A stretch of 64,000 nucleotides of DNA. Source: Thermodesulfovibrio yellowstonii DSM 11347 (GTDB lineage: Bacteria > Nitrospirota > Thermodesulfovibrionia > Thermodesulfovibrionales > Thermodesulfovibrionaceae). Where the stretch lies: positions 1,044,001 through 1,108,000 of the forward strand of contig NC_011296.1 in assembly GCF_000020985.1 (NCBI RefSeq). Reading direction: 5' to 3'. The notes below the pieces were generated by a model that did no database searches, had not been told where the DNA came from, and saw only the letters and a list, made by a program, of their open reading frames with translations. The translations under genes and the position numbers were made by a program. How positions within the stretch are numbered: the stretch's first letter is position 1; each line of letters opens with the position of its first letter. Below, in pieces: positions 1 to 64,000 of this stretch.

Positions 1-1785
1 ATGATATGTTGCTTGAAGCCATTCTGCAATCTCAATTGCTAAATCCATTTTCATAAATTTGTCCTTTTTTTCTGTATCAATAACAATGAAATCTGTTAAC
101 GGAAAATCTTTTAACATAAAACAAACACTTTTAAGTTCTTCCAAAACAGGTTTATCACTCAAGGATACATTTGGTTTTCCATCTGTAATAATCAAAATTA
201 ATAATCTATTTTCAGGATACTTAAAATGTGTTATTTTCATTAATTTATAAGCCTCCATAAGTCCAGCTGAAAGAGGAGTTTTACCTCCAGTCGGAATCTC
301 TCTCAGACGTTTTAACGCGAGTTCCACTGAAGATGTAAGCGGAAGTAATATCTCAGCTTTATCTTTTCTGAAAACAATCATAGCCACTTTATCACGCTTT
401 TTATAGCAATCTATAAGCAACGAAAGCACTGCTCCTTTTGTTGCCTTCATTCTCTGCTCTACACCCATAGAACCTGAACCATCAACAACAAAAATTACAT
501 TATGGCTCATTCTTCTCTCTTTTTCTTTGTATCTAAGGTCATCATCAAAAATTACTACATTATCCTTCATTGCTCTGAGTTTTTGAAAAGGTGCTGCGGC
601 TCTCAGAGTTGCATCAATTGCAATATCTGGTCTTTTTTGCATAAGACTTCTTACATATCTACCTCCCCTACCCTTTGTTTTAGTCTTTGTTCTTCTTCCT
701 GTTGTTTGCCTTACTATTCTATCTTTCTTGAAAATAAATCTCTTTACTTTAAATTTTTCACCAATTGGGAAAATTTCCTCTTTTTCAGAAGAAGGAATAC
801 TCTGAGATTTACCATCATGGGATTCTTGGCTTTGGGAAAGAGGAGTTTTTTGTTCTCTGTCTTTTTGCTCTTGTCTGTTTTCTGAATTATTTGAACTGTC
901 GGTTTCATGTTCTTGTTCGTGTTTCTTTTCTTCAGGCTCTGGTTCAATAGCTCTTCTTCTATGATTTAAAACAAGGTGTGCCACTGCTTTAACATGCTCC
1001 TCAGTAACAGTCTCCTCTTCCCTGTATGCAGCAAAGGCTTTAGAGGCATAGTAAAGATAAATATCTCCTCTATGCCCAGAAACAGCTTCATTTAAAATCA
1101 AATTTGCAATAAATTCTTTTATCTCATCTGAAACTTTAACTTTTTTTATAAACTCTTTGTATTTTAATATTTTTCTAAATAATTGATGTTGCTCTGTAAA
1201 ATGGCATTCATCTAAAGCATTTAACTTCAATATTTCGACTTTTTTATCTTTATCCCTTACTTCATCCATAATCACGCACATGCCGAATCTGTCAAGAAAG
1301 TGAGATGAAAAATCAGCCTCTTCAGGATTCATGGTTGCAATAATCTGAAACTGAGCAGGCTCTCTCAAAGTAATTCCTTCTCTTTCAATGATATTTTCTT
1401 CTCTTGCCTGAACTTCAAAAACAATTGAGAGAATATCCTGTGGAAAAAGATTAATATCTTCAACGATAAGAAAACCTCTGTTTGCCCTTGAAAGAAGTCC
1501 TTTCTGAAAAACTCTTTTCCCAGTTTTTATAGTTTCTTCAATATCAATTCCACCCAAAACCGCCTCTTCAGTAGAATTCATTGGAAGTAGAACAGAGGGA
1601 ATTTTCAGCTGTCTCAACATATCGCAAAATGCTCTAAGAAGAGTTGATTTTCCTGTGCCTCTTTTTCCAGCCAGTAAAACACCGCCAGATTTTGGCTCAA
1701 TTAAATTAAGTAAGAGAGCAAGTTTGGCATTTTCCTGATTTACGAAGTTAAAAAAGTTTATTTTATATTCTTTCAAGGATTGCAT
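1..1785 (-). CDS. ChlD/BchD-like chelatase subunit (AAA plus vWA), partial
   Basis: The frame is open from the ATG at 1785 to the window edge, so 595 codons are visible and the C-terminus is missing. An N-terminal AAA domain has a Walker A motif GKRGTGKS at about residues 40-47 and resembles the neighbouring ChlI-like protein. A highly charged Glu/Gln/Lys-rich linker follows at about 300-345. A von Willebrand A domain then starts near 425 with the MIDAS motif DGSGSMG near 435. This order (AAA, acidic linker, vWA) is that of the D subunit of magnesium or cobalt chelatases, which scaffolds the I-subunit ring onto the large H/CobN subunit. The start overlaps the chlI stop by 23 bases, which implies translational coupling. 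The retained Walker A is notable because many ChlD proteins have a degenerate one. The metal cannot be told from sequence. Confidence 0.88.
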
Positions 1786-2773
1786 GAAGTTTCTCTGCCT
1801 CTTGCGAGATATCCTCAAAGGGAAGCCTTTTAAGTCTGTGTCTCAGAGCAAGCGGAGCAATCTTTTTTATATCTTCCTGGGTTATTTCAGCTCTTCCACT
1901 GAATGCAGCAAAAGCTCTTGCAGCCTTAAGCATGACTATGTCTGCCCTGTGACCATCAAGGTTTAGCTCCGCGGTGATATCCACAACAGCTGAGACTGAT
2001 TCTTCATTGATAGTTACATCTTTAAGTCTTTCTTTTGCATTGATTATCTTTTCTGCAAGCTCTGCCTGAGCATTCTGCCACTTTTTATGGAATCCCTCGT
2101 GGTCATCATCAAACTCTGCTTTTCTTTTTAAAATTTCAACCCTTAGTGCTTTATCCCTTATTGAATTAACCTGAACACAGAGACCAAATCTGTCAAGAAG
2201 CTGAGGTCTCAGCTCTCCTTCCTCAGGATTCATAGTGCCTACAAGAATAAATCTTGCAGGATGAACAAAGGAAACACCTTCTCTTTCAACTGTATTAATT
2301 CCCATAGCAGCAGAGTCAAGCAAAAGGTCAACAATATGGTCTTCAAGCAAATTTACCTCATCAACATAGAGAAAATTTCTGTTTGCATCAGCAAGAATTC
2401 CTGGCTCAAAGCGTTTCTCACCTCTTTTTATGGCATGTTCAATATCAAGGCTGCCTACAACTCTGTCTTCTGTAACACCCAAAGGAAGCTCCACAACCCG
2501 CATTTTTTTCTTTTCATTCTCTAAGGCTTGATTTTTTTCAATCTTATCCAAACAATCACTACAAAAAGGTCCCTGAGGTGAGCAACAGAATCTACATCCT
2601 TTAACAGCATCAATTTCAGGAAGTAAATCAGCCAAAGCACGCACTGTTGTTGATTTAGCTGTGCCTTTCTCTCCCATTATTAAAACACCACCAATACTTG
2701 GGTCAATAACATTCAAAATAAGAGCAAGCTTCATCTCCTCCTGGTCAACAATAGCAGTAAAGGGAAAAATCAT
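1763..2773 (-). CDS. ChlI/BchI-like AAA+ chelatase ATPase
   Basis: This 336-residue protein has the length and motifs of the ATPase subunit of Mg-/Co-chelatase. Walker A is GEKGTAKS (34-41), a Walker B-like [10 protein letters not shown] lies near 135, and [17 protein letters not shown] follows. It should form the AAA+ ring that drives ATP-dependent metal insertion into a tetrapyrrole by the CobN-like subunit. A cysteine cluster (Cys 60, 63, 64, 71, 74) lies shortly after Walker A; plant and cyanobacterial ChlI usually lack these cysteines, while some bacterial and archaeal homologues have them. The start codon overlaps the stop of the preceding CobN half (ATGA), and the end overlaps the chlD start, so the chelatase genes are co-translated. 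The gene is intact. Confidence 0.9.
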
Positions 2774-4239
2774 TTCATTACCTCCTTCATCTTGTCTCTC
2801 CAGAACTGAACTTCCTCTGCTGTTACTATATCAATACTTCCTCCTTGAAAACTTCCCTTTGTCTCACCTATTTTCTCCTCAATCCAGCCTTCAATCTCAA
2901 GATAAATTGCTTTCAATGCCTCTTTTACATCCTCTGCAGGGGTCCACAGTTCTCTTTCCATTGCCTCAATAAGTCTCCGGGCAATCTCCTCCATTGCCCA
3001 TGGATTATGCTCTTCAAAGAATTTTCTGTTTTCCTCATTCATCATGAATGTTCTTGCTATGTCATCAAAAATCCAGTCATCAACCTCCTGTGTTGTTGCC
3101 TCCCATCCGTAGACTCTACCGATTCTTTTTGAGATATCTCCAGCACCTTTGTATCCATGTCTTTTCATCCCCTCAATCCATTTTGGATTTAAAAGCTTTG
3201 TTCTTACAACTCTTCTTATTTCGTCAGCAAGGTCCCTTACCTCTACATTATCTGGATTTCTTGTATCTCCGTAATAGGTTTTTACCTCTTTACCGCTTAA
3301 ATGCCTTGCAGCAGCAGTCATTCCTCCGTGTGTGCCAAAATAGCAGCAACATCCAAAAAGGTCGTATTCATCGGAGACAACTTTGTTATAAGTAATGTCA
3401 ACACTTTTAAGAATATCTGCAAATTCTTTATGTTTGCTTTCGCCCCATATGCCTTTTCCGTAAGCATAACCGTTCCAGTAAAGAAAAACCTCTGCAAGGT
3501 CTTTTTCTTCCTTCCAAGCAGAAGCATAAACTGCAAGCTGAGTTCCAGCCTGATATGTTCCAGGCATAGAGCAAAATATTCTCAATGTGGCAGCCCGCAT
3601 ATCAGCACCATTCTGAGCCATTTGCTCTAAGGCATGTTTCCGAATAAAGTTCAATTCTTCTGGCTCATCAAGGGCTGCAACTTGCTGCACTGCTTCATCA
3701 ATAAGCTCAATACACATAGGAAAATTATCTCTTGTAATACCAGAAACCCTTATTGTAACATCAATTCTGGGTCTTCCAAGTTCACTAAGTGGAATTATTT
3801 CAAAGCCCTTCACCCTTCCATTTGAAAGCCATTTGGGTTTTACACCAAGAAGATACATAATCTGACCCATTCCCTCTCCATCTGCCCACATTATGTCCGT
3901 GCATTGCCAGTATACCGCCACATTTTCAGGGTATCTACCCTCTTCAGAAAGATGCTTTTCAATCAGCTTCTGAGCAAGCCTTTTGCCTATCTCAAAGGCA
4001 GTTCGTGTGGGAACTCTATAGGGGTCAAGACTGTAAAAATTCCTTCCTGTAGGCAAAACATCATCTCTTCCTCTTGTTATAAGTCCTGATGGACCTGGGG
4101 GAATGTAACTACCATAAAAACCGCTAAGAAGTGAATCAATTTCTTTTGATTCTTCAATCTTTCTGTTAAGCTCAAGAATCTTTTCTTTTATTGCTTTCCA
4201 TTTTGGGTCCTGCCAGTTTATTCTGTCCAGAATTTTCAT
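2770..4239 (-). CDS. CobN-type chelatase large subunit, C-terminal half
   Basis: This 489-residue protein matches the C-terminal third of CobN/BchH chelatase large subunits. It has the segment [28 protein letters not shown], which normally lies in the middle of a 1200-1300 residue CobN, and the conserved end region with [13 protein letters not shown]. The preceding gene holds the missing N-terminal part, and the two together total about 1311 residues, a normal CobN length. The ATG overlaps the upstream stop (ATGA at 4236-4239) and has its own ribosome binding site, GGAGG, 7 bases upstream. The split therefore looks like two coupled genes and not a sequencing frameshift. The substrate is presumably a corrin or porphyrin and the metal is not known; cobalt is the default guess from the CobN similarity. 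Confidence 0.85.
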
Positions 4240-6704
4240 ACTGAGACCTCCATTAATACTTTCTTTACAAGTTCTTTGCCGATTTTATCTATCTCTTCAG
4301 AAATGGCTCCAAAGGCTTTACCAGTGAGAGGGTCAATTTTTTGAGAATTTGCCAAAATTTCTTCCCAATCATATCCAAGCAGTTTTGCTATCTCCTTTCT
4401 AAGGGAAAGCTCCTGTCCAGCATCATATCGCATTATTGAGTATATAAAATCTACTCTTCTGTCACCTTCAGGCAGTTTTCCAAATATATGCATCCCATCC
4501 TGAATCTGGGAGTTTCTTATTAGAGAAAGCTTTATGTGGGTTTCTTCAACTATTTTTTCAAAGGGAATCTGATGTAGCTCCTCATGACTTAGCTCAGAAA
4601 GACACACTTTTTTACCATGCCAGAGGATTTTTATCTCCTTGTCAAGCTTTGCTTTAGCTATTGCATGGATTATCATATGCTCAAGCGTATGAAGTCTTGC
4701 AGGCTCTTTTCTTTTCGCCTCCTCATATTCACCAAGAAGCCTGTCAAGCTCCATTAACTCATCATAAAGCCCCCCTTCAGTAAGCACTGTCTGCATGTGA
4801 TTAACAAGCACTGCATAACTACGCCTCTTTGCAATAGTGCCTTCTGGAGGATTATCAGCATTGTAAATATAAAGATGAGGCATGGTATCTATGGTAATAT
4901 CAGGAAAGCAGGCTGAACTTAAACCAACACCTTTCCCCGGCAAAAATTCTAAGTTTCCATGTGTTCCTACATGCACAACTGCATGGGCTTTAAACTCACG
5001 ACTTAGCCACTTATATGTTGCAACATACTGATGTGGTGGAGGAGTGTCAGGGTCATGGAGAATTCTACATACTTGACCATCACATCTTGCTCCTGCACAA
5101 CCGCGTTTTGGCTGAACCATTATGAGCACATTTCCGAATCTTAATCCAGTTATCACAATCTTGCCATTATAAACCATTGCAGGAGGTATTCCGTTTTTAT
5201 GCTCCCCAGGAGGTTCACCCCATGAATCAATCATACGTAAACGGGTTTTTTCAGGAATTTCGTTAAACCACTCCATGTATTTTTCTTTATCAATAAAAGC
5301 TATGGCACCACCTTTTTCAACGATTTCTTCCACTGTTGTCCATCTGAACTCTGATATTGCCTTTTTGTTCATTATCTCATCAATCAGTGCTTTGCCACTT
5401 TCAGGAGGGTCTACAATGTATCCAACCTCTTTCATTTTCTTCATAATTTCAGCAACGCTTTCAAGGCTGTCAAGATGGGCTGCAGAGCCAACTGTTGCCT
5501 CCACAGAAGCACAGGGATTGTTATGGAGGACGAAAGCAACCTTTCTTTCATTAACCGGGGTTCTTTTAAGTTCAATCCATCGGCAGATTCTATCAACAAA
5601 TTTGTTTACTCTTTCCCTAATAGGCATTTTTCTTCTTTCAGACTCTTCTCCTTCAACCTGTGCTGATACTATTACTGGCTCAATAACTCCCTCAAACTCT
5701 GGCAAAGCAATACTCCAGCCTATGTCAAGATTGAGTTCCTCTTTTTCCCACTCATCAATAGTTTTGTAATAGGAACTTACAGGACAAAAAACAGGCACAT
5801 TAAGCCTCTTGAGTATCTCAACTCCGTCAGAGGCTACATCGGTGTTGTCCATTCTTTTCTCTCTGCTTGTTCCAAGAAAGAATGAGATTAACTTAATAAA
5901 TCCATCTATTCTTGGTTTTCCTTTTCTGTCAATAAACCACTCAAGCACAACTTCTCCGCTTCCCTTTGTGCCAAGAGCATTATCTTTTACAGAGTAAGCA
6001 AATGCAGCAATTACATTGAATCCCCTTTCCTCAAGCTCTTTAATCAATAAATCTTCAACCTCTGTGTTTCCATTTATCCAGTAATGTCTGGAAAAGAGAA
6101 TGCCAATTGTAGGTCTCTCAGTTAGTAGTGAGTCAGCATCTTGACCCTTAGGATAAGACGAAAGAATGTCATTCCGAGACACTTTAGTGCCGAGGAATCT
6201 CCTACTTCCATACCATTCTAAGTATTCATCAACATTAGTAAAAATTCTATCTGCATCAGGATGATAAAGTCCTTCCCAGGGAATTTGTTCAGGCTCTTCG
6301 TAGGAAATATCATTATCTAACAGCTTATTTACAAGAAATCTGAACATGTTGGTAATGTTTTTTTCACCATTTATAACAAGATAGCTGTATGCCTTACTCA
6401 GAAGTTCAGGCTCTACATTTGAGAGCATCCAGTATGATGGGTCATGTCCGAGACAGACAACTTTTGCCTTTGTCTGTTCGCTCTTTATTCTTTTCTCAAT
6501 CTCTTCCCATACTGCCTCATTTGAGCGATAAAGAAAGATAATCTCAGCCTCTTCCATATCTTTGAAAACTTCTTCAAGCCTTTCAGGTTCAGCATCCAGA
6601 ACTCTTGCTGAGTATACTTTCAGAGATAAATCTTTTATATTTTTTGATACCTGAAGAACAATATTGTAATAACTCTGCCATATAACTGCTAAAATTTTAA
6701 GCAT
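4236..6704 (-). CDS. cobN: CobN-type chelatase large subunit, N-terminal half
   Basis: This 822-residue protein carries the N-terminal and central CobN regions. These include the strongly conserved HVGTHGNLEFLPGKGVGLS (CobN/BchH family signature) and a cysteine-containing PKRGCAGARCDG segment just before it. It ends where CobN proteins normally continue into the next gene. It should bind the tetrapyrrole and, with the downstream half plus ChlI/ChlD, perform ATP-dependent metal insertion in the cytoplasm. The start ATG has GGAGG 6 bases upstream. Residues about 168-179 are encoded by a dispersed palindromic repeat that kept the frame open. The gene is divergent from hicBA across a 73-base gap. 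Cobaltochelatase is the likeliest role, but no other B12 synthesis genes are visible here. Confidence 0.87.
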   Translation of the reverse strand: MLKILAVIWQSYYNIVLQVSKNIKDLSLKVYSARVLDAEPERLEEVFKDMEEAEIIFLYRSNEAVWEEIEKRIKSEQTKAKVVCLGHDPSYWMLSNVEPELLSKAYSYLVINGEKNITNMFRFLVNKLLDNDISYEEPEQIPWEGLYHPDADRIFTNVDEYLEWYGSRRFLGTKVSRNDILSSYPKGQDADSLLTERPTIGILFSRHYWINGNTEVEDLLIKELEERGFNVIAAFAYSVKDNALGTKGSGEVVLEWFIDRKGKPRIDGFIKLISFFLGTSREKRMDNTDVASDGVEILKRLNVPVFCPVSSYYKTIDEWEKEELNLDIGWSIALPEFEGVIEPVIVSAQVEGEESERRKMPIRERVNKFVDRICRWIELKRTPVNERKVAFVLHNNPCASVEATVGSAAHLDSLESVAEIMKKMKEVGYIVDPPESGKALIDEIMNKKAISEFRWTTVEEIVEKGGAIAFIDKEKYMEWFNEIPEKTRLRMIDSWGEPPGEHKNGIPPAMVYNGKIVITGLRFGNVLIMVQPKRGCAGARCDGQVCRILHDPDTPPPHQYVATYKWLSREFKAHAVVHVGTHGNLEFLPGKGVGLSSACFPDITIDTMPHLYIYNADNPPEGTIAKRRSYAVLVNHMQTVLTEGGLYDELMELDRLLGEYEEAKRKEPARLHTLEHMIIHAIAKAKLDKEIKILWHGKKVCLSELSHEELHQIPFEKIVEETHIKLSLIRNSQIQDGMHIFGKLPEGDRRVDFIYSIMRYDAGQELSLRKEIAKLLGYDWEEILANSQKIDPLTGKAFGAISEEIDKIGKELVKKVLMEVSV
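6167..6202. repeat. Dispersed palindromic repeat inside cobN
   Basis: The plus strand reads TGTCATTCCGAG, a short variable centre with CACTTTAGTG, then CGAGGAATCTCC. The two arms are complementary and match other copies at 8044, 12312, 29955 and 53794. Here the element lies within the cobN reading frame and adds about 12 codons with no frameshift or stop. Confidence 0.8.
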
Positions 6705-6725
6705 CTGTTACCTCCATTGAATATT

Positions 6726-6753
6726 TTGAAAAATGGCTTAATTTCGTTATAAT
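6726..6753 (+). promoter_or_regulatory. Putative sigma-70 promoter of hicBA
   Basis: TTGAAA at 6726-6731 and a perfect TATAAT at 6748-6753 are separated by 16 bases, about 25 bases before the hicB start. HicB proteins of this family usually autoregulate, so an operator may overlap it. Confidence 0.6.
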
Positions 6754-6777
6754 ATTTTCAAAAAGGGAGGTGTTTTG

Positions 6778-6999
6778 ATGAAGAAATATTCTTTCCCTGT
6801 AATCATTGAAACAGATGAAGATGGTTTTTTTATAGTAAGCTGTCCTTTGTTTAAAGGTTGTCATTCTTACGGAAAAACAATTGATGAAGCGCTTAAAAAC
6901 ATAAGAGAAGCTATAGAGCTTTGTTTGGAAGAGGCAAAAGAAGAAGACCTTAAAAGATACATAGGCACAGAAACCATAGAAATACCTGTTAATGCATAA
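6778..6999 (+). CDS. hicB: HicB-family antitoxin
   Basis: This 73-residue protein has the HicB-like fold signature: a short strand FPVIIETDEDGFFIVSCP, the GCHSYGKTIDEALKNI segment, then a helix. This is the antitoxin of a type II HicAB module; it binds and blocks the HicA mRNA interferase. The ATG at 6778 is chosen over an upstream TTG at 6775 because GGGAGG lies 7 bases before it. It overlaps hicA by 8 bases, in the hicB-then-hicA order. There is no separate C-terminal DNA-binding domain, so autoregulation by this short form is uncertain. The pair sits between the chelatase genes and the TonB/ABC operon on the opposite strand, as an inserted module would. Confidence 0.88.
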   Translation: MKKYSFPVIIETDEDGFFIVSCPLFKGCHSYGKTIDEALKNIREAIELCLEEAKEEDLKRYIGTETIEIPVNA

Positions 7000-7234
7000 A
7001 CTTCCAGCTATTACAGGCAAAGATTTAATAAAATTTCTTGAATCAATTGGATTTAAGGTTATTCGTATAAAAGGTTCACATGTAAGGCTAAAAAATGAGG
7101 AAGGTAAAGCCACCACAGTGCCTTTGCATGGCAGTGAAGCTTTACCTAAAGGACTTTTAAGAAAAATAATAAGAGAAGATTTAGAAATGTCACTTGAAGA
7201 ATTCCTTATCTTATTCAATAAATTCAAATGTTAA
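6992..7234 (+). CDS. hicA: HicA-family mRNA interferase toxin
   Basis: This 80-residue protein is a typical HicA (double-stranded-RNA-binding-like fold). KDLIKFLESIGFKVIRIKGSH carries the conserved catalytic histidine at about position 30, followed by the usual PLHGSEALPKGLLRKIIRE segment. HicA toxins cleave mRNA and are neutralised by HicB. The start lies within the last codons of hicB, giving coupled translation. It ends 5 bases before the convergent stop of the ABC transporter ATPase gene, with no obvious terminator between. It appears intact, with the histidine present, so it is probably active. The C-terminus is slightly longer than in minimal HicA proteins of about 60 residues. Confidence 0.9.
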   Translation: MHKLPAITGKDLIKFLESIGFKVIRIKGSHVRLKNEEGKATTVPLHGSEALPKGLLRKIIREDLEMSLEEFLILFNKFKC

Positions 7235-7239
7235 ACCTC

Positions 7240-8010
7240 CTAAATCACAGGGCATATTATGCCCTGTCCATTAATGTTGCTTTTTATTACTTCTATATCA
7301 TAGACCTTTCGTATGAGCTCCTCTGAAATAATCTCATCGGGGTTACCTTCTGCTATCTTTGTTCCAGAATTTATAACCACCACCTTATCAGAAAAAAGCC
7401 CGGCAAGATTTGGGTCATGAAGGGTCATTACAACTACTAAAGCCCGATTTTTCGCAATCTCTTTAATCTTCTTAAGCACATTTATCTGATTTCTAAAATC
7501 AAGGTGACTTGTTGGTTCATCAAGTAACATCACAGGTGTATCCTGAGCAAGTGCTCTTGCAATCAAAGTGAGTTGACGCTCTCCACCACTAATTTTTGTA
7601 TAGGGGATATCCTGCAAATGTTCAATTCCAACTATTGTCAAAGCCTCTTTAACTTTTTCATAATCCCTCTTTCCAGGAGATGAAAAAACTCCCACATAGC
7701 TTGCCCTTCCCATTAATACAACATCAAATACTGAGTATGGAAATGGAGGTTCGTGTTCCTGTGGAACCATGGAAAATACTTTTGCTCTTTTTCTGAATGA
7801 GAGTTTATCAATCGGGTTTGCATCAAAGAAAATCTCACCCTGGTGATATTTCCATAACCCCGCAATACATTTAAAAAGTGTTGTTTTCCCTGAACCATTA
7901 GGTCCGAGAATTGTGGTAATAGAGCCCCTTTCCGCATTAAAGCTAATACCTTTAAGAACATCGTCTTTTTTATCTTTATGCCTAAAATATATATTTCTTA
8001 CACTAACCAT
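7240..8010 (-). CDS. ABC transporter ATPase, FecE/BtuD family
   Basis: This 256-residue ATPase has Walker A GPNGSGKTT (36-44), the Q-loop region with MVPQEHEPPFPY, the signature ISGGERQ near 139, and Walker B VMLLDEPTSHLD near 160. It belongs to the family that energises import of iron-siderophores, haem, vitamin B12 and related metal chelates through FecCD-type permeases. It is the last gene of a TonB receptor / binding protein / permease / ATPase operon. A 92-base gap separates it from the permease and contains a dispersed palindromic repeat, unlike the overlapping junctions upstream. The substrate is not determinable; linkage to the CobN chelatase set suggests a metal or tetrapyrrole. Confidence 0.93.
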   Translation of the reverse strand: MVSVRNIYFRHKDKKDDVLKGISFNAERGSITTILGPNGSGKTTLFKCIAGLWKYHQGEIFFDANPIDKLSFRKRAKVFSMVPQEHEPPFPYSVFDVVLMGRASYVGVFSSPGKRDYEKVKEALTIVGIEHLQDIPYTKISGGERQLTLIARALAQDTPVMLLDEPTSHLDFRNQINVLKKIKEIAKNRALVVVMTLHDPNLAGLFSDKVVVINSGTKIAEGNPDEIISEELIRKVYDIEVIKSNINGQGIICPVI

Positions 8011-8043
8011 AATTTATTCCTTTTATACCCTCTTCCCTTTTTC

Positions 8044-8073
8044 TGTCATTCCGAGCAAAGCGAGGAATCTCCT
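8044..8073. repeat. Dispersed palindromic repeat between ABC genes
   Basis: TGTCATTCCGAG, a short spacer, then GCGAGGAATCTCC, with an additional CTCGCTCCGAGTG arm just downstream. It belongs to the same family as the copies in cobN, nuoC and two intergenic sites. It separates the permease and ATPase genes within one operon. Confidence 0.8.
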
Positions 8074-8102
8074 CCCTCGCTCCGAGTGATAGAAGAAAAT
8101 AT

Positions 8103-9104
8103 CTACTTCCCCCATGCCTCTTTACCGCCACGCTTCATGAGATATATAAAAAAGGGTGCACCTGTAAGTGCGGTGATTATTCCTACGGGTATATCAAAAG
8201 TTGTAAGTGTCCTTGAAACCGTATCTGCAGCAATCATAAAGGCTGCTCCTGCTGCAATACTTAAAGGAACAAGGCTTTTATGGTCCGGTCCTGTAAGCAT
8301 CCTTACAAGATGGGGAACCATAAGCCCCACCCATCCAATTATTCCACAAAGGGAGGTAGCCACTGCTACCGCAAAAGTTGAAAAGCCTATGAAAAGCAAT
8401 CTCTCCCGTCTTATATTCACCCCCAATGCCTTTGCCTCCTCTTCTCCCATGCTCATTACATTAAGCCTCCATCGCATAAGAAAAATGGGTACAACTCCAG
8501 CTAAAACTCCAGCTCCAGCTATTTTTACTGCTCTCCAGTCTGCAAGGCTAAAGCTTCCCATGAGCCAGTAAACAATGCTTTGAAGCTTATGGGGGTCAAC
8601 AAGAAACTTTACTATTGAAACCATAGCTGTGAAAAAGGCAGATACAATCACTCCTGATAAAATCAAGGGAAGACGGGAGACTTCTCCCTGAGTTCTTGCA
8701 ACACCATAGGCAACCATTACAGCAACTGTAGCAAAAACAAAAGCTGTAATCTGAAGGGGTAAAAAGCTCAAAAAACCTATTGTTATAGCACATCCGAATG
8801 CTGCACCTGCTGAAATACCAAGTATGAATGGGTCAACAAGGGGGTTTCGGAAAATTCCCTGAAGCGTAACTCCAGCCGAAGACAATGCTGCACCTACAAG
8901 CCCTGCAAGAATCACTCTTGGAAGCCTTATGTCAATGATTATCGCTTTCTCAGGTATATCTCCGATATCAAAGATGTGAAGAGTTTCATTCAAGAGTATT
9001 TTTATCACCATAGTGGGTGTTACTCCATATGCACCAAGAAAAAGAGATGCCCATGTGATAAATACCGGCGAGATAAAAATTAATATACTCCTAAAACCCT
9101 TCAT
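8103..9104 (-). CDS. FecCD-family ABC permease
   Basis: This 333-residue polytopic membrane protein has about nine to ten hydrophobic helices and the FecCD hallmarks: IDIRLPRVILAGLVGAALSSAG near the N-terminus, GIFRNPLVDPFILGISAGAAFG, and the C-terminal IGWVGLMVPHLVRM. It forms the inner-membrane channel for a siderophore, haem, B12 or metal chelate. Its start overlaps the binding-protein stop by 14 bases. It partners the ATPase at 7240-8010. The length is standard for the family and no defects are visible. Confidence 0.93.
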   Translation of the reverse strand: MKGFRSILIFISPVFITWASLFLGAYGVTPTMVIKILLNETLHIFDIGDIPEKAIIIDIRLPRVILAGLVGAALSSAGVTLQGIFRNPLVDPFILGISAGAAFGCAITIGFLSFLPLQITAFVFATVAVMVAYGVARTQGEVSRLPLILSGVIVSAFFTAMVSIVKFLVDPHKLQSIVYWLMGSFSLADWRAVKIAGAGVLAGVVPIFLMRWRLNVMSMGEEEAKALGVNIRRERLLFIGFSTFAVAVATSLCGIIGWVGLMVPHLVRMLTGPDHKSLVPLSIAAGAAFMIAADTVSRTLTTFDIPVGIITALTGAPFFIYLMKRGGKEAWGK

Positions 9105-10086
9105 ACTGTCTCACTTTATAATAAGATATTCCGAATACTTTTTTATAAAAATCATCTATTACCTTTTCAAAATTAATATCCCTAAATACTTCAGGATAAA
9201 TCTTCATTGCCATATAAAGAGCAATTGGTGCAAGACGGGGTGACCATGTAGACCACTTTGGAAGCTTATAAACTTGCTTTGTCTGCACAGCCTTGATAAA
9301 CCTCCATTGACTGTTATTGTATAACCAAGACTCATCATATCCAGCAGAACCCCAGATAAAAATAAGGTCTGGATTCCATTGAACTATTTTTTCTACGGAT
9401 ACATCAATATTCCTTTGCATAATTGTTTCAGCCGGATTAATAGCACCTGCTATCTTTATAATATCATTTGTAACTCCCAGAGCTGCTGAAACCCTTGTTG
9501 GTGCTCCTCCAAGATGAATAACCTTTTTTCTTTTTTGTGGAGGTATTTTACTAACTTTCTCACTGATGAGCTTAAATATTTTCTCCATCTCTCTGATTAC
9601 TTCTTCCACTCTTTTTTCTTTTCCGAAAATAATTCCATGCATTCTCATGTCTTTGTATAGCTCAGCGAGACTTTCAGGATACATTCCGATTACTTTTATT
9701 CCCTTTTCTTCAAGGAATTTTATCGTATCTGGGTTGTATGTCCAAGTAATTACTAAATCAGGATTTAGCTTCATTACAGCTTCTACATTAACATCGCTTC
9801 CTGTGCCTACCAATGGTTTTCTTAAATTTTTATTATCAGTCACGATTGCCTTGTAAAGTCCACAGTTTTCCTCTGCCCAGCGAGAAACTCCTGAAACCTG
9901 ACTCCATAAATTTAATGCAGGTATTAACTCGTATGAGATAACAACAACAGCTCTTTTAACAGGCACATTGAGAGACACTTTTCTTCCAAGTTTGTCAGTT
10001 ATAGTGATGGTAGAGGCAGAGGCTACCCCCACCATCACCAAACTCAGTAAAATTACTAAAACTTTAATGTAAGCTCTGTAAACCAT
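9091..10086 (-). CDS. Periplasmic metal-chelate binding protein, BtuF/FepB type
   Basis: This 331-residue protein has a cleavable-looking signal peptide (about residues 1-25, ending SASA) and no lipobox cysteine. The mature part starts TITITDKLGRKVSLNVPVKR, as in class III solute-binding proteins. MKLNPDLVITW and IVQWNPDLIFIWGS are the two family-typical segments. It should capture a ligand delivered by the outer-membrane receptor and pass it to the FecCD permease. The ATG at 10086 lies 31 bases inside the receptor gene. Ligand candidates are corrinoids, siderophores, or a nickel or cobalt chelate; the sequence does not decide. Confidence 0.9.
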   Translation of the reverse strand: MVYRAYIKVLVILLSLVMVGVASASTITITDKLGRKVSLNVPVKRAVVVISYELIPALNLWSQVSGVSRWAEENCGLYKAIVTDNKNLRKPLVGTGSDVNVEAVMKLNPDLVITWTYNPDTIKFLEEKGIKVIGMYPESLAELYKDMRMHGIIFGKEKRVEEVIREMEKIFKLISEKVSKIPPQKRKKVIHLGGAPTRVSAALGVTNDIIKIAGAINPAETIMQRNIDVSVEKIVQWNPDLIFIWGSAGYDESWLYNNSQWRFIKAVQTKQVYKLPKWSTWSPRLAPIALYMAMKIYPEVFRDINFEKVIDDFYKKVFGISYYKVRQYEGF

Positions 10087-12272
10087 GACCTACCCGGTGC
10101 TTTGTAGTATTGATAGTATTTTCTGTCAAAGATGTTATCAACTGAAAAACTGAGCTTTGCAAACTTTGTAAATTGATAGCCAATTTTTCCATCTACAACA
10201 AAATAAGGATCGTAGGAACCATAGACATTGTTTGCATAATCTCTGTTCCTATCATCAGCATACATTTTACCGACATATCTTCCTACTATATAGGCTGAAA
10301 AACCTGATTTTTCAAATTCTGCACCAATATTTGCTTTCCAGAGAGGATTATAAGTAAGTCTTTTCCCCACAGAAAGAGGTTCTGCTGTATTTTCTTTGAT
10401 TTCAGAATCTGTATAAGTAAAATTAGAAAAAAGCCTCAACCATTTTTCTAATCTCTGCTCAATTTCAAACTCAACTCCTCTGGATTCTGCTTTTCCAACA
10501 TTGATGTAGTCCCTGTTTGTGCCTGTAGATTTTCTGTATATTAAATCATTCATATGGTTTTCAAAATAGGTTAATGAAGCTTTTGCATCTTTCCATAACT
10601 TTTGCTCAATCCCCAAGTCCCATGACACAGCAGTTTCAGGATCTAAATAAGGATTGGGAAGATATATGGTTCCTGTAGAAGATCTCCATGTTCTATAAAG
10701 TTCATAAACCGTGGGTGGTCTGAAAGCTTTTCCAATAGAACCACGAAGAGTCGTCGTGTCAAAAGGCTTATAAACTATTGCAAACTTTGGGCTGAAAGAA
10801 GACTTGGATTTTGAAGGATAGGATTCTATTTTTGTTGGAGTCTGGGTTGTATCATAAGCATATCCTTCATAGGTCTTCCACCAGTCCTCTCTAAAACCTA
10901 CATAGACTGTTAAATTGTTAAGAAACATTATTTCATCCTGAATAAAAACAGAGTAAATTCTGCCTTTACCTTTTGATTCACTTCTTAGAACTCCTGTCTT
11001 TGAATCCTCATCTTTCCAGTTACTAAGATATTCATCTTTTGTCTTTGCATAATCGTGCTTAAAGGAGCCACCAAATGTTAGAATCTGGTTATTAAAAATC
11101 GGAATCGTAAATTGTATATCTCCCATATATGACTCTGCAGGTGTATTTGTTACATAGCTACATGTTGAACCCGGAGTTGTACATCCCCAGATTTTAGCAG
11201 AAGTAGAAGGAGTTACATACCAGTCTTTTTCTATATCAAGATATGAAAGATTAAGTTTCATTTTCATGTCTTTGTAAAGATTTGTCTCAAACCCTAAGGC
11301 ATAGGTATTCTGGGTTCTACCACCTGCACCATTGAGAAAAGTATACTCACTTGTGCCTAAATAATAAGGGTTTCCAGAGGCATCTTTTAAGTAAGTATGT
11401 GGGTTATCATAATTATATTCATAACGATTTCTCATGAATGAAAGATTTATTTTTGTATCTTTTGTAAACTCATACTGTGCTTTAAATGTTATTCCATCAT
11501 CCCACCAGCGATTGTCTCCTTTATCACCCACAAGGTAGCCAGTACTTACTCCATAGGTGGAACTATAATAAGTAACATATTCTCCCCCAGTATATGTGCC
11601 TGAAGGCTTTGATGATCTTATATTCAAATCATTTGGATAACCATTAGTTCCCTGCCAGCCGTAGCTTAAGAAGATGCTTAGTTTATCCCAGAGTTTGTCT
11701 CCATAGGATGTATAAGTTCTCCGTAAGTCATCCATTGCCTCGCCTCTGTTCCAGCTTGAGCCATAGCCTGTTTTAAAAGTGAACTCTCTTTTTTCAGGCA
11801 TCTTCGTAATAAAGTTCACTACTCCACCCATTGCATATCCACCATAAAGAGAGGAAAAGGGACCTTTTACAACTTCCACTCTTTCAAGGTCTTCTGGATA
11901 GTATCCCCCCATTCTTACATTTCCAGTATATGGATTATTTAAAACAATTCCATCCATAAGAATTAGTGTTCTTTTTTGATCTGGTATCCCTCTTAAGGTT
12001 ATTGCTGAGAGCGTATCCATTAATCCCTTACCTCTTCTTACAAATACACCTGAAACATCATTCAATGCCTGATCAATTGTTTTAGGTGCTTTAAGTTCAA
12101 TTTTTTCTTTTGTAATAACACTCACACTTGCAGGTGCTGACTCAATAGGCGTCTCAGTTCTCGTTGCTGTCACAACAATTTCCTCAAGCTTTACTTCCTC
12201 CTTTTGCTCTGCCTTAGCAGGACTGAAAAAATATAGAACACAAAATAACATAAATACCATTAAATAAATCAT
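10056..12272 (-). CDS. TonB-dependent outer-membrane receptor
   Basis: This 738-residue protein has a signal peptide (about 1-21, ending AKA) and a TonB-box-like EEIVVTATRTE directly after it. A plug domain follows (VFVRRGKGLMDTLSAITLRGI, LILMDGIVLNNPYTGN, VEVVKGPFSSLYGG), then a 22-strand-type barrel ending in an aromatic residue (ELTLKF). It imports a metal chelate or corrinoid across the outer membrane using TonB energy. It is the first gene of the importer operon, with GGAGGGG 6 bases before the ATG. No tonB/exbBD genes are in the window. The upstream region carries a strong terminator hairpin and dispersed repeats; no cobalamin-riboswitch B12 box was seen by eye. Confidence 0.94.
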   Translation of the reverse strand: MIYLMVFMLFCVLYFFSPAKAEQKEEVKLEEIVVTATRTETPIESAPASVSVITKEKIELKAPKTIDQALNDVSGVFVRRGKGLMDTLSAITLRGIPDQKRTLILMDGIVLNNPYTGNVRMGGYYPEDLERVEVVKGPFSSLYGGYAMGGVVNFITKMPEKREFTFKTGYGSSWNRGEAMDDLRRTYTSYGDKLWDKLSIFLSYGWQGTNGYPNDLNIRSSKPSGTYTGGEYVTYYSSTYGVSTGYLVGDKGDNRWWDDGITFKAQYEFTKDTKINLSFMRNRYEYNYDNPHTYLKDASGNPYYLGTSEYTFLNGAGGRTQNTYALGFETNLYKDMKMKLNLSYLDIEKDWYVTPSTSAKIWGCTTPGSTCSYVTNTPAESYMGDIQFTIPIFNNQILTFGGSFKHDYAKTKDEYLSNWKDEDSKTGVLRSESKGKGRIYSVFIQDEIMFLNNLTVYVGFREDWWKTYEGYAYDTTQTPTKIESYPSKSKSSFSPKFAIVYKPFDTTTLRGSIGKAFRPPTVYELYRTWRSSTGTIYLPNPYLDPETAVSWDLGIEQKLWKDAKASLTYFENHMNDLIYRKSTGTNRDYINVGKAESRGVEFEIEQRLEKWLRLFSNFTYTDSEIKENTAEPLSVGKRLTYNPLWKANIGAEFEKSGFSAYIVGRYVGKMYADDRNRDYANNVYGSYDPYFVVDGKIGYQFTKFAKLSFSVDNIFDRKYYQYYKAPGRSWFTELTLKF

Positions 12273-12311
12273 CTCAACCCCTCCACAATTCAGTTTTCAT
12301 GAATTTCATCC

Positions 12312-12348
12312 TGTCATTCTGAGTCTGCGAAGCAAGCGAGGAATCTCC
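12312..12348. repeat. Dispersed palindromic repeat upstream of TonB receptor
   Basis: CTGTCATTCTGAG, then a loop with GCGAAGC, then GCGAGGAATCTCC. A related half, ending CCCTCAGGATGACAG at about 12391-12405, lies just beyond it, so two repeat units may flank the receptor 5-prime region. It lies in the untranslated leader or promoter region of the receptor gene. Confidence 0.75.
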
Positions 12349-12454
12349 TCCTTTTTATTAAACTTCGGAAGAGACCCTTCGGGGCTACATCCCTCAGGAT
12401 GACAGTTTTTGCTCCCTTCAGAGAGGTTTGAGACCCTTCATGAGCCTAATTCAT

Positions 12455-12490
12455 AAAAAAAGCCGTGGTAAGGCTTCCGCCTTCCACGGC
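12455..12490 (-). terminator. Rho-independent terminator or attenuator
   Basis: Read on the minus strand: GCCGTGG then AAGGC, loop GGAA, GCCTT, a bulged A, CCACGGC, followed by seven Ts. The 12-base-pair GC-rich stem plus T tract is a strong intrinsic terminator. It lies about 65 bases after the hepT stop and about 180 bases before the TonB receptor start. It either ends the mntA-hepT transcript or acts as an attenuator in the receptor leader. A small hairpin TACCC-ACGAA-GGGTA sits just upstream of it. Confidence 0.85.
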
Positions 12491-12555
12491 CTTCATGACC
12501 AGTTTTACCCTTCGTGGGTAGAAAAATTAAAACAAAAAATGGTAGGTTATGTCAA

Positions 12556-13020
12556 CTATTCTCTTTCAAATCCGTACTTATCAGCATTCTTTAATAATTC
12601 CTGATAATAAATGTAGAATTTTAAAATATCCTCAAAATGTTGATTTATAACTGTGTATAATTCTTCAGGAGTTACTTCCCAGTAAATATGAACAAGCCTG
12701 TTACGATATCCAGCAAGATTTTTATTTTTTTCAGCAAAATCTACTGGAATAAGTCCATGTTTGCCAAGACTTACTATTATATCCTGATAATCTTTTGTTC
12801 TTGCTCCCAATCTTGAAAGAAAGTGACTCCCTACTGTCAGTATACCTTCAAGTGCTCTTCTTAGATAGTATTCTGCAATAATGTAATTTTTTTTATTCTT
12901 GACAAATTCATCTATATCCATAGTTTTAAAAGATTCCATTTCTTTTAATGCCTCTTCAATCTGGAAAAGTATGCTTCTTATCTTAGAAATATTTATCGGC
13001 TTTTTTTTAATCATTTGCAA
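12556..13020 (-). CDS. hepT: HepT-like HEPN ribonuclease toxin
   Basis: This protein of about 154 residues is predicted all-helical, of the DUF86/HEPN family. The HEPN catalytic motif is visible as RNRLVHIY near residue 107 (R, then H four residues later). In HepT-MntA (type VII) modules the HEPN protein is an RNase toxin that the partner nucleotidyltransferase silences by AMPylating the tyrosine in this motif; that tyrosine is present here. The gene overlaps mntA by 14 bases. The start may be the TTG at 13020 (GAGG 6 bases before) or the ATG at 13014. A terminator hairpin follows the gene. Confidence 0.85.
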   Translation of the reverse strand: MQMIKKKPINISKIRSILFQIEEALKEMESFKTMDIDEFVKNKKNYIIAEYYLRRALEGILTVGSHFLSRLGARTKDYQDIIVSLGKHGLIPVDFAEKNKNLAGYRNRLVHIYWEVTPEELYTVINQHFEDILKFYIYYQELLKNADKYGFERE

Positions 13021-13411
13021 TTAAAGCCTCATTAAATATGTTTTCAAAGTATTTGAAATCAAGATATTGCATTACAATTTTGTCTTTGTATTCGTAGAAA
13101 AATTCTATATCAGAACAAAAAAGCAATTTTCCTTCTGTAACTGCATTAAATTGAAGACTCAGAGGCGATTCATGTAAATAGACTATATCAATCTTGCCTT
13201 TAAAATTTTCCGAAAGTTCATCATAAATTTCTCCATATATTTTGACTGGATCTTTTAATATTACAGTTTTGTCTTTAAATAACACAGCAAAATCAATATC
13301 GCTTCCTTTATGAAATGTGCCATCTATTACAGAGCCAAAAATTAGTATGGCAACCACTCCAAGAGATTCGAGCTTTTCTTCATCAAACTTTGGTTTTTTC
13401 TTCAAATGCAT
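13007..13411 (-). CDS. mntA: MntA-like nucleotidyltransferase antitoxin
   Basis: This 134-residue minimal nucleotidyltransferase has the motif GSVIDGTFHKGSDIDFAV (GS followed by ten residues then DxD), with a third acidic residue in KIDIVYLH. In type VII toxin-antitoxin modules this protein AMPylates and thereby neutralises the HEPN toxin encoded next to it. All three acidic residues are intact, unlike the broken relative at 26273-26562 in the cas operon. A 129-base gap separates it from the trmO stop; I see nothing in that gap beyond AT-rich sequence that may hold its promoter. Confidence 0.87.
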   Translation of the reverse strand: MHLKKKPKFDEEKLESLGVVAILIFGSVIDGTFHKGSDIDFAVLFKDKTVILKDPVKIYGEIYDELSENFKGKIDIVYLHESPLSLQFNAVTEGKLLFCSDIEFFYEYKDKIVMQYLDFKYFENIFNEALIAND

Positions 13412-13540
13412 AACATATTATAACAAATAGCCTGATTTTATTTTTTTATGCTTCTATGATAGCAAATTGAGATTAAATATTAAGAGGATAAATCATATTT
13501 CTTGATATAAAGCTTTAACTTATGGATTTATTCCTTTTTA

Positions 13541-13930
13541 CTAAAAGCAGAAAGGTTTTATATCAAGAACAGGTGTTCCATCATACATATCAAGCCTTTT
13601 AACTTTAATTACATTGTCTATCACATCCAATACCTCAAGAACTGATAGCCCGATAGGATTGGGTCTATGAGGTGAGCAGGTGCTGAAGACTCCTTTTGTT
13701 TCATTTAAGTGAGGTGGTTTCTGAATGAGTTTATCAGAAGTAAAAGGAGGAGACTTATGAAACACAAAAAGCACTACAATTTTATCTCCTGTCTTAATAT
13801 CTCTTATTCCAAGCTTGTATTCAGGCTTAATTACAATCTCGCCTTCCACATCAGAAACACTCCAGTGTCTGGGGAGATCTTTAGCCTCTGTTCTTACATA
13901 TCCTATTGGCTTAAATTTATACTCTTCCAT
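13541..13930 (-). CDS. trmO: TrmO/TsaA-like tRNA (N6-threonylcarbamoyl-A37) methyltransferase
   Basis: The protein is about 129 residues and belongs to the TsaA/UPF0066 family. It starts with FKPIGYVRTE and has the family-typical VFHKSPPF, GVFSTCSPHRPNPIGLSV and LDMYDGTPVLDIKPF. TrmO enzymes methylate the threonylcarbamoyl-adenosine at position 37 of some tRNAs using S-adenosylmethionine. The ATG at 13930 is preferred over a TTG at 13969 because GGAG lies 7 bases upstream. It lacks the longer C-terminal domain found in E. coli TrmO and ends just after the catalytic core, as many short bacterial and archaeal members do. It is divergent from the cas operon. Confidence 0.85.
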   Translation of the reverse strand: MEEYKFKPIGYVRTEAKDLPRHWSVSDVEGEIVIKPEYKLGIRDIKTGDKIVVLFVFHKSPPFTSDKLIQKPPHLNETKGVFSTCSPHRPNPIGLSVLEVLDVIDNVIKVKRLDMYDGTPVLDIKPFCF

Positions 13931-14097
13931 ATATTTTCTCCATAAAATTTTCAACTTCCTTAAAGGCAATCAGAATTTTTAAGGCTTTTACCCTTAACAG
14001 ATGCCTTTCTCTATAAATAATAATTTTTTAATGAAATATTCTACCAGAAATTTAAGACAAATGGGGCATGAAGACTGGAACAAAGTTTGAGTTTTGA

Positions 14098-14114
14098 TTA
14101 TTGATTTTCAATAA
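14098..14114. promoter_or_regulatory. 17-base perfect palindrome at cas promoter (possible operator)
   Basis: TTATTGA-TTT-TCAATAA has 7-base perfect arms and overlaps the -35 element of the putative cas promoter. The identical 17 bases occur once more, at 63353-63369 upstream of aconitase, in the same orientation relative to that gene. It could be a repressor site; it could also be chance in AT-rich DNA. Confidence 0.35.
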
Positions 14115-14129
14115 AAAATATGCTATTAT
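14101..14129 (+). promoter_or_regulatory. Putative promoter of the cas operon
   Basis: TTGATT (14101-14106) and TATTAT (14124-14129) are separated by exactly 17 bases, about 84 bases before the cas6 start. This is the only good sigma-70-like match in the 282-base gap between trmO and cas6. The rest of that gap holds AT-rich sequence and the trmO upstream region. Confidence 0.55.
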
Positions 14130-14212
14130 TTGGGAAATCCTATTTGCAAGTTTACAGAGGTTGAAATGGAAAAAGTGATGAAGGGGAATTCTAATTTATA
14201 TCGGAGATAAGT

Positions 14213-14947
14213 GTGAGACTAATTCTTACACTAAATTCAAAGAAAGAAATAATCTTACCTTTATACTACAATGAAATCCTGCAGGGATTGATTTACAAAA
14301 ATATTGAAAAAAGCATTGCAGAGGAAATTCACAACAGAGGATTCCTTTTTGAGAAAAGAAACTTCAAACTCTTTACCTTTTCAAGACTCATTGGAAAAAC
14401 AAAGATTGAAAAAAGCTTTTTTAAAATCTTTACACCTTCTAAACTTATAATTTCATCACCATATAATGAAATGCTCCAAAGCCTTGCAGAGAATCTTATA
14501 AAATGGCATGAACTTAAACTTGGCAACAATACACTTTACATTGAAAGTATCAGCATTCACTATACTCCTGAAATAAAGGAAACTGCATTTATTAGAATGC
14601 TCTCTCCAATAACCATATATAGTACTCTTAACACTCCCGATGGAAGGAAGAAAACCTACTACTACAATCCAAAGGAAAAGGAGTTTTCAGAACTTATCAG
14701 AGAGAACATTATCAAAAAATACATAGCCTTTTACAGAAAAACTCCTCTTTCTAAGGAGTTTACAATAGAGCCATTGAAAGTAACAAGGGAAGACGAAAAG
14801 ATTGTATCCTACAAGGGATTTATCATAAAGGGATGGATGGGAAAATACAGACTGAATGGCTCTAAAGAGTTGCTTCAGCTTGCCTATGATGGAGGCATAG
14901 GAGCAAAAAATTCTCAGGGATTTGGATGTTTTGAGGTAGAGGGATGA
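14213..14947 (+). CDS. cas6: Cas6 CRISPR RNA endonuclease
   Basis: This 244-residue protein belongs to the Cas6 RAMP family. It has an N-terminal strand-helix ferredoxin half (MRLILTLNSKKEIILPLYYNEILQGLIY) and the typical C-terminal glycine-rich loop GGIGAKNSQGFGCFEV. Cas6 cuts the repeat RNA to release crRNAs for both the type I and type III complexes encoded downstream. The start is GTG with GGAG 6 bases before it. It is the first gene of the cas operon and overlaps cas3 by 4 bases (ATGA). With one array and one Cas6, both effector types must draw on the same crRNA pool. Confidence 0.88.
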   Translation: MRLILTLNSKKEIILPLYYNEILQGLIYKNIEKSIAEEIHNRGFLFEKRNFKLFTFSRLIGKTKIEKSFFKIFTPSKLIISSPYNEMLQSLAENLIKWHELKLGNNTLYIESISIHYTPEIKETAFIRMLSPITIYSTLNTPDGRKKTYYYNPKEKEFSELIRENIIKKYIAFYRKTPLSKEFTIEPLKVTREDEKIVSYKGFIIKGWMGKYRLNGSKELLQLAYDGGIGAKNSQGFGCFEVEG

Positions 14948-16575
14948 AGTGTGAGGAGTTTTATAAGAATTACTTTGGTATTGAGAGCCCTTATGAATAT
15001 CAGGTTAAGGTGTGGGATGGTATTTATAGTTTAAAATATCCTTTACTTATTAAAGCTCCTACTGGTTCTGGTAAAACCGAGGCAGTTCTTGCACCATTTT
15101 TGTCACAATTTATTAATAATAGCTTCTCTATTGCTCCAAGGCTTATCTATTTATTACCCATGAGGGTATTGGTTAATAATGTAGCTCAAAGAATTAAAAA
15201 ATACTGTGAAAAAGTCTCTCCATATATTTCTGTTGAAATTCAGCATGGTGATTTACCCAGTGCACCTTTTTTCATTGCAGACATAATTGTAACAACCCTT
15301 GATCAGTTTCTTTATGGCTTTGCAAGAGCAAGCAAACAGGTTGGAAGGCATATTGATGTACCAGCAGGTGCTATTGCTTCTTCAATGGTTGTATTTGACG
15401 AAGCCCATATGTACAGAGATGAATTCACCTTTTCCATAACGCGCGCCTTAATGGAGATATTGTATAAGAGCAATATCCCCTTTGTAGTTATGACTGCTAC
15501 CATGCCTGAAAGTTTAGATAAAAATCTGTTCGAGAATATCTCAATGGATAGCGAAAGAAGAATCTTTGGGGATATAGACTTAAAATCCCATTTAGAGATA
15601 ACCATAAAAGAGGAACCCCTTATCAAGAATAACGAAGTAAACATCTCAGATGAGATATTAGAAGAAATCAAACACAAAAAGACCCTTATAGTTTTAAACC
15701 AGGTTGGAAGAGCTCAAAGGGTTTATGAGGAGATTAAAAATAGGCTTGATTTAAATAATGGTAAAATTGTTTTACTTCATTCCAGATTTACAAAGTCAGA
15801 TAGAGAGAGGCATGAAAAAGAGGCAGTCTCTATTATTCCTCATAAGGAAGATGGAATGATTATAAGACCAGAAAAAAGAGGTATAGTCGTTTCAACTCAG
15901 GTGCTTGAAGCTGGTATAGACTTTTCATCAGAGCTTTTGCTTACAGAATTAGCACCAGCAGACTGTCTTGTCCAGAGGGCAGGAAGGTGTGCAAGATATG
16001 AAGGTGAAAATGGGAAAATGATTATCTTCCCAGTAGAGGATGATAAAGGACATTTACCCTATAAAAAAGAACATCTGGAGAAAGCACTTGAATGGCTAAA
16101 AATTAATTCTGTTTTTAATATTAAAGATTTTAATCAAGTGTGTTTCTTTGCTGATCAAACACTTGATTATCAAGCCAATGACTATGAGGCAAGGGATACA
16201 TTGATAGACCTTTATGAATGTGTTTTGTATGCAGATGAAAAGCCAGAAAATATTCAGTTAAGGGAAGGTAAGCCAATAACACTGGTAATTATTGATTTGT
16301 CAATAGGTGAAGGTAGGAAAAAGGAAGACAGAATTAGAAATGTTCTACAAAAAACAAATATCAGAGCTAATTCTATAAGTGTAGATTTTAAAGTGGGATG
16401 GAAATTGTTAAAAGATGGGATTTTGAAATACAGATTGACTTTTGATGCAGAAAAAGGCTTATGGGACTTTGTAGAAACACAAGATATATCACCTTTTAAT
16501 TACTATCTGCTTGAAAAGGATAACTACGATCCATATAAAGGGGTAATACCAGATGCCAGCAGTTTCATTATATAG
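14944..16575 (+). CDS. cas3: Cas3 helicase (Cas3-prime), no HD domain
   Basis: This 543-residue DExH helicase has Walker A APTGSGKT (38-45), VVFDEAH near 150, MTATMP near 182, and motif VI QRAGRCAR near 343. There is no N-terminal HD nuclease; it is encoded by the next gene, the usual split in subtype I-A. The enzyme unwinds target DNA recruited by a Cascade complex. It overlaps the HD gene by 23 bases. Its presence shows that a type I interference branch is encoded here in addition to the type III module that follows. Confidence 0.93.
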   Translation: MKCEEFYKNYFGIESPYEYQVKVWDGIYSLKYPLLIKAPTGSGKTEAVLAPFLSQFINNSFSIAPRLIYLLPMRVLVNNVAQRIKKYCEKVSPYISVEIQHGDLPSAPFFIADIIVTTLDQFLYGFARASKQVGRHIDVPAGAIASSMVVFDEAHMYRDEFTFSITRALMEILYKSNIPFVVMTATMPESLDKNLFENISMDSERRIFGDIDLKSHLEITIKEEPLIKNNEVNISDEILEEIKHKKTLIVLNQVGRAQRVYEEIKNRLDLNNGKIVLLHSRFTKSDRERHEKEAVSIIPHKEDGMIIRPEKRGIVVSTQVLEAGIDFSSELLLTELAPADCLVQRAGRCARYEGENGKMIIFPVEDDKGHLPYKKEHLEKALEWLKINSVFNIKDFNQVCFFADQTLDYQANDYEARDTLIDLYECVLYADEKPENIQLREGKPITLVIIDLSIGEGRKKEDRIRNVLQKTNIRANSISVDFKVGWKLLKDGILKYRLTFDAEKGLWDFVETQDISPFNYYLLEKDNYDPYKGVIPDASSFII

Positions 16576-17278
16576 TGCTCCAGAAGAAGGGTATTCAGAA
16601 CACATTCAAAGATGTAAAGAAAAATTTGAATATCTTTTTCCGTTATTTGAATCTTCAATTTCCAGAGTTATGCAAATGGATAACTTAAAAGATGCTGCTT
16701 TAAGCATGATATTATTTCACGATCTTGGAAAACTCACTAAAAAATGGCAGGATAATGTGAGAACAAATAAAAAACTTCCATCACATGCCACTATTGGTGC
16801 AGCATATATTTTTAAAATTTTACCTGAAGGTCTGCGGGAGCCAATAAGTTTTGCTATTGCAATTCATCACACAGATAGAGGACTGCTTGGTGAAAATATA
16901 GAAAGACCTGATGTACAGGCAATATTAGAGGGTATAGTTGATTATGATGGAAAAATAATCTGGCATGAAGAGGCATATAAATTAGCAGATGATTTATTTC
17001 CAGAGAAAGCAAGAACTCTAACTGTTAATGACTTAAAAGAGATGGCAAGAGGCTTAAGGATATGGGCAAGGGGATGTGGTTTATTAGAACAGCATCAAAG
17101 AAGAATGCAAGCGTCCTTAACCCATCATATTCTAAAGCTTTGTGATATCTCAGCAGCCACAGATAGAAAGGAATACCACAAAAAAGATGACCAGGATTAT
17201 TACGGCGGATGGCTAATGGTGAAGAATATAAGAGATTATGTGGAAAATATTAAAAAAAGAGGTGAGAAACATGAATGA
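16553..17278 (+). CDS. Cas3 HD nuclease (Cas3-double-prime)
   Basis: This 241-residue HD-superfamily protein has an early histidine (SEHIQR, residue 17), HD in ILFHDLGKLTKKWQ (His56-Asp57), SHATIGAAYI near 78, AIAIHHTDRG near 107, and a late aspartate in LCDISAATDR near 193. This is the full metal-binding set of a Cas3 HD nuclease, which degrades target single-stranded DNA with the helicase encoded upstream. It overlaps cas3 at its start and cmr1 at its end, so the type I and type III genes are physically coupled in one operon. It appears intact and probably active. Confidence 0.92.
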   Translation: MPAVSLYSAPEEGYSEHIQRCKEKFEYLFPLFESSISRVMQMDNLKDAALSMILFHDLGKLTKKWQDNVRTNKKLPSHATIGAAYIFKILPEGLREPISFAIAIHHTDRGLLGENIERPDVQAILEGIVDYDGKIIWHEEAYKLADDLFPEKARTLTVNDLKEMARGLRIWARGCGLLEQHQRRMQASLTHHILKLCDISAATDRKEYHKKDDQDYYGGWLMVKNIRDYVENIKKRGEKHE

Positions 17279-18506
17279 AAGTCTGCTTCTATTAAAATTA
17301 ATTACTCCCATTTGGACTGGTGATATTGATTTAAAAAGTGATTTTATTCGATCCACCGGGATTATAGGTTCTTTAAGATTGTGGACGGAAGTAATTTTGC
17401 GAGGAATGGATTATTATATATGTGATCCAACAAGTGATAACCGTTGCCCTGAGAAAATTAATAATGACCTTGCATATTGTCCTGCTTGCCTCATTTTCGG
17501 AGCAACTGGGATAAGGAGACTCTTCAGAATGGAAATTAATGGAATAGATATAAAAAAAGTCTTTGAGGGTGAAGTAATAAACATCAGACCATCTGGACGA
17601 AATAGGGGTTGGTATTTGGGAAATGGGCTAATTGGGAATGCAGCATTGAGGGTAACTACTTTAGACAGAGAGGGTGATGATATTCTTTTGATACTACCAC
17701 TATCAATTGCTGCTAAATGGGGTGCTATAGGAGCAAAAACACAACATGGCTATGGTGTTGTTAGCTTGGTAAATGAGCAACAATTAAATATTGAGACTTT
17801 TATAAATTCATTAGAGAAAATTCTTGGAGAAGAAAGACTAAAAAGATTAAATATTGAAAAAAAAAGAAGAAGCACAGACAATAATACACTACCAAATCTT
17901 AGGGAGATGTTTTTTGCAAAGGTTCAATTTAGCGTAAATGAGGCAAATTGGTGGGAGGAAATAGATGGAATAAAACAGGCATTAGAGCCTAAAAATAAAA
18001 AGGGAGAAATTGACCAGAAGTTGAAAGAAAAAAATTACCAGATATTAAAAGCTTGGTACAATTCAGGTTCTGTCCCAATTGCTCCTGCAATAAAGAACTG
18101 GTTGAGATATGGGGATGGAAGAACACTTTGGCAAACTCAAAATAATATTATAAACCACCACATAGAGAATTGGCTCTTTGGCACAGCAAGGGATAAAAAA
18201 TCTGTTTCTAAAATAAATATCTCCTGTGCCTATCTAAAAAACGATAATCAGTGGGAATTTCGTATTTGGGGATGGATTCCGTCTCAGGAGAATCCATCAG
18301 GTTTTAATAAGCAGAGTTTCTTGGAAAACCTTAAAAACTCACTAAATGGAAAGGGTTCAATAAATATACCATGGACAAATCTTTTAGGTAATCATATAGG
18401 AGAACATAAACTATTGGATTGGCATGAATATAATTCTCCAAAAGATACTAAAACACCCAATGAAAGCAATTTAAAAAAATTCCTTCAAAGCCTTTTAGAA
18501 GGATAG
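17271..18506 (+). CDS. cmr1: Cmr1-family RAMP protein (type III)
   Basis: This 411-residue RAMP (Cas7 superfamily) has the Cmr1 start pattern LLKLITPIWTGDI, the segment TGIIGSLRLWTEVILRG, the cysteine-bearing CPACLIFGATGIRRLFRM, and a glycine-rich AIGAKTQHGYGVV. A second RAMP-like half follows. The ATG at 17271 is chosen because GAGGTGAG lies just before it; an upstream in-frame TTG or ATG at 17238 would extend it into the HD gene. Cmr1 caps the target-end of Cmr-type complexes. It opens a type III block inserted between cas3-HD and cas8a. Confidence 0.85.
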   Translation: MNESLLLLKLITPIWTGDIDLKSDFIRSTGIIGSLRLWTEVILRGMDYYICDPTSDNRCPEKINNDLAYCPACLIFGATGIRRLFRMEINGIDIKKVFEGEVINIRPSGRNRGWYLGNGLIGNAALRVTTLDREGDDILLILPLSIAAKWGAIGAKTQHGYGVVSLVNEQQLNIETFINSLEKILGEERLKRLNIEKKRRSTDNNTLPNLREMFFAKVQFSVNEANWWEEIDGIKQALEPKNKKGEIDQKLKEKNYQILKAWYNSGSVPIAPAIKNWLRYGDGRTLWQTQNNIINHHIENWLFGTARDKKSVSKINISCAYLKNDNQWEFRIWGWIPSQENPSGFNKQSFLENLKNSLNGKGSINIPWTNLLGNHIGEHKLLDWHEYNSPKDTKTPNESNLKKFLQSLLEG

Positions 18507-18520
18507 ATAGGGAGGCATTT

Positions 18521-19612
18521 ATGAGTTATGATTTCTTCGTGGATTTTAGGATAGAGAAGAAAGAAGATGTTGATGAGCTTACCTCATGTTCTGGAAAATA
18601 TACTGAAGTTAAAGAGCCAATGGCAAGAATACTACTCTTAAATACTGCTTTTGCCACTAATGAAGAGCTGATGGTTTATGCGAAAGTTGGTGAAAGAAAT
18701 ACACCTGCTGGGCTAAAAGCTATTATCCATTCAAATGGAAACTATAACGATTCTATGGTATGCAAGTTATCAATGCTTGATTTTTTAAAAATAAATTACT
18801 CTATAGATATATCTAATTTGCCTAAGGGAAGTTGGCTTCTTGAATTTCAGCTCACTCTCAAACATCCCTTCATATCAAGAGATGATATTCCATTTTATAT
18901 TATTGAAAACCCTATGAGGAAGGATAAGGTCTTCGGGATTCCCGTAACATCAGCAATGGCATGGAAGGGTAATTTGAGATGGACAATGATGAAGGTTCAT
19001 TTGGAACCCGAAGTTAATAATCCAGAAGATTTTGCTAATGTTCGTTATCAACATACTTTATTGTTTGGAACAGAAAAAGGAATGGAAGAAATGGCAAAAG
19101 GATGGACAAAATATTTAGATGAGATCTGTCCTCGTGCAAAAGCAATTTACAGAAATAAAGTTATGGAAAGATTTAGAAGTCATGAAATCCCTTCCTTAAC
19201 AGGCATGCTTTATTTTTATCCTACTTTCTGGGATAGGATTGATATGGAAGTCATTAATCCACATGATAGAAAAACAAAAACTGGCAAAAATCCGATTTAT
19301 TATGAGGTTGTTCCAAGAGGCGCAAAAGGAATTTTTAAGCTTCTTTATATTCCATTTTATTATATTAATGAGAGAGATATCAAATCTAAAGTCTTGGATG
19401 ATCTTGCTAATGTTGCAACAGCCCTTAAAAAAATGATGCTCAATTATGGTTTTTCAGCAAAGAAATCTTCAGGGTATGGAGTAATTGAAGAAAATTGGGA
19501 TAAAACAGCGAGTAATCTTCTAATAATTAATGAAATACAAAAAAACATCAAATTTATAAATTTTGAAGAATTAGAAATCGCGATTAAAGATTTGCAGGAG
19601 GAGAATAAATGA
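18521..19612 (+). CDS. Cmr6-like RAMP protein (type III)
   Basis: This 363-residue RAMP protein has a Cas7-type insertion motif IPVTSAMAWKGNLRW near the middle and an LFGTEKG segment. The EVINPHDRKTKTG..NPI..E.VPRGAKG stretch resembles the aspartate/NPH region of Cmr6, and the C-terminal glycine-rich YGFSAKKSSGYGVI closes the fold. Assignment to Cmr6 is by this pattern and by its place between cmr1 and the Cas10-like gene; Csx10-like or another Cas7 paralogue is possible. A good GGGAGG site lies 8 bases upstream of the ATG. It overlaps csx11 by 4 bases. Confidence 0.68.
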   Translation: MSYDFFVDFRIEKKEDVDELTSCSGKYTEVKEPMARILLLNTAFATNEELMVYAKVGERNTPAGLKAIIHSNGNYNDSMVCKLSMLDFLKINYSIDISNLPKGSWLLEFQLTLKHPFISRDDIPFYIIENPMRKDKVFGIPVTSAMAWKGNLRWTMMKVHLEPEVNNPEDFANVRYQHTLLFGTEKGMEEMAKGWTKYLDEICPRAKAIYRNKVMERFRSHEIPSLTGMLYFYPTFWDRIDMEVINPHDRKTKTGKNPIYYEVVPRGAKGIFKLLYIPFYYINERDIKSKVLDDLANVATALKKMMLNYGFSAKKSSGYGVIEENWDKTASNLLIINEIQKNIKFINFEELEIAIKDLQEENK

Positions 19613-22560
19613 ACTCTCTCCTTGAAAAATTGAAAAACAATAGAACAGCTATACTATTAGCAGAAATAGGAGCATATCTGCATCTCTTAGGAAGATTCTC
19701 AAAGGAGTTCATTTATAGCAATGCAGAAGATGCGGATCCAAATTGTGACAATTTTGATTATCAGAATATATGTAATGATAACAGATTCTTTGGAAATTTT
19801 AGCCTTAAGGATCTATTGCAAAATGATATTTGGAAAACTTATTTGAACAAATTTATAAGTGATAAAGATTTAAAAGATTTGAAGCAAAATCTAACTACTT
19901 TTTGTGACTTTATTAAAAAACACACATGGACTCAAACTCCACAAGGACTTTGTAAAATTCTTGCTGATGCACATGGGATAGTCTCGGGTATAGACAAAGC
20001 TTTAGCAGGAAGAGGGAAAGGTGGAAAGCAAAGGAAAAGGTATACTTTTAAAACAAGTGCTTTTGGTTATGGAGAAAAAATAGAACTCTTGGAAAATAAT
20101 AAATTAAAGGAAGAATTTTTCAATGCATTGGGAGAAGTATTAGAAAAGATCAAGAATGGTCTGCCAGACATTTCTTATGAGGATTATAGAAACTTCATTA
20201 GCCTTATCATGAATTATTATTCTAAAACAATAGGTGAAACACGAAGACCAATCAATGAAATTTCTCTATTTGATTACGCCCACATGATTGCTTCTCTCCT
20301 GAAATCAAACCTTGTAAAAATTATTGGATGTGGCTGGTATGAACCAAGGGGTAACTCCAAATGGAGAGTTATGAGAATAAATATTGATGTAATTGGTCTC
20401 ATATCCAAAGGTCTAAAGATAGGTGATATTAGCGGGTATAAAAATGAACTGGATAGTGTATATGATAAACTTAAGAAAATTATTGAATATATATATCCTC
20501 TTGGGAATGAAATATATAGAGATTCAACAGGAATATATTTTTCCTCTCCAGATATGGATATTTCAGAAGTCATATCGAAATTAAGGGAAGATTTAACTTG
20601 CGTTGATTTTGAGCTTCAAATTTCTCAATCTCATAGCAGCAGGAGTTTGGTGAGTTTGGCAAGTGAAAGAGAAAAATCTTTAAGTGAGATTGTATTTCCC
20701 CATATAAGCAAAACAAAAGTTAGTGCGTCTATGGATCATGAAGGAAAGGATATTTGTCCTGTGTGCAGAATAAGATTAAAAGAAGAGAGTAAAGATAGGT
20801 GTATAAGATGTCAAGAAAGGTATGAAAAAAGAGCCAGAAGCTGGTTAGATAAAAATGAAAGGAGTAAAGAAACTATTTGGATAGATGAGGTGGCAGACCA
20901 TAATGATCGCGTTGCATTGATTTTTGGACAATTTGATTTAAGAAAATGGCTTTCTGGAGAGTATTTGGATACTTTTATCTCCCAGACTTTTGAGAGCTGG
21001 AGAAACGAAAATAATAGTATATGTAGTAAGCTTTCAATAAATAAAATTGAAGATTTAGAGAAACAGTTTGAATCTATGTTTTTTAAAACGATTAATGATA
21101 ATCAAAAAGAATTATGCAAATCATTTATTGGAATAAAACCAGAAAATTTCACTAAAAACTTCTGGGAACCAATAGCTGAAAGGGATGCTACTGGGCAGGC
21201 TATGAATCTTACCAATAATCCAGATAAGGCTAAGTATCTGATTAAACTCTTGTTTAGAAAACATCCGTCACCAGCCCGTATCAGGCGAATCTGGAATACT
21301 ACCGAAGATTTTATCAAGAATACCCTAATAAACAATATTCTCAGTAAACATTCTTATGGAGAAGCTTCATCTCATGTAAATCTCAGAAATAAAAGAATCC
21401 AGTTAATTATCTCGCCATCACCAAACATTCCTATAGGTTCAACAATTGATATAGATATTGATGGGGTTAGATTGAGCCCAGTATGTGTTGATAAATCCAA
21501 AGGTATCTTCATAACTACCACTAATCTTCAGATTTTATCCATTAAAGGTAAAACTCCAGAAGAGATTTCTTTATGGATGAAAGAAAAACCAATAAAAGTA
21601 AAGAAAGAAGGAGATGTTCAATGGGTTGGAGGCTATCGTATAACCAATGTTATTCCTCCTAATGAAGCTTTTCAGGATTATTATCCTTATATACCGATAT
21701 ATAATTATCCAGACCAGTTTATGTTACTTATCCCAGCCTATGATGCCCTAAATATTGCACAAAAAATATTTGAACAGTATGAGGTTCAATTTTCAAAAGT
21801 GATGGACAGGCTACCATTTCATTTAGGCATCATTGCATTTCATAGAAGGACTCCTCTTTATATTGCAATGGATGCAGCAAAAAGATTGATCAAGGCATTT
21901 AACACAAAGACTAAAACAATAAAAGCAAAGGTGGAGTCAATTGAGGATACTCCAGAAAATAAACATAGAAAACTTACAATAACTCCAGATCAAGATTTTT
22001 CTTCAGTTCCATTAGAATGGCAAATATCTTATTCCACAGGTGACCCAAATCAAGAGGATGAATGGCATCCATATATCAGAATAGAAAACAAGCCTTCGCA
22101 TACAGGTGGTTATTTCTTTGATTATGACGGCATGGGTAATTATGTAGTGCACGTTAAAGGGCTTAAATCTAACGATTGTATAAAAATTGAAACCTCATAT
22201 TTTAAACTTGTTTTTTTAGAAAGTGCATCAGATAGATTCAGGATTGATGATAACCTTAGAGCACTTGATGATATTAAACGAATTGATGATCTCTGGAATG
22301 ATATTCAGAATTTGGTTAGGAATAGAAATATCGGTCTTGCCCAAGTATATGCTTTCTGGCAAGAAACTAAGAAACGATATGAAGATTATAATGGAGATTC
22401 TATATGGAAGAAATTTGTGAGCTCATCTCTTATAAATATTTTTAAACTCTCTCCTACAAGAGATAGAGATTTATTTAAAAAATTCTTTCAAGCCACAAAA
22501 GATGGCTTATTGGATATTTGTATACACTGGAATCTTAAGGTTAGGAAACAAAAACCTTAA
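19609..22560 (+). CDS. csx11: Csx11, divergent Cas10-like subunit (type III-C)
   Basis: This 983-residue large subunit matches the Csx11 branch of Cas10, typical of subtype III-C. The N-terminus has AEIGAYLHLLGRFSKEF, where homologues have an HD-GK nuclease motif; here the aspartate is replaced by leucine (His25-Leu26). A zinc-finger CPVC...CIRC is at Cys383, 386, 398, 401. A palm-like region near 700 (PDQFMLLIPAYDAL) has no GGDD. The protein therefore probably neither cleaves DNA nor makes cyclic oligoadenylate and may act only as a structural scaffold holding crRNA. GGAGGAG precedes the ATG. No CARF-type effector (Csx1, Csm6) is seen nearby, consistent with absent signalling. Residue-level alignment with active Cas10 would settle this. 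Confidence 0.82.
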   Translation: MNSLLEKLKNNRTAILLAEIGAYLHLLGRFSKEFIYSNAEDADPNCDNFDYQNICNDNRFFGNFSLKDLLQNDIWKTYLNKFISDKDLKDLKQNLTTFCDFIKKHTWTQTPQGLCKILADAHGIVSGIDKALAGRGKGGKQRKRYTFKTSAFGYGEKIELLENNKLKEEFFNALGEVLEKIKNGLPDISYEDYRNFISLIMNYYSKTIGETRRPINEISLFDYAHMIASLLKSNLVKIIGCGWYEPRGNSKWRVMRINIDVIGLISKGLKIGDISGYKNELDSVYDKLKKIIEYIYPLGNEIYRDSTGIYFSSPDMDISEVISKLREDLTCVDFELQISQSHSSRSLVSLASEREKSLSEIVFPHISKTKVSASMDHEGKDICPVCRIRLKEESKDRCIRCQERYEKRARSWLDKNERSKETIWIDEVADHNDRVALIFGQFDLRKWLSGEYLDTFISQTFESWRNENNSICSKLSINKIEDLEKQFESMFFKTINDNQKELCKSFIGIKPENFTKNFWEPIAERDATGQAMNLTNNPDKAKYLIKLLFRKHPSPARIRRIWNTTEDFIKNTLINNILSKHSYGEASSHVNLRNKRIQLIISPSPNIPIGSTIDIDIDGVRLSPVCVDKSKGIFITTTNLQILSIKGKTPEEISLWMKEKPIKVKKEGDVQWVGGYRITNVIPPNEAFQDYYPYIPIYNYPDQFMLLIPAYDALNIAQKIFEQYEVQFSKVMDRLPFHLGIIAFHRRTPLYIAMDAAKRLIKAFNTKTKTIKAKVESIEDTPENKHRKLTITPDQDFSSVPLEWQISYSTGDPNQEDEWHPYIRIENKPSHTGGYFFDYDGMGNYVVHVKGLKSNDCIKIETSYFKLVFLESASDRFRIDDNLRALDDIKRIDDLWNDIQNLVRNRNIGLAQVYAFWQETKKRYEDYNGDSIWKKFVSSSLINIFKLSPTRDRDLFKKFFQATKDGLLDICIHWNLKVRKQKP

Positions 22561-22573
22561 AGGGGGTTAAAAT

Positions 22574-23518
22574 ATGAGTGAATTTGAATTCAAAAAATAC
22601 TGCGCAATAGCTCTTGATCCAATTCATATTGGTTCAGGTGGCTCAAGACTTGGAAGGGTAGACCTGCCAATAGTTAGAGAGCCTGGGATAAATCTTCCTA
22701 AAATTCCTGGCACAAGCATCAGTGGACCAGCACGAGCATATACCGCACTACAAACAAACAAATATTTATGGAAACATGGTGAACAAGAATTTTCCTGTGC
22801 TGGTCGTGGTGGAGATGGAGGAGAGAAACACTGTGGAAAGATAAATCCAGCTTGTCCTGTCTGTATTCCCTATGGCTTTTCTAAAGGAACTGGGAATAGT
22901 ATACATGGGCTTGCTCAGTTCTTTGATGCTCATATTGTCTTCTTTCCTGTTGCTTCAATGATAGGACCTGTATGGATCACTTCTCCTATGGCTTTAGAAG
23001 GTTTAGGTCTACAAAGAAATTTTGCTGTCAATGATAATAGTTTTTATCCATTAGGGACTCAAATCCAAAGTGATAAATTAAATTTCGGATGGCTTATGTT
23101 GAAAAAAGATAATAGCGGGCAAGGAAACTTAAACAATTTGTCTCCAGAAATATCTTCTGATATTATAAAGCAGAGAGCCGTTCTTGTTTCAGACAGACTT
23201 TTTAGTCATGTTGTAAACAGGAATCTTGAAGTAAGAACCTCTGTAAGCATTGATCCACAAACAGGAACCGCGGAAGAAAAAGCACTTTTTACCTATGAAG
23301 CCATTCCAAGAGGTACTGTATTAGCTTTTGATATTATCTATAATTCTGGCAAAGCACTCAGGATTGGCGGGAGAGAACTCAAAACAGAAGGAAATGCAGA
23401 TGTGGGCACAGCTTGGGTTAAAGCACAAGTTGAAAAAGGATTGAAATTATTTGAGATACTCGGAATTGGGGGGATGGGGACAAGAGGGATGGGTAGAATT
23501 AAAATATTGAACATATAA
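22574..23518 (+). CDS. cmr4: Cmr4 backbone RAMP (target-RNA nuclease)
   Basis: This 314-residue Cas7-family protein has LDPIHIGSGGSRLGRVDLPIVRE near the N-terminus. Asp30 in VDLPI corresponds to the catalytic aspartate of Cmr4 RNases. It is followed by IPGTSISGPARAY (RAMP insertion) and a C-terminal glycine-rich loop GIGGMGTRGMGRI. A cysteine-rich insertion (CAGRGGDGGEKHCGKINPACPVC) may bind zinc. Cmr4 forms the repeated crRNA backbone and cuts target RNA at 6-base intervals. The catalytic residue is kept, so RNA cleavage may persist even though the Csx11 activities look lost. Confidence 0.87.
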   Translation: MSEFEFKKYCAIALDPIHIGSGGSRLGRVDLPIVREPGINLPKIPGTSISGPARAYTALQTNKYLWKHGEQEFSCAGRGGDGGEKHCGKINPACPVCIPYGFSKGTGNSIHGLAQFFDAHIVFFPVASMIGPVWITSPMALEGLGLQRNFAVNDNSFYPLGTQIQSDKLNFGWLMLKKDNSGQGNLNNLSPEISSDIIKQRAVLVSDRLFSHVVNRNLEVRTSVSIDPQTGTAEEKALFTYEAIPRGTVLAFDIIYNSGKALRIGGRELKTEGNADVGTAWVKAQVEKGLKLFEILGIGGMGTRGMGRIKILNI

Positions 23519-23533
23519 AAATGGAGGTCTGAT

Positions 23534-23953
23534 ATGGAAAATTTAGATAGACTCTGTGCTGAATATGGATTTAGATTCGCAGAACAAATAACAGAAGCTT
23601 TTAATGATGCAAAAAAGGCAGAGTCATTGATAACTAAAGCATTGAATGTTTTACAGGAACAAGGTCTTTATGCCTTTGCACTTTTTTGTGAATCAAGGGG
23701 GGAAAAGGAGAAAGTAGGAGCAAATAAATTAGAAGAAATCACTAAGGAATTATTGAAAGAGGGTTTACAGGTCATTCAAGGAGATGAGCTACTTGAAGAG
23801 ATTCGCAAGGAAGATGGGCTTGCATCAGATCTTGATAGGTTGATATTCAGTATAGAAGTTATCGAAAGTTCTCTTATATATGCCCGATATCATGCAAAAG
23901 CACTTTCAAAAGAGAGTGAAAATCAAAAAACAGATGATATATCCATAAGTTAA
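23534..23953 (+). CDS. cmr5: Cmr5-like small subunit (Cas11, type III)
   Basis: This 139-residue protein is predicted almost entirely helical (for example AEQITEAFNDAKKAESLITKAL and a long C-terminal helix with YARYHAKAL). Its position directly after cmr4 and its size fit Cmr5, the small subunit that lines the belly of the complex and binds target RNA. Small-subunit sequences diverge strongly, so the call rests mostly on context. GGAGG lies 9 bases before the ATG. Confidence 0.72.
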   Translation: MENLDRLCAEYGFRFAEQITEAFNDAKKAESLITKALNVLQEQGLYAFALFCESRGEKEKVGANKLEEITKELLKEGLQVIQGDELLEEIRKEDGLASDLDRLIFSIEVIESSLIYARYHAKALSKESENQKTDDISIS

Positions 23954-23965
23954 TAAGGAGAGGCT

Positions 23966-24868
23966 ATGGAATGGCGTTTATATAAATGTATTTTTCGTTT
24001 GAAATCCTCACTTTACATAGGATTTCATAAAATTTTCCATTTTTATAGAACAAGGTACTATGTGCCAGGAAAGATTATCTGGGCTTCTTTAACTTATAAA
24101 TTAAATGGTTTACTCGGAATCAATCATTATAATAAAATAGGTGAGTTTTTAAAAAAGGCAATGAGGTTTGGCTATCTTTATCTATATGTTGATAATCAGT
24201 TGTATCTTCCGTCCTATACCAAAGAGGGGCTTAAATTAGGTCAAAACCTCCAATATGAATTTGAGAAAAAATTTATCAGTTCGCAGGCATTTGCAACAAT
24301 AGATCCCCACTCTTTCACTGCAGAAGAGGGAATGCTCCATGAAGTAGAGTTTATAAAACCATATACAATTAATGAAGGAAAACCTGTTTTTTTAAAAGGA
24401 CTGATATGGATTAGGAATATCTACGAAGAAAACCTAAAAATTTTCATAGAAAACAATACTCTGAAAATTAAGGCAGGGGAAAAGGAGATAGATTTTAGGA
24501 AACAATTGATAAATTATCTCCAGCTCGGAGGAGAAAGAAAATATGGATTTGGGCTAATTGAAATAAACAACTTTGAAGAGATTTCTGATATGGTCTCGGA
24601 AGGATTTTATGGTAAGTGGGCGGTGAAAAATGAAGATATTATAATTTATTTACCTAAAGATATGCCTATCTTTGCTCATGTGAAATATTCTGATTCTTTA
24701 GAATTAAAAGGTGATATAGAATTACTGGTTGAAAGAGAGTGGGATTTAGAAAAGGGTGCTGGTAGAAACATAAGGTCACATGGTCTATGCTGGGTTCCTG
24801 GCTCTCTCTTGAAAGAAGACGAAAAATTCAAAATTACTGAATTCGGGATCTGGGGAAAAAAATGCTAA
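23966..24868 (+). CDS. Cas5-type RAMP of the type III complex (Cmr3/Csm4-like)
   Basis: This 300-residue RAMP starts with YKCIFRLKSSLYIGFHKI and RTRYYVPGKIIWASLTYKL (insertion into RNA-binding loop), and has the glycine-rich LQLGGERKYGFGLIEI near 190. It fits the Cas5 group of type III (Cmr3 or Csm4), which binds the 5-prime crRNA tag and contacts the Cas10 subunit. Position after cmr5 completes a six-gene III-C set. It overlaps the cas8a start by 7 bases, so the type III block is fused to the type I genes in translation as well as orientation. Subfamily assignment is uncertain. Confidence 0.7.
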   Translation: MEWRLYKCIFRLKSSLYIGFHKIFHFYRTRYYVPGKIIWASLTYKLNGLLGINHYNKIGEFLKKAMRFGYLYLYVDNQLYLPSYTKEGLKLGQNLQYEFEKKFISSQAFATIDPHSFTAEEGMLHEVEFIKPYTINEGKPVFLKGLIWIRNIYEENLKIFIENNTLKIKAGEKEIDFRKQLINYLQLGGERKYGFGLIEINNFEEISDMVSEGFYGKWAVKNEDIIIYLPKDMPIFAHVKYSDSLELKGDIELLVEREWDLEKGAGRNIRSHGLCWVPGSLLKEDEKFKITEFGIWGKKC

Positions 24869-26283
24869 CCCTCTACACACCTGCCACCGGTTTTCCTGAT
24901 TTGGATGTAAAGATTGCCTACGGGCTGACGAGGGTAGGGATTGAGGCATTTGGAATTGAAAGTGTCGCTATACATTATGAAGGTGGTTTCTACAGGGTTA
25001 CTTTTGATATAGATAAAAATGATTTTGAAAAGTTGAACAAAATGTTCAATCTACTTTGTCAAAGATTGCTTTTTTCAACATATATCCCTTTTAGTACCCC
25101 TGGAATTGCTGGCAGAAGCGCAGAGAGTGTAACCGTTAATGAAAATGAATCATTCTCATTGGACTTCTATAAATCATTTACAATTATTGCTAAAAATAAA
25201 AAAGGAGAAAATGTTTGCAGGCATGAATTTGACCATATAGGAAATGTCATAGGTTTTACAGTGGCTACTTCCTTTCACAATAAAAGAGATGGAGTAGATA
25301 TACAGTTACAATATAAAAATCCCAAAGACAAAAATTCTCCCAAATTACCAAGAAGGCCAACAAATCCAAAAAATATCTGCAAAACTTGCGGGTTACTTGC
25401 CTTACTTGGTATATGGTATACCTCTTTTATTTTTAATGTAGCACGCAAAGAAGTTATAGTTATTCCAATCCCTAAAGGCAATGTCAGTGGCAGGAAACTT
25501 CAAGAAATTTTTGCCTTACAGCATCAGATAAGAAAGGAGTGGTTTAATCAAGACATCCCTCAGGTATTAATCCCTTTGGTGTTCCTTTCTAAAATCCCCT
25601 CCTCTGCTGATATTCTGAAAGGCTTTGATTTATTTATTGCAATTTTAAGCCGAAAACAGGGATACCATGTTGACAGGATTTTTTTAATACCAATTGAGAA
25701 TTACTTAAAATTTATAAGAGGGACACCTTATAATATTGCAACGATAGATAATATATTAACCCAAAAAGCGTATGCTGCCCTTCAAGAATTAAACAATACT
25801 ATTTATAATCTAAATAAGACTTCTATCCTAAAATTTGCCCGTCTTTATGTTCAAGAAACATCACCTAAAAAGGGTGATTGGGTAAATCTTTTATACCCAG
25901 AAACAGTAAGATATCTTTTAAAGGAGGTGGCTATGATAAGTCTTGAGATTATTGAAAACCCTGCATTAGGTAGCCTTGCAAGAACATTGAGATACTTCAT
26001 TAGAGAAAAAAAATACGGATATGCCGATGATATAAGAAATGCAAGAAAAGAATCAAGAGATTTTGAGGAAACAATAGCAAAGATGTTGAGAGAGGGCAGG
26101 TTGAGGCTTGAACAAAAAGAACAAATTCATCTTCCAACAGATGAGGAAGTAAAGAAAGTCTTCAGGCTTGCAAATGAAGACTTTGAATCCACAAAATTAG
26201 CCCTTGTTATGCTTGCCTTTTCATTCCCATCAAGGACTGAAGAAACCATGGAAACATTAGAGGAGATACAAGGTGTCAAATGA
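24862..26283 (+). CDS. Type I large subunit, Cas8a-like
   Basis: This 473-residue protein lies between the type III block and cas7-cas5, where the Cascade large subunit is expected. Features include LTLYTPATGFPDLDVKIAYGL at the N-terminus, a zinc-type motif with ICKTCGLLALLGIWYTSF (Cys173, Cys176), and a helical C-terminal third. No name-giving motif is certain; Cas8a/Csa4 or Csx8-like are the candidates from the I-A-like context (split Cas3, DevR-type Cas7). The large subunit should recognise the PAM and recruit Cas3. An internal ribosome binding site and in-frame ATG at 25933 would yield the C-terminal 116 residues separately. Confidence 0.65.
   Translation: MLTLYTPATGFPDLDVKIAYGLTRVGIEAFGIESVAIHYEGGFYRVTFDIDKNDFEKLNKMFNLLCQRLLFSTYIPFSTPGIAGRSAESVTVNENESFSLDFYKSFTIIAKNKKGENVCRHEFDHIGNVIGFTVATSFHNKRDGVDIQLQYKNPKDKNSPKLPRRPTNPKNICKTCGLLALLGIWYTSFIFNVARKEVIVIPIPKGNVSGRKLQEIFALQHQIRKEWFNQDIPQVLIPLVFLSKIPSSADILKGFDLFIAILSRKQGYHVDRIFLIPIENYLKFIRGTPYNIATIDNILTQKAYAALQELNNTIYNLNKTSILKFARLYVQETSPKKGDWVNLLYPETVRYLLKEVAMISLEIIENPALGSLARTLRYFIREKKYGYADDIRNARKESRDFEETIAKMLREGRLRLEQKEQIHLPTDEEVKKVFRLANEDFESTKLALVMLAFSFPSRTEETMETLEEIQGVK
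25933..26283 (+). CDS. Putative internally initiated small subunit (Cas11) within cas8a
   Basis: Inside cas8a, AAGGAGGTG at 25921-25929 pairs with nine bases of the 16S 3-prime end, and an ATG lies five bases after GGAGG. The ATG (25933) is in the cas8a frame, starting MISLEIIENPALGSLARTL and running to the cas8a stop, 116 residues. The product is predicted helical, like Cas11 small subunits. In subtypes I-B, I-C and I-D the small subunit is known to be made by this kind of internal initiation in cas8/cas10d. No separate type I small-subunit gene (csa5) is seen, so this could fill the gap. It is not proven by sequence alone. Confidence 0.7.
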   Translation: MISLEIIENPALGSLARTLRYFIREKKYGYADDIRNARKESRDFEETIAKMLREGRLRLEQKEQIHLPTDEEVKKVFRLANEDFESTKLALVMLAFSFPSRTEETMETLEEIQGVK

Positions 26284-26562
26284 AATGACAGAAATACTTA
26301 AGAGCCATGTGAATGAAATAAAAAAACGCTTTCATGTTAAAGAGATCGGAATATTTGGCTCACATATAAAAATAAAGGCAAAAATAGAAGCAATATTGAT
26401 ATACTTGTTGAATTTGAGAAGGGGAAGAAAACTTTTAATAATTATATGGAACTTAAGTTTTATTTTGAGAAGTTATTTCATTGTAAGATTGACCTTGTGC
26501 TGAAGAATGCCTTAAAAGAAGAATTTAAGCTATACATTCTGTCAGAGGTTGTTTATGTCTGA
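26273..26562 (+). pseudogene. Frame-disrupted minimal nucleotidyltransferase in the cas operon
   Basis: The GTG at 26273 has GGAG 7 bases before it and starts MSNEMTEILKSHVNEIKKRF, then VKEIGIFGSHIK, a nucleotidyltransferase start. After GCAAAAATAG (about 26380) the frame is lost; a second frame continues as NIDILVEFEKGKKTFNNY and on to LYILSEVVYV and a stop at 26562. Adding one A to the run of five restores a full protein of about 96 residues. The first catalytic aspartate of DxD would still be Asn (NID). A 23-codon frame from 26556, MSERSIEVLNEKIKSGG, follows but matches nothing I recognise. It sits between cas8a and cas7, so it may be a degraded MntA-type insertion. Confidence 0.75.
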
Positions 26563-26610
26563 AAGAAGCATTGAGGTTTTAAATGAAAAAATTAAATCTG
26601 GAGGTGTAAG

Positions 26611-27603
26611 GTGCTTAAATTTATAACATTTTCAGTAAAAGTGCAATTAAATGTCCATGATCTCAATAATGAGGCAGTGGCGGGTAATGTAACTGATATA
26701 AGGATTATGGAGTTTCTTGATGAAATGGGTGGAAAAGTTGAAGCAACAGCAGTATCAGGCAGGATGCTCAAGCACTGGCATTATGAGGGAATGAGAAAGT
26801 TAGGCTCAGCACAAGGCTTACCTTTCTGTGATGCCTGTAAAATTGGTGAACCTGTAAGACCAGCAAAATTGGAAAACAATATCCTTTCTCATAAAAATGC
26901 TGTTGCTGAAGGACAGGTAGCTGTTATTCAGAAATGTGCTATTTGCGATATTCACGGGTATCTTGCAGCAATTGCAGGAGAAGGAAGAGGTGGAAGAAGA
27001 ACATCTGAAGAAGGTGAGGAAGAGCAAGAAGGTGTTTCTGAAAGAAGGAGTTCAAGAGTTATGTTCTCATGGCTTATGCCCGTTTTAGGTGGCGAATTCT
27101 CTTCAAGACAAGTGATTCATTCAAGGGTCAAGAGCGGGATTAGTTTTGATGACAAAAATCTTACTTCTCAAATGCCATTCCACAAATCCTATGGCTCTGG
27201 TATTTATGCATTTGTATCTGCCCTTGATATTGATAGAATTGGGCTTGTGGAATTAAATCTTGGAAGCCCGAATCCTTATGCTGTTGATGACAACTCCGGC
27301 CGTAAACAACGAATCAAGGTTGCCCTTGAAGCATATCGCTTGATGCTTTCAGGCCAATTAGGCGCAAGCCTCTCTCATGCTGTTCCTCACGTAAATCCTT
27401 TAGAGATTCTTGTTGCGTATTCTGAAACAGGACCACTACCCTTCCCTGTATCGCCCATATATCCAGACTATATTTCAAAAACAGTGGGGCTAATGCCTGA
27501 GAATACAACTCTTCTTTACTTGGGAAGCGAAACGCCAACAGGGGTTGTAAAGAAGAACACTATTAACGAAGTCTTTGATGAAATTCTAAGTAAAGTAGCC
27601 TGA
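26611..27603 (+). CDS. cas7: Cas7 backbone protein, DevR/Csa2 family (type I)
   Basis: This 330-residue protein belongs to the DevR/Csa2 family of type I Cas7 proteins. Motifs are FSVKVQLNVHDLNNEAVAGN, SGRMLKHWHYEGM, SRVMFSWLMPVLGGEFSSRQ and a C-terminal GSPNPYAVDD. Cysteine pairs CDACKIG and CAICDIHG suggest a structural zinc site. Cas7 polymerises along the crRNA spacer to form the Cascade backbone. The start is GTG with GGAGG 6 bases upstream. The 48 bases before it follow the broken nucleotidyltransferase. cas5 begins 2 bases after its stop. Confidence 0.9.
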   Translation: MLKFITFSVKVQLNVHDLNNEAVAGNVTDIRIMEFLDEMGGKVEATAVSGRMLKHWHYEGMRKLGSAQGLPFCDACKIGEPVRPAKLENNILSHKNAVAEGQVAVIQKCAICDIHGYLAAIAGEGRGGRRTSEEGEEEQEGVSERRSSRVMFSWLMPVLGGEFSSRQVIHSRVKSGISFDDKNLTSQMPFHKSYGSGIYAFVSALDIDRIGLVELNLGSPNPYAVDDNSGRKQRIKVALEAYRLMLSGQLGASLSHAVPHVNPLEILVAYSETGPLPFPVSPIYPDYISKTVGLMPENTTLLYLGSETPTGVVKKNTINEVFDEILSKVA

Positions 27604-27605
27604 GA

Positions 27606-28379
27606 ATGAAAGCTCTGGTATTTCACATAAGGCTGAATTCCCTTTACTCTATAAGAATTCCCTTTACTTGGCAGTCTGCTTTGACTTATCCTGTGCCACC
27701 TCCTTCTGCAGTGATTGGAATGCTCGCTAATGCCCTGCAGCGATATAAAAATGATAGGCATCCTTTGCAATATCTTGAAAAAATTGAAAATGAATTAATC
27801 TGGGCTGGCTCAAAACTTCTTTCTCCTTGTATTATCAAAAGTTATACAACTTCTGCGATTGTTAAATGGGACGATACTATGCCATGGAAGTTTACAAATG
27901 CAATTGGTAGGCAGTTTGCCTATGCACAGCAAATTCAGATAGCCACAATATTTAAAGATGAAAGCATTGTAAATGAAATTGTCAAAGCCCTTAAGATATC
28001 ACCTCTTACCTGTGGTGATAGTGAGTCTCCCATAACAATTGAAGACGAAGTTTTTATAAAGAATGTATATGAAATTGATAAAGAAACTATTACAACAGGC
28101 TATCCTTTACCTTTCAGTAAAGATACAAAAATAAAAGATGGCAATGGCCGGGTTTATCTAATGCATGAAAGGTGTAAAAAAAGGCACATCAGTTTATATT
28201 TAAGAACATATCTTATACCAATTGTAGAAATACAGGGAATATGCCATCCCTCCACTATTAAGATAGAGAGAACTAACGAGAAATTTTTTAAAATTGACGA
28301 GATAGATTTTGTAGTTGCTTACGATTCATCATCAGAAAGTAGATTAGAGAAAAAAACTAACAAAAAGAGGAAAAAATGA
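27606..28379 (+). CDS. cas5: Cas5 (type I Cascade)
   Basis: This 257-residue Cas5 has the family start MKALVFHIRLNSLYSIRIPFTWQSALTYPVPPPSAVIGML (the PPP/AVIGML region is typical of I-A/I-B Cas5), a GDSESPITIEDE segment, and a lysine-rich tail. Cas5 binds the 5-prime handle of the crRNA and anchors the large subunit. It starts almost directly after cas7, and its stop overlaps the cas4 start (ATGA). A second, type III Cas5-like gene lies upstream at 23966. Confidence 0.87.
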   Translation: MKALVFHIRLNSLYSIRIPFTWQSALTYPVPPPSAVIGMLANALQRYKNDRHPLQYLEKIENELIWAGSKLLSPCIIKSYTTSAIVKWDDTMPWKFTNAIGRQFAYAQQIQIATIFKDESIVNEIVKALKISPLTCGDSESPITIEDEVFIKNVYEIDKETITTGYPLPFSKDTKIKDGNGRVYLMHERCKKRHISLYLRTYLIPIVEIQGICHPSTIKIERTNEKFFKIDEIDFVVAYDSSSESRLEKKTNKKRKK

Positions 28380-28879
28380 ATTTTAATCTAAAACCCTCCC
28401 CTACCCTTATCTGGTATTACTTCATATGCGAGCGTGAAGTATGGCTTCTGTCAAGACAGCTTGAGCCCTATCAAGCAAATCCTTTTATTGAGATTGGAAG
28501 GCTCATTTCAGAGGAAACTTATAAAAGACAGTTAAAGGAAATCCATCTTGAAAACATGGTCATAGACCTTTTAAAAACAGAGGGGAAAGACATAGTAGTG
28601 GCTGAAGTGAAGAAAAGTTCAAAATACGAAAAAGCCGCAAGGATGCAACTTGCTTATTATCTTTTAAGGCTTAAAGCCATGGGAATAGAAGCAAAAGGCG
28701 AGCTTTTATTTCCTGTAGAAAAAAGGAAAATAACTGTTGAGCTTACACCTGAAATACAGGATGAACTTAAAGAGGCTCAGGATAAAATAAAGCAGATAAT
28801 ATTACACGAGACAGCTCCTCTTCCTAAAAAAATAAAATTTTGCAACAAATGCGGTTATCAAGAACTATGTTGGGCTTAA
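28376..28879 (+). CDS. cas4: Cas4 adaptation nuclease
   Basis: This 167-residue protein has the RecB-like core with VAEVKKSSKYEKAARMQLAYYL (E-x-K plus the QxxxY element). It also has the four cysteines of a Cas4 iron-sulfur cluster: Cys18 in FICEREVWL and a C-terminal set in FCNKCGYQELCWA. Cas4 trims prespacers and selects their PAM orientation with Cas1-Cas2. It overlaps cas5 by four bases and precedes cas1 by 14 bases. It is intact. Confidence 0.92.
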   Translation: MNFNLKPSPTLIWYYFICEREVWLLSRQLEPYQANPFIEIGRLISEETYKRQLKEIHLENMVIDLLKTEGKDIVVAEVKKSSKYEKAARMQLAYYLLRLKAMGIEAKGELLFPVEKRKITVELTPEIQDELKEAQDKIKQIILHETAPLPKKIKFCNKCGYQELCWA

Positions 28880-28893
28880 TAGGCTGAAAAATT

Positions 28894-29886
28894 ATGAAAA
28901 AATCATTATACATAATCTCTGATGGAGAGCTAAAAAGAAAAGATAACACACTTTATTTTGAAACCAGTGAAGAAAGAAAATATATTCCTGTTGAAAATAC
29001 ACGGGAAATATTGATATTTGGTGAAGTATCAATGAATAAGCGTCTTTTGGAGTTTCTTACAGAAAGTGAAATTATTATTCATTTCTTTAACTACTATGGC
29101 TACTACATAGGTTCTTTTTATCCAAGGGAACATTTAAATTCAGGTTATATGATACTTAAGCAAGCAGAGCATTATTTGGATACAGGAAAACGACTTAATC
29201 TTGCTGAGAAATTTGTATCAGGAGCCATTGAAAACATTAAAAAGGTTTTAATCTATTATCACAATAGAGGTAAGGAGCTTTCAGAAATAATTAGCAAAAT
29301 ACAAGAGATTGCAACAAACATTCCCGACTGTTCAACTACCGATGAACTAATGGCAATAGAGGGAAATATTCGTGATTACTATTATCAATCATTTGACATA
29401 ATTTTAGACAATGAACACTTTATCTTTGAAACAAGAACAAAGAGACCGCCAAAAAACAGAATCAATGCTCTTATAAGTTTTGCCAACTCTCTTGTTTATA
29501 CAACCTGTCTAAGTGAAATTTATCAGACTCATCTTGACCCAAGAATTGGATATCTTCATGCCACCAATTTCAGAAGATTTACTCTTAATCTTGATGTTGC
29601 GGAGATATTCAAACCAATAATAGCAGACAGAGCAATCTTCAGCATTGTAAACAAACGAATTGTAAAGCCGCAACACTTTGAAAAGAAGCTTGATGGTATT
29701 GTGCTTAATGATAAAGGAAAACAGATTCTACTCCAAGAGATGGATGAAAGACTTAGGAGTACTATACAACATAAAAAGCTTGGCAGACATGTATCTTATC
29801 GGCAACTCATAAGGCTTGAATTGTATAAAATTCAGAAACATCTCATGGAAGAGGAAGAATATAAACCTTTTGTAACAGGCTGGTAA
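28894..29886 (+). CDS. cas1: Cas1 integrase
   Basis: This 330-residue Cas1 has an N-terminal beta domain (SLYIISDGELKRKDNTLYFE) and a helical catalytic domain. The active glutamate is in MAIEGNIRDYYYQ (near 152) and the histidine in RIGYLHATNFRRFTLNLDVAEIFKPI. With Cas2 and Cas4 it inserts new spacers at the leader end. The start has a weak ribosome binding site, so translation probably depends on cas4. It is separated from cas2 by about 500 bases, which is unusual because these genes are normally adjacent. Confidence 0.94.
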   Translation: MKKSLYIISDGELKRKDNTLYFETSEERKYIPVENTREILIFGEVSMNKRLLEFLTESEIIIHFFNYYGYYIGSFYPREHLNSGYMILKQAEHYLDTGKRLNLAEKFVSGAIENIKKVLIYYHNRGKELSEIISKIQEIATNIPDCSTTDELMAIEGNIRDYYYQSFDIILDNEHFIFETRTKRPPKNRINALISFANSLVYTTCLSEIYQTHLDPRIGYLHATNFRRFTLNLDVAEIFKPIIADRAIFSIVNKRIVKPQHFEKKLDGIVLNDKGKQILLQEMDERLRSTIQHKKLGRHVSYRQLIRLELYKIQKHLMEEEEYKPFVTGW

Positions 29887-30386
29887 TTCGAAAAAAGTTA
29901 TTTTCTGTAATTCTGAAGAACTATTTTTCCATCCTGAGCACCCTTTCCCCATTCTGTCATTCTGAGCACCTCTAATGAGTGCGAAGAATCTCTTCAAAAT
30001 TTTAATAAAAACTCAACTCCATTTCCCCATACAGGCATATCCCTGAAAATTCTCACGAGAACTGACCCAGATTTCTCATGAAAATTTTCAATTCCCATGA
30101 TATTGTTATTTCTGAAACTCAAGATTCTGATTTATCATAACAACGAACACTACCTTTGTCTTATATTTTTGATTATTTTTATTACTCAAAAAACGAAATA
30201 AAAAGAGAGCCTTTCATGACCACATTAGGTAAATTAGAGCAATTCATCCAAGTCAACGAAAAATGATAAAATAACATATCTCGAACAAATCGAAGGCATA
30301 AAATTTATGCAGATTAATGCAAACAATAAATTAAATATCACCTCAAGCTATACCTAGGGGCATATGTCTTAGCAATCGGACAATAA
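29887..30386. other. 500-base non-coding gap between cas1 and cas2
   Basis: No credible reading frame is present. The first 110 bases contain one dispersed palindromic repeat (29955-29993) and scraps of a related TCATTCTGAG/CATCCTGAGCACC sequence nearby. The rest is AT-rich with no terminator or tRNA-like structure seen. A stretch near 30090 (TTTTCAATTCCCATGATA) faintly resembles the reverse of the CRISPR repeat. The gap may be the result of an insertion or rearrangement that separated cas2 from cas1; it may hold a cas2 promoter. Confidence 0.6.
29955..29993. repeat. Dispersed palindromic repeat between cas1 and cas2
   Basis: TGTCATTCTGAGCAC, a loop, then GTGCGAAGAATCTC. This is a variant of the same family as the cobN and nuoC copies, with the arms partly altered (AAGAATC in place of GAGGAATC). 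Confidence 0.75.
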
Positions 30387-30650
30387 ATGAGAGTTATACT
30401 CGTATACGATATTAATGAGAAAAGAGTAGCCAAAGTACTTAAAACATGCAGGAAATATCTCCACTGGGTACAAAATTCTGTATTTGAAGGAGAAATTTCT
30501 GAGGCAAAACTCGAAAAATTGAAGATAGAGCTGAAAAAAATAATTAATCCAGAAGAAGACTCTATAATCATATACACATTTCGCAGTGAATGGTATACCA
30601 GAAGAGAAATAATAGGAATTGAGAGAGGAGGAGAAGAGATAATAATTTAA
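30387..30650 (+). CDS. cas2: Cas2
   Basis: This 87-residue Cas2 starts MRVILVYDINEKRVAKVLKTCRKYLHWVQNSVFEGEIS, the usual ferredoxin-fold start with the conserved aspartate (D8 in VYDI) and QNSVFEG motif. Cas2 dimers bridge Cas1 dimers in the integration complex. It stands alone, about 500 bases after cas1 and 167 bases before the first repeat. The ribosome binding site is weak, so it may have low expression or a separate promoter. It is intact. Confidence 0.92.
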   Translation: MRVILVYDINEKRVAKVLKTCRKYLHWVQNSVFEGEISEAKLEKLKIELKKIINPEEDSIIIYTFRSEWYTRREIIGIERGGEEIII

Positions 30651-30816
30651 TTTTTTACATTTCTCTTTATTCTCGTCAACCTTCAATGGTGCAAAAAACT
30701 CCAGCCTTAGACGACTGAAATTATATTGAAAAATTAAAGATTTTTTGTTAAAATTCAAAAAATAACCAATGATCTTTGACAAGCGGATCAGATTGATTTT
30801 TTCACATTTTAAACGG
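30651..30816 (+). promoter_or_regulatory. CRISPR leader
   Basis: This 166-base AT-rich stretch between cas2 and the first repeat holds no gene. It contains a TTGACA at 30776-30781 that could be a -35 element for array transcription, though no clean -10 follows. Orientation fits: the repeats end in ATTGAAAC, which in related types is the crRNA 5-prime handle of the downstream spacer, so transcription is rightward. Confidence 0.6.
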
Positions 30817-32909
30817 GTTTTGAGCCTACCTATGAGGAATTGAAACTTGTTTTGCCAAATTGATATTTCCAACCAGTTCCTCCGTTTTGAGCCTACCTAT
30901 GAGGAATTGAAACTTGTATTCAGACAATAATTCTGTTCCTTCAAGCTTTGTTTTGAGCCTACCTATGAGGAATTGAAACAATAATCAAAATTATCAAGAT
31001 TATCAGAGTTGTTATTGTTTTGAGCCTACCTATGAGGAATTGAAACGTTTTTTGGTGCATTTTCAAGACTTTTTATTGTTAGTTTTGAGCCTACCTATGA
31101 GGAATTGAAACGGTAAGTTATGTTCAGCCTTATGACCTTGTTAGAACGTTTTGAGCCTACCTATGAGGAATTGAAACTTGTATTCTTCTTTAAAAATCAC
31201 ATAGCCATTTATGTTTTGAGCCTACCTATGAGGAATTGAAACGTATCAGCTGTTGCATCTGCTGTTACAACAAACTGCGTTTTGAGCCTACCTATGAGGA
31301 ATTGAAACGTTTGATACAGCTGCAGGATAGCCATTGACCTCTCGTTTTGAGCCTACCTATGAGGAATTGAAACTTAAAACTTCTCCATCTCTGGCTACGG
31401 TTCTAAGAAGTTTTGAGCCTACCTATGAGGAATTGAAACAACTATTTGTGGAGCAAGATATGCAGACAGCACTGCTACGTTTTGAGCCTACCTATGAGGA
31501 ATTGAAACTTCAACTTCAACCCCGTATCTTGGAGTTGTTTCAGGTTTTGAGCCTACCTATGAGGAATTGAAACCGCATTTACTTATAACAATTATCATTT
31601 CATTTCCTTGTTTTGAGCCTACCTATGAGGAATTGAAACCATTTAAGCCCCACCAATAAGCATAGAATAAATAAAGTTTTGAGCCTACCTATGAGGAATT
31701 GAAACAAGCTCTCAGAGATAACATATGATGCAGTCGTCGGGTTTTGAGCCTACCTATGAGGAATTGAAACCGAGGCTCAAACAGGTGGAATACTTCAAAC
31801 ACAAGGGGTTTTGAGCCTACCTATGAGGAATTGAAACACTGTATTCTGTTTTTGTATCATTGAAGTGTGAAAGTTTTGAGCCTACCTATGAGGAATTGAA
31901 ACATTTCTCTCTTAAAATACCTTTTAAAAATTTTTTTTGGTTTTGAGCCTACCTATGAGGAATTGAAACCTTTACACTCCATTGCAACTTCATAAACCAT
32001 ATTATTGTTTTGAGCCTACCTATGAGGAATTGAAACACATTTTGCCTGAACAGATATGTTTGCTCTAAGATGAGTTTTGAGCCTACCTATGAGGAATTGA
32101 AACTATCTATACCTTAACTCTCTCATACCTACCCTCTTTGTTTTGAGCCTACCTATGAGGAATTGAAACCCATGACGGCTTCAACACATCTTCAATTCTC
32201 GTTAAACCGTTTTGAGCCTACCTATGAGGAATTGAAACTTCAATTTCTAATTTTTTATTGTGTTCCATTTTTCTCCGTTTTGAGCCTACCTATGAGGAAT
32301 TGAAACCTTGAAAAAACTTTTTTAAATCAATAACTTCATTATCCCGCGTTTTGAGCCTACCTATGAGGAATTGAAACTATTCTATAACTTTACCACCCTC
32401 ATCCACACACACGTTTTGAGCCTACCTATGAGGAATTGAAACACTTTAATACTTCAAATTTCCTTTTACCTTTAGACAGTTTTGAGCCTACCTATGAGGA
32501 ATTGAAACGTATTATTTGACATACCGCAAGCAAGCAAGAGATAGAGTTTTGAGCCTACCTATGAGGAATTGAAACTTTTATAACGCTCCCACACCATCTC
32601 CGCACTCGTCGTTTTGAGCCTACCTATGAGGAATTGAAACAACAAAATCGAACGAGGTTTAACGCTTTCATCAAACTCGTTTTGAGCCTACCTATGAGGA
32701 ATTGAAACCCATACAAACCACCTTGCCCCAAAACATCGCATGGGTTTTGAGCCTACCTATGAGGAATTGAAACCTTTGTCAAGAACAAGCTCTTTCCATA
32801 CTTTTGCACATTGTTTTGAGCCTACCTATGAGGAATTGAAACACAACAAACTCATACATTTGAAGTGCTCCCTGAGCCCGTTTTGAGCCTACCTATGAGG
32901 AATTGAAAC
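30817..32909 (+). CRISPR. CRISPR array, 32 repeats and 31 spacers
   Basis: The repeat is 30 bases, beginning GTTTTGAGCC and ending GGAATTGAAAC. I counted 32 copies; all look identical, including the last. Repeat starts include 30817, 30884, 30950, 31017, 31082, 31148 and finally 32813 and 32880. The 31 spacers are 35-41 bases, most 35-37. The ATTGAAAC end gives the usual 8-base crRNA handle. The array is leader-proximal to cas2 and ends only 67 bases before mfd. No degenerate trailer repeat was seen, which suggests that the array has not decayed at its old end. Spacer targets cannot be found without a database search. Confidence 0.99.
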
Positions 32910-32976
32910 AGAGAAGTTCATGCCTGAAAATTTTTCACTCCACACCCCATACAAAAAATGTATGATAAAATAATTA

Positions 32977-35900
32977 ATGAACTTCCTTTCAAATCAGCCG
33001 TCTAATATTAATACTGCTTTATTAGAAGAAGTAAAAAAAATCACCTCCCTCATCAAAACTAACAATGAAATTTATAACCTTTCTATAACCTCCTTTTCAT
33101 TATTTATTTGTTTTTATAAAAACAACTTTATAGTATTTGAAGAAAATGAAGACCAAGCAGCTAAACTTTACGCGGCTTTTAAAACTTTTTCATCTTTTTT
33201 CAATACTACTGATGAAATAGTTTTCTTACCATCTAAGGGCACAGAAAGAATGATTGCAATATTTAAAATTCTGAATGAGAGAAATAAAAAAATAATAACA
33301 ACAGTTGATTCTGCTAAAATTCCTCCCCATATTGAAACCATTAATATAAAAAAGGGAGGGACTATTGAAAGAGAATTTCTGGCAAAAAATCTTATTAACT
33401 TAGGATACAGTAAAGTTGAATTAGTTACACAGGAAGGAGAATTTTCTGAACATGGATGGGTATTTGATATATGGGGAATTGGAGAGGAATATCCTGCGAG
33501 AATTGAATTCTTTGGAGATGAAATAGAAGAGATAAAGTTATTTTATCCAGATACGCAACGCTCATTTAAAGATAAAAATGAGATATGGATAATACAGGCA
33601 GAAGAAAAAGAAATAAACAACATAGAGTTACTTGAATTATTTGAATTCGATAATATTTTTACGGTTGACAAAAATTTCACCAACAAAAAGTTCAATATAG
33701 TGAAAATATCACATTTACCTGTTAAATTTTCCACCAAATCAGTTGATGCAGGAGATAAAACATTTTATGGATTGGGAATATTGCCAAATGAAAGAAGCTC
33801 TATTTTAGATTTTCCCAGAAATTTAAAAAAACTGGGAATTCCTATAATCTTTTCTATAAGTTCTCGGGGAAAAGCTGAAACAATAAAAGAAGTTCTTTTT
33901 AACCACGATATCATCGCTCCATTAATTCATAAAAACGAGATTGGAACATATTCAGGCAAATATGCAATAACGATATCAGATCTTCAGGAGGGATTTTATA
34001 GAGAAAATCTTATGATAATTACAGATTTTGAACTATTTGGCGAGAAAACCCTTAAGAAGAAAAAACTTGCCATCCAGAAATTACCTATTGATGGACTTGA
34101 AATAAATGAAGGTGATTATATAGTTCATAAAGAGCATGGAATAGGGATTTTTCGTGGTATAAAAAGACAGAAATACGAAGGGACTGAAGAAGATGTGCTT
34201 GTTTTGGAATATAAAGATGGAGATATTCTTTACGTCCCTACTTGGAATATTGGAAAAATCTATAGATATTCTGCAAAAGAAGGTTTTATTCCACCGATTG
34301 ATAAACTGGGAAGTAATAGGTGGCAGAAAGCAAAAGAAAGAGAAAGAAAAAGAATACATGATATAGCTGATAAACTTATTAAGCTTTATGCTCAGAGAAA
34401 AACTGAGCGAGGATTTATTTATTCAGAAGATACTGAAATTCATAAAAATTTTGATGACTTTTTCCCCTATGAAGAAACTGAAGACCAGCAAAAGGCTATT
34501 GATGCAATACTAAAAAAAATGAGGGAACCTTTCCCTATGGAGGTGCTTCTTTGTGGGGATGCTGGATATGGGAAGACAGAAGTTGCTATGAGAGCTTCAT
34601 TCAGAGCGGTTTATGATGGGAAACAAGTTGCAGTTTTGGTGCCAACAACTCTTTTATGTGAACAACATTACAGGACATTTAAAAAAAGATTTGAAGCATT
34701 TCCTGTAAAAATTGAATATTTAAGCCGATTTCGTTCAGAAAAGGAAATTAAAAAAGTTATTGAAGATACAAAATTGGGGAAAGTTGATATTCTCATTGGC
34801 ACTCATATAATTATTTTGAAAGAAGTTGATTTTTTTGACCTCGGGCTTTTGATTATTGATGAAGAACAGAAGTTCGGGGTAATTCATAAAGAGAAAATAA
34901 AAGAAAAATATCCAAAAGTTGATCTCATTACAATAACTGCTACTCCTATACCAAGAACTCTTCAAATAGGATTAAGCGGACTGTGGGATATATTCGTAAT
35001 ACAGACTCCACCTAAGGAAAGACTTGCTGTTAAAACATTTGTCATTCAGGAAAATGAATTAATAATTAAAGAGGCAATTGAAAAAGAAATTCAAAGAGGA
35101 GGACAGATTTATTTTCTTCATAATAGAATCCACGATATAGAATTAGTAAAATCAAAAATTCAAAAACTTGTTCCTATGGCACGAATTGGAGTTGCGCATG
35201 GTAGAATGAAAGAAAAAATGCTTGACAAAATAATGCTTGATTTTATTTATGGGAAAATTGATATCTTACTATGTACATCTATTATAGCCTCAGGACTTGA
35301 TATTCCAAATGTAAATACAATTATTATTGATCAGGCTCAAACTTTTGGATTAAGCGATCTTTATCAAATAAGAGGAAGAGTTGGCAGGTCATACAGGCAG
35401 GCAAATGCTTATTTAGTCATTCCTCCTGAAGAAATTCTTAGTGAAGATGCAAAAAAAAGAATAAAAGCTATTCAAGAAATGAGCTATCTCGGAGCAGGTT
35501 TTCATATTGCTTTAAGAGACCTTGAAATAAGAGGTGCAGGAGAGCTTCTTGGTGTTGAACAATCAGGAGTAAACAGATTAGGTTTTGATCTTTATATAGA
35601 AATGTTAAATGAAGCTGTCAAAGAAATAAAAGGCGAAGTTTTGCCAGCACTGAAACTACCAGAAATTAAATTTTCTATACCAGCTTTTATCCCCGAAGAA
35701 TACATAAAAGAGACTCCTATGAGAATAAGAATTTATAGAAAATTGAGTCAAATTTCAGAAGACTCTGAGATAGAAAAACTTTATGATGAAATTATTGATA
35801 GATTTGGAATGCCTCCAAAGGAGGTTGAAAATATCTTCAAAATCGCTCGCATAAGACTCCTTGTTTCAAAAATTAAAGCCTCAGAGGTTAAACAAAAAAA

Positions 35901-36105
35901 GAATACATTTAAATTTAAAATGGAGGAAAATCTTGATACAGGTTTTGTAAACCGCTTATTACATATATTAACAGGATTTAAAAACAGGGGCATAATAAAA
36001 AATCTGAAATTTTATCAAGATGGCTTTGAAGTTAATATTGAAGAACTTGACGGTTTAATTTTATTTCTTAAAAGACTTATTGCAAAGGTTGAAGATAAAA
36101 AATGA
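32977..36105 (+). CDS. mfd: Mfd transcription-repair coupling factor
   Basis: This 1042-residue Mfd has the N-terminal UvrB-homology part (DEIVFLPSKGTERMIAIF and so on), the CarD-like RNA polymerase interaction domain (GDYIVHKEHGIGIFRGI near 375), and a RecG-like helicase with Walker A GDAGYGKTE near 527 and DEEQKFGV near 627. A C-terminal TRCF domain follows. Mfd removes stalled RNA polymerase and recruits UvrABC. It is slightly shorter than E. coli Mfd. It follows the array by 67 bases, with a TATGAT (32961-32966) that may be a -10 element. It overlaps the next gene by four bases. Confidence 0.95.
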   Translation: MNFLSNQPSNINTALLEEVKKITSLIKTNNEIYNLSITSFSLFICFYKNNFIVFEENEDQAAKLYAAFKTFSSFFNTTDEIVFLPSKGTERMIAIFKILNERNKKIITTVDSAKIPPHIETINIKKGGTIEREFLAKNLINLGYSKVELVTQEGEFSEHGWVFDIWGIGEEYPARIEFFGDEIEEIKLFYPDTQRSFKDKNEIWIIQAEEKEINNIELLELFEFDNIFTVDKNFTNKKFNIVKISHLPVKFSTKSVDAGDKTFYGLGILPNERSSILDFPRNLKKLGIPIIFSISSRGKAETIKEVLFNHDIIAPLIHKNEIGTYSGKYAITISDLQEGFYRENLMIITDFELFGEKTLKKKKLAIQKLPIDGLEINEGDYIVHKEHGIGIFRGIKRQKYEGTEEDVLVLEYKDGDILYVPTWNIGKIYRYSAKEGFIPPIDKLGSNRWQKAKERERKRIHDIADKLIKLYAQRKTERGFIYSEDTEIHKNFDDFFPYEETEDQQKAIDAILKKMREPFPMEVLLCGDAGYGKTEVAMRASFRAVYDGKQVAVLVPTTLLCEQHYRTFKKRFEAFPVKIEYLSRFRSEKEIKKVIEDTKLGKVDILIGTHIIILKEVDFFDLGLLIIDEEQKFGVIHKEKIKEKYPKVDLITITATPIPRTLQIGLSGLWDIFVIQTPPKERLAVKTFVIQENELIIKEAIEKEIQRGGQIYFLHNRIHDIELVKSKIQKLVPMARIGVAHGRMKEKMLDKIMLDFIYGKIDILLCTSIIASGLDIPNVNTIIIDQAQTFGLSDLYQIRGRVGRSYRQANAYLVIPPEEILSEDAKKRIKAIQEMSYLGAGFHIALRDLEIRGAGELLGVEQSGVNRLGFDLYIEMLNEAVKEIKGEVLPALKLPEIKFSIPAFIPEEYIKETPMRIRIYRKLSQISEDSEIEKLYDEIIDRFGMPPKEVENIFKIARIRLLVSKIKASEVKQKKNTFKFKMEENLDTGFVNRLLHILTGFKNRGIIKNLKFYQDGFEVNIEELDGLILFLKRLIAKVEDKK

Positions 36106-36830
36106 TATACTATAAAACTATGAGGTCCAAATTTCTGGGAGTCTTGATTGCTTTTATTGTTATTGCATGCACATCTGAAGAAAGAATCAGACAGATGAAC
36201 GAATCTGATTTTCATAAAGAAATTGGATTTGCTTACTATATTGAAAAAAACTACCAGCTCGCATACTCAGAGTTTCATAAGGCTCTTCAAATTGACCCTG
36301 ATAATAAAGACGCACTTCATGGGTTGGCTCTTGTTCATATGGAATTTCAAGAATATGAGATGGCAAAAGATTTGTTTTTAAGAACACTTTCTCTTGATAA
36401 CAACTATGCTGATGCATGGTTTAATCTCGGAGTATGCTATCAAAAACTCAATATGCATAAAGAAGCCATTGATGCTTTCCAAAAAGCATTGAATAATCCT
36501 TTATTTGTTACTCAAGATAAAGCTTATTTTGGGCAGGGACTTTCTTTATACAGAGTTGGGCAATATGAAGAAGCTAAAAATGCCTTTGACAAGGCAATAA
36601 AAAGAAACGTATTACTTATTCCAGCCCATCTTTATCTTGCTCTCACATATCAAAAGCTTAATCAATATTCAGAAGCAGTAAAAACATTGAAAAATTCCAT
36701 TAAACTTGATCAGTCCTTTAAAGGAGATATAGATAAATTTATAAAAAATCTTGTAGATGATTTAAAAAAAGGACAGACTAACATGCCTAAGGAAGACATT
36801 CTTGACCTTCTTGAAATTCTAAAATACTAA
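36102..36830 (+). CDS. TPR-repeat lipoprotein
   Basis: This protein of about 242 residues has a lipoprotein signal (hydrophobic LGVLIAFIVIAC with the lipobox cysteine before TSEER) and about five TPR repeats, such as AYYIEKNYQLAYSEFHKALQIDPDN and NLGVCYQKLNMHKEAIDAFQKAL. It resembles PilF/BamD-like TPR lipoproteins that assist outer-membrane or pilus assembly, but a specific role is not shown. The start is either the ATG at 36102, which overlaps the mfd stop, or the ATG at 36120, which begins directly before the signal. murJ begins 1 base after its stop. Confidence 0.85.
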   Translation: MIYYKTMRSKFLGVLIAFIVIACTSEERIRQMNESDFHKEIGFAYYIEKNYQLAYSEFHKALQIDPDNKDALHGLALVHMEFQEYEMAKDLFLRTLSLDNNYADAWFNLGVCYQKLNMHKEAIDAFQKALNNPLFVTQDKAYFGQGLSLYRVGQYEEAKNAFDKAIKRNVLLIPAHLYLALTYQKLNQYSEAVKTLKNSIKLDQSFKGDIDKFIKNLVDDLKKGQTNMPKEDILDLLEILKY

Positions 36831-36831
36831 A

Positions 36832-38388
36832 ATGGCAAAAAGTAAAATAGTTAAAGCTGCTGGAGCTATCTCATTAGCTACTACATTTAGTAGAATTCTT
36901 GGATATATAAAAGACATGATTCTTGCCAAATATTTTGGTGCAACTGGCATAAGTGATGTATTTTTCGTTGCCTTTCGTATTCCTAATCTGTTAAGAGAAC
37001 TTTTTGCAGAAGGCTCAATGTCTTCGGCTGTTATTCCTGTGTTGAAAGAATCCCAGATAAAAAATGGTCAAGAAGAAACCCAAAAAATTGTAAAGAGTTT
37101 ATTTACATTCATAATGATAGTTGTAGGAATTATTACTATTTTAGGAATAATTTTTAGCCCTCTTATTGTAAAACTAATTGCCCCAGGATTTGTTGAAAAT
37201 CCTCAAAAATTTGACTTAACAGTGTTACTGACAAGAATAATGTTTCCATTTCTACTCTTTATCAGTCTTGCAGCACTTACAATGGGTACTCTCAATACAA
37301 ATAATATTTTTTTTATACCAGCTCTTGCTCCATGTTTTTTAAACATTGCAATAATTATTTTTATAGTTGGATTTAGCTCATTATTTTTCAATCCAATAAT
37401 ATCTGTTGCAGTAGGTGTAACTGTAGGAGGTGCTCTTCAATGGCTTGTTCAAACACCTACTTTTTATAAAAATGGCTTCAAATTTGGAATAGCGCCATTT
37501 CATTCTGCTTTGAAAAAAATTGCTATTCTTGTAATTCCGACAACAATAGCAATGGCAGTAAACCAGATAAATATATTTGTAAGCACAATTATTGCGAGTT
37601 TCCTTCCCGAAGGAAGTGTTACATATCTTTATTATTCAATGAGACTTATTCAGCTTCCAATTGGTATTTTCGGTGTAGCTGTTGGAATGGCTGTACTTCC
37701 AACCCTTTCTCAACATGTAGCTGAAGGTAAAAAAGATATCTTTACAAAAGACTTTACATTTTCCCTTAAATTCTTATTCTTTCTAACTATTCCTTCTACA
37801 TTAGGATTGATGATGTTAAAAGAACCAATAATAAACACTCTTTTTCAAAGAGGTGTTTTTGATATAACAGCTACAATAAATACTGCTCAAGCTTTACTAT
37901 TTTATAGCATAGGAATCATTGGTACAGTTGGGTCAAGAACAATCACTGCTACTTTTTATTCTATTCAAGATACAAAAACACCTGTAATATGCGCTGCTAC
38001 AGCAATGTTGACAAATGTGATAGTTTCTATTGCTCTTATGAATTCAATGCAACACAAGGGACTGGCACTTGCTTATTCAGTGGCTGCTACTGTCCAGTTT
38101 TTTATGTTAGGATATTTTATAAAAAGAAAAATTCCTCAGATTTCCTTCAATTCAATAATTTCATCTTTTTTAAAAAGCTTTGTAGCTGCGTTTATTAGTG
38201 TAAGCATAGCTAAACTTATTTGTGAGATTAACCCTTCCTTGTGGTTACATAGTGAAAAAATGTTTCTAAAATTTATATGGCTTGCCTGTGCAATTTCTGT
38301 CGCTGCATTTTTCTATTTAGTTCTATGCTATTTGCTCAAACATGAAGAACTGGGTTATATTTTAAAAAAGATACGGAGGCAAGGATGA
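36832..38388 (+). CDS. murJ: MurJ/MviN lipid II flippase
   Basis: This 518-residue protein has about 14 membrane helices. It has the MurJ N-terminal pattern TTFSRILGYIKDMILAKYFGATG with VFFVAFRIPNLLRELFAEGSMS, and FGVAVGMAVLPTLSQHVAEGK further on. MurJ moves lipid II across the inner membrane for peptidoglycan synthesis. It follows the TPR lipoprotein by one base and overlaps the MBL hydrolase start by 4 bases (ATGA). It appears intact and of the usual length. Confidence 0.95.
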   Translation: MAKSKIVKAAGAISLATTFSRILGYIKDMILAKYFGATGISDVFFVAFRIPNLLRELFAEGSMSSAVIPVLKESQIKNGQEETQKIVKSLFTFIMIVVGIITILGIIFSPLIVKLIAPGFVENPQKFDLTVLLTRIMFPFLLFISLAALTMGTLNTNNIFFIPALAPCFLNIAIIIFIVGFSSLFFNPIISVAVGVTVGGALQWLVQTPTFYKNGFKFGIAPFHSALKKIAILVIPTTIAMAVNQINIFVSTIIASFLPEGSVTYLYYSMRLIQLPIGIFGVAVGMAVLPTLSQHVAEGKKDIFTKDFTFSLKFLFFLTIPSTLGLMMLKEPIINTLFQRGVFDITATINTAQALLFYSIGIIGTVGSRTITATFYSIQDTKTPVICAATAMLTNVIVSIALMNSMQHKGLALAYSVAATVQFFMLGYFIKRKIPQISFNSIISSFLKSFVAAFISVSIAKLICEINPSLWLHSEKMFLKFIWLACAISVAAFFYLVLCYLLKHEELGYILKKIRRQG

Positions 38389-39014
38389 AAATAAAAAAAT
38401 TTGAAGTTGGACCACTATTTGTAAACTGTTACATTATATATGACGAAAGGACAAAGGAAGCAGTTGTAATTGACCCTGGCGATGAACCTGATTTAATTCT
38501 TGATTTCATAAAAGAAGAAAATCTCAATCTTAAATATATACTTTGCACACATGGACATTTTGACCACATAGGCTCAGTCAAAGAATTAAGGGATGAAACA
38601 GGCGCAAAAGTTGTTTTACATGAGAAAGACATTGAAATATATAGGAATTCTCCTCAAATAGCCATGCAATTTTTTGGCATAGAAATAGAACCTCAACCTG
38701 AACCAGATATTCTTATTAAAAATGGCGAAATATTAAATACCGGAAATATTCAGCTAACAGTAATACATACCTCCGGGCATTCTCCTGGAAGTGTATGCTT
38801 TTATACTGACGGATATATATTCACAGGAGATACGCTTTTTGCAGGCTCTGTTGGAAGGACAGACATTATTGGAGGCAGTATGAATGAACTGCTTAATTCG
38901 CTCAAAAAGATAGCTTCTTTACCTGATGAAACCATAGTTTTCCCAGGTCATGGACCTAAAACTAAAATAGGAATTGAAAAGAAAACAAATCCCTTTTATC
39001 ATGAAGTTATTTAA
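38385..39014 (+). CDS. Metallo-beta-lactamase-fold hydrolase (GloB/YcbL type)
   Basis: This 209-residue protein has the MBL metal motif THGHFDHIG (His56, His58, Asp60, His61), HTSGHSPGSVCFY and FTGDTLFAGSVGRTD, and VFPGHGPKT near the end. These features are typical of glyoxalase II-like hydrolases of the YcbL group. The substrate, probably a thioester, cannot be assigned exactly. It overlaps murJ at its start, and the next gene's ATG at 39001 lies inside its last codons. Confidence 0.88.
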   Translation: MKIKKFEVGPLFVNCYIIYDERTKEAVVIDPGDEPDLILDFIKEENLNLKYILCTHGHFDHIGSVKELRDETGAKVVLHEKDIEIYRNSPQIAMQFFGIEIEPQPEPDILIKNGEILNTGNIQLTVIHTSGHSPGSVCFYTDGYIFTGDTLFAGSVGRTDIIGGSMNELLNSLKKIASLPDETIVFPGHGPKTKIGIEKKTNPFYHEVI

Positions 39015-40647
39015 ATTCTTATTAATTGTATTTCTTTTAATCTCCTTATCTTGTAGCAAAAGTTCAAAAAATGAAAATGCAAAAACTTCATCTCAATATT
39101 CAGAAGGGACATCTATTATTATTGGTGTTTTACCTGAAGAATCTCCAAAAGTAATATATGAAAAACTTTATCCTTTGAAAAAATTCCTAAGTGAAAATTT
39201 TAAAAGACCTGTCTTAATTGATATTGCAAGAGATTTTAAAGATTTAGAAAAGAAAATAAAAGAAGACAAAATTAATTTAATCATTGTTGACCCTGCTACT
39301 TACTGTGAACTTAAATGGAATATGAAAAATAAAATATTTCCTTTGATTAAACCAGAAGGTGGTATAGCTGAAACAAGAAGTGTTTTTGTAACAAAACAAG
39401 GTAATAATATTGAAAAAATTTTTGATTCTCTTGGGAAAAAACTTGCGCTTGGTGAAGAAAAATCTTCATTTAGCTATCTTATTCCTCTGTCAATGCTTAG
39501 AGATGTTGACATTTCAATAAAAGATTTCAAATCCGTTGATATGTTACAAAAGGAACAAAGGATTGCCCTTTCCATATTAATCGGAAACCATGACATAGGA
39601 GCTATGAGCGAAATAACTGCAAACAAATATCTTAAAGACGGGCTTAAAATAATAAGATATTCTGAACCCACTCCAAGATTTTTAATAGCATACATTAATA
39701 ATTTAAAAAAAGATGAAGTGGAAACTATTAAAAATAGCATCTTAACCAGAGCAGATAGAGAACTTCTTGAAGCCATAGGTGTTGAAAAATTCAGTCTGGC
39801 TGAAGATAGAGATTTTGATTATATCAGAGTACTAATTAAAAATCTCAAAGGCAAAGATTATATTGATTACGGATCAAAAACAATAAAAGTAGCCATATTA
39901 CCCTTATACAGTCCTCTTACAATCTATAAAAGATATGACCCTCTAATGAGATATCTTTCTGAAAAAACGGGTTATGAGTTTAAACTTGTAATACCTAAAA
40001 ATTTTGAAGAATTTATAAACATTGTTAGTCAAGGTAAAGTTCATTTTTCATATCAAAATCCCTATGTATTTTCCATCGTTTCTAAAAGGTATTCAATAAG
40101 ACCTCTTGCAATAACAGTTGGCGAAGATTGCACCACAGACGAAGGTATTTGCGGTAATGAAAAATTCAGAGGTCTAATAATAACAAGAAAAGACAGCAAT
40201 ATACATAAACTCACTGACCTTAAAGGAAAAAAAATAATGATTGTATCTCCTACATCAGCAGGAGGATATTTGTCTCAGAAGCTTTATCTTGAGAAAAAAG
40301 GTTTTAATTTACAAAGAGATTTTAAACTTATAGATGCAAAAAGGCAGGAAAAAGTTATTATAGGGGTTTATAAAGGTGAAGCAGATGTAGGATTCATAAG
40401 AGAAGCTGCTTTAAGTGTCTGGTCCAACGAAGTAGATATCTCAAAAATAAAAATTCTTGATTACGGAGACTATCTACCAAACTGGCCATTTGCCGTTGTG
40501 AATAATCAAAATAAAGAATTAACAGAAAAGGTCAAGAAATTAATTACTAACATAGATAACCCTTTAATACTTAAAAAAGCTAAGATTAAAGCATTCAAAG
40601 AGGCAACAGATGAAGATTTTAAAATACTTAAAATACTTAGTAACTGA
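39001..40647 (+). CDS. Double PhnD-like periplasmic binding lipoprotein
   Basis: The ATG at 39001 gives a lipoprotein signal (KLFKFLLIVFLLISLSC, Cys after SLS) and 548 residues. Two PhnD/phosphonate-binding-type domains follow: IIIGVLPEESPKVIYEKLYPLKKFL with a lobe to about residue 280, then KVAILPLYSPLTIYKRYDPLMRYLSEKTGYEF to the end. Such proteins bind oxyanions; PhnD-like AioX senses arsenite for the AioSR system. Here it is directly followed by a kinase and an NtrC regulator in overlapping frames, so a sensory role is likelier than transport; no permease is present. The duplication in one chain is unusual. Confidence 0.83.
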   Translation: MKLFKFLLIVFLLISLSCSKSSKNENAKTSSQYSEGTSIIIGVLPEESPKVIYEKLYPLKKFLSENFKRPVLIDIARDFKDLEKKIKEDKINLIIVDPATYCELKWNMKNKIFPLIKPEGGIAETRSVFVTKQGNNIEKIFDSLGKKLALGEEKSSFSYLIPLSMLRDVDISIKDFKSVDMLQKEQRIALSILIGNHDIGAMSEITANKYLKDGLKIIRYSEPTPRFLIAYINNLKKDEVETIKNSILTRADRELLEAIGVEKFSLAEDRDFDYIRVLIKNLKGKDYIDYGSKTIKVAILPLYSPLTIYKRYDPLMRYLSEKTGYEFKLVIPKNFEEFINIVSQGKVHFSYQNPYVFSIVSKRYSIRPLAITVGEDCTTDEGICGNEKFRGLIITRKDSNIHKLTDLKGKKIMIVSPTSAGGYLSQKLYLEKKGFNLQRDFKLIDAKRQEKVIIGVYKGEADVGFIREAALSVWSNEVDISKIKILDYGDYLPNWPFAVVNNQNKELTEKVKKLITNIDNPLILKKAKIKAFKEATDEDFKILKILSN

Positions 40648-42220
40648 AAGAATTATCAAAAAACTTCAAAGAACAAGCATCGGAATAAAAATATTTCTAT
40701 CATTTTTACTTCTATTTTTAATCATTATGATTTCAATTAATCTGTTAATTCTTAACTATCAGAAAAGCTCTCTAAAAAATCAGATTAACACAAATATTAC
40801 GGTCCTGCTTGAGAATGTTTCAAAGGATGTTATAGACCATCTTGTCTTTTTTGATCCCTTAGCTATTGATGAAAAAATCTCTATTGTTATGAACAATCCA
40901 GGAATTGATTACATAATGCTTGCTGATAAAAATGGCAAAATTGTTGGGCATAGTGATAAAAGTCAGCTTGGCAGTTATATAAAAATGGAACCGTCAATTT
41001 ATAAAAGATGGCAAAAATCAGACACAGATGGAATTAATCATATAAATTTACCAGTTATTGTTGGCGATAGCTATTTTGGAATCTTAAGGGTTGGTATATC
41101 TGAAGACAAAATAAATGCTTACATTGAACAGTCCACCAGAAATTTGAAAAATTATATTTATATTTTAAGTTTAATATTTTTTCTTTTAACTGTTATTATG
41201 GCATTTATGCTTTCAAAAACACTTATAAAACCTTTGCAAAGACTTAAAAATAAAATGTCAAGTATTCAGGCAGATAAACTTGAAATATGTGAAAATCCAT
41301 CAACTGTTTTTTGTAAAGATATCTTTAACTGTGAAAAAAGTGACTGCCCTGCCTATGGCAAAGAAAGATGCTGGTTTATAACTGAAGCAAAGGAAAACTG
41401 TAAAAAATGCCATAACATTGATTGCAAGGATTGTTATGTTTATAAAATTTCTTGTGGTGATGAAATCGGATATCTAATTGAAACATTCAATGAGATGATA
41501 TTAAAACTTAAGCATTCACTTGAAGAACTTGATAGAACAACAAAAGAAAAACTAAGACTTGAAAAATCCTCTGCGATGGCAGAGATGGCAATGACCGTTG
41601 CCCATGAGATAAAAAATCCTCTTAATGCAATAAAGGCTTCTACCTCTTATTTAAAGGCAAATTTTCAGGGAGAGGTTTTAAAAGAGTTTCTTTCAATTAT
41701 TGATAAAGAAACAGAGAGATTAAATGAATTGATAACAAGTTTTCTATCTTATGCAAGACCTGTACCCCTTAAATATGAAAAGGGAAACATCAACAATGCA
41801 CTAAAAGATGTGATAAAACTCGTGGAAACAGAAATCAAAGAGGAGAATAAAATTCTTCAAACTGACTTTGACCCCTCAATACCTGAATTTTATTTTGACC
41901 ATCATCAAATAAAACAAGCTGTGCTGAATCTTTTAGTAAATGCTACAGACGCCACTGAAAAGGGAGACACAATAATGATCAAAACAGAGAGAATTGATGG
42001 AAAGATAAAAATTACAATAAAGGATTCAGGAACTGGAATCCCTGAAGAACTTATGGGTAAAATATTTGAGCCCTTTTTTACCACAAAGACTACAGGTTCA
42101 GGTCTTGGACTTGCCTGTGTTGAAAGAATAATAAAGGACCATGAAGGCAATATAAAGGTTACGAGTAAACTTAATGAAGGAACCGAATTTACAATAGAGT
42201 TGCCAATTAAAGAGGGTTAA
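40610..42220 (+). CDS. Membrane histidine kinase with Cys-rich HAMP-region insert
   Basis: This 536-residue sensor kinase has TM1 (about 26-48), a periplasmic domain of about 130 residues, and TM2 (about 180-202). It then has a HAMP-like part interrupted by ten cysteines between 227 and 282 (Cys227, 235, 241, 246, 254, 264, 267, 272, 275, 282). The kinase domain has VAHEIKNPLNAIKAS (His332) and ATPase motifs ending EGTEFTIELPI. The Cys cluster sits in the cytoplasm next to the membrane and could bind a metal or an iron-sulfur cluster, or sense redox. It overlaps the PhnD-like gene by 38 bases and precedes the NtrC-type gene by two, so the three form one unit. Confidence 0.9.
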   Translation: MKILKYLKYLVTERIIKKLQRTSIGIKIFLSFLLLFLIIMISINLLILNYQKSSLKNQINTNITVLLENVSKDVIDHLVFFDPLAIDEKISIVMNNPGIDYIMLADKNGKIVGHSDKSQLGSYIKMEPSIYKRWQKSDTDGINHINLPVIVGDSYFGILRVGISEDKINAYIEQSTRNLKNYIYILSLIFFLLTVIMAFMLSKTLIKPLQRLKNKMSSIQADKLEICENPSTVFCKDIFNCEKSDCPAYGKERCWFITEAKENCKKCHNIDCKDCYVYKISCGDEIGYLIETFNEMILKLKHSLEELDRTTKEKLRLEKSSAMAEMAMTVAHEIKNPLNAIKASTSYLKANFQGEVLKEFLSIIDKETERLNELITSFLSYARPVPLKYEKGNINNALKDVIKLVETEIKEENKILQTDFDPSIPEFYFDHHQIKQAVLNLLVNATDATEKGDTIMIKTERIDGKIKITIKDSGTGIPEELMGKIFEPFFTTKTTGSGLGLACVERIIKDHEGNIKVTSKLNEGTEFTIELPIKEG

Positions 42221-42222
42221 AT

Positions 42223-43563
42223 ATGGCAAATATTCTATACATAGATGATGAGATAAGTGCCTTGAAAGCTATTTCAGCAATTCTTAGGAAAGAAGGATAT
42301 ACTGTTTTCACCTCAACTACTGCTGAAGAGGGAATGGAAGTTCTTAAAACTACCACTATTGAGTGTATTCTTCTTGACTACAGATTGCCCGGAATGGATG
42401 GAATAGATTTATTAAGATGGCTCAAACACTGTGAAATGTCAATTCCAACTGTAATGCTTACAGCCTATGGAACAATTGAAAAAGCAGTAGAAGCAATGAA
42501 ACTTGGTGCTTATCATTATTTGATAAAACCAGTAGACACAGAGTTGCTTTTAAATGTGATAAAAGAAGCCATTGAAAAATCAAAGGGAATTCAAAAATTA
42601 GAAAAAATAGAAACCCCCTTTCCAGAAATAATTGGTAAAAGTAAAACAATACAGGAAATATTTTATATAATGCAGATGGTTGCAGAAAGTAACGCCAATG
42701 TACTTATTACAGGCGAATCAGGCACAGGTAAAGAACTTGTAGCAAGGGCAATACACAAAAATTCTCTTAGAAAATCTAAACCCTTTATTATAGTTGACTG
42801 TACCACAATACCTGAAAATCTACTTGAGAGTGAGCTTTTTGGACACGAAAAGGGAGCTTTTACAGGAGCTACTGAGAGAAAAACAGGACTTATTGAACTT
42901 GCCAATGAAGGCACTGTTTTTCTTGATGAGATCGGGGAATTACCAATGCTTTTACAAAAAAAACTTTTAAGATTTCTTCAGGAAAAAGAGATACAGAGAA
43001 TTGGAAGCACACAAAGAATCAAAGTGGATGTAAGAGTAATCTCAGCTACAAACAAAGACCTTGAAAAAGCTATTAAGGAAGGTTCATTCAGAGAAGACCT
43101 TTACTGGAGATTGAATGTTGTGAGAATAAATCTACCTCCACTAAGAGAAAGAAAGGAAGATATTCCTTTGCTTGTGAATCATTTTCTAAATAAATTTTCA
43201 AAGGAAAACAACAAACCTATCCCTCAACTTGAGCCAGAAGTTATGAATGCTCTTATAAACTATTATTGGCCTGGAAACATAAGAGAACTGGCAAATGTCA
43301 TAGAGAGAGCTGTTGTGCTCTCACCTTCAGGATTAATTTCTATAAAACATCTACCAAGAAGAATACAGGAAAACACTGGATGGACTATTATTAAAGAAAA
43401 TACCTTCAATCTTCTTGAAGTTGAGAAGGCTTTGATTCTTAAAGCATTAAATTCCACAGGATGGAATCAAACAAAAGCTGCTGAAATACTTGGCATTTCA
43501 AGAAAACAACTTCGCACTAAGATGAAACATCACGGATTTCTCACACAATCTGAAGAAGAATAA
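42223..43563 (+). CDS. NtrC-family sigma-54 response regulator
   Basis: This 446-residue protein has an N-terminal receiver with phospho-Asp52 (ILLDYRLPG), an AAA+ domain with Walker A GESGTGKE (164-171), the sigma-54 contact loop GAFTGA (211-216), and a C-terminal Fis-type helix-turn-helix (GWNQTKAAEILGISRKQLRTKM). It activates sigma-54 promoters after phosphorylation by the kinase upstream. A -24/-12 promoter with an inverted repeat at the correct distance lies at 61247, before the usp gene. A bidirectional terminator ends the operon just after this gene. Confidence 0.95.
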   Translation: MANILYIDDEISALKAISAILRKEGYTVFTSTTAEEGMEVLKTTTIECILLDYRLPGMDGIDLLRWLKHCEMSIPTVMLTAYGTIEKAVEAMKLGAYHYLIKPVDTELLLNVIKEAIEKSKGIQKLEKIETPFPEIIGKSKTIQEIFYIMQMVAESNANVLITGESGTGKELVARAIHKNSLRKSKPFIIVDCTTIPENLLESELFGHEKGAFTGATERKTGLIELANEGTVFLDEIGELPMLLQKKLLRFLQEKEIQRIGSTQRIKVDVRVISATNKDLEKAIKEGSFREDLYWRLNVVRINLPPLRERKEDIPLLVNHFLNKFSKENNKPIPQLEPEVMNALINYYWPGNIRELANVIERAVVLSPSGLISIKHLPRRIQENTGWTIIKENTFNLLEVEKALILKALNSTGWNQTKAAEILGISRKQLRTKMKHHGFLTQSEEE

Positions 43564-43566
43564 AAA

Positions 43567-43607
43567 TTAATAAGGGCTTGGAAATCCTATATCCAAGCCC
43601 TTATTAA
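43567..43607. terminator. Bidirectional terminator between regulator and chemoreceptor
   Basis: A perfect 16-base-pair stem, TTAATAAGGGCTTGGA and its complement, with a 9-base loop, lies between the two convergent genes. The A/T ends on both sides provide T tracts in either direction. It should end both the PhnD-kinase-NtrC transcript and the long nuo-mcp transcript. Confidence 0.9.
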
Positions 43608-43638
43608 AGGAGGGTGGGGTGTGGGATGAGAGGTTTAC

Positions 43639-45222
43639 TCAAACTTTAAAATATTCAACGCTCTCATCAAGAGCTTTTGTCTCTGCAGACAATTTAGTAG
43701 TAATATCTCTTACAAATTCAATCATTTTTACTGTATTATTAATGTTTTCCCTTATAGTATCCATATTTTGTGCAATTTCCTCACTTGTTGCAGACAACTC
43801 TTCTGTAGCAACTGCAATTCTCTGTATCATATCCATTGCCTTTTCTGTAGCAGATACAATCTCATCAAGAGCGCGCATTGCATCATTTGCTAAAGCGACT
43901 CCTCCTTCTGCCTGAGAACTGCTTGCATTCATTGCATTTACAGAAGCGTCTGACTTTGACTGAATATTTCTAATCTTGTCAGCAATCTCCTCTGTTGCTT
44001 TCGCAGTGCGTTCTGCAAGCTTGCGAACTTCATCGGCAACAACCGCAAAGCCCCTTCCCTGCTCACCTGCTCTTGCTGCTTCAATTGCTGCATTTAAAGC
44101 AAGAAGATTAGTCTGATCAGCAATGTCCTTTATGGTAAGCACAATCTCGCCAATTTCCTGTGAACTTTGTCCAAGTTCTTCAATTGTGCCAGCAGCTGCT
44201 TTGATTGAGTTAGCTATATCTATCATAGCCTTTACTGCTTTATCCACTGCAGTCTTGCCTTTTTCAGCAGTTTCATTTGCCTGTTTTGCTGAATCAGAAG
44301 CATGAGCTGCATTTTTAGCTACATCAATTATTGTCTGCGATATCTCTGTAGAGGCAGATGCCATCTGGTCTATACGCGATAACTGTTCTCGAGAGTTTTT
44401 CTCTAAATCATCTGTCTCTTTTGAAAGAGAGGCAACCATGGTATTGGTATTTTTTACCACTTCTCTGATTTTACCTATTGTTGCCCTTAAACTTTTTGTA
44501 ATTCTCTGATATATATCTCCAATTAAATCACAGGCTTGTGTTTTTTCCTCCCTAAGGTCTCCCTGTTCAAGTCTATTAAAACATCCTAAAGCTGAGGACA
44601 TATTTTTTTCATAGGATTTATATGAATAATAAAGCATTCCACTCAAGCCTGCAAGAGAAATAAAAAGAACAATTGAATAAATTATCGCATTTCTTTTTCT
44701 TACCTCTGAAATTTCTTTGTTAGTTTTTTCAAATTCTTTCTGATGAGTATCTGTTATTTTGAAAATCATATCCTTTATTTCTCTCCATACCTTTGTCTCT
44801 TCAACTATCTTCTTAACTGCCTCATCCTTTTTACCTTGTTCTGCTAATTGTTGAATTTCCATTTTCATAGAGTGATCTTTCTGCCACATTTGTTGGATTG
44901 TTTTCAATTGTTCCTGCATTTCTCCTTTTGTTAATTTTATAGCTGCTTCATTTGATTTCATAAATTCCTGATGCGCCTTTTGATAGTTTTTCTTTGCCTG
45001 CTCATCCTTTGGATTAATAAAAACATTTCTTGTTGCCTGACCTGTCTGAAGTCCCTGGGCATACATATCATTTAAAGCAACAAGGAGCATTATGTCCTTT
45101 TTTGTTAATTTTTCAACTCTTTCCTGAAATCCCTTCTCATTAAAATAAGACAGAATAAAAAGTCCAGCAAGAACAAGCAAAATCATAATATTAATAAATT
45201 GAAGCAATCTTTTTACATTCAT
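43639..45222 (-). CDS. Methyl-accepting chemotaxis protein
   Basis: This 527-residue chemoreceptor has TM1 (about 7-27), a helical four-helix-bundle-type periplasmic domain, TM2 (about 190-210), and a cytoplasmic signalling rod. The conserved hairpin [24 protein letters not shown] is in the middle. GGAGGGGATAAA lies just before the ATG at 45222. It begins 27 bases after the nuoN stop, so it is probably co-transcribed with the complex I genes. This raises the idea of a receptor matched to respiration (energy taxis). The ligand is not known. Confidence 0.9.
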
Positions 45223-45249
45223 TTTATCCCCTCCATTTCTTTATACTAT

Positions 45250-46608
45250 TTAAAAAATTAATAACAGATTTGGGAAAAGTCCCAAAAAAATTAACAATAA
45301 AGCTCCTGATAATGCCATGCTGTTATTCAGAGGATGATTATAAATATCTATAACTAAAGAATCTTTATAAAGATAAAAAACTGGTCTTAAATAGTAAAAA
45401 GCGGAAAATATGCTCATTAGTAATGCAAAAAAAACTAATGAACCGTATCCATAAGAAAGAAGATTTTTAAAAAGATTAAATTTTACAATAAAACCTGCGG
45501 TAGGAGGTACTCCTGTAAGAGAAAACATTATCACTATAATGCAGAAAGAAAGAAGAGGATTTTTTCTTCCCACTCCTAAATAATTCTGAATACTTTCACC
45601 ATTTTTTATGTTCATAATAAAAGCAAAAGCGCTGAGATTCATAAAAACATATACAATCAAATAGGGGATCAGTGATATTAGAAGTTCTTTCTCTGGAAGT
45701 AAAAATGCCATAAACATATAACCAGCATGAGCAATTGAGGAATACGCAAGCATTCTTTTTAAATTATTCTGCCTTAAAGCAAGAACATTACCAACTAACA
45801 TTGAAAGAGCTGATATGATAACTATCAAATCTTGAATGTTAAGTTTTAAATTAATTGAAAGAAAAATATTAATTAAAGCTCCAAAAACTGCTACTTTAGG
45901 TGCTGTTGATAAAAATGCTGTTACAGCAGTGGGTGCTCCTTGATATACATCTGGTGCCCATGCATGGAAAGGTGCAAGAGACAGTTTAAAGGCAAATGCA
46001 GAGATTAAAAAAACAACACCCAATAGGATATTTAAATTCTCTGTCTTCAATAATTTAAAAGTTTCATAAGATGTGCTTCCTGTTTGAGCATAAAAGAAAA
46101 CAATTGAACCAAGAAGAATAATTGAAGACAGAGTTCCAAGAATAAAATATTTCATACCAGCCTCAATACTTAGACTTTCCTTTCTGTAAAAGCCTGCAAG
46201 AATATAAAGAGATAGGGAAAAAGTCTCAAGAGCAAGATAAAGAATAAGAAGATCATTAGCAACTATCATTAGATTCATTCCAAATAGTGATAAAAGAAGC
46301 AGAAAAACATACTCTACCGATTTACTACTTTTTAATTTAAGGTCACTGTAGGATAATCCAATGATAAAAACTCCTATAAACAAGACTAAAATCCTTAAGG
46401 TCTGTCTGTACAAGTCAATTTTTATTAATTCCGAAGTAAATTCCTTTTGTCCAAAATTAAATACCGATAATATTATAGCTGTAAGTATGCTTAAAAAACT
46501 CAAAATATAGGTTGTTCTATAATTTCTACTGATAAATCCATAAAAAAAGGAAATTATTGCTAAGATTAGCAGGCTTATTTCTGGTATCAAAACCTTGTAC
46601 TGAATCAT
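45250..46608 (-). CDS. nuoN: NADH-quinone oxidoreductase subunit N
   Basis: This 452-residue protein has about 14 membrane helices and antiporter-family motifs: YFILGTLSSIILLGSIVFFY, APFHAWAPDVYQGAPTAVTAFLSTAPK and RMLAYSSIAHAGYM. It is a proton-channel subunit of complex I. It overlaps nuoM at its start (ATGA). It is the last membrane subunit before the chemoreceptor gene. Intact. Confidence 0.92.
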   Translation of the reverse strand: MIQYKVLIPEISLLILAIISFFYGFISRNYRTTYILSFLSILTAIILSVFNFGQKEFTSELIKIDLYRQTLRILVLFIGVFIIGLSYSDLKLKSSKSVEYVFLLLLSLFGMNLMIVANDLLILYLALETFSLSLYILAGFYRKESLSIEAGMKYFILGTLSSIILLGSIVFFYAQTGSTSYETFKLLKTENLNILLGVVFLISAFAFKLSLAPFHAWAPDVYQGAPTAVTAFLSTAPKVAVFGALINIFLSINLKLNIQDLIVIISALSMLVGNVLALRQNNLKRMLAYSSIAHAGYMFMAFLLPEKELLISLIPYLIVYVFMNLSAFAFIMNIKNGESIQNYLGVGRKNPLLSFCIIVIMFSLTGVPPTAGFIVKFNLFKNLLSYGYGSLVFFALLMSIFSAFYYLRPVFYLYKDSLVIDIYNHPLNNSMALSGALLLIFLGLFPNLLLIF

Positions 46609-48044
46609 CCCTTACCTCCAAAGCTTACGATTTCATTTACTCCAGAAAGCACATAATCTGGATTTAATCCGAGGTAGATGGATATAAGTAGAAGTATTGC
46701 CAAAAAAAATAATTCCCAGGAGATTACATCCCTTACATAGGTAGAAAGCTCTGCTCCTGGCTTTCTAAGATATACTCTATAAAAGAACCAGGATAGATAA
46801 ACTACTCCCAGAGCAACACCGAATACACCAATAAAACCAAGAAATAAATTTTCCCTAAATATACCACTAAGGAGTAATAACTCTCCATTAAAGTAATTAA
46901 GTCCGGGAAATCCACCCATTGCCATGATTAATGAAAAAGTGAAAAAAGTTAAAGCCGGAACCCTTTTTGAAAGAGCTCCGAATTTTTCCAAATCAAAACT
47001 TTTTGTCTCTCTATTTAAAAGTTCAGCTACATAAAAAAGGGCTGCTGCAAGAATGCCATGATTTATACTCTGAAGAAGAACTCCCTGGTATCCCTGTAGA
47101 TTACCCGTAAAAGCTCCTGCTGTAATTATTCCCACATGACTGAGGCTCATATATGCAAAAAGAACTTTAATGTTTTTAGAGTTTAAGGCAAGAAAAGCAG
47201 AGTATACAAAAGAAATAAGGCAAGTAAGAATTATCCACTGATTCACGACTGATAAAATATCATTAAAATAAGGTATTACCCTCAGGATTCCATAAATTCC
47301 CATTTTCCCAAGCACTGCGGACAAGAATATTGTAACTGGCATAGCTGCCTCATAGTAGGCATCCTTTAGCCATCCATGAAGGGGAACTATGGGAATTTTA
47401 ACAAAGAAGGCAAGTATAAAACCAAAAAGGAGCAATAGTTTTGCAGTCTCGCTTATTTTTAAATTTTCAAGAGATGTAAAAGAGAAGCTTCCTCCGTAAT
47501 AGTAAGTAGCTATGATTGCAAGAAATAGAAATATACTAAAACCGAAAGTATATATCAAAAATTTAATAGAAGCCTGAAAGGAATTCTCACCACCCCATCG
47601 CTGAATAAGTAAAACTGCCGGGATTAACATAGCTTCATAGAAAAAAAAGAACTGCAAGAAATTGGTTGACATGAAAAAAGCATTAACTGAGACAGAGAGT
47701 AATAATAAAAGACTCATAAAAGATGAAATTTTATCTTTTATTGTCTTAGTTGCTAAAAGTATAATCGCCAAAGTTATAAAGGTAGTAAGCAAAACAAAGG
47801 GAGAATTTATATGGTCAAAACCAAGAGTAAAATTAAGTTGCCATGCAGATATCCATTCGTAGGAAGTTAAAAATTGAAAACCTTTCTTTGTTCTGTCAAA
47901 ATTAAGGTAATAAATTAGAGCCATTATGAACGACAGCGAGGATGACATTAGGGCAATTAAGTTAACAATTTTTCTGATACCTATTTTCCAAATTAAAAAG
48001 GCACCAAGCAAAGGAAATATTAGTATTAATTCAATTCCTACCAT
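46605..48044 (-). CDS. nuoM: NADH-quinone oxidoreductase subunit M
   Basis: This 479-residue, 14-helix antiporter-like subunit has LGFDHINSPFVLL near the N-terminus, PIVPLHGWLKDAYYEAAMPVTIFLSAVLGKMG in the middle, and LFAYMSLSHVGIITAG. These match NuoM. It is one of four antiporter-like subunits in the locus. It overlaps nuoN and is preceded by the L-like gene after a 9-base gap. Confidence 0.92.
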   Translation of the reverse strand: MVGIELILIFPLLGAFLIWKIGIRKIVNLIALMSSSLSFIMALIYYLNFDRTKKGFQFLTSYEWISAWQLNFTLGFDHINSPFVLLTTFITLAIILLATKTIKDKISSFMSLLLLLSVSVNAFFMSTNFLQFFFFYEAMLIPAVLLIQRWGGENSFQASIKFLIYTFGFSIFLFLAIIATYYYGGSFSFTSLENLKISETAKLLLLFGFILAFFVKIPIVPLHGWLKDAYYEAAMPVTIFLSAVLGKMGIYGILRVIPYFNDILSVVNQWIILTCLISFVYSAFLALNSKNIKVLFAYMSLSHVGIITAGAFTGNLQGYQGVLLQSINHGILAAALFYVAELLNRETKSFDLEKFGALSKRVPALTFFTFSLIMAMGGFPGLNYFNGELLLLSGIFRENLFLGFIGVFGVALGVVYLSWFFYRVYLRKPGAELSTYVRDVISWELFFLAILLLISIYLGLNPDYVLSGVNEIVSFGGKG

Positions 48045-48053
48045 ATTACTCTC

Positions 48054-49823
48054 CTAAAACAAAAGATATATCAAAAGCACAAGCCCTATAAAACTTAACA
48101 TATAAAAAGCATAGTCCTGAATCTTACCAGTATGAAAAATTGCTAATCCATCACTCATAGTCTTTGCTAAATTGGACATAAAAGTAGGTATCCCATTCAT
48201 TTTTCTGTCTTCATAAGCCATAATTTTGGATGAAAGAGGTAAAATTATTCGGTCTATTAACCATCTCCATATTTTGTTTATAAATCCATACTCTGCAGGG
48301 ACAACAGTTTTATTTAGAGATTTTAATGAGTATTTTGCCCCCACCCTATAGAACCAATCTATGTCAAGATTGATATATGATTTTGGCTTAAGTGTCTTAA
48401 GAAACATGGCAAAAACAAGCCCTGTAAAACTGAATATTCCCAATGTGTCAAGAATATGCTGGACTGTATAAGGCTCATAATCTATTGGATATGGCAAGAA
48501 ATTGTAGAAGAACTGTGGGAAAATTCCAATTAATATACATAGTGCTGATGTTGTGAGCATAGCAATCTTCATATTTAAAGGAATCTCTTTGACCTGATAG
48601 TCTGCCTTTTTCTCTGAAAAGAAAGTATAGTATCCCATTTTACAGATAATGCTTATAATAGTTCCGCATGTTGCCACATTGAGCATAATGTAGGCAAAGG
48701 CATTTTTGAGTTCACCTGCGGCAGAGATGATTGGTGATTTTCCAATAAATCCGTTAGTAAGCGGAAATCCAGCAATTGAAAAAGCACCTACAAAAAAGCT
48801 TATGGCAGTAAGTGGTGCATATTTTCCAAAATCACCAAGTTCTGTCATCTTTTCCTTTCCTGTGGCATAAATTACTGCTCCTGCAGACATGAAAAGAAGG
48901 CATTTATAAAGTATGTGGTTGAATGCATGTGAAGCTGAACCATTAAGCCCCAAAGTAATGGTACCGAGTCCTACTCCAGCAACCATATAGCCAACCTGAC
49001 TTACTATGTGGTATGAAAGTAGTCTTCTTAGATTATTCTCAAGTAACGCATATATGACACCATAAACTGCCATAACAGAGCCAAGGTATATCAGTATCTC
49101 TGCTCCAGGAAATCCTCTTATTAAAGCGTAAACTGCTGCTTTGGTAGTAAATGGATTAAGGAAAACACTTCCATAAATTGTTGCAGATGGATAGGCATCT
49201 GGTAGCCACGCATGCAAGGGTGGTACCGCAGCGCAAAGTATAAAGCCAATAAGAGTAAGCCACCAGAAAAGCTCTCCAGAGTAGCTCATAAAGGAGTCAA
49301 ACTGAAAACTTCCTGTTTGAGAGATATAGATCATTATGCCTGCAAAAAGGGAAAGACCACCCGCTACATGAACAAGAATGTATCTGTAGCCTGCCTCTGT
49401 TGCCTCTTTTGTTCTCTGAGACCAGATAAGTAAAACCGCGCAAAAAGACAACATCTCCCAGAAAAGATAGAAGCTTAAAATATCTGCTGCAAAGCTAACG
49501 CCTACTGATGCACCTGTATAGAAAAGTCCAGCCAACTGTTGAATCCAATCATCTATATGATAGCAATAGATTATCCCAATCAAACCAATAAAACTAAATA
49601 TATAGGCAAAAAGAAGGCTCAGTTTGTCCACCCTAACAAGAGGCGATATATCCATACCAAACAAACTCATATAACCATAAAATCCCTGCTCGGCTATTAA
49701 TGTAAGGAAAAAGCCTACTGTAGCGATGAGAACACTGTAGGGTCCTCTCATATTCTTGGGTAATGCTGGCAACAAAAGAGCTCCGAAGATCAGAACCACT
49801 CCCGGATGAATAAAATCAGTCAT
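48054..49823 (-). CDS. Large antiporter-like complex I subunit (NuoL/MrpD-like)
   Basis: This 589-residue polytopic protein has the proton-antiporter core VDKLSLLFAYIFSFIGLIGIIYCY, PPLHAWLPDAYPSATIYGSVFLNPFTTKAAVYAL and RRLLSYHIVSQVGYM. The C-terminal extension (about 480-589) has more helices, as in NuoL with its lateral helix, but the sequence is closer to MrpD/hydrogenase-type antiporters than to standard NuoL. It occupies the L position before nuoM. A 71-residue membrane protein overlaps its start. The exact subunit name needs a phylogeny. Confidence 0.8.
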   Translation of the reverse strand: MTDFIHPGVVLIFGALLLPALPKNMRGPYSVLIATVGFFLTLIAEQGFYGYMSLFGMDISPLVRVDKLSLLFAYIFSFIGLIGIIYCYHIDDWIQQLAGLFYTGASVGVSFAADILSFYLFWEMLSFCAVLLIWSQRTKEATEAGYRYILVHVAGGLSLFAGIMIYISQTGSFQFDSFMSYSGELFWWLTLIGFILCAAVPPLHAWLPDAYPSATIYGSVFLNPFTTKAAVYALIRGFPGAEILIYLGSVMAVYGVIYALLENNLRRLLSYHIVSQVGYMVAGVGLGTITLGLNGSASHAFNHILYKCLLFMSAGAVIYATGKEKMTELGDFGKYAPLTAISFFVGAFSIAGFPLTNGFIGKSPIISAAGELKNAFAYIMLNVATCGTIISIICKMGYYTFFSEKKADYQVKEIPLNMKIAMLTTSALCILIGIFPQFFYNFLPYPIDYEPYTVQHILDTLGIFSFTGLVFAMFLKTLKPKSYINLDIDWFYRVGAKYSLKSLNKTVVPAEYGFINKIWRWLIDRIILPLSSKIMAYEDRKMNGIPTFMSNLAKTMSDGLAIFHTGKIQDYAFYMLSFIGLVLLIYLLF

Positions 49824-50031
49824 AGTAGTCCTCCTTCTTTGTTACTACTTTACTTAATGACTTAGCAACAATGATGATAAAGAGAGTCCCTAAAAGACCT
49901 ACCAATGCACCAAAGGCAGGAAGTTCTTCAAATTCAAAATAGCCGTGTCCAAGATGCATCACCTTTAGAAATAATACCTCTAAAATAACCACAACAAGAC
50001 ATGCAATATAGAGAGCTTTTTTATAATTCAT
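49816..50031 (-). CDS. Small two-helix membrane protein of the complex I locus
   Basis: This 71-residue protein has two hydrophobic helices (KALYIACLVVVILEVLFLKV and ALVGLLGTLFIIIVAKSL) with a conserved-looking GYFEFEELPAFGA between them and an acidic tail KKEDYYD. It is translationally coupled on both sides (overlaps of 4 and 8 bases) between the two large antiporter-like genes, so it is probably a real complex subunit. It is not one of the canonical Nuo subunits. I do not recognise its function. Confidence 0.8.
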   Translation of the reverse strand: MNYKKALYIACLVVVILEVLFLKVMHLGHGYFEFEELPAFGALVGLLGTLFIIIVAKSLSKVVTKKEDYYD

Positions 50032-51494
50032 TGCATCACTCTCCTTATAATTTCCATGAGAAAATCTGGATATACTCCAAGAATAATCGTAAATAAAGCA
50101 GTAATGAGCAAAGGTATGGCACAGAAGTAGTTTTCCTTAACATTTTGCCATCTGTTTTCCTGTAATGGTTTTCTAAAGAAAGCTTTATAGGAAATCGGAA
50201 GAAAATAGACTGCATTAAGAAATGAACTGGCAATAAAAATTCCAAGAAGTTCGGGTCTGCCTATCTGCAAAGCTCCCATCGCAAGATTATATTTGCTTAT
50301 AAAGCCTGCAAAAAGAGGTATTCCTATCATGCTCAAAGTAGCAAGAAAAAAGGAAAACATGGTAATTGGCATAACCTTACCTATTCCATCAAGTTCGCTT
50401 ATTCTCTTTACATGAGTTGATACATAAACAGAGCCTGCCACAAAGAACATGGTTATTTTAGAGAAAGCATGCATACTTATATGAATAAGTCCTCCCATTA
50501 TTCCTAAAGGCGAAAACATGGCAACTCCGATAATTATGTATGAAAGATTTGCCACTGTTGAAAAAGCAAGTCTTGCTTTGAAATCATCTCTTGTAAGAGC
50601 AATAAGTGAGCCCATTATTATAGTAAAGCCTGTGAGGAAAAATATTAAATCCTGCATTCCGATTGCCTTTATCGTTGCTTCTCCATAGATATTAAGCAAA
50701 ACTCTTGAAACAGTGAATACACCTGCTTTAACAACAGCAACAGCGTGAAGCAATGCACTAACAGGAGTAGGAGCTACCATTGCTGCAGGCAGCCAACTAT
50801 GAAGAGGCATCACAGCAGATTTATTAAACCCATAGATGAAAAGTATAAGCAATATTTGTAGAATAAGTTTATTTTCTTCAACGATTTCAGGCGCAAAGAT
50901 TCCACCTTTTCTAAAATCAAGTGTTCCTGTAAGAATATAAGTGATAACTATGGCAGCAAATAGGAAAATTTTCGCTGTACCTAAGAGATACACAATATAC
51001 TGTCTACCACCCTCAAGTCCTTCTCTGTCTTCGTGATGGGCTACAAGAGGATAGGTTACAATAGTTAATGCTTCATAAAAGATAAACATTGTAAATAGAT
51101 TTGCAGCAAAGGCAATACCTATTGCAGAACTTAGAGAAAGGGCAAAACAGGTAAAATATCTTGTCTGAGCATGCTCTCTAAGAGTTCGCATATAGCCGAT
51201 TGAGTAAAAAGTTGTTAAAATCCATAGGAATGAAGCGCCGAAGGCAAAAAGTAAACCCAATCCATCAACCCTGAAGGAAAGCTCTATTCCAGGTAAAATT
51301 GTAGCAATTTTTAATCCTATAGTTTCCCCTCTTAAAAAAGGAGGAATAAGCATACAGACAAAGGAAAACTTTAAAACTCCTGCTATTACAGATGTGGCTT
51401 CTCTCAGGTTTGGATTCCTCTCTCCAATTAGAACAATTATTACAGCTCCTATAGCAGATACTAATATAGCTAAAAGCGGTAGTAGCTCTATCAT
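50028..51494 (-). CDS. Antiporter-like subunit, MrpD/NuoM type (extra pump)
   Basis: This 488-residue, 14-helix protein has FRVDGLGLLFAFGASFLWILTTFYSIGYM, a core SAVMPLHSWLPAAMVAPTPVSALLHAVAVVKAGVF, and FKARLAFSTVANLSYIIIG. The AVMPLHSWLPAAMVAPTPVSALLHAV motif is the family proton-path signature. It lies directly after nuoK, where nuoL is expected, but three more antiporter-like genes follow. With L-like, M and N this gives four, one more than standard complex I. Overlap with the 71-residue gene indicates coupled translation. Confidence 0.85.
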   Translation of the reverse strand: MIELLPLLAILVSAIGAVIIVLIGERNPNLREATSVIAGVLKFSFVCMLIPPFLRGETIGLKIATILPGIELSFRVDGLGLLFAFGASFLWILTTFYSIGYMRTLREHAQTRYFTCFALSLSSAIGIAFAANLFTMFIFYEALTIVTYPLVAHHEDREGLEGGRQYIVYLLGTAKIFLFAAIVITYILTGTLDFRKGGIFAPEIVEENKLILQILLILFIYGFNKSAVMPLHSWLPAAMVAPTPVSALLHAVAVVKAGVFTVSRVLLNIYGEATIKAIGMQDLIFFLTGFTIIMGSLIALTRDDFKARLAFSTVANLSYIIIGVAMFSPLGIMGGLIHISMHAFSKITMFFVAGSVYVSTHVKRISELDGIGKVMPITMFSFFLATLSMIGIPLFAGFISKYNLAMGALQIGRPELLGIFIASSFLNAVYFLPISYKAFFRKPLQENRWQNVKENYFCAIPLLITALFTIILGVYPDFLMEIIRRVMQ

Positions 51495-51497
51495 TCT

Positions 51498-51803
51498 TTA
51501 CTCCTCTTTAAGTTCTCTTATTTCTTCTGTGTCCACACTTTTTTTCAGATTAAAGTGAGCGATAAGGAGAGAAAGTCCTACAGCAACAGAACCTGCAGCA
51601 ACAGCTATTGTAAATATTGCCAGCACTTGTCCTCTAATGTCATTCATGTAGTGAGAGAGTGCAACCAAGGCAAGATTAACTCCTGCAAGCATCACTTCAA
51701 GCGATACGAAAACAATTATTAGATTTCTGTTTATAAGGAGATTGATCAATCCCATACTAAAAATTAATCCAGCAAGTATGAGATAAGCTTCAAGAGGTAT
51801 CAT
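51498..51803 (-). CDS. nuoK: NADH-quinone oxidoreductase subunit K
   Basis: This 101-residue, three-helix protein has the NuoK pattern FVSLEVMLAGVNLALVALSHYM, with the glutamate essential for proton transfer, and a helix 3 with FTIAVAAGSVAVGLSLLIAHF. It overlaps nuoJ by 14 bases. The length is typical. Confidence 0.94.
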   Translation of the reverse strand: MIPLEAYLILAGLIFSMGLINLLINRNLIIVFVSLEVMLAGVNLALVALSHYMNDIRGQVLAIFTIAVAAGSVAVGLSLLIAHFNLKKSVDTEEIRELKEE

Positions 51804-52305
51804 CTTTTCTCCTCCATGCTAATACCGAGACCGCAATCATCGGAATGAGTAAAATAACTCCAAGAATGAGCACAGCCAGAGAATATTCATTAAAAAGCAT
51901 TGCACCGATGGCTTTTGTGTTACCCACATCATGAACGTATTTTATTGTATATTTTCCACTGTATTCAGCTTTAATAGATGAAAAAACAGCTAATAGCGTA
52001 GCAGTTATAGAAAGTCCAATAAGTAATCTTCCTTCAAGTATTGATGTATATCTTTTATGCTTTGGAAGTTGCCTCGCTCCAAGTAAAAACAAGGTAAAAA
52101 GAAACATAACCAGTATAGCACCTGCATAAACAATAACCTGAACCATAGCTAAAAATTCTGCATTAAGAAACAAGTATATAACTGCCACATGAAGAAAAAG
52201 AAGCAAAAGCCAGAGCACTGCATGGACAGGATTTTTTCTTGTAAGTGACATTATGGAAATGCCTAAAGTAGCAAGACAAAAATATGCAAATATAAAATAT
52301 ATCAT
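51790..52305 (-). CDS. nuoJ: NADH-quinone oxidoreductase subunit J
   Basis: This 171-residue, five-helix membrane protein has NPVHAVLWLLLLFLHVAVIYLFLNAEFLAMVQVIVYAGAILVMFLFTL, the NuoJ core including the pi-bulge helix. It overlaps nuoH at its start by 4 bases and nuoK by 14. Intact. Confidence 0.94.
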   Translation of the reverse strand: MIYFIFAYFCLATLGISIMSLTRKNPVHAVLWLLLLFLHVAVIYLFLNAEFLAMVQVIVYAGAILVMFLFTLFLLGARQLPKHKRYTSILEGRLLIGLSITATLLAVFSSIKAEYSGKYTIKYVHDVGNTKAIGAMLFNEYSLAVLILGVILLIPMIAVSVLAWRRKDDTS

Positions 52306-53297
52306 AATGCAAACCTCTTGAATATAGCGATTATTATAATATTCAAAATTCCCGCAGGAATTAGCACTTTCCAGCCAATGTTTAACAGCTGGTCAAACCT
52401 GTATCTTGGAAATGTTGCTCTAACCCAGATGTATAGGAATATGAAGGCATACACCTTTATAGCAAACCAGATTATTCCTGGAACTTTATCTAAGAATGGA
52501 AGTATATCAGTAATGAATTTTGGAATTGTCCATCCACCAAGGAAACAGAGGGCACATAGAGAAGCCATAATGTACATGGCAACATACTCAGCAAGGAAGA
52601 ATAGAGCATATCTAAAGGCACTGTATTCCGTAAGATATCCTGCTACAAGCTCTGTCTCTGCCTCTGGTAAGTCAAAGGGTGCACGGTTAGTCTCTGCAAA
52701 GGCAGCAATGACGAAGACAACAAAACCAATTATCTGCGGAATTGCATAGACTCCTAAGGCTGTATTGTGTTGGGCTATAACTATATCTCTTAAATTGAGG
52801 GAGCCTGCGGCAAGAACAACTCCAGCAAGGCTTAGTCCAAGAGCTATCTCATAGGAAAGAACCTGACTTGCCGAACGAAGTCCACCAAGGAAGGAGTACT
52901 TGCTATTCGATGACCATCCAGCAAGTATTATTCCGTAAACAGAGACTGAAGCAGAGGCTAATATAAAAAGTAAGCCCACATTTAAATCGGCAAGGATAAA
53001 GTTAGAAGTAAAAGGGATAACTGTAAGATTAATCATTGTGAAGATTAAAACAATAAGGGGTGCAATTTGGAATATAAACTTTTCAGCATTTATAGGAACT
53101 ATGTCCTCTTTAAAGAATATTTTTATGAAGTCGGCAATTGGCTGAAGCAGTCCATGAGGTCCTACTTCCATAGGTCCCATTCTTGCCTGTGCTCTGCCGA
53201 TTATCTTTCTTTCTGCATAGGTTGTGTAAGCAACATGGGTAAGAACTATTCCAAAGACCACTGTTGTTTTAATTACCATTATGAGAAGCTCAATCAT
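52302..53297 (-). CDS. nuoH: NADH-quinone oxidoreductase subunit H
   Basis: This 331-residue, eight-helix protein has the NuoH hallmarks [59 protein letters not shown] and the late [20 protein letters not shown]. It forms the quinone-entry chamber with NuoD and NuoB. The overlap with nuoC is 4 bases and with nuoJ 4 bases. Confidence 0.96.
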
Positions 53298-53899
53298 TTA
53301 TTCTCCTCCACTGAAGAACTTTCAATAATCTCTCTAAAGCCTCTCCAAAGCTCTTTACCCTTAAGGGGATAATCTTTCCTTAGTGGATATCCATTCCAAT
53401 CCTCAGGCATAAGTATTCTTCTAAGGTCTGGATGCCCAATAAATCTTATTCCGAACATGTCAAAGCATTCTCTTTCATGCCAGTTTGCACCTTCCCATAA
53501 ATCTGTAACTGAATCTAATTCTGGAGTCTCTTCGTTAACCTTTGCTCTAACTCTTATATGAAGCCTTCTCCAAATGCTATAGAGATTGTAGACTATCTCA
53601 AACCTTGGTTTTTCAGGAGAATAATCAACACCGCATAGGTCTTGAAGATGATTGAATCCCTGTTGATTTTTTAAATATTTTAAAATCTCTTTAATTTTAT
53701 TTGACTTTACAATTACAGAAACCTGTCCTCTGAACTCTTTTATTTCGATTACTTCCTCTGGAAATTGCTCTTTCAACTTATATGCAATCTTAAGAGATTC
53801 CTCGGTCGCTCTCGCTCCCTCGGAATGACACGAAGAAAAAGTGCTTGGCTCAGATACTAAGGGCTCTTCCTCTAAAACTCTCTCTATTTCCTGTGCCAT
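53294..53899 (-). CDS. nuoC: NADH-quinone oxidoreductase subunit C with in-frame repeat
   Basis: This 201-residue protein has the NuoC core ([72 protein letters not shown]). The N-terminal segment of about 35 residues includes [13 protein letters not shown], which is a dispersed palindromic repeat (53794-53830) read in frame. Usual NuoC is 150-170 residues, so the extension fits an insertion. It is not fused to NuoD. It overlaps nuoA and nuoH. Confidence 0.93.
53794..53830. repeat. Dispersed palindromic repeat within nuoC
   Basis: On the minus strand, TGTCATTCCGAGGGAGCGAG and its arm CGACCGAGGAATCTC. It matches the copies in cobN, at 8044 and at 12312. Here it is translated as about 12 codons near the NuoC N-terminus. 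The orientation relative to the gene is opposite to that in cobN. Confidence 0.85.
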
Positions 53900-54264
53900 G
53901 TGAGTGCTCCCATAAAGATTTCATAGATATATCCAATAAAAATCAGCAAGATAAATATAATCATCATCCAAAATCCCTCAAGGGATATGGCGTCAAAGGC
54001 AACTGCCCAAGGATAGAGAAAAATGACTTCCACATCAAAGACCACAAAGAGAATGGCAAGAAGGAAAAAGCCAATATAAAACCTCTCCTTTGGTTCACCA
54101 CTTGGTGGGTTTCCAGATTCATAGGCAATAAACTTGATAGGATTAAATTTCCTTGGAGCGACAATCTTATTAACAATAAGTCCTCCTAAGCCAAAGACCG
54201 TGGCAAATATCATGGCAATTAGAACAGGTAGATATTTGTAAGGTATGTATGAACCTGGCTCCAT
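53884..54264 (-). CDS. nuoA: NADH-quinone oxidoreductase subunit A
   Basis: This 126-residue, three-helix protein has the NuoA motif [49 protein letters not shown], with the conserved ESG and the DVE glutamate. nuoA normally opens the operon; here it follows nuoI, which is a rearranged order. It overlaps nuoC by 16 bases. Confidence 0.95.
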
Positions 54265-54827
54265 TATTGACTTTCCTCCCTTCCAATGATTGGATTGGGC
54301 TGTCTTTTACCAACGGGAAGTCTCTCTCTACCAATTCCAGGCAAATGCCAGAATTTATTCAGATATTCCTTTCTCTCATACTGTCCAATAAATTCATCCC
54401 AGTTAATAAGAAGTCTATCTCTGTTAAAGTAGTTTTCCTCTCTTGTGTAAGAGGCATACTCAAAATACTCAGTAAGAACAATTGCATTTACAGGACAGAC
54501 TTCTTCGCAGTATCCGCAGAAGATACATCTTAGTGCATCTATCTCATACTTCGTTAAAACTCTTGCTCCTGTTTCAGGGTTTATTGAATAGTCAATGTAT
54601 ATGCACTGGCTTGGGCATACCTGAGCACACTTTGTACAGGCAACACAACGCTCCTTCCCTGTTTCAGGATCACGAACAAAGGCATGCCTTCCCCTGAAAC
54701 CATCTTCAAGAGGTCTTTTCTGTTTTGGATATCTTATTGTTACAGGTGTTGTGAAAATTGTCTTGAAAGTAATTAATAATCCCTTAATTAGGTCAATGAA
54801 GAGTATCTTTTTCAGTAAATTGTTCAT
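54264..54827 (-). CDS. nuoI: NADH-quinone oxidoreductase subunit I
   Basis: This 187-residue protein has two 4Fe-4S motifs, CVACTKCAQVCPSQCI and CIFCGYCEEVCPVNAI, and the usual FRGRHAFVRDPETGKERC segment. It carries electrons from the N-module side to NuoB. The gene abuts nuoA (shared base 54264) and overlaps nuoD by 4. With no NuoEFG, the electron source to these clusters is open. Confidence 0.95.
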   Translation of the reverse strand: MNNLLKKILFIDLIKGLLITFKTIFTTPVTIRYPKQKRPLEDGFRGRHAFVRDPETGKERCVACTKCAQVCPSQCIYIDYSINPETGARVLTKYEIDALRCIFCGYCEEVCPVNAIVLTEYFEYASYTREENYFNRDRLLINWDEFIGQYERKEYLNKFWHLPGIGRERLPVGKRQPNPIIGREESQ

Positions 54828-56029
54828 CGGTCAGCCTCTCCCATAACTATGTCCAGAGTTCCAATTATTGCTATTACATCTGCAAGAAGATGTCCCTCAC
54901 AAAGCTTTGGAATTGCAGATATGTGAATAAATGAAGGCGCTCTAACTCTCATTCTGTAAGGTCTTCCTGAACCGTCACTCACTATATAAAAGCCAAGCTC
55001 ACCTTTCGGTGCTTCTATGGCTGAATAGATTTCTCCTTTGGGCATTATTTCCTGTTTTTCCTCTGAAAATGCAATAAATCCATTCCAGAGAGAATCCCCT
55101 GGTTCAATCTTTCTTTTTGCCTGATGGGGCAAATCAATATCAGGAGATTTATCTGATAAAATTTTTCCTTCTGGCATCTTTTCAATACATTGTTTTACAA
55201 TCAGTACAGACTGTCTCATTTCCCTTATTCTGCATAAATACCTATCATAAGTATCCCCTTTTTCTCCAAGAGGTACTTCAAAATCAATTTCGCTGTATGC
55301 ATCATATGGTATTTGTTTTCTTATATCGTAGTAAACTCCAGAACCTCTCAAAGCAGGACCTGTAAGTCCTAATAGAACTGCATCCTCTGGTGCGATGACT
55401 CCAACCCCTCGAGTTCTCGCAATCCAGATACGGTTTTCTGTAAGAAGTGTTTCATATTCATCAACTCTGATGAGCATTAAATCCATAAACTTATAAATCT
55501 CATCAAGAACATGCTCTTTTATATCAACCCTTACCCCTCCAATTCTTGGATAGCTAACCGTAAGTCGGGCACCACATATTTTTTCAAAAAACTGCAATAT
55601 CTGCTCTCTCTCTCTGAATGCATAAAGAAACACGGTCATTGCACCGATGTCTAAGGCATGGGTAGCAAGCCAGAGAAGATGACTACTTAATCTGGTCATT
55701 TCAGATACCATTGTTCTTATAAATTTTGCCCGTGGTGGTGGTTCTATTCCCATAAGTCTCTCAACGGCAAGACAGTAACCAATATTGTTGGTCATACTTG
55801 AGATGTAATCAAGCCTGTCTGTAAGAGTCATTGCACCTGGATAGGTCTTACTTTCAGAGAGTTTTTCCACACCTCTATGTAAATAACCAACATCTGGCTT
55901 TATATTGATTACCCTTTCACCCTCAAACTCACAGAGAAGTTTCAGCACCCCATGAGTAGCAGGATGATGTGGTCCCATCTGAAGAACAAAGGTTGTGTCA
56001 CTTACTTTTTCTATTTCAGTCTCCCCCAT
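54824..56029 (-). CDS. nuoD: NADH-quinone oxidoreductase subunit D
   Basis: This 401-residue protein has [20 protein letters not shown] (quinone-site histidines), [12 protein letters not shown], and [14 protein letters not shown], with the standard NuoD end. It lacks the paired N- and C-terminal cysteine motifs that bind NiFe in hydrogenases, so this is a quinone-type complex and not an energy-conserving hydrogenase. It overlaps nuoB by 19 bases. Confidence 0.96.
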
Positions 56030-56535
56030 CTTCCTTCTTCCCTCATAATTTTTTCTTTCAATTTAAGCACACCATACATCAATGCTTCAGGTCTTGGTGG
56101 ACAACCAGGAACATAGACATCTACAGGTAAAAACTGGTCAGCACCTTGAACAGTGCTGTAGGTATTAAATATTCCACCTGTGCATGCACAACTTCCCATT
56201 GCTATGACATACTTTGGTTCTGGCATCTGGTCATAAACCCTTTTAACAATAGGTGCCATTTTGTATGTAACTGTTCCAGCTATGATTATTACATCTGCCT
56301 GACGTGGTGAGGCTCTAAAGAGTATTCCAAAACGGTCAAGGTCTAAATGGGATGCGCCTGCTGCCATCATCTCGATGGCGCAGCAGGCAAGACCAAAAGT
56401 GAGGGGCCAAAGAGAGTTTGACCTACCCCAGTTTACGACTTTGTCAAGAGTAGTAATTATGACATTGCTACCCTTGATTATCTTTGTTCCTTCTTCTACC
56501 TCAATAAGCTGTTTATCATTAGTAGAGGGAAGCAT
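56011..56535 (-). CDS. nuoB: NADH-quinone oxidoreductase subunit B
   Basis: This 174-residue protein has the N2 cluster ligands: ACCAIEMMA (Cys51-Cys52), GSCACTGG (Cys116) and [10 protein letters not shown] (Cys145). It hands electrons to quinone at the NuoD interface. It begins inside the last codons of the ferredoxin-like gene at 56519-57025 (17-base overlap), which ties that gene to the complex. Confidence 0.96.
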
Positions 56536-57025
56536 AGGTATCCTTCACAAACCTCTCTCTCTTGAGTTTTGAAGCCTCATCAGCAGAGACAAACTTCAAT
56601 GCCTTTGTTGTGCACTTTGTAACACAAGCAGGCTTCAAACCCTGGTCTACCCTGTCCTTACAGTAATCACACTTTACAACTTTGCCAGTCTCAGGATTCC
56701 ACTGAGGTACTCCCCATGGGCAAGCCGTAATGCAAGATTTACAGCCAACGCAAAGAGACTGCTCAACAAAAACTATTCCATCCTTTGAACGCTTCTGCAT
56801 TGCACCTGTGGGACAGGCTTTTACACACCAGGGGTCTTCACAGTGAAAACAGGGCATAAAGACAAATCTTTGTCTTGGAAGTCCTCCGATTAGTTTTATA
56901 TCTGTTTCAATTATTCTACAAAGTCTCGGTCCTACGGGAAGTTCATTTTTTGTTTTACAGTGCACCTCACAGGCATAACAACCTATGCAACGGTCATGGT
57001 CTTGATATATATAGTAGATGCTCAT
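56519..57025 (-). CDS. Four-cluster ferredoxin-like electron-transfer subunit
   Basis: This 168-residue protein has four 4Fe-4S motifs: [37 protein letters not shown], and [21 protein letters not shown]. It belongs to the DmsB/PsrB/HycB-type family that pairs with molybdopterin subunits. It has no signal sequence, so it acts in the cytoplasm. It lies 12 bases after the Mo oxidoreductase gene and overlaps nuoB, so it could pass electrons between the Mo enzyme and complex I. Confidence 0.93.
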
Positions 57026-57037
57026 ATCTGTCCTCCC

Positions 57038-59125
57038 TTAAGCCTTCTTCACTCTTACAAAGTTTTCAAAAAGCGCACCTGTGTGGCTTCCATGTGCCAT
57101 TTTGTCAAAAGCTCCGCTAAGAAGTCTACCTTCATTTAGTCCTTTACCGAAGGAACGGGTCTTCCAGGGCACTTCATTCTCAAATCCTCTATACATAAAC
57201 ACAGCCTCTGGGTGAATAAACGGAGTAACTTTAGCTCTAATTTTCCCAGAAAAATCTCCAGAAGATACCTCTACCCAGTCACCATTCTTTATTCCAAGTT
57301 TTGCTGCAGCTTTATCGTTTATCCAGAGTTCGTTTTCAGGAACAATCTCATTGAGATATCTGTTGTTATGGGTCTGCACATGGGTGTGCACTGCCATTCT
57401 TCCAAAGACAAGTCTGAACTCGCCCTCTTCAATGTTAGGCTTTGCAGGTGTTTGATGTTCATAGAAGAATGGAACTTCTCTTTCAGCCATCTTGCTTGAG
57501 AGAATTTCTACTTTACCTGAAGGAGTCTTGAATTTGAGCTCATCTCTTGAATACATTTTAGCATCTTTACAGAGAGCAACCTGTCCAGATTTATCGAAGT
57601 CCTCAATCTTAACTCCTGTTCCTTCAAGCTGATAATTCCAAAGATCTTCAATGGTTTCAAAGGGCATGTACTGTCCAACACCATAGGCATATAGAAGTCC
57701 CTTTGTTATCTCCCATTTACCCTTTGTATCATAGATTGGCTTAATTGCCTTTCTTCTCATTATGAATGCAGGCTTTGCACCTCTCTGAAGCCCTATCATG
57801 TCATCTCTTTCAAGATAGGTTGACTCTGGCAATACAACGTCGGCATACCAAGCCGTTGATGAATAGTTGGTGTCTATTGCCACTAACAGGTCAAGTCCAT
57901 CAAGGACTTCTTTAATATCTTTTAGGGTAATTCCTGCAAAGGGATCGTAACGAACTACAAAGAGAGCCTTCACAGGATAGGGCTCGCCCTTTTTAATTGC
58001 TCTGTAAAGATGGAGAATGTGTCCTGCTCCATCGTAGAGAAATCCTTTACCTGCCTCAGCCTCAACTCTTTTTTCCTCAGGTGCAGGAATTTTTTCAAGT
58101 AGGCTGTTTAACCCTTTTGCTCCCACTTCCTTTGGTGTCTTTGCAAGAATCAAACCACCCTTCTGCTCTATGCTACCAAGTAGTGCATTAAGAATAATTA
58201 CAGAACGGGCAAAATAGAAGGCATCCATATACCTTGCAGAAAACCAACCGGGATAGAGTATTACTCTTGGTTTTGCAGCACTCAAAGCCTTTGCTAAGTT
58301 AACTATTTCATAGGCAGGAATTCCTGTTTCCTTTTCAGCCCACTCAGGAGTGCAGTTTTTTACAAAGTTTTCAAGTTCTACAGTTCCATCAAAGAATTTA
58401 TCAACAAAGTCTTTGTCGTAAAGATTTTCTTTTAAAATTACATGAATTAAAGCAAGATTGAAGGCATAGTCAGTGCCTGGTCTTATCTGATAGAACCTTG
58501 TTGCCTTTGTTGCAGTCTTTGATACTCTCACATCTAAATATGTGAGATCTGCTCCGTTTTCAAGAGCCTTAACAATATTGTTAACCTCTCTAACACCTAA
58601 GGCTTCAATGGCATTTCTGCCATAGAATACCATGTGTTTAGTATTGGCAAAGTCATATCCTACCTCCGGTCTACCGTAGCCAAGCAGAGTTTGATAGGCA
58701 AGGTCAACATTTTTTCTGCAGAAGTCGTCATGACTAAAGTAATTGGGAGAACCCATTCCTCTTACAATCAATCTCTGCATTTCTCCGAAAAGACCAGCTC
58801 CTCTGTCTAAAAGGGCTACGGTTCTTTTACCATACTTTGCCTGTATATCCTTGACTTTGTCTGCCACGTATTTGAAGGCCTCTTCCCAGCTTACCCTTTT
58901 AAACTGGCCCGAGCCTCTTTCGCCAGTTCTAATCATTGGATACTGAAGCCTTTCGGAGTCATAAAGAAGGGCAATTCCAGCAGAGCCCCTGGCACAGAGG
59001 CTTCCCTCCATGCCAGGAACGTAAGGATTCCCCTCTATCCATTTAACTCTACCGTCTTCTACTTCAACCCGAATGGGGCATCTTACGGAGCACATTCCAC
59101 AGTTGCTGAATACTGAGTTCTTCAT
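57038..59125 (-). CDS. Molybdopterin oxidoreductase (PhsA/PsrA-like), cytoplasmic
   Basis: This 695-residue Mo-bisMGD enzyme has an N-terminal 4Fe-4S site (Cys9, Cys12, Cys16 in SNCGMCSVRCP, and Cys44 in SLCARGSAG). A probable Mo ligand is Cys136 in SHDDFCRKN. Segments GADLTYLDVRVSKTATKA, and LPESTYLERDDMIGLQRGA, place it near thiosulfate/polysulfide reductases or related enzymes. It lacks a Tat signal, so it is cytoplasmic, unlike most PhsA/PsrA. It sits between a TauE/SafE transporter and the ferredoxin subunit and complex I, so the reaction may involve a sulfur compound or act as an electron donor to complex I. The substrate is not provable here; a formate dehydrogenase is an alternative. 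Confidence 0.85.
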   Translation of the reverse strand: MKNSVFSNCGMCSVRCPIRVEVEDGRVKWIEGNPYVPGMEGSLCARGSAGIALLYDSERLQYPMIRTGERGSGQFKRVSWEEAFKYVADKVKDIQAKYGKRTVALLDRGAGLFGEMQRLIVRGMGSPNYFSHDDFCRKNVDLAYQTLLGYGRPEVGYDFANTKHMVFYGRNAIEALGVREVNNIVKALENGADLTYLDVRVSKTATKATRFYQIRPGTDYAFNLALIHVILKENLYDKDFVDKFFDGTVELENFVKNCTPEWAEKETGIPAYEIVNLAKALSAAKPRVILYPGWFSARYMDAFYFARSVIILNALLGSIEQKGGLILAKTPKEVGAKGLNSLLEKIPAPEEKRVEAEAGKGFLYDGAGHILHLYRAIKKGEPYPVKALFVVRYDPFAGITLKDIKEVLDGLDLLVAIDTNYSSTAWYADVVLPESTYLERDDMIGLQRGAKPAFIMRRKAIKPIYDTKGKWEITKGLLYAYGVGQYMPFETIEDLWNYQLEGTGVKIEDFDKSGQVALCKDAKMYSRDELKFKTPSGKVEILSSKMAEREVPFFYEHQTPAKPNIEEGEFRLVFGRMAVHTHVQTHNNRYLNEIVPENELWINDKAAAKLGIKNGDWVEVSSGDFSGKIRAKVTPFIHPEAVFMYRGFENEVPWKTRSFGKGLNEGRLLSGAFDKMAHGSHTGALFENFVRVKKA

Positions 59126-59137
59126 GTTAAACCCCTT

Positions 59138-59527
59138 TTAAAATACGCCAAGCAATTGTAAGGCTAATATTAAGAGACCGACGCAAGCAACCCTTTTTAC
59201 CATTACAGGATTGAGTTTCTTTGCAATCTTAGGTCCTATATAACCACCAAGAATTGCCGCAGGAAACATTATTAAGAAGAATATTAAGTCAAAGTTTCCA
59301 AAGCCATAATGTCTAAACGTTCCCATAAGGGTATTGAAGAATATGGCAAGCAAAGAGCTACCCACGATAACATACATGGGAAGTCTTAAACCAACTGCCA
59401 TGAGAGGAACCATAAATGGCCCACCACCAAAGCCAAACATAGATGATGCAATTGCTATAAGAAATGCACCTGGAATACCTATTGCAAGATTTACTTTAAA
59501 TTCCTGTCCCCAAAATTCTATTTTCAT
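59138..59527 (-). CDS. TauE/SafE-type transporter, second half
   Basis: This 129-residue membrane protein with about four helices has the TSUP (TauE/SafE, DUF81) repeat motif GFGGGPFMVPLMAVGLRLPMYVIVGSS. Full TSUP transporters have two such halves (about 250 residues); this gene holds only one and the upstream gene holds the other. The start is 2 bases after the preceding stop, so the halves are translated together. TSUP proteins export or import sulfite, sulfonates or other sulfur compounds. Confidence 0.85.
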   Translation of the reverse strand: MKIEFWGQEFKVNLAIGIPGAFLIAIASSMFGFGGGPFMVPLMAVGLRLPMYVIVGSSLLAIFFNTLMGTFRHYGFGNFDLIFFLIMFPAAILGGYIGPKIAKKLNPVMVKRVACVGLLILALQLLGVF

Positions 59528-59529
59528 AG

Positions 59530-60774
59530 TTATTTACCTCCTTCTGCCTTTTTCTTTGCTTCTTCTTCTGCTCTCTTTCTAAACTCTTTAAGAATTGCCT
59601 GTTCTTTCTTGTTTTTCTCTAAGTATCTTGGAGTTGTCTGCCAGAACATAAGAAGTGAAAGTATTATAAGAACCCATCCAAAAAGGAATTTATACTGGTC
59701 AAGGGTTATAAGCTCCGTCAGTTTTGGACCAATAAATCCTCCGGCAAGCATGGCAAGCCCGAGAGTAACTCCAAGCTTCCAGTTGATAAATTTAATTTTT
59801 GAGTAGTTGTAAATTCCTGTGCCTTGGGAGAAAAGAACTGTTGGCATGACTGTTCCTGCTACAACTGTATGAGGAAGTCCAAACATTACAAGTATCGGGT
59901 TAAGAATAAATCCACCACCAGCACCCATCAAAACTCCAAAAGTTGTAATTGCCGCAGTAAGAAGGAATGGCCATATTACATTAACAGTCCTACCAGCATT
60001 TGGTAAATATACACTGGGAAATGTAACTGAGTTTTCAACTACAACCGGTTCACTCTTTATATCCTTGTCAACCTTTGCAACGACAAAATATTTTCCAGGA
60101 GCAGTGTTTGCTGGAAGTTCAATTGTAGCCTTAAATGTGCCATCTTCTGCTATTTTTAAGTTTGAAGAAAATACGTTACCAACGCTACGAAATCTTGCTT
60201 TAAGTAGCTGCATAGACCTGCGCTTATTCTCTTTTTCATCCATTGGTTCAAGCTTTGTTCCTCTTGAACCAATTATGCTTGCCCACAAAGACGTCTGATA
60301 CCTATCAATTTTCAACTTTGCAGGATAACCGTAAACAGCATCGGCACCGGCATTTTTTATAACTTCAGAAACACTCCACTTTCCACCCTTTGCCTTAGCA
60401 TCCTCTAAAACGGGCTTATATTTTTCAGGAACAATTAATCTGTAAAAGGCGGGCATATCATCAGTCATATAAAATATGTATGGCCTCTTACCAGTTTTGG
60501 GATCTGGGTCTGCGTCAAGCCTTGCAGCTCTTACAGTTTTTTCAGCCCAGACTTCAATGTATACATCTTTGCCAGCTGGTACTTTACCAGTGATTGTAAG
60601 TTTACCTCCGCCTGAAAGATTTGTTTTATCAACGCTTACTGTAACAGTCTCTGCTGACTGTGCTTCCTTCGGAGCTTCAACGGCTTTCTGTTCAGCAGGC
60701 TTCTGAGCAAAACCAGTAGAGACAAAAACCGTTAAAACAAGAATTACTGTAAAAAGAGTTAAAAATCGCTTCAT
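59530..60774 (-). CDS. TauE/SafE-type transporter, first half with periplasmic domain
   Basis: This 414-residue protein has a signal peptide (about 1-23, ending GFAQ) and an extracytoplasmic region of about 230 residues rich in beta strands (LSGGGKLTITGKVPAGKDVYIEVWAEKT). A TSUP half then follows with VIWPFLLTAAITTFGVLMGAGGGFILNPILVMFGLPHTVVAGT, and a charged C-terminal tail comes last. The extracellular domain is an unusual addition. It starts 18 bases after usp and ends 2 before the other half. The substrate is probably a sulfur compound. Confidence 0.85.
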   Translation of the reverse strand: MKRFLTLFTVILVLTVFVSTGFAQKPAEQKAVEAPKEAQSAETVTVSVDKTNLSGGGKLTITGKVPAGKDVYIEVWAEKTVRAARLDADPDPKTGKRPYIFYMTDDMPAFYRLIVPEKYKPVLEDAKAKGGKWSVSEVIKNAGADAVYGYPAKLKIDRYQTSLWASIIGSRGTKLEPMDEKENKRRSMQLLKARFRSVGNVFSSNLKIAEDGTFKATIELPANTAPGKYFVVAKVDKDIKSEPVVVENSVTFPSVYLPNAGRTVNVIWPFLLTAAITTFGVLMGAGGGFILNPILVMFGLPHTVVAGTVMPTVLFSQGTGIYNYSKIKFINWKLGVTLGLAMLAGGFIGPKLTELITLDQYKFLFGWVLIILSLLMFWQTTPRYLEKNKKEQAILKEFRKRAEEEAKKKAEGGK

Positions 60775-60792
60775 ACAATTATCCTCCTCCTA

Positions 60793-61206
60793 TTATCTAA
60801 TTATCAAAACTGATTGAGTAGCATTTGCTGCCACTTTTTGTGTGACACTTCCAAAAAGTGTTCTTTCTGTTGCATCCTTACCTTTTGAACCAATAACAAT
60901 TAAATCATAGCCATTTTTGGCATAATCAACAATTACATCAGCAGGCGAACCTTCAAGAATTATTGTCTCTCCTTTCACCCCCTTTTCATTTAAAATTTCC
61001 TGTGCTTTTTTGAGGTTTCCCTCAAATTCTGCCTTAAAAATCCCCTCAACTGTTGCACAGTCTACCCCAATCTCTAAAAAACAAACTTTCGGAACAACCG
61101 AGATAACAGTTATCTGAGAACCAAATTTTTGTGCCAGCTTGATAGCTTCGTTCAAAGCTTTTTTCGACCACTCTGAGCCATCAAAACATACTAAAATTTT
61201 TTGCAT
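60793..61206 (-). CDS. Universal stress protein (UspA family)
   Basis: This 137-residue protein starts MQKILVCFDGSEWSKKALNEAI and has the ATP-binding loop GSKGKDATERTLFGSVTQKVAANA near the end. It belongs to the ATP-binding Usp group. GGAGG lies 7 bases before the ATG. It is the first gene after the sigma-54-type promoter at 61247 and probably begins the long unit that runs to the chemoreceptor. Confidence 0.93.
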   Translation of the reverse strand: MQKILVCFDGSEWSKKALNEAIKLAQKFGSQITVISVVPKVCFLEIGVDCATVEGIFKAEFEGNLKKAQEILNEKGVKGETIILEGSPADVIVDYAKNGYDLIVIGSKGKDATERTLFGSVTQKVAANATQSVLIIR

Positions 61207-61246
61207 GGTAAACCTCCTACGAATAATTTTTCAAAAAAGAAGTAAT

Positions 61247-61263
61247 TGCAAAATATTTGCCAA
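61247..61263 (-). promoter_or_regulatory. Putative sigma-54 (-24/-12) promoter before usp
   Basis: On the minus strand the sequence is TTGGCAAATATTTTGCA: GG and GC separated by exactly 10 bases, in the TTGGCA...TTGCA context. The start of transcription would be about 61236, with the usp ATG at 61206. An NtrC-family activator gene is in the window (42223-43563). A paired inverted repeat TGTCCC/GGGACA lies about 100 bases upstream. Confidence 0.75.
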
Positions 61264-61330
61264 AAGATAAGTTATTGAAAATATTAGAAAATGGACAGAT
61301 TAAGGTGTGCCATTAGGGACAAAAGTGACA

Positions 61331-61358
61331 AACTGCTGTCCCATTTGGGACAGCAGTT
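61331..61358. promoter_or_regulatory. Inverted repeat: activator site or aconitase terminator
   Basis: A perfect 12-base arm AACTGCTGTCCC, loop ATTT, and its complement, with an outer AGTGAC/GTCACT pair around it. It begins 6 bases after the aconitase stop, so it may be a weak terminator. It also lies about 100 bases upstream of the -24/-12 element, where activator (NtrC-type) sites are placed. A further GGGACA half-site is at 61316-61321. Confidence 0.6.
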
Positions 61359-61363
61359 CTAAG

Positions 61364-63307
61364 TCACTGGATTACCTTTTTTCTTACATAAGGAAGAAGT
61401 CCGCCACTTAGGAGAAGGTCTCTTTCTCTTTCATTTAAGTTCGAATAAACCTTAAAAGAGTTCTTTTTCGATAAGTTTATAACTTCATATTGCTGTTCAC
61501 TTTTAATTGCTTCAATCAAGCCATTGAGTTTTAAAATATCTCCCTGCTCTACTTTTTCATAATCCTCTGGATTTGTAAAAATTAGAGGCATGATTCCAAA
61601 GTTGATTAGATTGGCTCGATGAATTCTCGCAAAAGACTTTGCTATGACAGCTTTTATTCCAAGATACATTGGTGCTATTGCTGCATGTTCACGGGATGAA
61701 CCCTGTCCGTAGTTTTCACCACCCACAATAATACCGCCGCCTTTATTTTTCGCATTCATAGCTCTTTCATAAAAGGTTTCGTCGAGATTTTTAAATGTGA
61801 ACTTGGAAATCTCTGGAATATTAGACCTGTAAGGCAATACCTGCGTTCCTGCCGGCAAAATATCATCTGTTGTTATATTGTCACCAAGTTTTAGCAAAAC
61901 TTCTGCCTCAATGCTCTCCTCAAGGGGGGCTTTTACGGGGACTTCTTTTATGTTCGGTCCCTTAATTATTTTTGCCTCCTTTTCTTTGCGGGGCGGAATA
62001 AGCATATTATCATTTATTAAAAATGTCTCCGGATCGCTAACTTCATTTATTCCTAAGTCTGTCTCTAAGGGATTTACTATCTCTCCATTTAATGCTGCAA
62101 GAGCACATACTACCGGTGATGCAAGATATACAAAGGCATCCTTTGTTCCTGAACGACCTTTAAAATTACGATTGTAGGAGCGAATTGAAACTTGGCCGCT
62201 ACCAGGAGCTCCGCCCATTCCAATGCAGGGACCACAGGCAGATTCAAGTATTCTTGCACCTGCTGAAATCATTGCCTCAATATCGCCTTCCCGAGCAAGC
62301 ATCTGATATACCTGCTTTGAGCCGGGATTTATAAAAAGAGTAACCTCCTCATTTACAGTCTTTCCTTTAAGAATAGATGCAACTGTTTTCATCATCTTGT
62401 AGGAAGAGTTTGTGCATGAACCAATGCAGACCTGATTAACCTTCATACCTTTAAGTTCTCTTACAGCAACCACATTGTCAGGGCTATGAGGTTGGGCTAT
62501 CATTGGTTCAATCTCTGAAAGGTCAAGCTCGATTATCTCAGCATATTCAGCATCCTCATCGGCCTCAAGGGGAATCCATTGATAATCTCTTCCCTGAGCT
62601 TTGAGAAATTTTAGTGTGTTTTCGTCGCTTGGGAAAATTGATGTTGTTGCACCAAGCTCTGCTCCCATGTTTGTAATTGTTGCCCTGTCAGTGACAGAGA
62701 GGTCTTTTACACCCTCACCACCATATTCAAATATCTTTCCCACACCTCCCTTAACAGTGAGCATTTTAAGGAGAGTAAGTATAACATCCATCGCTGTCAC
62801 ATAAGGTCTTCTGAGCTTCCCATAGAGATTTATTTTTACCACTTTCGGCATGGTAAACTCAAAGGGCATTCCTGCCATAACAGAGGCTGCTTCAAGTCCA
62901 CCAACTCCGATTGCAATCATTCCCATGCCTCCGCCCGTAGGAGTATGGCTGTCTGTTCCGAGGGCAATTAGTCCAGGTGCAGCAAATCTCTCAAGATGAA
63001 CTTGATGACATATTCCATTGCCTGGCCTTGAAAAATAAGCTCCAAAGCGGGCTGCAGCGGTTCTCAGAAAGAGATGGTCATCGGCGTTCATAAAATTGCT
63101 CTGAAGCATGTTATGGTCAACATATGAGACAGCAAGAGGCACTCTTACCTTATCCAAACCAATAGCCTCGAATTCAAGCCATGCCATTGTGCCAGTTGCA
63201 TCTTGTGTGTAAACTTGGTCAACTCTTACGCCAATCAGTTCTCCTTCTTTTACTTTTCCAGATACAATATGAGCTTCCAGTATTTTCTCTACAATATTCT
63301 TACCCAT
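61364..63307 (-). CDS. Aconitate hydratase (short bacterial type)
   Basis: This 647-residue aconitase has the 4Fe-4S ligands in IGSCTNSS and SACGPCIGMGG, and the mobile C-terminal swivel domain (GDNITTDDILPAGTQVLP, GQGSSREHAAIAP). It converts citrate and isocitrate and is shorter than the 750-900 residue AcnA/AcnB, matching the putative-aconitase group found in anaerobes. GAGGAG lies just before the ATG. An identical 17-base palindrome to that at the cas promoter lies about 50 bases upstream. Confidence 0.93.
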   Translation of the reverse strand: MGKNIVEKILEAHIVSGKVKEGELIGVRVDQVYTQDATGTMAWLEFEAIGLDKVRVPLAVSYVDHNMLQSNFMNADDHLFLRTAAARFGAYFSRPGNGICHQVHLERFAAPGLIALGTDSHTPTGGGMGMIAIGVGGLEAASVMAGMPFEFTMPKVVKINLYGKLRRPYVTAMDVILTLLKMLTVKGGVGKIFEYGGEGVKDLSVTDRATITNMGAELGATTSIFPSDENTLKFLKAQGRDYQWIPLEADEDAEYAEIIELDLSEIEPMIAQPHSPDNVVAVRELKGMKVNQVCIGSCTNSSYKMMKTVASILKGKTVNEEVTLFINPGSKQVYQMLAREGDIEAMISAGARILESACGPCIGMGGAPGSGQVSIRSYNRNFKGRSGTKDAFVYLASPVVCALAALNGEIVNPLETDLGINEVSDPETFLINDNMLIPPRKEKEAKIIKGPNIKEVPVKAPLEESIEAEVLLKLGDNITTDDILPAGTQVLPYRSNIPEISKFTFKNLDETFYERAMNAKNKGGGIIVGGENYGQGSSREHAAIAPMYLGIKAVIAKSFARIHRANLINFGIMPLIFTNPEDYEKVEQGDILKLNGLIEAIKSEQQYEVINLSKKNSFKVYSNLNERERDLLLSGGLLPYVRKKVIQ

Positions 63308-63352
63308 TGACTCCTCCTTGTAATAAATAGAAACTGTTTAAAAACTTGTAAT

Positions 63353-63369
63353 TTATTGAAAATCAATAA
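63353..63369. promoter_or_regulatory. 17-base palindrome upstream of aconitase
   Basis: On the minus strand it reads TTATTGATTTTCAATAA, identical to 14098-14114 before cas6, with the same orientation relative to the downstream gene. It lies about 50 bases before the aconitase ATG. It may be an operator, or a chance AT-rich match. The rest of the 198-base gap to lysA holds nothing else I can identify. Confidence 0.3.
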
Positions 63370-63465
63370 ACTACAGAACAGCCTCTTTCCAATATAAAGA
63401 ATCGCCTTCAGCCATGCCTCAGGATAACTCAAAAAAGGATTGTTCCTTACTTTATTAAAAATTAG

Positions 63466-63471
63466 TATAAT
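63466..63471 (+). promoter_or_regulatory. Probable -10 element of lysA
   Basis: A perfect TATAAT lies 34 bases before the lysA GTG in a very AT-rich stretch. No strong -35 is seen at the right distance. Confidence 0.4.
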
Positions 63472-63505
63472 ATTATATCTTATAAAAATTCAAAAGGAGG
63501 ATACT

Positions 63506-64000
63506 GTGCACTTTTTCAGCCACAAAAAAGGAGAACTTTATGCAGAAGATGTGCCAGTAAAGGAGTTAATCAATAAATTTGGAACTCCTCTTTATATTTA
63601 CAGTTATGGCACTTTAATAAGACACATAAGAGCCTATGAGGAAGCTTTCTGTGAAGTTCCGCATATTATATGCTATGCTGTTAAGGCAAATTCTAACCTT
63701 GCCATCTTGAGAATTTTTGCTGAACTTGGTATTGGTGCAGATATTGTATCGGGGGGAGAACTTTTTAAAGCATTGAAAGCAGGAATAAAACCATACAAGA
63801 TTGTTTTTGCAGGTGTTGGTAAAACAGATGAAGAGATAGAATATGCTTTGAAAAATAACATACTTATGTTCAATGTAGAATCTGAAGCAGAACTTCATAA
63901 AATTAATGAGAAAGCTAAAAACCTTAAAAAAGTAGCTTCAGTTGCCTTAAGAGTGAATCCTGACATAGACCCAAAAACTCACAAATACATTGCTACAGGA
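63506..64000 (+). CDS. lysA: Diaminopimelate decarboxylase, partial
   Basis: The open frame from a GTG at 63506 (GGAGG 5 bases upstream) reaches the window edge, giving 165 codons. It has GTPLYIYSYGTL, the PLP-lysine motif CYAVKANSNLAIL, and IGADIVSGGELFKALKAGI, all typical of LysA. The enzyme makes lysine from meso-diaminopimelate. The C-terminal part lies outside the window. Confidence 0.93.
   Translation, partial: MHFFSHKKGELYAEDVPVKELINKFGTPLYIYSYGTLIRHIRAYEEAFCEVPHIICYAVKANSNLAILRIFAELGIGADIVSGGELFKALKAGIKPYKIVFAGVGKTDEEIEYALKNNILMFNVESEAELHKINEKAKNLKKVASVALRVNPDIDPKTHKYIATG

What the first reader, a model, noticed from the sequence alone, without database searches (positions are those of the whole stretch)
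45250..51494. Four antiporter-like subunits (one more than normal)
After nuoK there is a MrpD-like 488-residue protein, a 589-residue L-like protein, NuoM and NuoN. Complexes with an extra pump subunit (2M complexes) have been described, including in Nitrospirae, and may move more protons per electron pair. This set, with an MrpD-like and an L-like member, may be a further variant.
Basis: partly seen in the sequence, partly recalled or inferred. Interest (0 to 1): 0.6.

Follow-up and report, generated by a model that had tools for sequence, protein, structure and literature searches.

The report
Respiratory pump with one altered subunit
A heat-loving sulfate reducer carries a respiratory complex I relative with four pump-like subunits instead of three, but one of the four has lost a lysine that the usual pumps need, and a small unnamed membrane protein travels with it, so the supposed gain in pumped protons becomes something that can be tested.

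Summary
In detail: four antiporter-like subunits follow nuoK in one gene cluster, and all ten such genes of the genome fall into three clusters. It is not a 2M complex but the published "green" layout, in which two MrpD-like proteins (here D1, D2) replace NuoL. The input end is a Psr/Phs-like molybdoenzyme plus ferredoxin subunit without NuoEFG, as reported for Thermodesulfovibrio.

Three things were missed. (1) A 71-aa two-helix protein lies between D1 and D2; it sits there in 124 of 127 distinct D1-D2 pairs, without a convincing Pfam, NCBIfam or PDB match. (2) D2 lacks the TM7 lysine (132 of 134 distinct; Cys197 here), while D1, M and N keep it. The second NuoM of 2M complexes lacks it too, in 13 of 13 clusters scored. 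No arm scored has more than three TM7-lysine subunits. (3) NuoK Glu72 is lost in 14 of 14 distinct Psr-linked copies.

So "more protons per electron pair" gets no support from the sequence; the extra subunit is an altered one. Chadwick 2018 could not be read, so priority on (2) is unknown.

The parts
57038..59125 (-). Psr/Phs-like molybdopterin oxidoreductase, 695 aa, starts directly with a cysteine-rich Fe-S motif; no Tat-type N-terminus seen by eye
   Evidence: (PhsA NF012032 527 bits, under cut-off 694; best PDB chain 2vpw_A, 369 bits)
56519..57025 (-). DmsB/PsrB-like ferredoxin subunit with four cysteine motifs
56011..56535 (-). NuoB with the CC, CAC and PGCPPRP cysteine stretches
54824..56029 (-). 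NuoD, over the NuoD model cut-off (TIGR01962)
54264..54827 (-). NuoI, two CxxCxxCxxxCP motifs
53884..54264 (-). NuoA
53294..53899 (-). NuoC
52302..53297 (-). NuoH
51790..52305 (-). NuoJ
51498..51803 (-). NuoK; Glu36 kept, Glu72 (E. coli numbering) replaced by Ser
50028..51494 (-). D1, first MrpD-like subunit; E141, K225, H250, K256, H342, K346, K401 present
49816..50031 (-). small two-helix membrane protein, 71 aa, ends KKEDYYD; highly conserved Lys57 in helix 2
48054..49823 (-). D2, second MrpD-like subunit carrying the lateral helix HL (model 490-564) and TM16; TM7 Lys replaced by Cys197
46605..48044 (-). NuoM; E137, K216, K247, E388
45250..46608 (-). NuoN; E128, K208, TM8 Lys238, K376

Best explanation
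The cluster encodes a single membrane-bound complex I relative. Electrons enter (or leave) through a cytoplasmic Psr/Phs-like molybdoenzyme and its ferredoxin subunit in place of the NADH module, run over NuoI and NuoB to a quinone at NuoD/NuoH, and drive a membrane arm of H, A, J, K, N, M, D2, the small protein and D1. NuoL's two jobs are shared out: D1 keeps a complete proton-pump core and D2 supplies the lateral helix. D2 has lost the TM7 lysine, so I think it is not a fourth ordinary proton pump but a modified relay, spacer or differently gated channel, and that the stoichiometry stays near the canonical one. Shown: gene content, families, order, residues, conservation. Inferred: one physical complex, electron route, pumping, D2's role.
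For: Identical Psr-to-NuoN gene order in 14 loci and nearly so in two more, which are all 16 fetched loci with the Psr gene (three genomes were fetched twice). D1 and D2 form separate, fully supported clades apart from NuoL; M and N group with E. coli NuoM and NuoN. No MrpE or MrpG match in the genome. TM7 Lys, distinct sequences: D2 lacks it in 132 of 134, D1 has it in 120 of 120, NuoN in 98 of 98, NuoL in 22 of 22, NuoM in 108 of 113. Of 73 loci with just D1, D2, M and N, 71 hold exactly three and two have a cut D1 that could not be scored. The same loss in the extra NuoM of 2M complexes: 4 of 4 Nitrospirota clusters (two have identical second NuoM) and 9 of 9 Chloroflexota clusters (two nearly identical), on one branch of the NuoM tree, so separate from D2. 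Mutating this Lys in E. coli N, M or L causes loss of function (PMC3046159 passage).
Against: D2 is not a dead relic: TM5 Glu is kept in 134, TM8 Lys in 133, TM11 Lys in 131 and TM12 Lys in 135 of 135 rows, so it could pump in another way. NuoL K229A did not differ from unmutated NuoL in one growth-complementation test (PMC4938563 passages), so losing this Lys need not silence a subunit. Two D2 keep Lys (L141, L184, both standalone Mrp-type clusters). Two clusters hold only two TM7 lysines: L188, which lacks D1, and L227. In the single-NuoM Chloroflexota cluster L225, NuoN has Arg there. No biochemistry exists here for any of this.
Confidence: 0.6

Rival explanations
1. Four working pumps: D2 pumps with TM8 Lys in place of TM7 Lys, so the complex moves about five protons per two electrons, as proposed for 2M complexes.
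For: TM5 Glu, TM8 Lys, TM11 Lys and TM12 Lys of D2 are nearly invariant. The proposal of a higher stoichiometry for 2M complexes is cited in PMC6606698 (passage).
Against: The conserved Lys whose mutation abolishes function in E. coli L, M and N is the one lost, in D2 and separately in the extra NuoM of 2M complexes.
Confidence: 0.25
2. The small protein repairs D2 in trans: its conserved helix-2 Lys (or its C-terminal tail) takes the place of the missing TM7 Lys at the D1-D2 interface.
For: The small gene lies between D1 and D2 in 124 of 127 distinct pairs; Lys57 is kept in 120 and Tyr70 in 123 of 124 distinct sequences.
Against: Lys57 is near the end of the predicted second helix (40-63) and may only mark the membrane face. 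L027 and L165 lack the small gene and both still have Asn in D2. The 13 2M clusters lost the Lys and have no match to the small protein.
Confidence: 0.12
3. Two complexes: a Psr-linked Nuo core plus a separate Mrp-like antiporter made of D1, the small protein and D2.
For: The same three genes occur in standalone clusters elsewhere, with a further MrpD and, by eye, MrpB/C/E/F/G-like small genes.
Against: No MrpE or MrpG match in this genome; without D1 and D2 the Nuo core would have no NuoL-position subunit; D1-D2 lie between nuoK and nuoM in 16 of 16 Psr loci.
Confidence: 0.05

Closest known systems
Green complex I of rhizobia (Degli Esposti and Martinez-Romero 2016, not held; described in PMC9040806 passages)
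   Same: Two MrpD-like proteins in place of NuoL; order K-D1-small gene-D2-M-N; D2 about 44% identical
   Different: The S. meliloti copy has NuoEFG; here a Psr-like module sits in their place and NuoK Glu72 is lost
Nuo complex linked to Psr/Psh genes in Thermodesulfovibrio sp. N1 (Frank 2016, PMC5165239)
   Same: The same cluster type in the same genus; no NuoEFG (passages)
   Different: The passages list NuoL; they do not mention four antiporter-like subunits, the small gene or the residue changes
2M complex I (Chadwick 2018, not held)
   Same: Four antiporter-like subunits; the surplus one lacks the TM7 Lys
   Different: Surplus is a second NuoM and NuoL has an HL insertion of about 26 residues; here no NuoL and one NuoM
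Complex_I_3 of Ca. Manganitrophaceae (PMC9040806 passages)
   Same: Two MrpD-like subunits; L128, which has this layout, also has the small gene
   Different: Two NuoM as well, and a longer D2 tail
Mrp-type clusters with D'-D1-small-D2
   Same: Same three-gene cassette; D2 mostly without TM7 Lys
   Different: Mrp-like small genes instead of Nuo; D2 tail variable, 77-147 residues in the 22 of 31 with the motif

Membership tests
[quoted passage not shown]
   D1 and D2 outside the NuoL clade; definition from PMC9040806 passage
Green complex I | One NuoM and one NuoN | tested here: met
Green complex I | NADH module NuoEFG beside it, as in S. meliloti (may not be defining) | tested here: not met
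   S. meliloti copy has it. The one NuoF-type Fe-S domain found in the genome lies elsewhere
2M complex I | Second NuoM | tested here: not met
   only one of the four falls in the NuoM clade
2M complex I | NuoL with an HL insertion of about 26 residues | tested here: not met
   No NuoL; D2's tail aligns to canonical NuoL without that insertion, 2M NuoL has it. The D2 model superposition hints at a longer reach but rests on a low-confidence linker
Canonical complex I (NDH-1) | NuoL and NuoEFG | tested here: not met
Mrp antiporter | MrpE, MrpG partner subunits | tested here: not met
   (the same searches ring in 6 of 14 control genomes each)
Proton pump of more than 4 H+ per 2e- | Measured stoichiometry | not testable with these tools
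   needs purified enzyme

The most novel reading that the evidence does not exclude
A general rule: whenever a complex I relative gained an antiporter-like subunit, one subunit gave up its TM7 lysine, twice independently (D2 of green-type arms, second NuoM of 2M arms), so that no arm carries more than three. Surplus subunits would then be gears or spacers with altered gating, not extra proton pumps, and D2 works together with a so far unnamed two-helix subunit.
Probability: 0.45. Interest if true: 0.8.

Novelty: new variant of a known kind. Interest (0 to 1): 0.62.

Why it matters
Complex I is the reference machine for long-range coupling of electron transfer to proton pumping. If evolution can add an antiporter-like subunit but only without the key lysine, then three lysine-bearing units may be a hard limit of the mechanism, and arms that carry a natural lysine-less unit (D2, second NuoM) are ready-made tests of coupling models. 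It also bears on energy budgets for nitrite and manganese oxidisers that assume extra protons per cycle. The Psr-linked version would tie sulfur-compound redox chemistry directly to complex-I-type pumping.

Tried and rejected
HL as a ruler for the number of subunits under it. The D2 tail behind the DWFYR motif is very even in complex-I-linked D2 (100-107 residues in the 76 of 88 rows with the motif, some genomes twice; window 101), and 130 and 138 in the two-NuoM clusters L165 and L128, 168 in L188. Behind FDWLY/VDELY it is 69-82 in 19 single-M NuoL (L212 had no motif match) and 103-112 in the four 2M NuoL. If the two motifs are equated, D2 is about 29 longer than E. coli NuoL, and the VIA superposition agrees (model 509 on E. 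coli 562). But profile alignment equates a different stretch and shows no 26-residue gap, and the model's linker 481-487 has pLDDT under 50. I left it open: D1 may sit beyond D2 at the tip, or between D2 and M.

Formate dehydrogenase as the input module: the residues behind the presumed metal-ligand Cys (HDDFCRKN) do not resemble the formate dehydrogenase pattern as I recall it, and the best structure match is the enzyme 2vpw, which I recall as the T. thermophilus Psr enzyme. Substrate and direction stay open.

Reading the NCBIfam names "Na+/H+ antiporter subunit D" as evidence for sodium transport: rejected, the names are by similarity.

Search for a prior report of the TM7-lysine loss: (listings) and passages of PMC9040806, PMC6606698 and PMC12361115 gave nothing; the two key papers are not held, so no claim of priority is made. 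Foldseek searches of 'pdb' or 'viral' were not run. First counts of NuoM, NuoN, NuoL and NuoK held some genes fetched twice; the distinct counts are.
Full report
What is there. On the minus strand from 59125 down to 45250 lie fifteen genes in one run: a Psr/Phs-like molybdoenzyme, a DmsB/PsrB-like ferredoxin subunit, NuoB, D, I, A, C, H, J, K, then D1, a small gene, D2, NuoM and NuoN. The genome is one contig of 2,003,803 bases; the closest named relatives include Thermodesulfovibrio (90% and 80% identity in D2), and the size fits T. yellowstonii DSM 11347 as I recall it. PF00361 finds ten antiporter-like genes in all, in three clusters: this one, a NuoL-M-N cluster and a Hyf-type cluster. No MrpE or MrpG match was found, in line with the published statement that only strain N1 among the studied Thermodesulfovibrio has an Mnh antiporter (PMC5165239 passages).

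Which families. In a tree of 174 antiporter-like proteins (quick IQ-TREE, SH-aLRT only) D1 falls in a clade of 41 and D2 in a clade of 42, each with support 100 and each holding both complex-I-linked and standalone Mrp-type members; NuoM (36 rows) and NuoN (33 rows) of the window sit in clades with the E. coli proteins, and four NuoL form their own clade. Several long branches make deep joins unsure, so I use only these clades. The layout with two MrpD-like proteins in place of NuoL is the published green complex I (PMC9040806 passages); S. meliloti pSymA shows it with NuoEFG.

How widespread. D2's family passes its cut-off in 53 of 295 Nitrospirota genomes searched. In the gene-order census the Psr-type order is found exactly in 14 loci and nearly in two (L180 is cut, L183 has a split NuoB), which are all 16 fetched loci with the Psr gene; three of these genomes were fetched twice through two collections (L039/L157, L040/L162, L094/L124), as their contig lengths show. 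The window itself is a further copy.

The small gene. Between D1 and D2 lies a 71-aa frame ending in KKEDYYD, overlapping both neighbours by a few bases. S. meliloti has an unnamed 84-aa gene in the same place, ending RREDYYD. A profile of this family finds it in 124 of 127 distinct D1-D2 pairs; of the three misses, L095 has it inside an overlapping longer frame, and L027 and L165 have D1 and D2 abutting. Lys57 is kept in 120 and Tyr70 in 123 of 124 distinct sequences. No hit was seen in fetched loci without D2, and none in the 13 2M clusters, while two positive controls rang. Against Pfam and NCBIfam only three single-member matches at E 0.004 to 0.009 to unrelated families appeared among 26 members, and the profile's best PDB match has E 0.46. 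The AlphaFold model (mean pLDDT 73.9) gives two helices, 3-27 and 40-63.

The lost lysine. Aligned on E. coli NuoL Lys229, D1 has Lys225, NuoM Lys216, NuoN Lys208, but D2 has Cys197. Over distinct sequences (first count): D2 has Asn in 120, Cys in 7, Ser in 3, Asp and Thr in 1 each, Lys in 2 of 134; D1 Lys in 120 of 120; NuoN 98 of 98; NuoL 22 of 22; NuoM 108 of 113. The NuoM without Lys are the second NuoM of the four Nitrospirota 2M clusters (two identical) and of L128 and L188, which carry D2 as well. I then took Chloroflexota as an outside test: of 41 genomes searched, with a capped list of matches, I fetched 20 stretches, nine of them with two adjacent NuoM; in 9 of 9 the second NuoM has Leu while L, first M and N have Lys (L219 and L220 are nearly identical, and L224 also lacks the TM8 Lys in its second NuoM). 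The 16 Lys-less NuoM rows of a 73-row tree form one clade (support 100; one change), so together with D2 there are two independent losses. Per locus, 75 loci (72 distinct D2) hold D1, D2, M and N: 71 have exactly three TM7 lysines, two have a cut D1 that could not be scored, L128 has three of five, and L047 carries two D1-D2 cassettes with four lysines among six subunits, three of them in its Nuo arm. Results that depart from exactly three: L188 lacks D1 and has two, L227 has two of three, and in L225 NuoN has Arg. None scored has four in one arm. In E. coli, mutating this Lys in N, M or L caused loss of function (PMC3046159 passage); in a growth test in B. subtilis NuoL K229A did not differ from unmutated NuoL (PMC4938563 passages), so another role for D2 remains possible. 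Its other charges are nearly invariant.

NuoK. Glu36 is kept in 97 of 97 distinct NuoK. Glu72 is Ser, Ala or Gly in 14 of 14 distinct Psr-linked NuoK and Ala in L134, whose fetched stretch stops before the place of a Psr gene; 81 of the other 82 keep Glu (first count). That Glu72 belongs to the buried charge axis is recalled, not tested.

Mechanism. Electron route and quinone binding are inferred: NuoB has its conserved cysteine stretches, NuoI its two cluster motifs, NuoD the HPATHG, LDY and DIGAMT stretches that I recall as lining the quinone site. The Psr-type subunit matches 2vpw best; the direction and the sulfur compound are unknown, as Frank and co-workers also left open. I read D1 as the full pump core and D2 as the HL carrier with altered core, so a stoichiometry near the canonical one is the more likely outcome.

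Lateral helix. D2's model (47 sequences, mean pLDDT 84.4) has HL at 490-564 and TM16 at 568-588. Whether HL spans two or three subunits is not settled; the numbers for and against are given under Tried and rejected.

Known versus new. Known: the green layout, 2M complexes, the Psr link in Thermodesulfovibrio. Not found in what I could read: the small gene, the TM7-lysine rule, the NuoK change. The two papers most likely to mention them are not held.

Noticed in passing
window 59138-60774: Two TauE/SafE-type genes (129 and 414 aa) that match opposite halves of the Pfam model lie just upstream of the Psr-like gene; no similar frame was found in the other loci fetched by then.
   Followed up: partly
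L188 (G254, unnamed Nitrospirota): A complex I cluster with K-small gene-D2-M-M-N and no D1, and an unusually long D2 tail of 168 residues.
   Followed up: partly
L227 (G295, Chloroflexota): A cluster with NuoL, only a second-NuoM-type NuoM (Leu at TM7) and NuoN, so only two TM7 lysines.
   Followed up: no
L126, L130, L081, L057: Standalone Mrp-type clusters with three antiporter-like subunits (D', D1, D2) and the small gene; no full-length MrpA was seen by eye.
   Followed up: partly
L047: Two D1-small-D2 cassettes on one contig, one before and one inside a Nuo cluster.
   Followed up: no
L189, L191: D1-small-D2 with a 748-765 aa D2 followed by a NuoM-like gene, without other Nuo genes labelled in the stretch.
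   Followed up: no

Follow-up and report, generated by a model that had tools for sequence, protein, structure and literature searches.

Promoters of the NtrC-type sigma-54 class, such as those of glnA, nif, and psp, carry helically phased tandem sites approximately 80-110 bp upstream, a -24/-12 box, and an IHF-like site between them. In the AioXSR system, AioR works through an RpoN promoter, and an mcp gene is likewise under its control (PMC5908839, PMC6011840). The 2016 account of Thermodesulfovibrio N1 reports that both Nuo complexes of this organism lack NuoEFG and proposes that the Psr/Phs-linked one is coupled to sulfur compounds (PMC5165239). A NuoEFG-less complex I is also upregulated during sulfur disproportionation in Desulfurivibrio dismutans, its partner being described as unidentified (PMC12142623). 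Herein, we analyzed a 64,000-nt stretch of the Thermodesulfovibrio yellowstonii DSM 11347 genome (the window), in which a probable sigma-54 promoter and two predicted activator sites precede a long run of genes headed by usp (Table 1).

Table 1. Features of the usp-complex I locus and its proposed regulatory genes (window coordinates).
Feature	Position	Strand	Sequence or basis
Sigma-54 -24/-12 promoter	61247..61263	-	TTGGCAAATATTTTGCA; exact match, genus conservation, enrichment upstream of orthologs
IHF-like site, between UAS and promoter	61268..61280	-	TTTCAATAACTTA; 1 mismatch to WATCAANNNNTTR
Proximal activator dyad (UAS2, predicted)	61306..61321	.	TGTCCCTAATGGCACA read on - strand; -58 to -61 from the -24 GG in relatives
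Distal activator dyad (UAS1, predicted)	61337..61352	.	TGTCCCAAATGGGACA read on - strand; sole perfect genome copy; -89 to -92 from the -24 GG in relatives
Longer hairpin enclosing UAS1, probably the aconitase terminator	61330..61359	-	Region's best terminator-like site; 13-bp stem
usp, universal stress protein, first gene	60793..61206	-	PF00582
TauE/SafE (TSUP) transporter, N-terminal half, which has an additional N-domain	59530..60774	-	PF01925
TauE/SafE transporter, C-terminal half	59138..59527	-	PF01925
Molybdopterin oxidoreductase (Mo enzyme), PhsA/PsrA-like	57038..59125	-	Profile and homology matches; no Tat signal by inspection
4Fe-4S electron-transfer (FeS) subunit, DmsB/PhsB-like	56519..57025	-	Domain and profile searches
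Complex I core: nuoB,D,I,A,C,H,J,K, L/M-like subunits, N; no nuoEFG	45250..56535	-	ORFs, gaps, synteny in relatives
71-aa membrane-like ORF inside nuo operon	49816..50031	-	No Pfam match; overlaps both neighbours
Methyl-accepting chemotaxis protein (MCP), last gene of run	43639..45222	-	PF00015; ends operon in some relatives, absent in others
NtrC/AtoC-type response regulator, proposed activator	42223..43563	+	PF00072, PF00158, PF02954; HTH-dyad covariation
Sensor histidine kinase	40610..42220	+	Domain search
Double PhnD-like oxyanion-binding protein, proposed sensor	38974..40647	+	PF12974; matches to PtxB, ArrX

The promoter reads TTGGCA-AATATT-TTGCA on the minus strand, and the ATG of usp (61206) follows 40 bases further on. 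Its TGGCA-N6-TTGCA core contains the GG-N10-GC of sigma-54 promoters and occurs in exact form only once in the 64,000-nt window; the genome has one copy of rpoN. When two mismatches were allowed, 76 matches were found in the window against 69 expected. A -24/-12 box alone is therefore weak evidence, and the box was judged real because of the comparative data, namely its conservation in the genus and its enrichment outside the genus. The original prediction placed a sigma-54 promoter upstream of usp, and the comparative evidence supports it. The usp transcript is predicted to start near 61235.

The original prediction also placed an activator-like TGTCCC/GGGACA dyad upstream of this promoter. 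That dyad (UAS1) reads TGTCCC-AAAT-GGGACA on the minus strand, its center lies approximately 109 bp before the predicted transcription start, and both its position and its arms are conserved in the genus. A second dyad (UAS2), absent from the original prediction, lies 31 bp, or three helical turns, closer to the promoter. UAS1 is the only perfect TGTCCC-N4-GGGACA dyad in the 2,003,803-bp genome. Besides UAS2, the sole one-mismatch site genome-wide is at 1453768, which was rejected as a further target since it falls within coding sequence. The two dyads are 30-32 bp apart in the relatives, as expected of phased upstream activator sites. The original observation of a sigma-54 box with an upstream dyad is confirmed, and it stands on firmer ground than first described.

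Conservation of the promoter region was assessed as mean column conservation in an alignment of 16 sequences from the genus. The values were 0.92 and 0.83 for the UAS dyad arms and 0.91 for the sigma-54 boxes, against 0.53 for the neighboring bases upstream of and between the dyads and 0.66 for those before the promoter. In genome G002, the promoter and dyads are retained with approximately 400 bp inserted before usp; this insert, which separates promoter from gene, has repeated GGAACGACA-like units. In G003, usp is decayed to a pseudogene and the sigma-54 box is degraded, and both dyads are retained. The dyads were not recovered from G008 and G010, owing to a contig end or a scan miss.

Several of the compared genomes are drafts. 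Of 71 loci outside the genus, 21 had a sigma-54 box no more than 280 bp ahead of the transporter gene, compared with 0.55% of random windows; several members of the order had no recognizable box at this position. Tandem TGTCCC dyads were found at eight loci from other families of the order, most of them with a -24/-12-like box. No tandem TGTCCC pair was found on either strand of 1.76 Mb of Desulfobacterota loci. At nine Desulfobulbales loci, the sigma-54 box upstream of the transporter is preceded by another conserved inverted repeat, GTGCCGCAAAAAA...GGTGCATATTTTTTGCGGCAC.

The genes from 61206 to 43639 had been predicted to form one long operon, and the tight packing was borne out: the gaps from usp to nuoN and the MCP gene are at most 27 bp, many genes overlap, and the synteny of the relatives agrees. 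An apparent 204-bp hole at 49824-50027 is occupied by the 71-aa ORF. The names of the nuo genes were assigned by gene order and from a published account (PMC5165239). Two genes encode the TauE/SafE transporter in most related loci, and the product of the first has a long additional domain at its N-terminus; in four loci (L005-L008) an additional PhnD-like binding protein gene lies between usp and the transporter, approximately 840 bp before the latter. The linkage of Mo enzyme, FeS, and nuo genes was also found at L010, L015, L031, and L034. At L011 and L012, however, complex I genes are missing after the FeS gene, as might be expected if sigma-54 drove only usp, the transporter, and the Mo and FeS genes and if nuo had an internal promoter of its own. 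We regard such a division as unlikely, given that the FeS and nuoB genes overlap by 17 bp and that nuo follows FeS in the genus loci of sufficient length. Internal sigma-70-like promoter matches were not above chance, a result still compatible with internal promoters.

Transcription from a sigma-54 promoter would call for an activator, and the NtrC-type protein encoded from 42223 had been named as the candidate. It combines a receiver, a sigma-54 AAA+ domain, and a Fis-type HTH, the composition of an NtrC/AtoC-type EBP. Orthologs were present in 16/16 genus genomes (75-86%), often convergent with the operon end. Genes for the PhnD-like protein (SBP), the kinase, and the activator lie upstream of the transporter promoter at L011, L014, and L015. 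Moreover, the recognition helix and the dyad covary, within a sample of few independent helix types: helix GISRKQLRTKMK pairs with TGTCCC dyads (the genus, L011, and L186), GISRKVLWKKLK or GISRKVLWKKIK with GTTCCC dyads (L015 and L014), and GMNRQAFQKLM of the Desulfobulbales activator with a GCAAAAAA...TTTTTTGC repeat that bears little resemblance to either dyad. The genome encodes approximately 12 full EBPs, and in G002 and G003 the activator genes are not adjacent to the operon, so that the promoter and dyads could be real and yet serve another EBP; this we consider improbable, because the neighborhood in distant relatives and the helix-dyad covariation single out the 42223 protein. Helix GISRKQLRTKMK is absent from all other EBPs of this genome. 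The 42223 regulator is therefore the most likely activator of the usp promoter, as judged by its orthologs, gene neighborhood, and covariation with the dyads. For the proposed sensor at 38974, the closest solved relative is the phosphite binder PtxB, and its alignment with ArrX, considered with regard to the sensor Cys106 and arsenic-binding pocket of AioXSR-type systems, is only partial.

Between the dyads and the promoter, an IHF site is likely. The IHF-like sequence matches the IHF consensus WATCAANNNNTTR at all but one base, and it lies 18-19 bp before the GG in 13/18 sequences, compared with 1.7% of random segments. The IHF-alpha-like product encoded in the genome exceeds one curated cut-off, and the IHF-beta-like one falls short of its cut-offs. 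UAS1 is also embedded in a hairpin with a T-rich tail, directly after the acn stop. That the dyad is nothing more than the intrinsic terminator of acn, with the -24/-12 match arising by chance in AT-rich DNA, would suit this best terminator-like hairpin of the region and its stem flanks, which differ in sequence and still pair in several acn-linked relatives, but it is very improbable, as the dyad core, the second dyad, and the promoter hold position in four relatives without acn upstream (G012, G013, G014, and G006), where the stem extension is mostly lost, and termination as the sole role of the dyad was rejected on these grounds. No clean link between acn upstream and the hairpin extension was found in the relatives, G007/L008 being the exceptions. 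The UAS1 dyad may double as activator site and acn terminator.

We consider it highly probable that a sigma-54 promoter with two tandem UAS, bound by the 42223 protein and aided by IHF bending, drives the genes from usp to complex I as one unit. In this circuit, the periplasmic PhnD-like protein would most likely bind an oxyanion and pass the signal to the histidine kinase, as in AioXSR, and the kinase would phosphorylate the 42223 response regulator. Dimers of 42223 would then sit adjacent on the two dyads, on one face of the DNA. IHF would bend the DNA between dyads and promoter and so favor looping, which would allow the AAA+ ring of 42223 to remodel the RNA polymerase-sigma-54 complex. The polymerase would then read through a single 18-kb operon that comprises usp and the genes for the TauE transporter, the PhsA/PsrA-like Mo enzyme, the FeS subunit, and the NuoEFG-less complex I.

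The original prediction that complex I, a Mo enzyme, and a transporter are under possible sigma-54 control was supported by the comparison, with one refinement: this complex I is not the only one of the cell. A second nuo cluster, with a different gene order, follows the pyruvate:ferredoxin oxidoreductase genes, which fits the two complexes described for strain N1 (PMC5165239), and no near-consensus sigma-54 box was found at its head. Therefore, sigma-54 would govern a specialised second nuo operon rather than the sole complex I. The best matches of the Mo enzyme were the PhsA model and Thermus PsrA, those to the ArrA and arsenite-oxidase models being far weaker; against the PhsA thiosulfate reductase model NF012032 it scored 527 bits, under the curated cut-off of 694, and it was thus not assigned to that class. 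With less certainty, the TauE transporter and the enzyme family point to a sulfur oxyanion such as thiosulfate as substrate or signal.

Tentatively, an oxyanion-sensing SBP-kinase-sigma-54 system could be conserved across Nitrospirota and Desulfobacterota and induce a dedicated proton-pumping complex I, in which a cytoplasmic thiosulfate/polysulfide-type Mo enzyme replaces NuoEFG. Such a complex might pump upon oxidation of sulfur compounds or might operate in reverse and drive electrons from menaquinol to thiosulfate. A regulator, its binding sites, and a promoter are hereby proposed for an energy-conserving sulfur operon, in two phyla in which the disproportionation of sulfur and the use of thiosulfate are poorly understood. 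Since the inducer should reveal the substrate, the sensor-activator system offers a direct handle on the latter. A complex I operon also joins the probable sigma-54 targets. In our partial coverage of the literature, we found no account of a complex I operon as a sigma-54 target and no earlier description of this promoter, its dyads, or its activator assignment; two sigma-54 regulome papers (PMC4641369, PMC12316311) contain neither a matching motif nor a nuo target.

Compared with the NtrC-type tandem-UAS promoters of glnA, nif, and psp, the usp promoter shares the layout but differs in dyad sequence and regulon. The linkage of Psr/Phs and Nuo genes was already published in 2016 for the Thermodesulfovibrio N1 cluster, in which A and B subunits are likewise associated with a Nuo complex that lacks NuoEFG; the available part of that account does not describe a promoter, activator site, or regulator (PMC5165239). 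The closest regulatory counterparts are AioXSR and ArxXSR (PMC5908839, PMC6011840), in which a PhnD-like periplasmic sensor, a histidine kinase, and an AtoC-type sigma-54 regulator are linked to a Mo enzyme, as they are here, and the RpoN promoter has the same TGGCA...TTGCA form. The mcp gene under AioR control also has a counterpart in the MCP gene that ends the operon. In contrast to these systems, the sensor described here has a double PhnD domain, the enzyme is PhsA/PsrA-like without a Tat signal and not an arsenite oxidase or arsenate reductase, the dyad sequence is different, and a transporter and complex I are among the targets.
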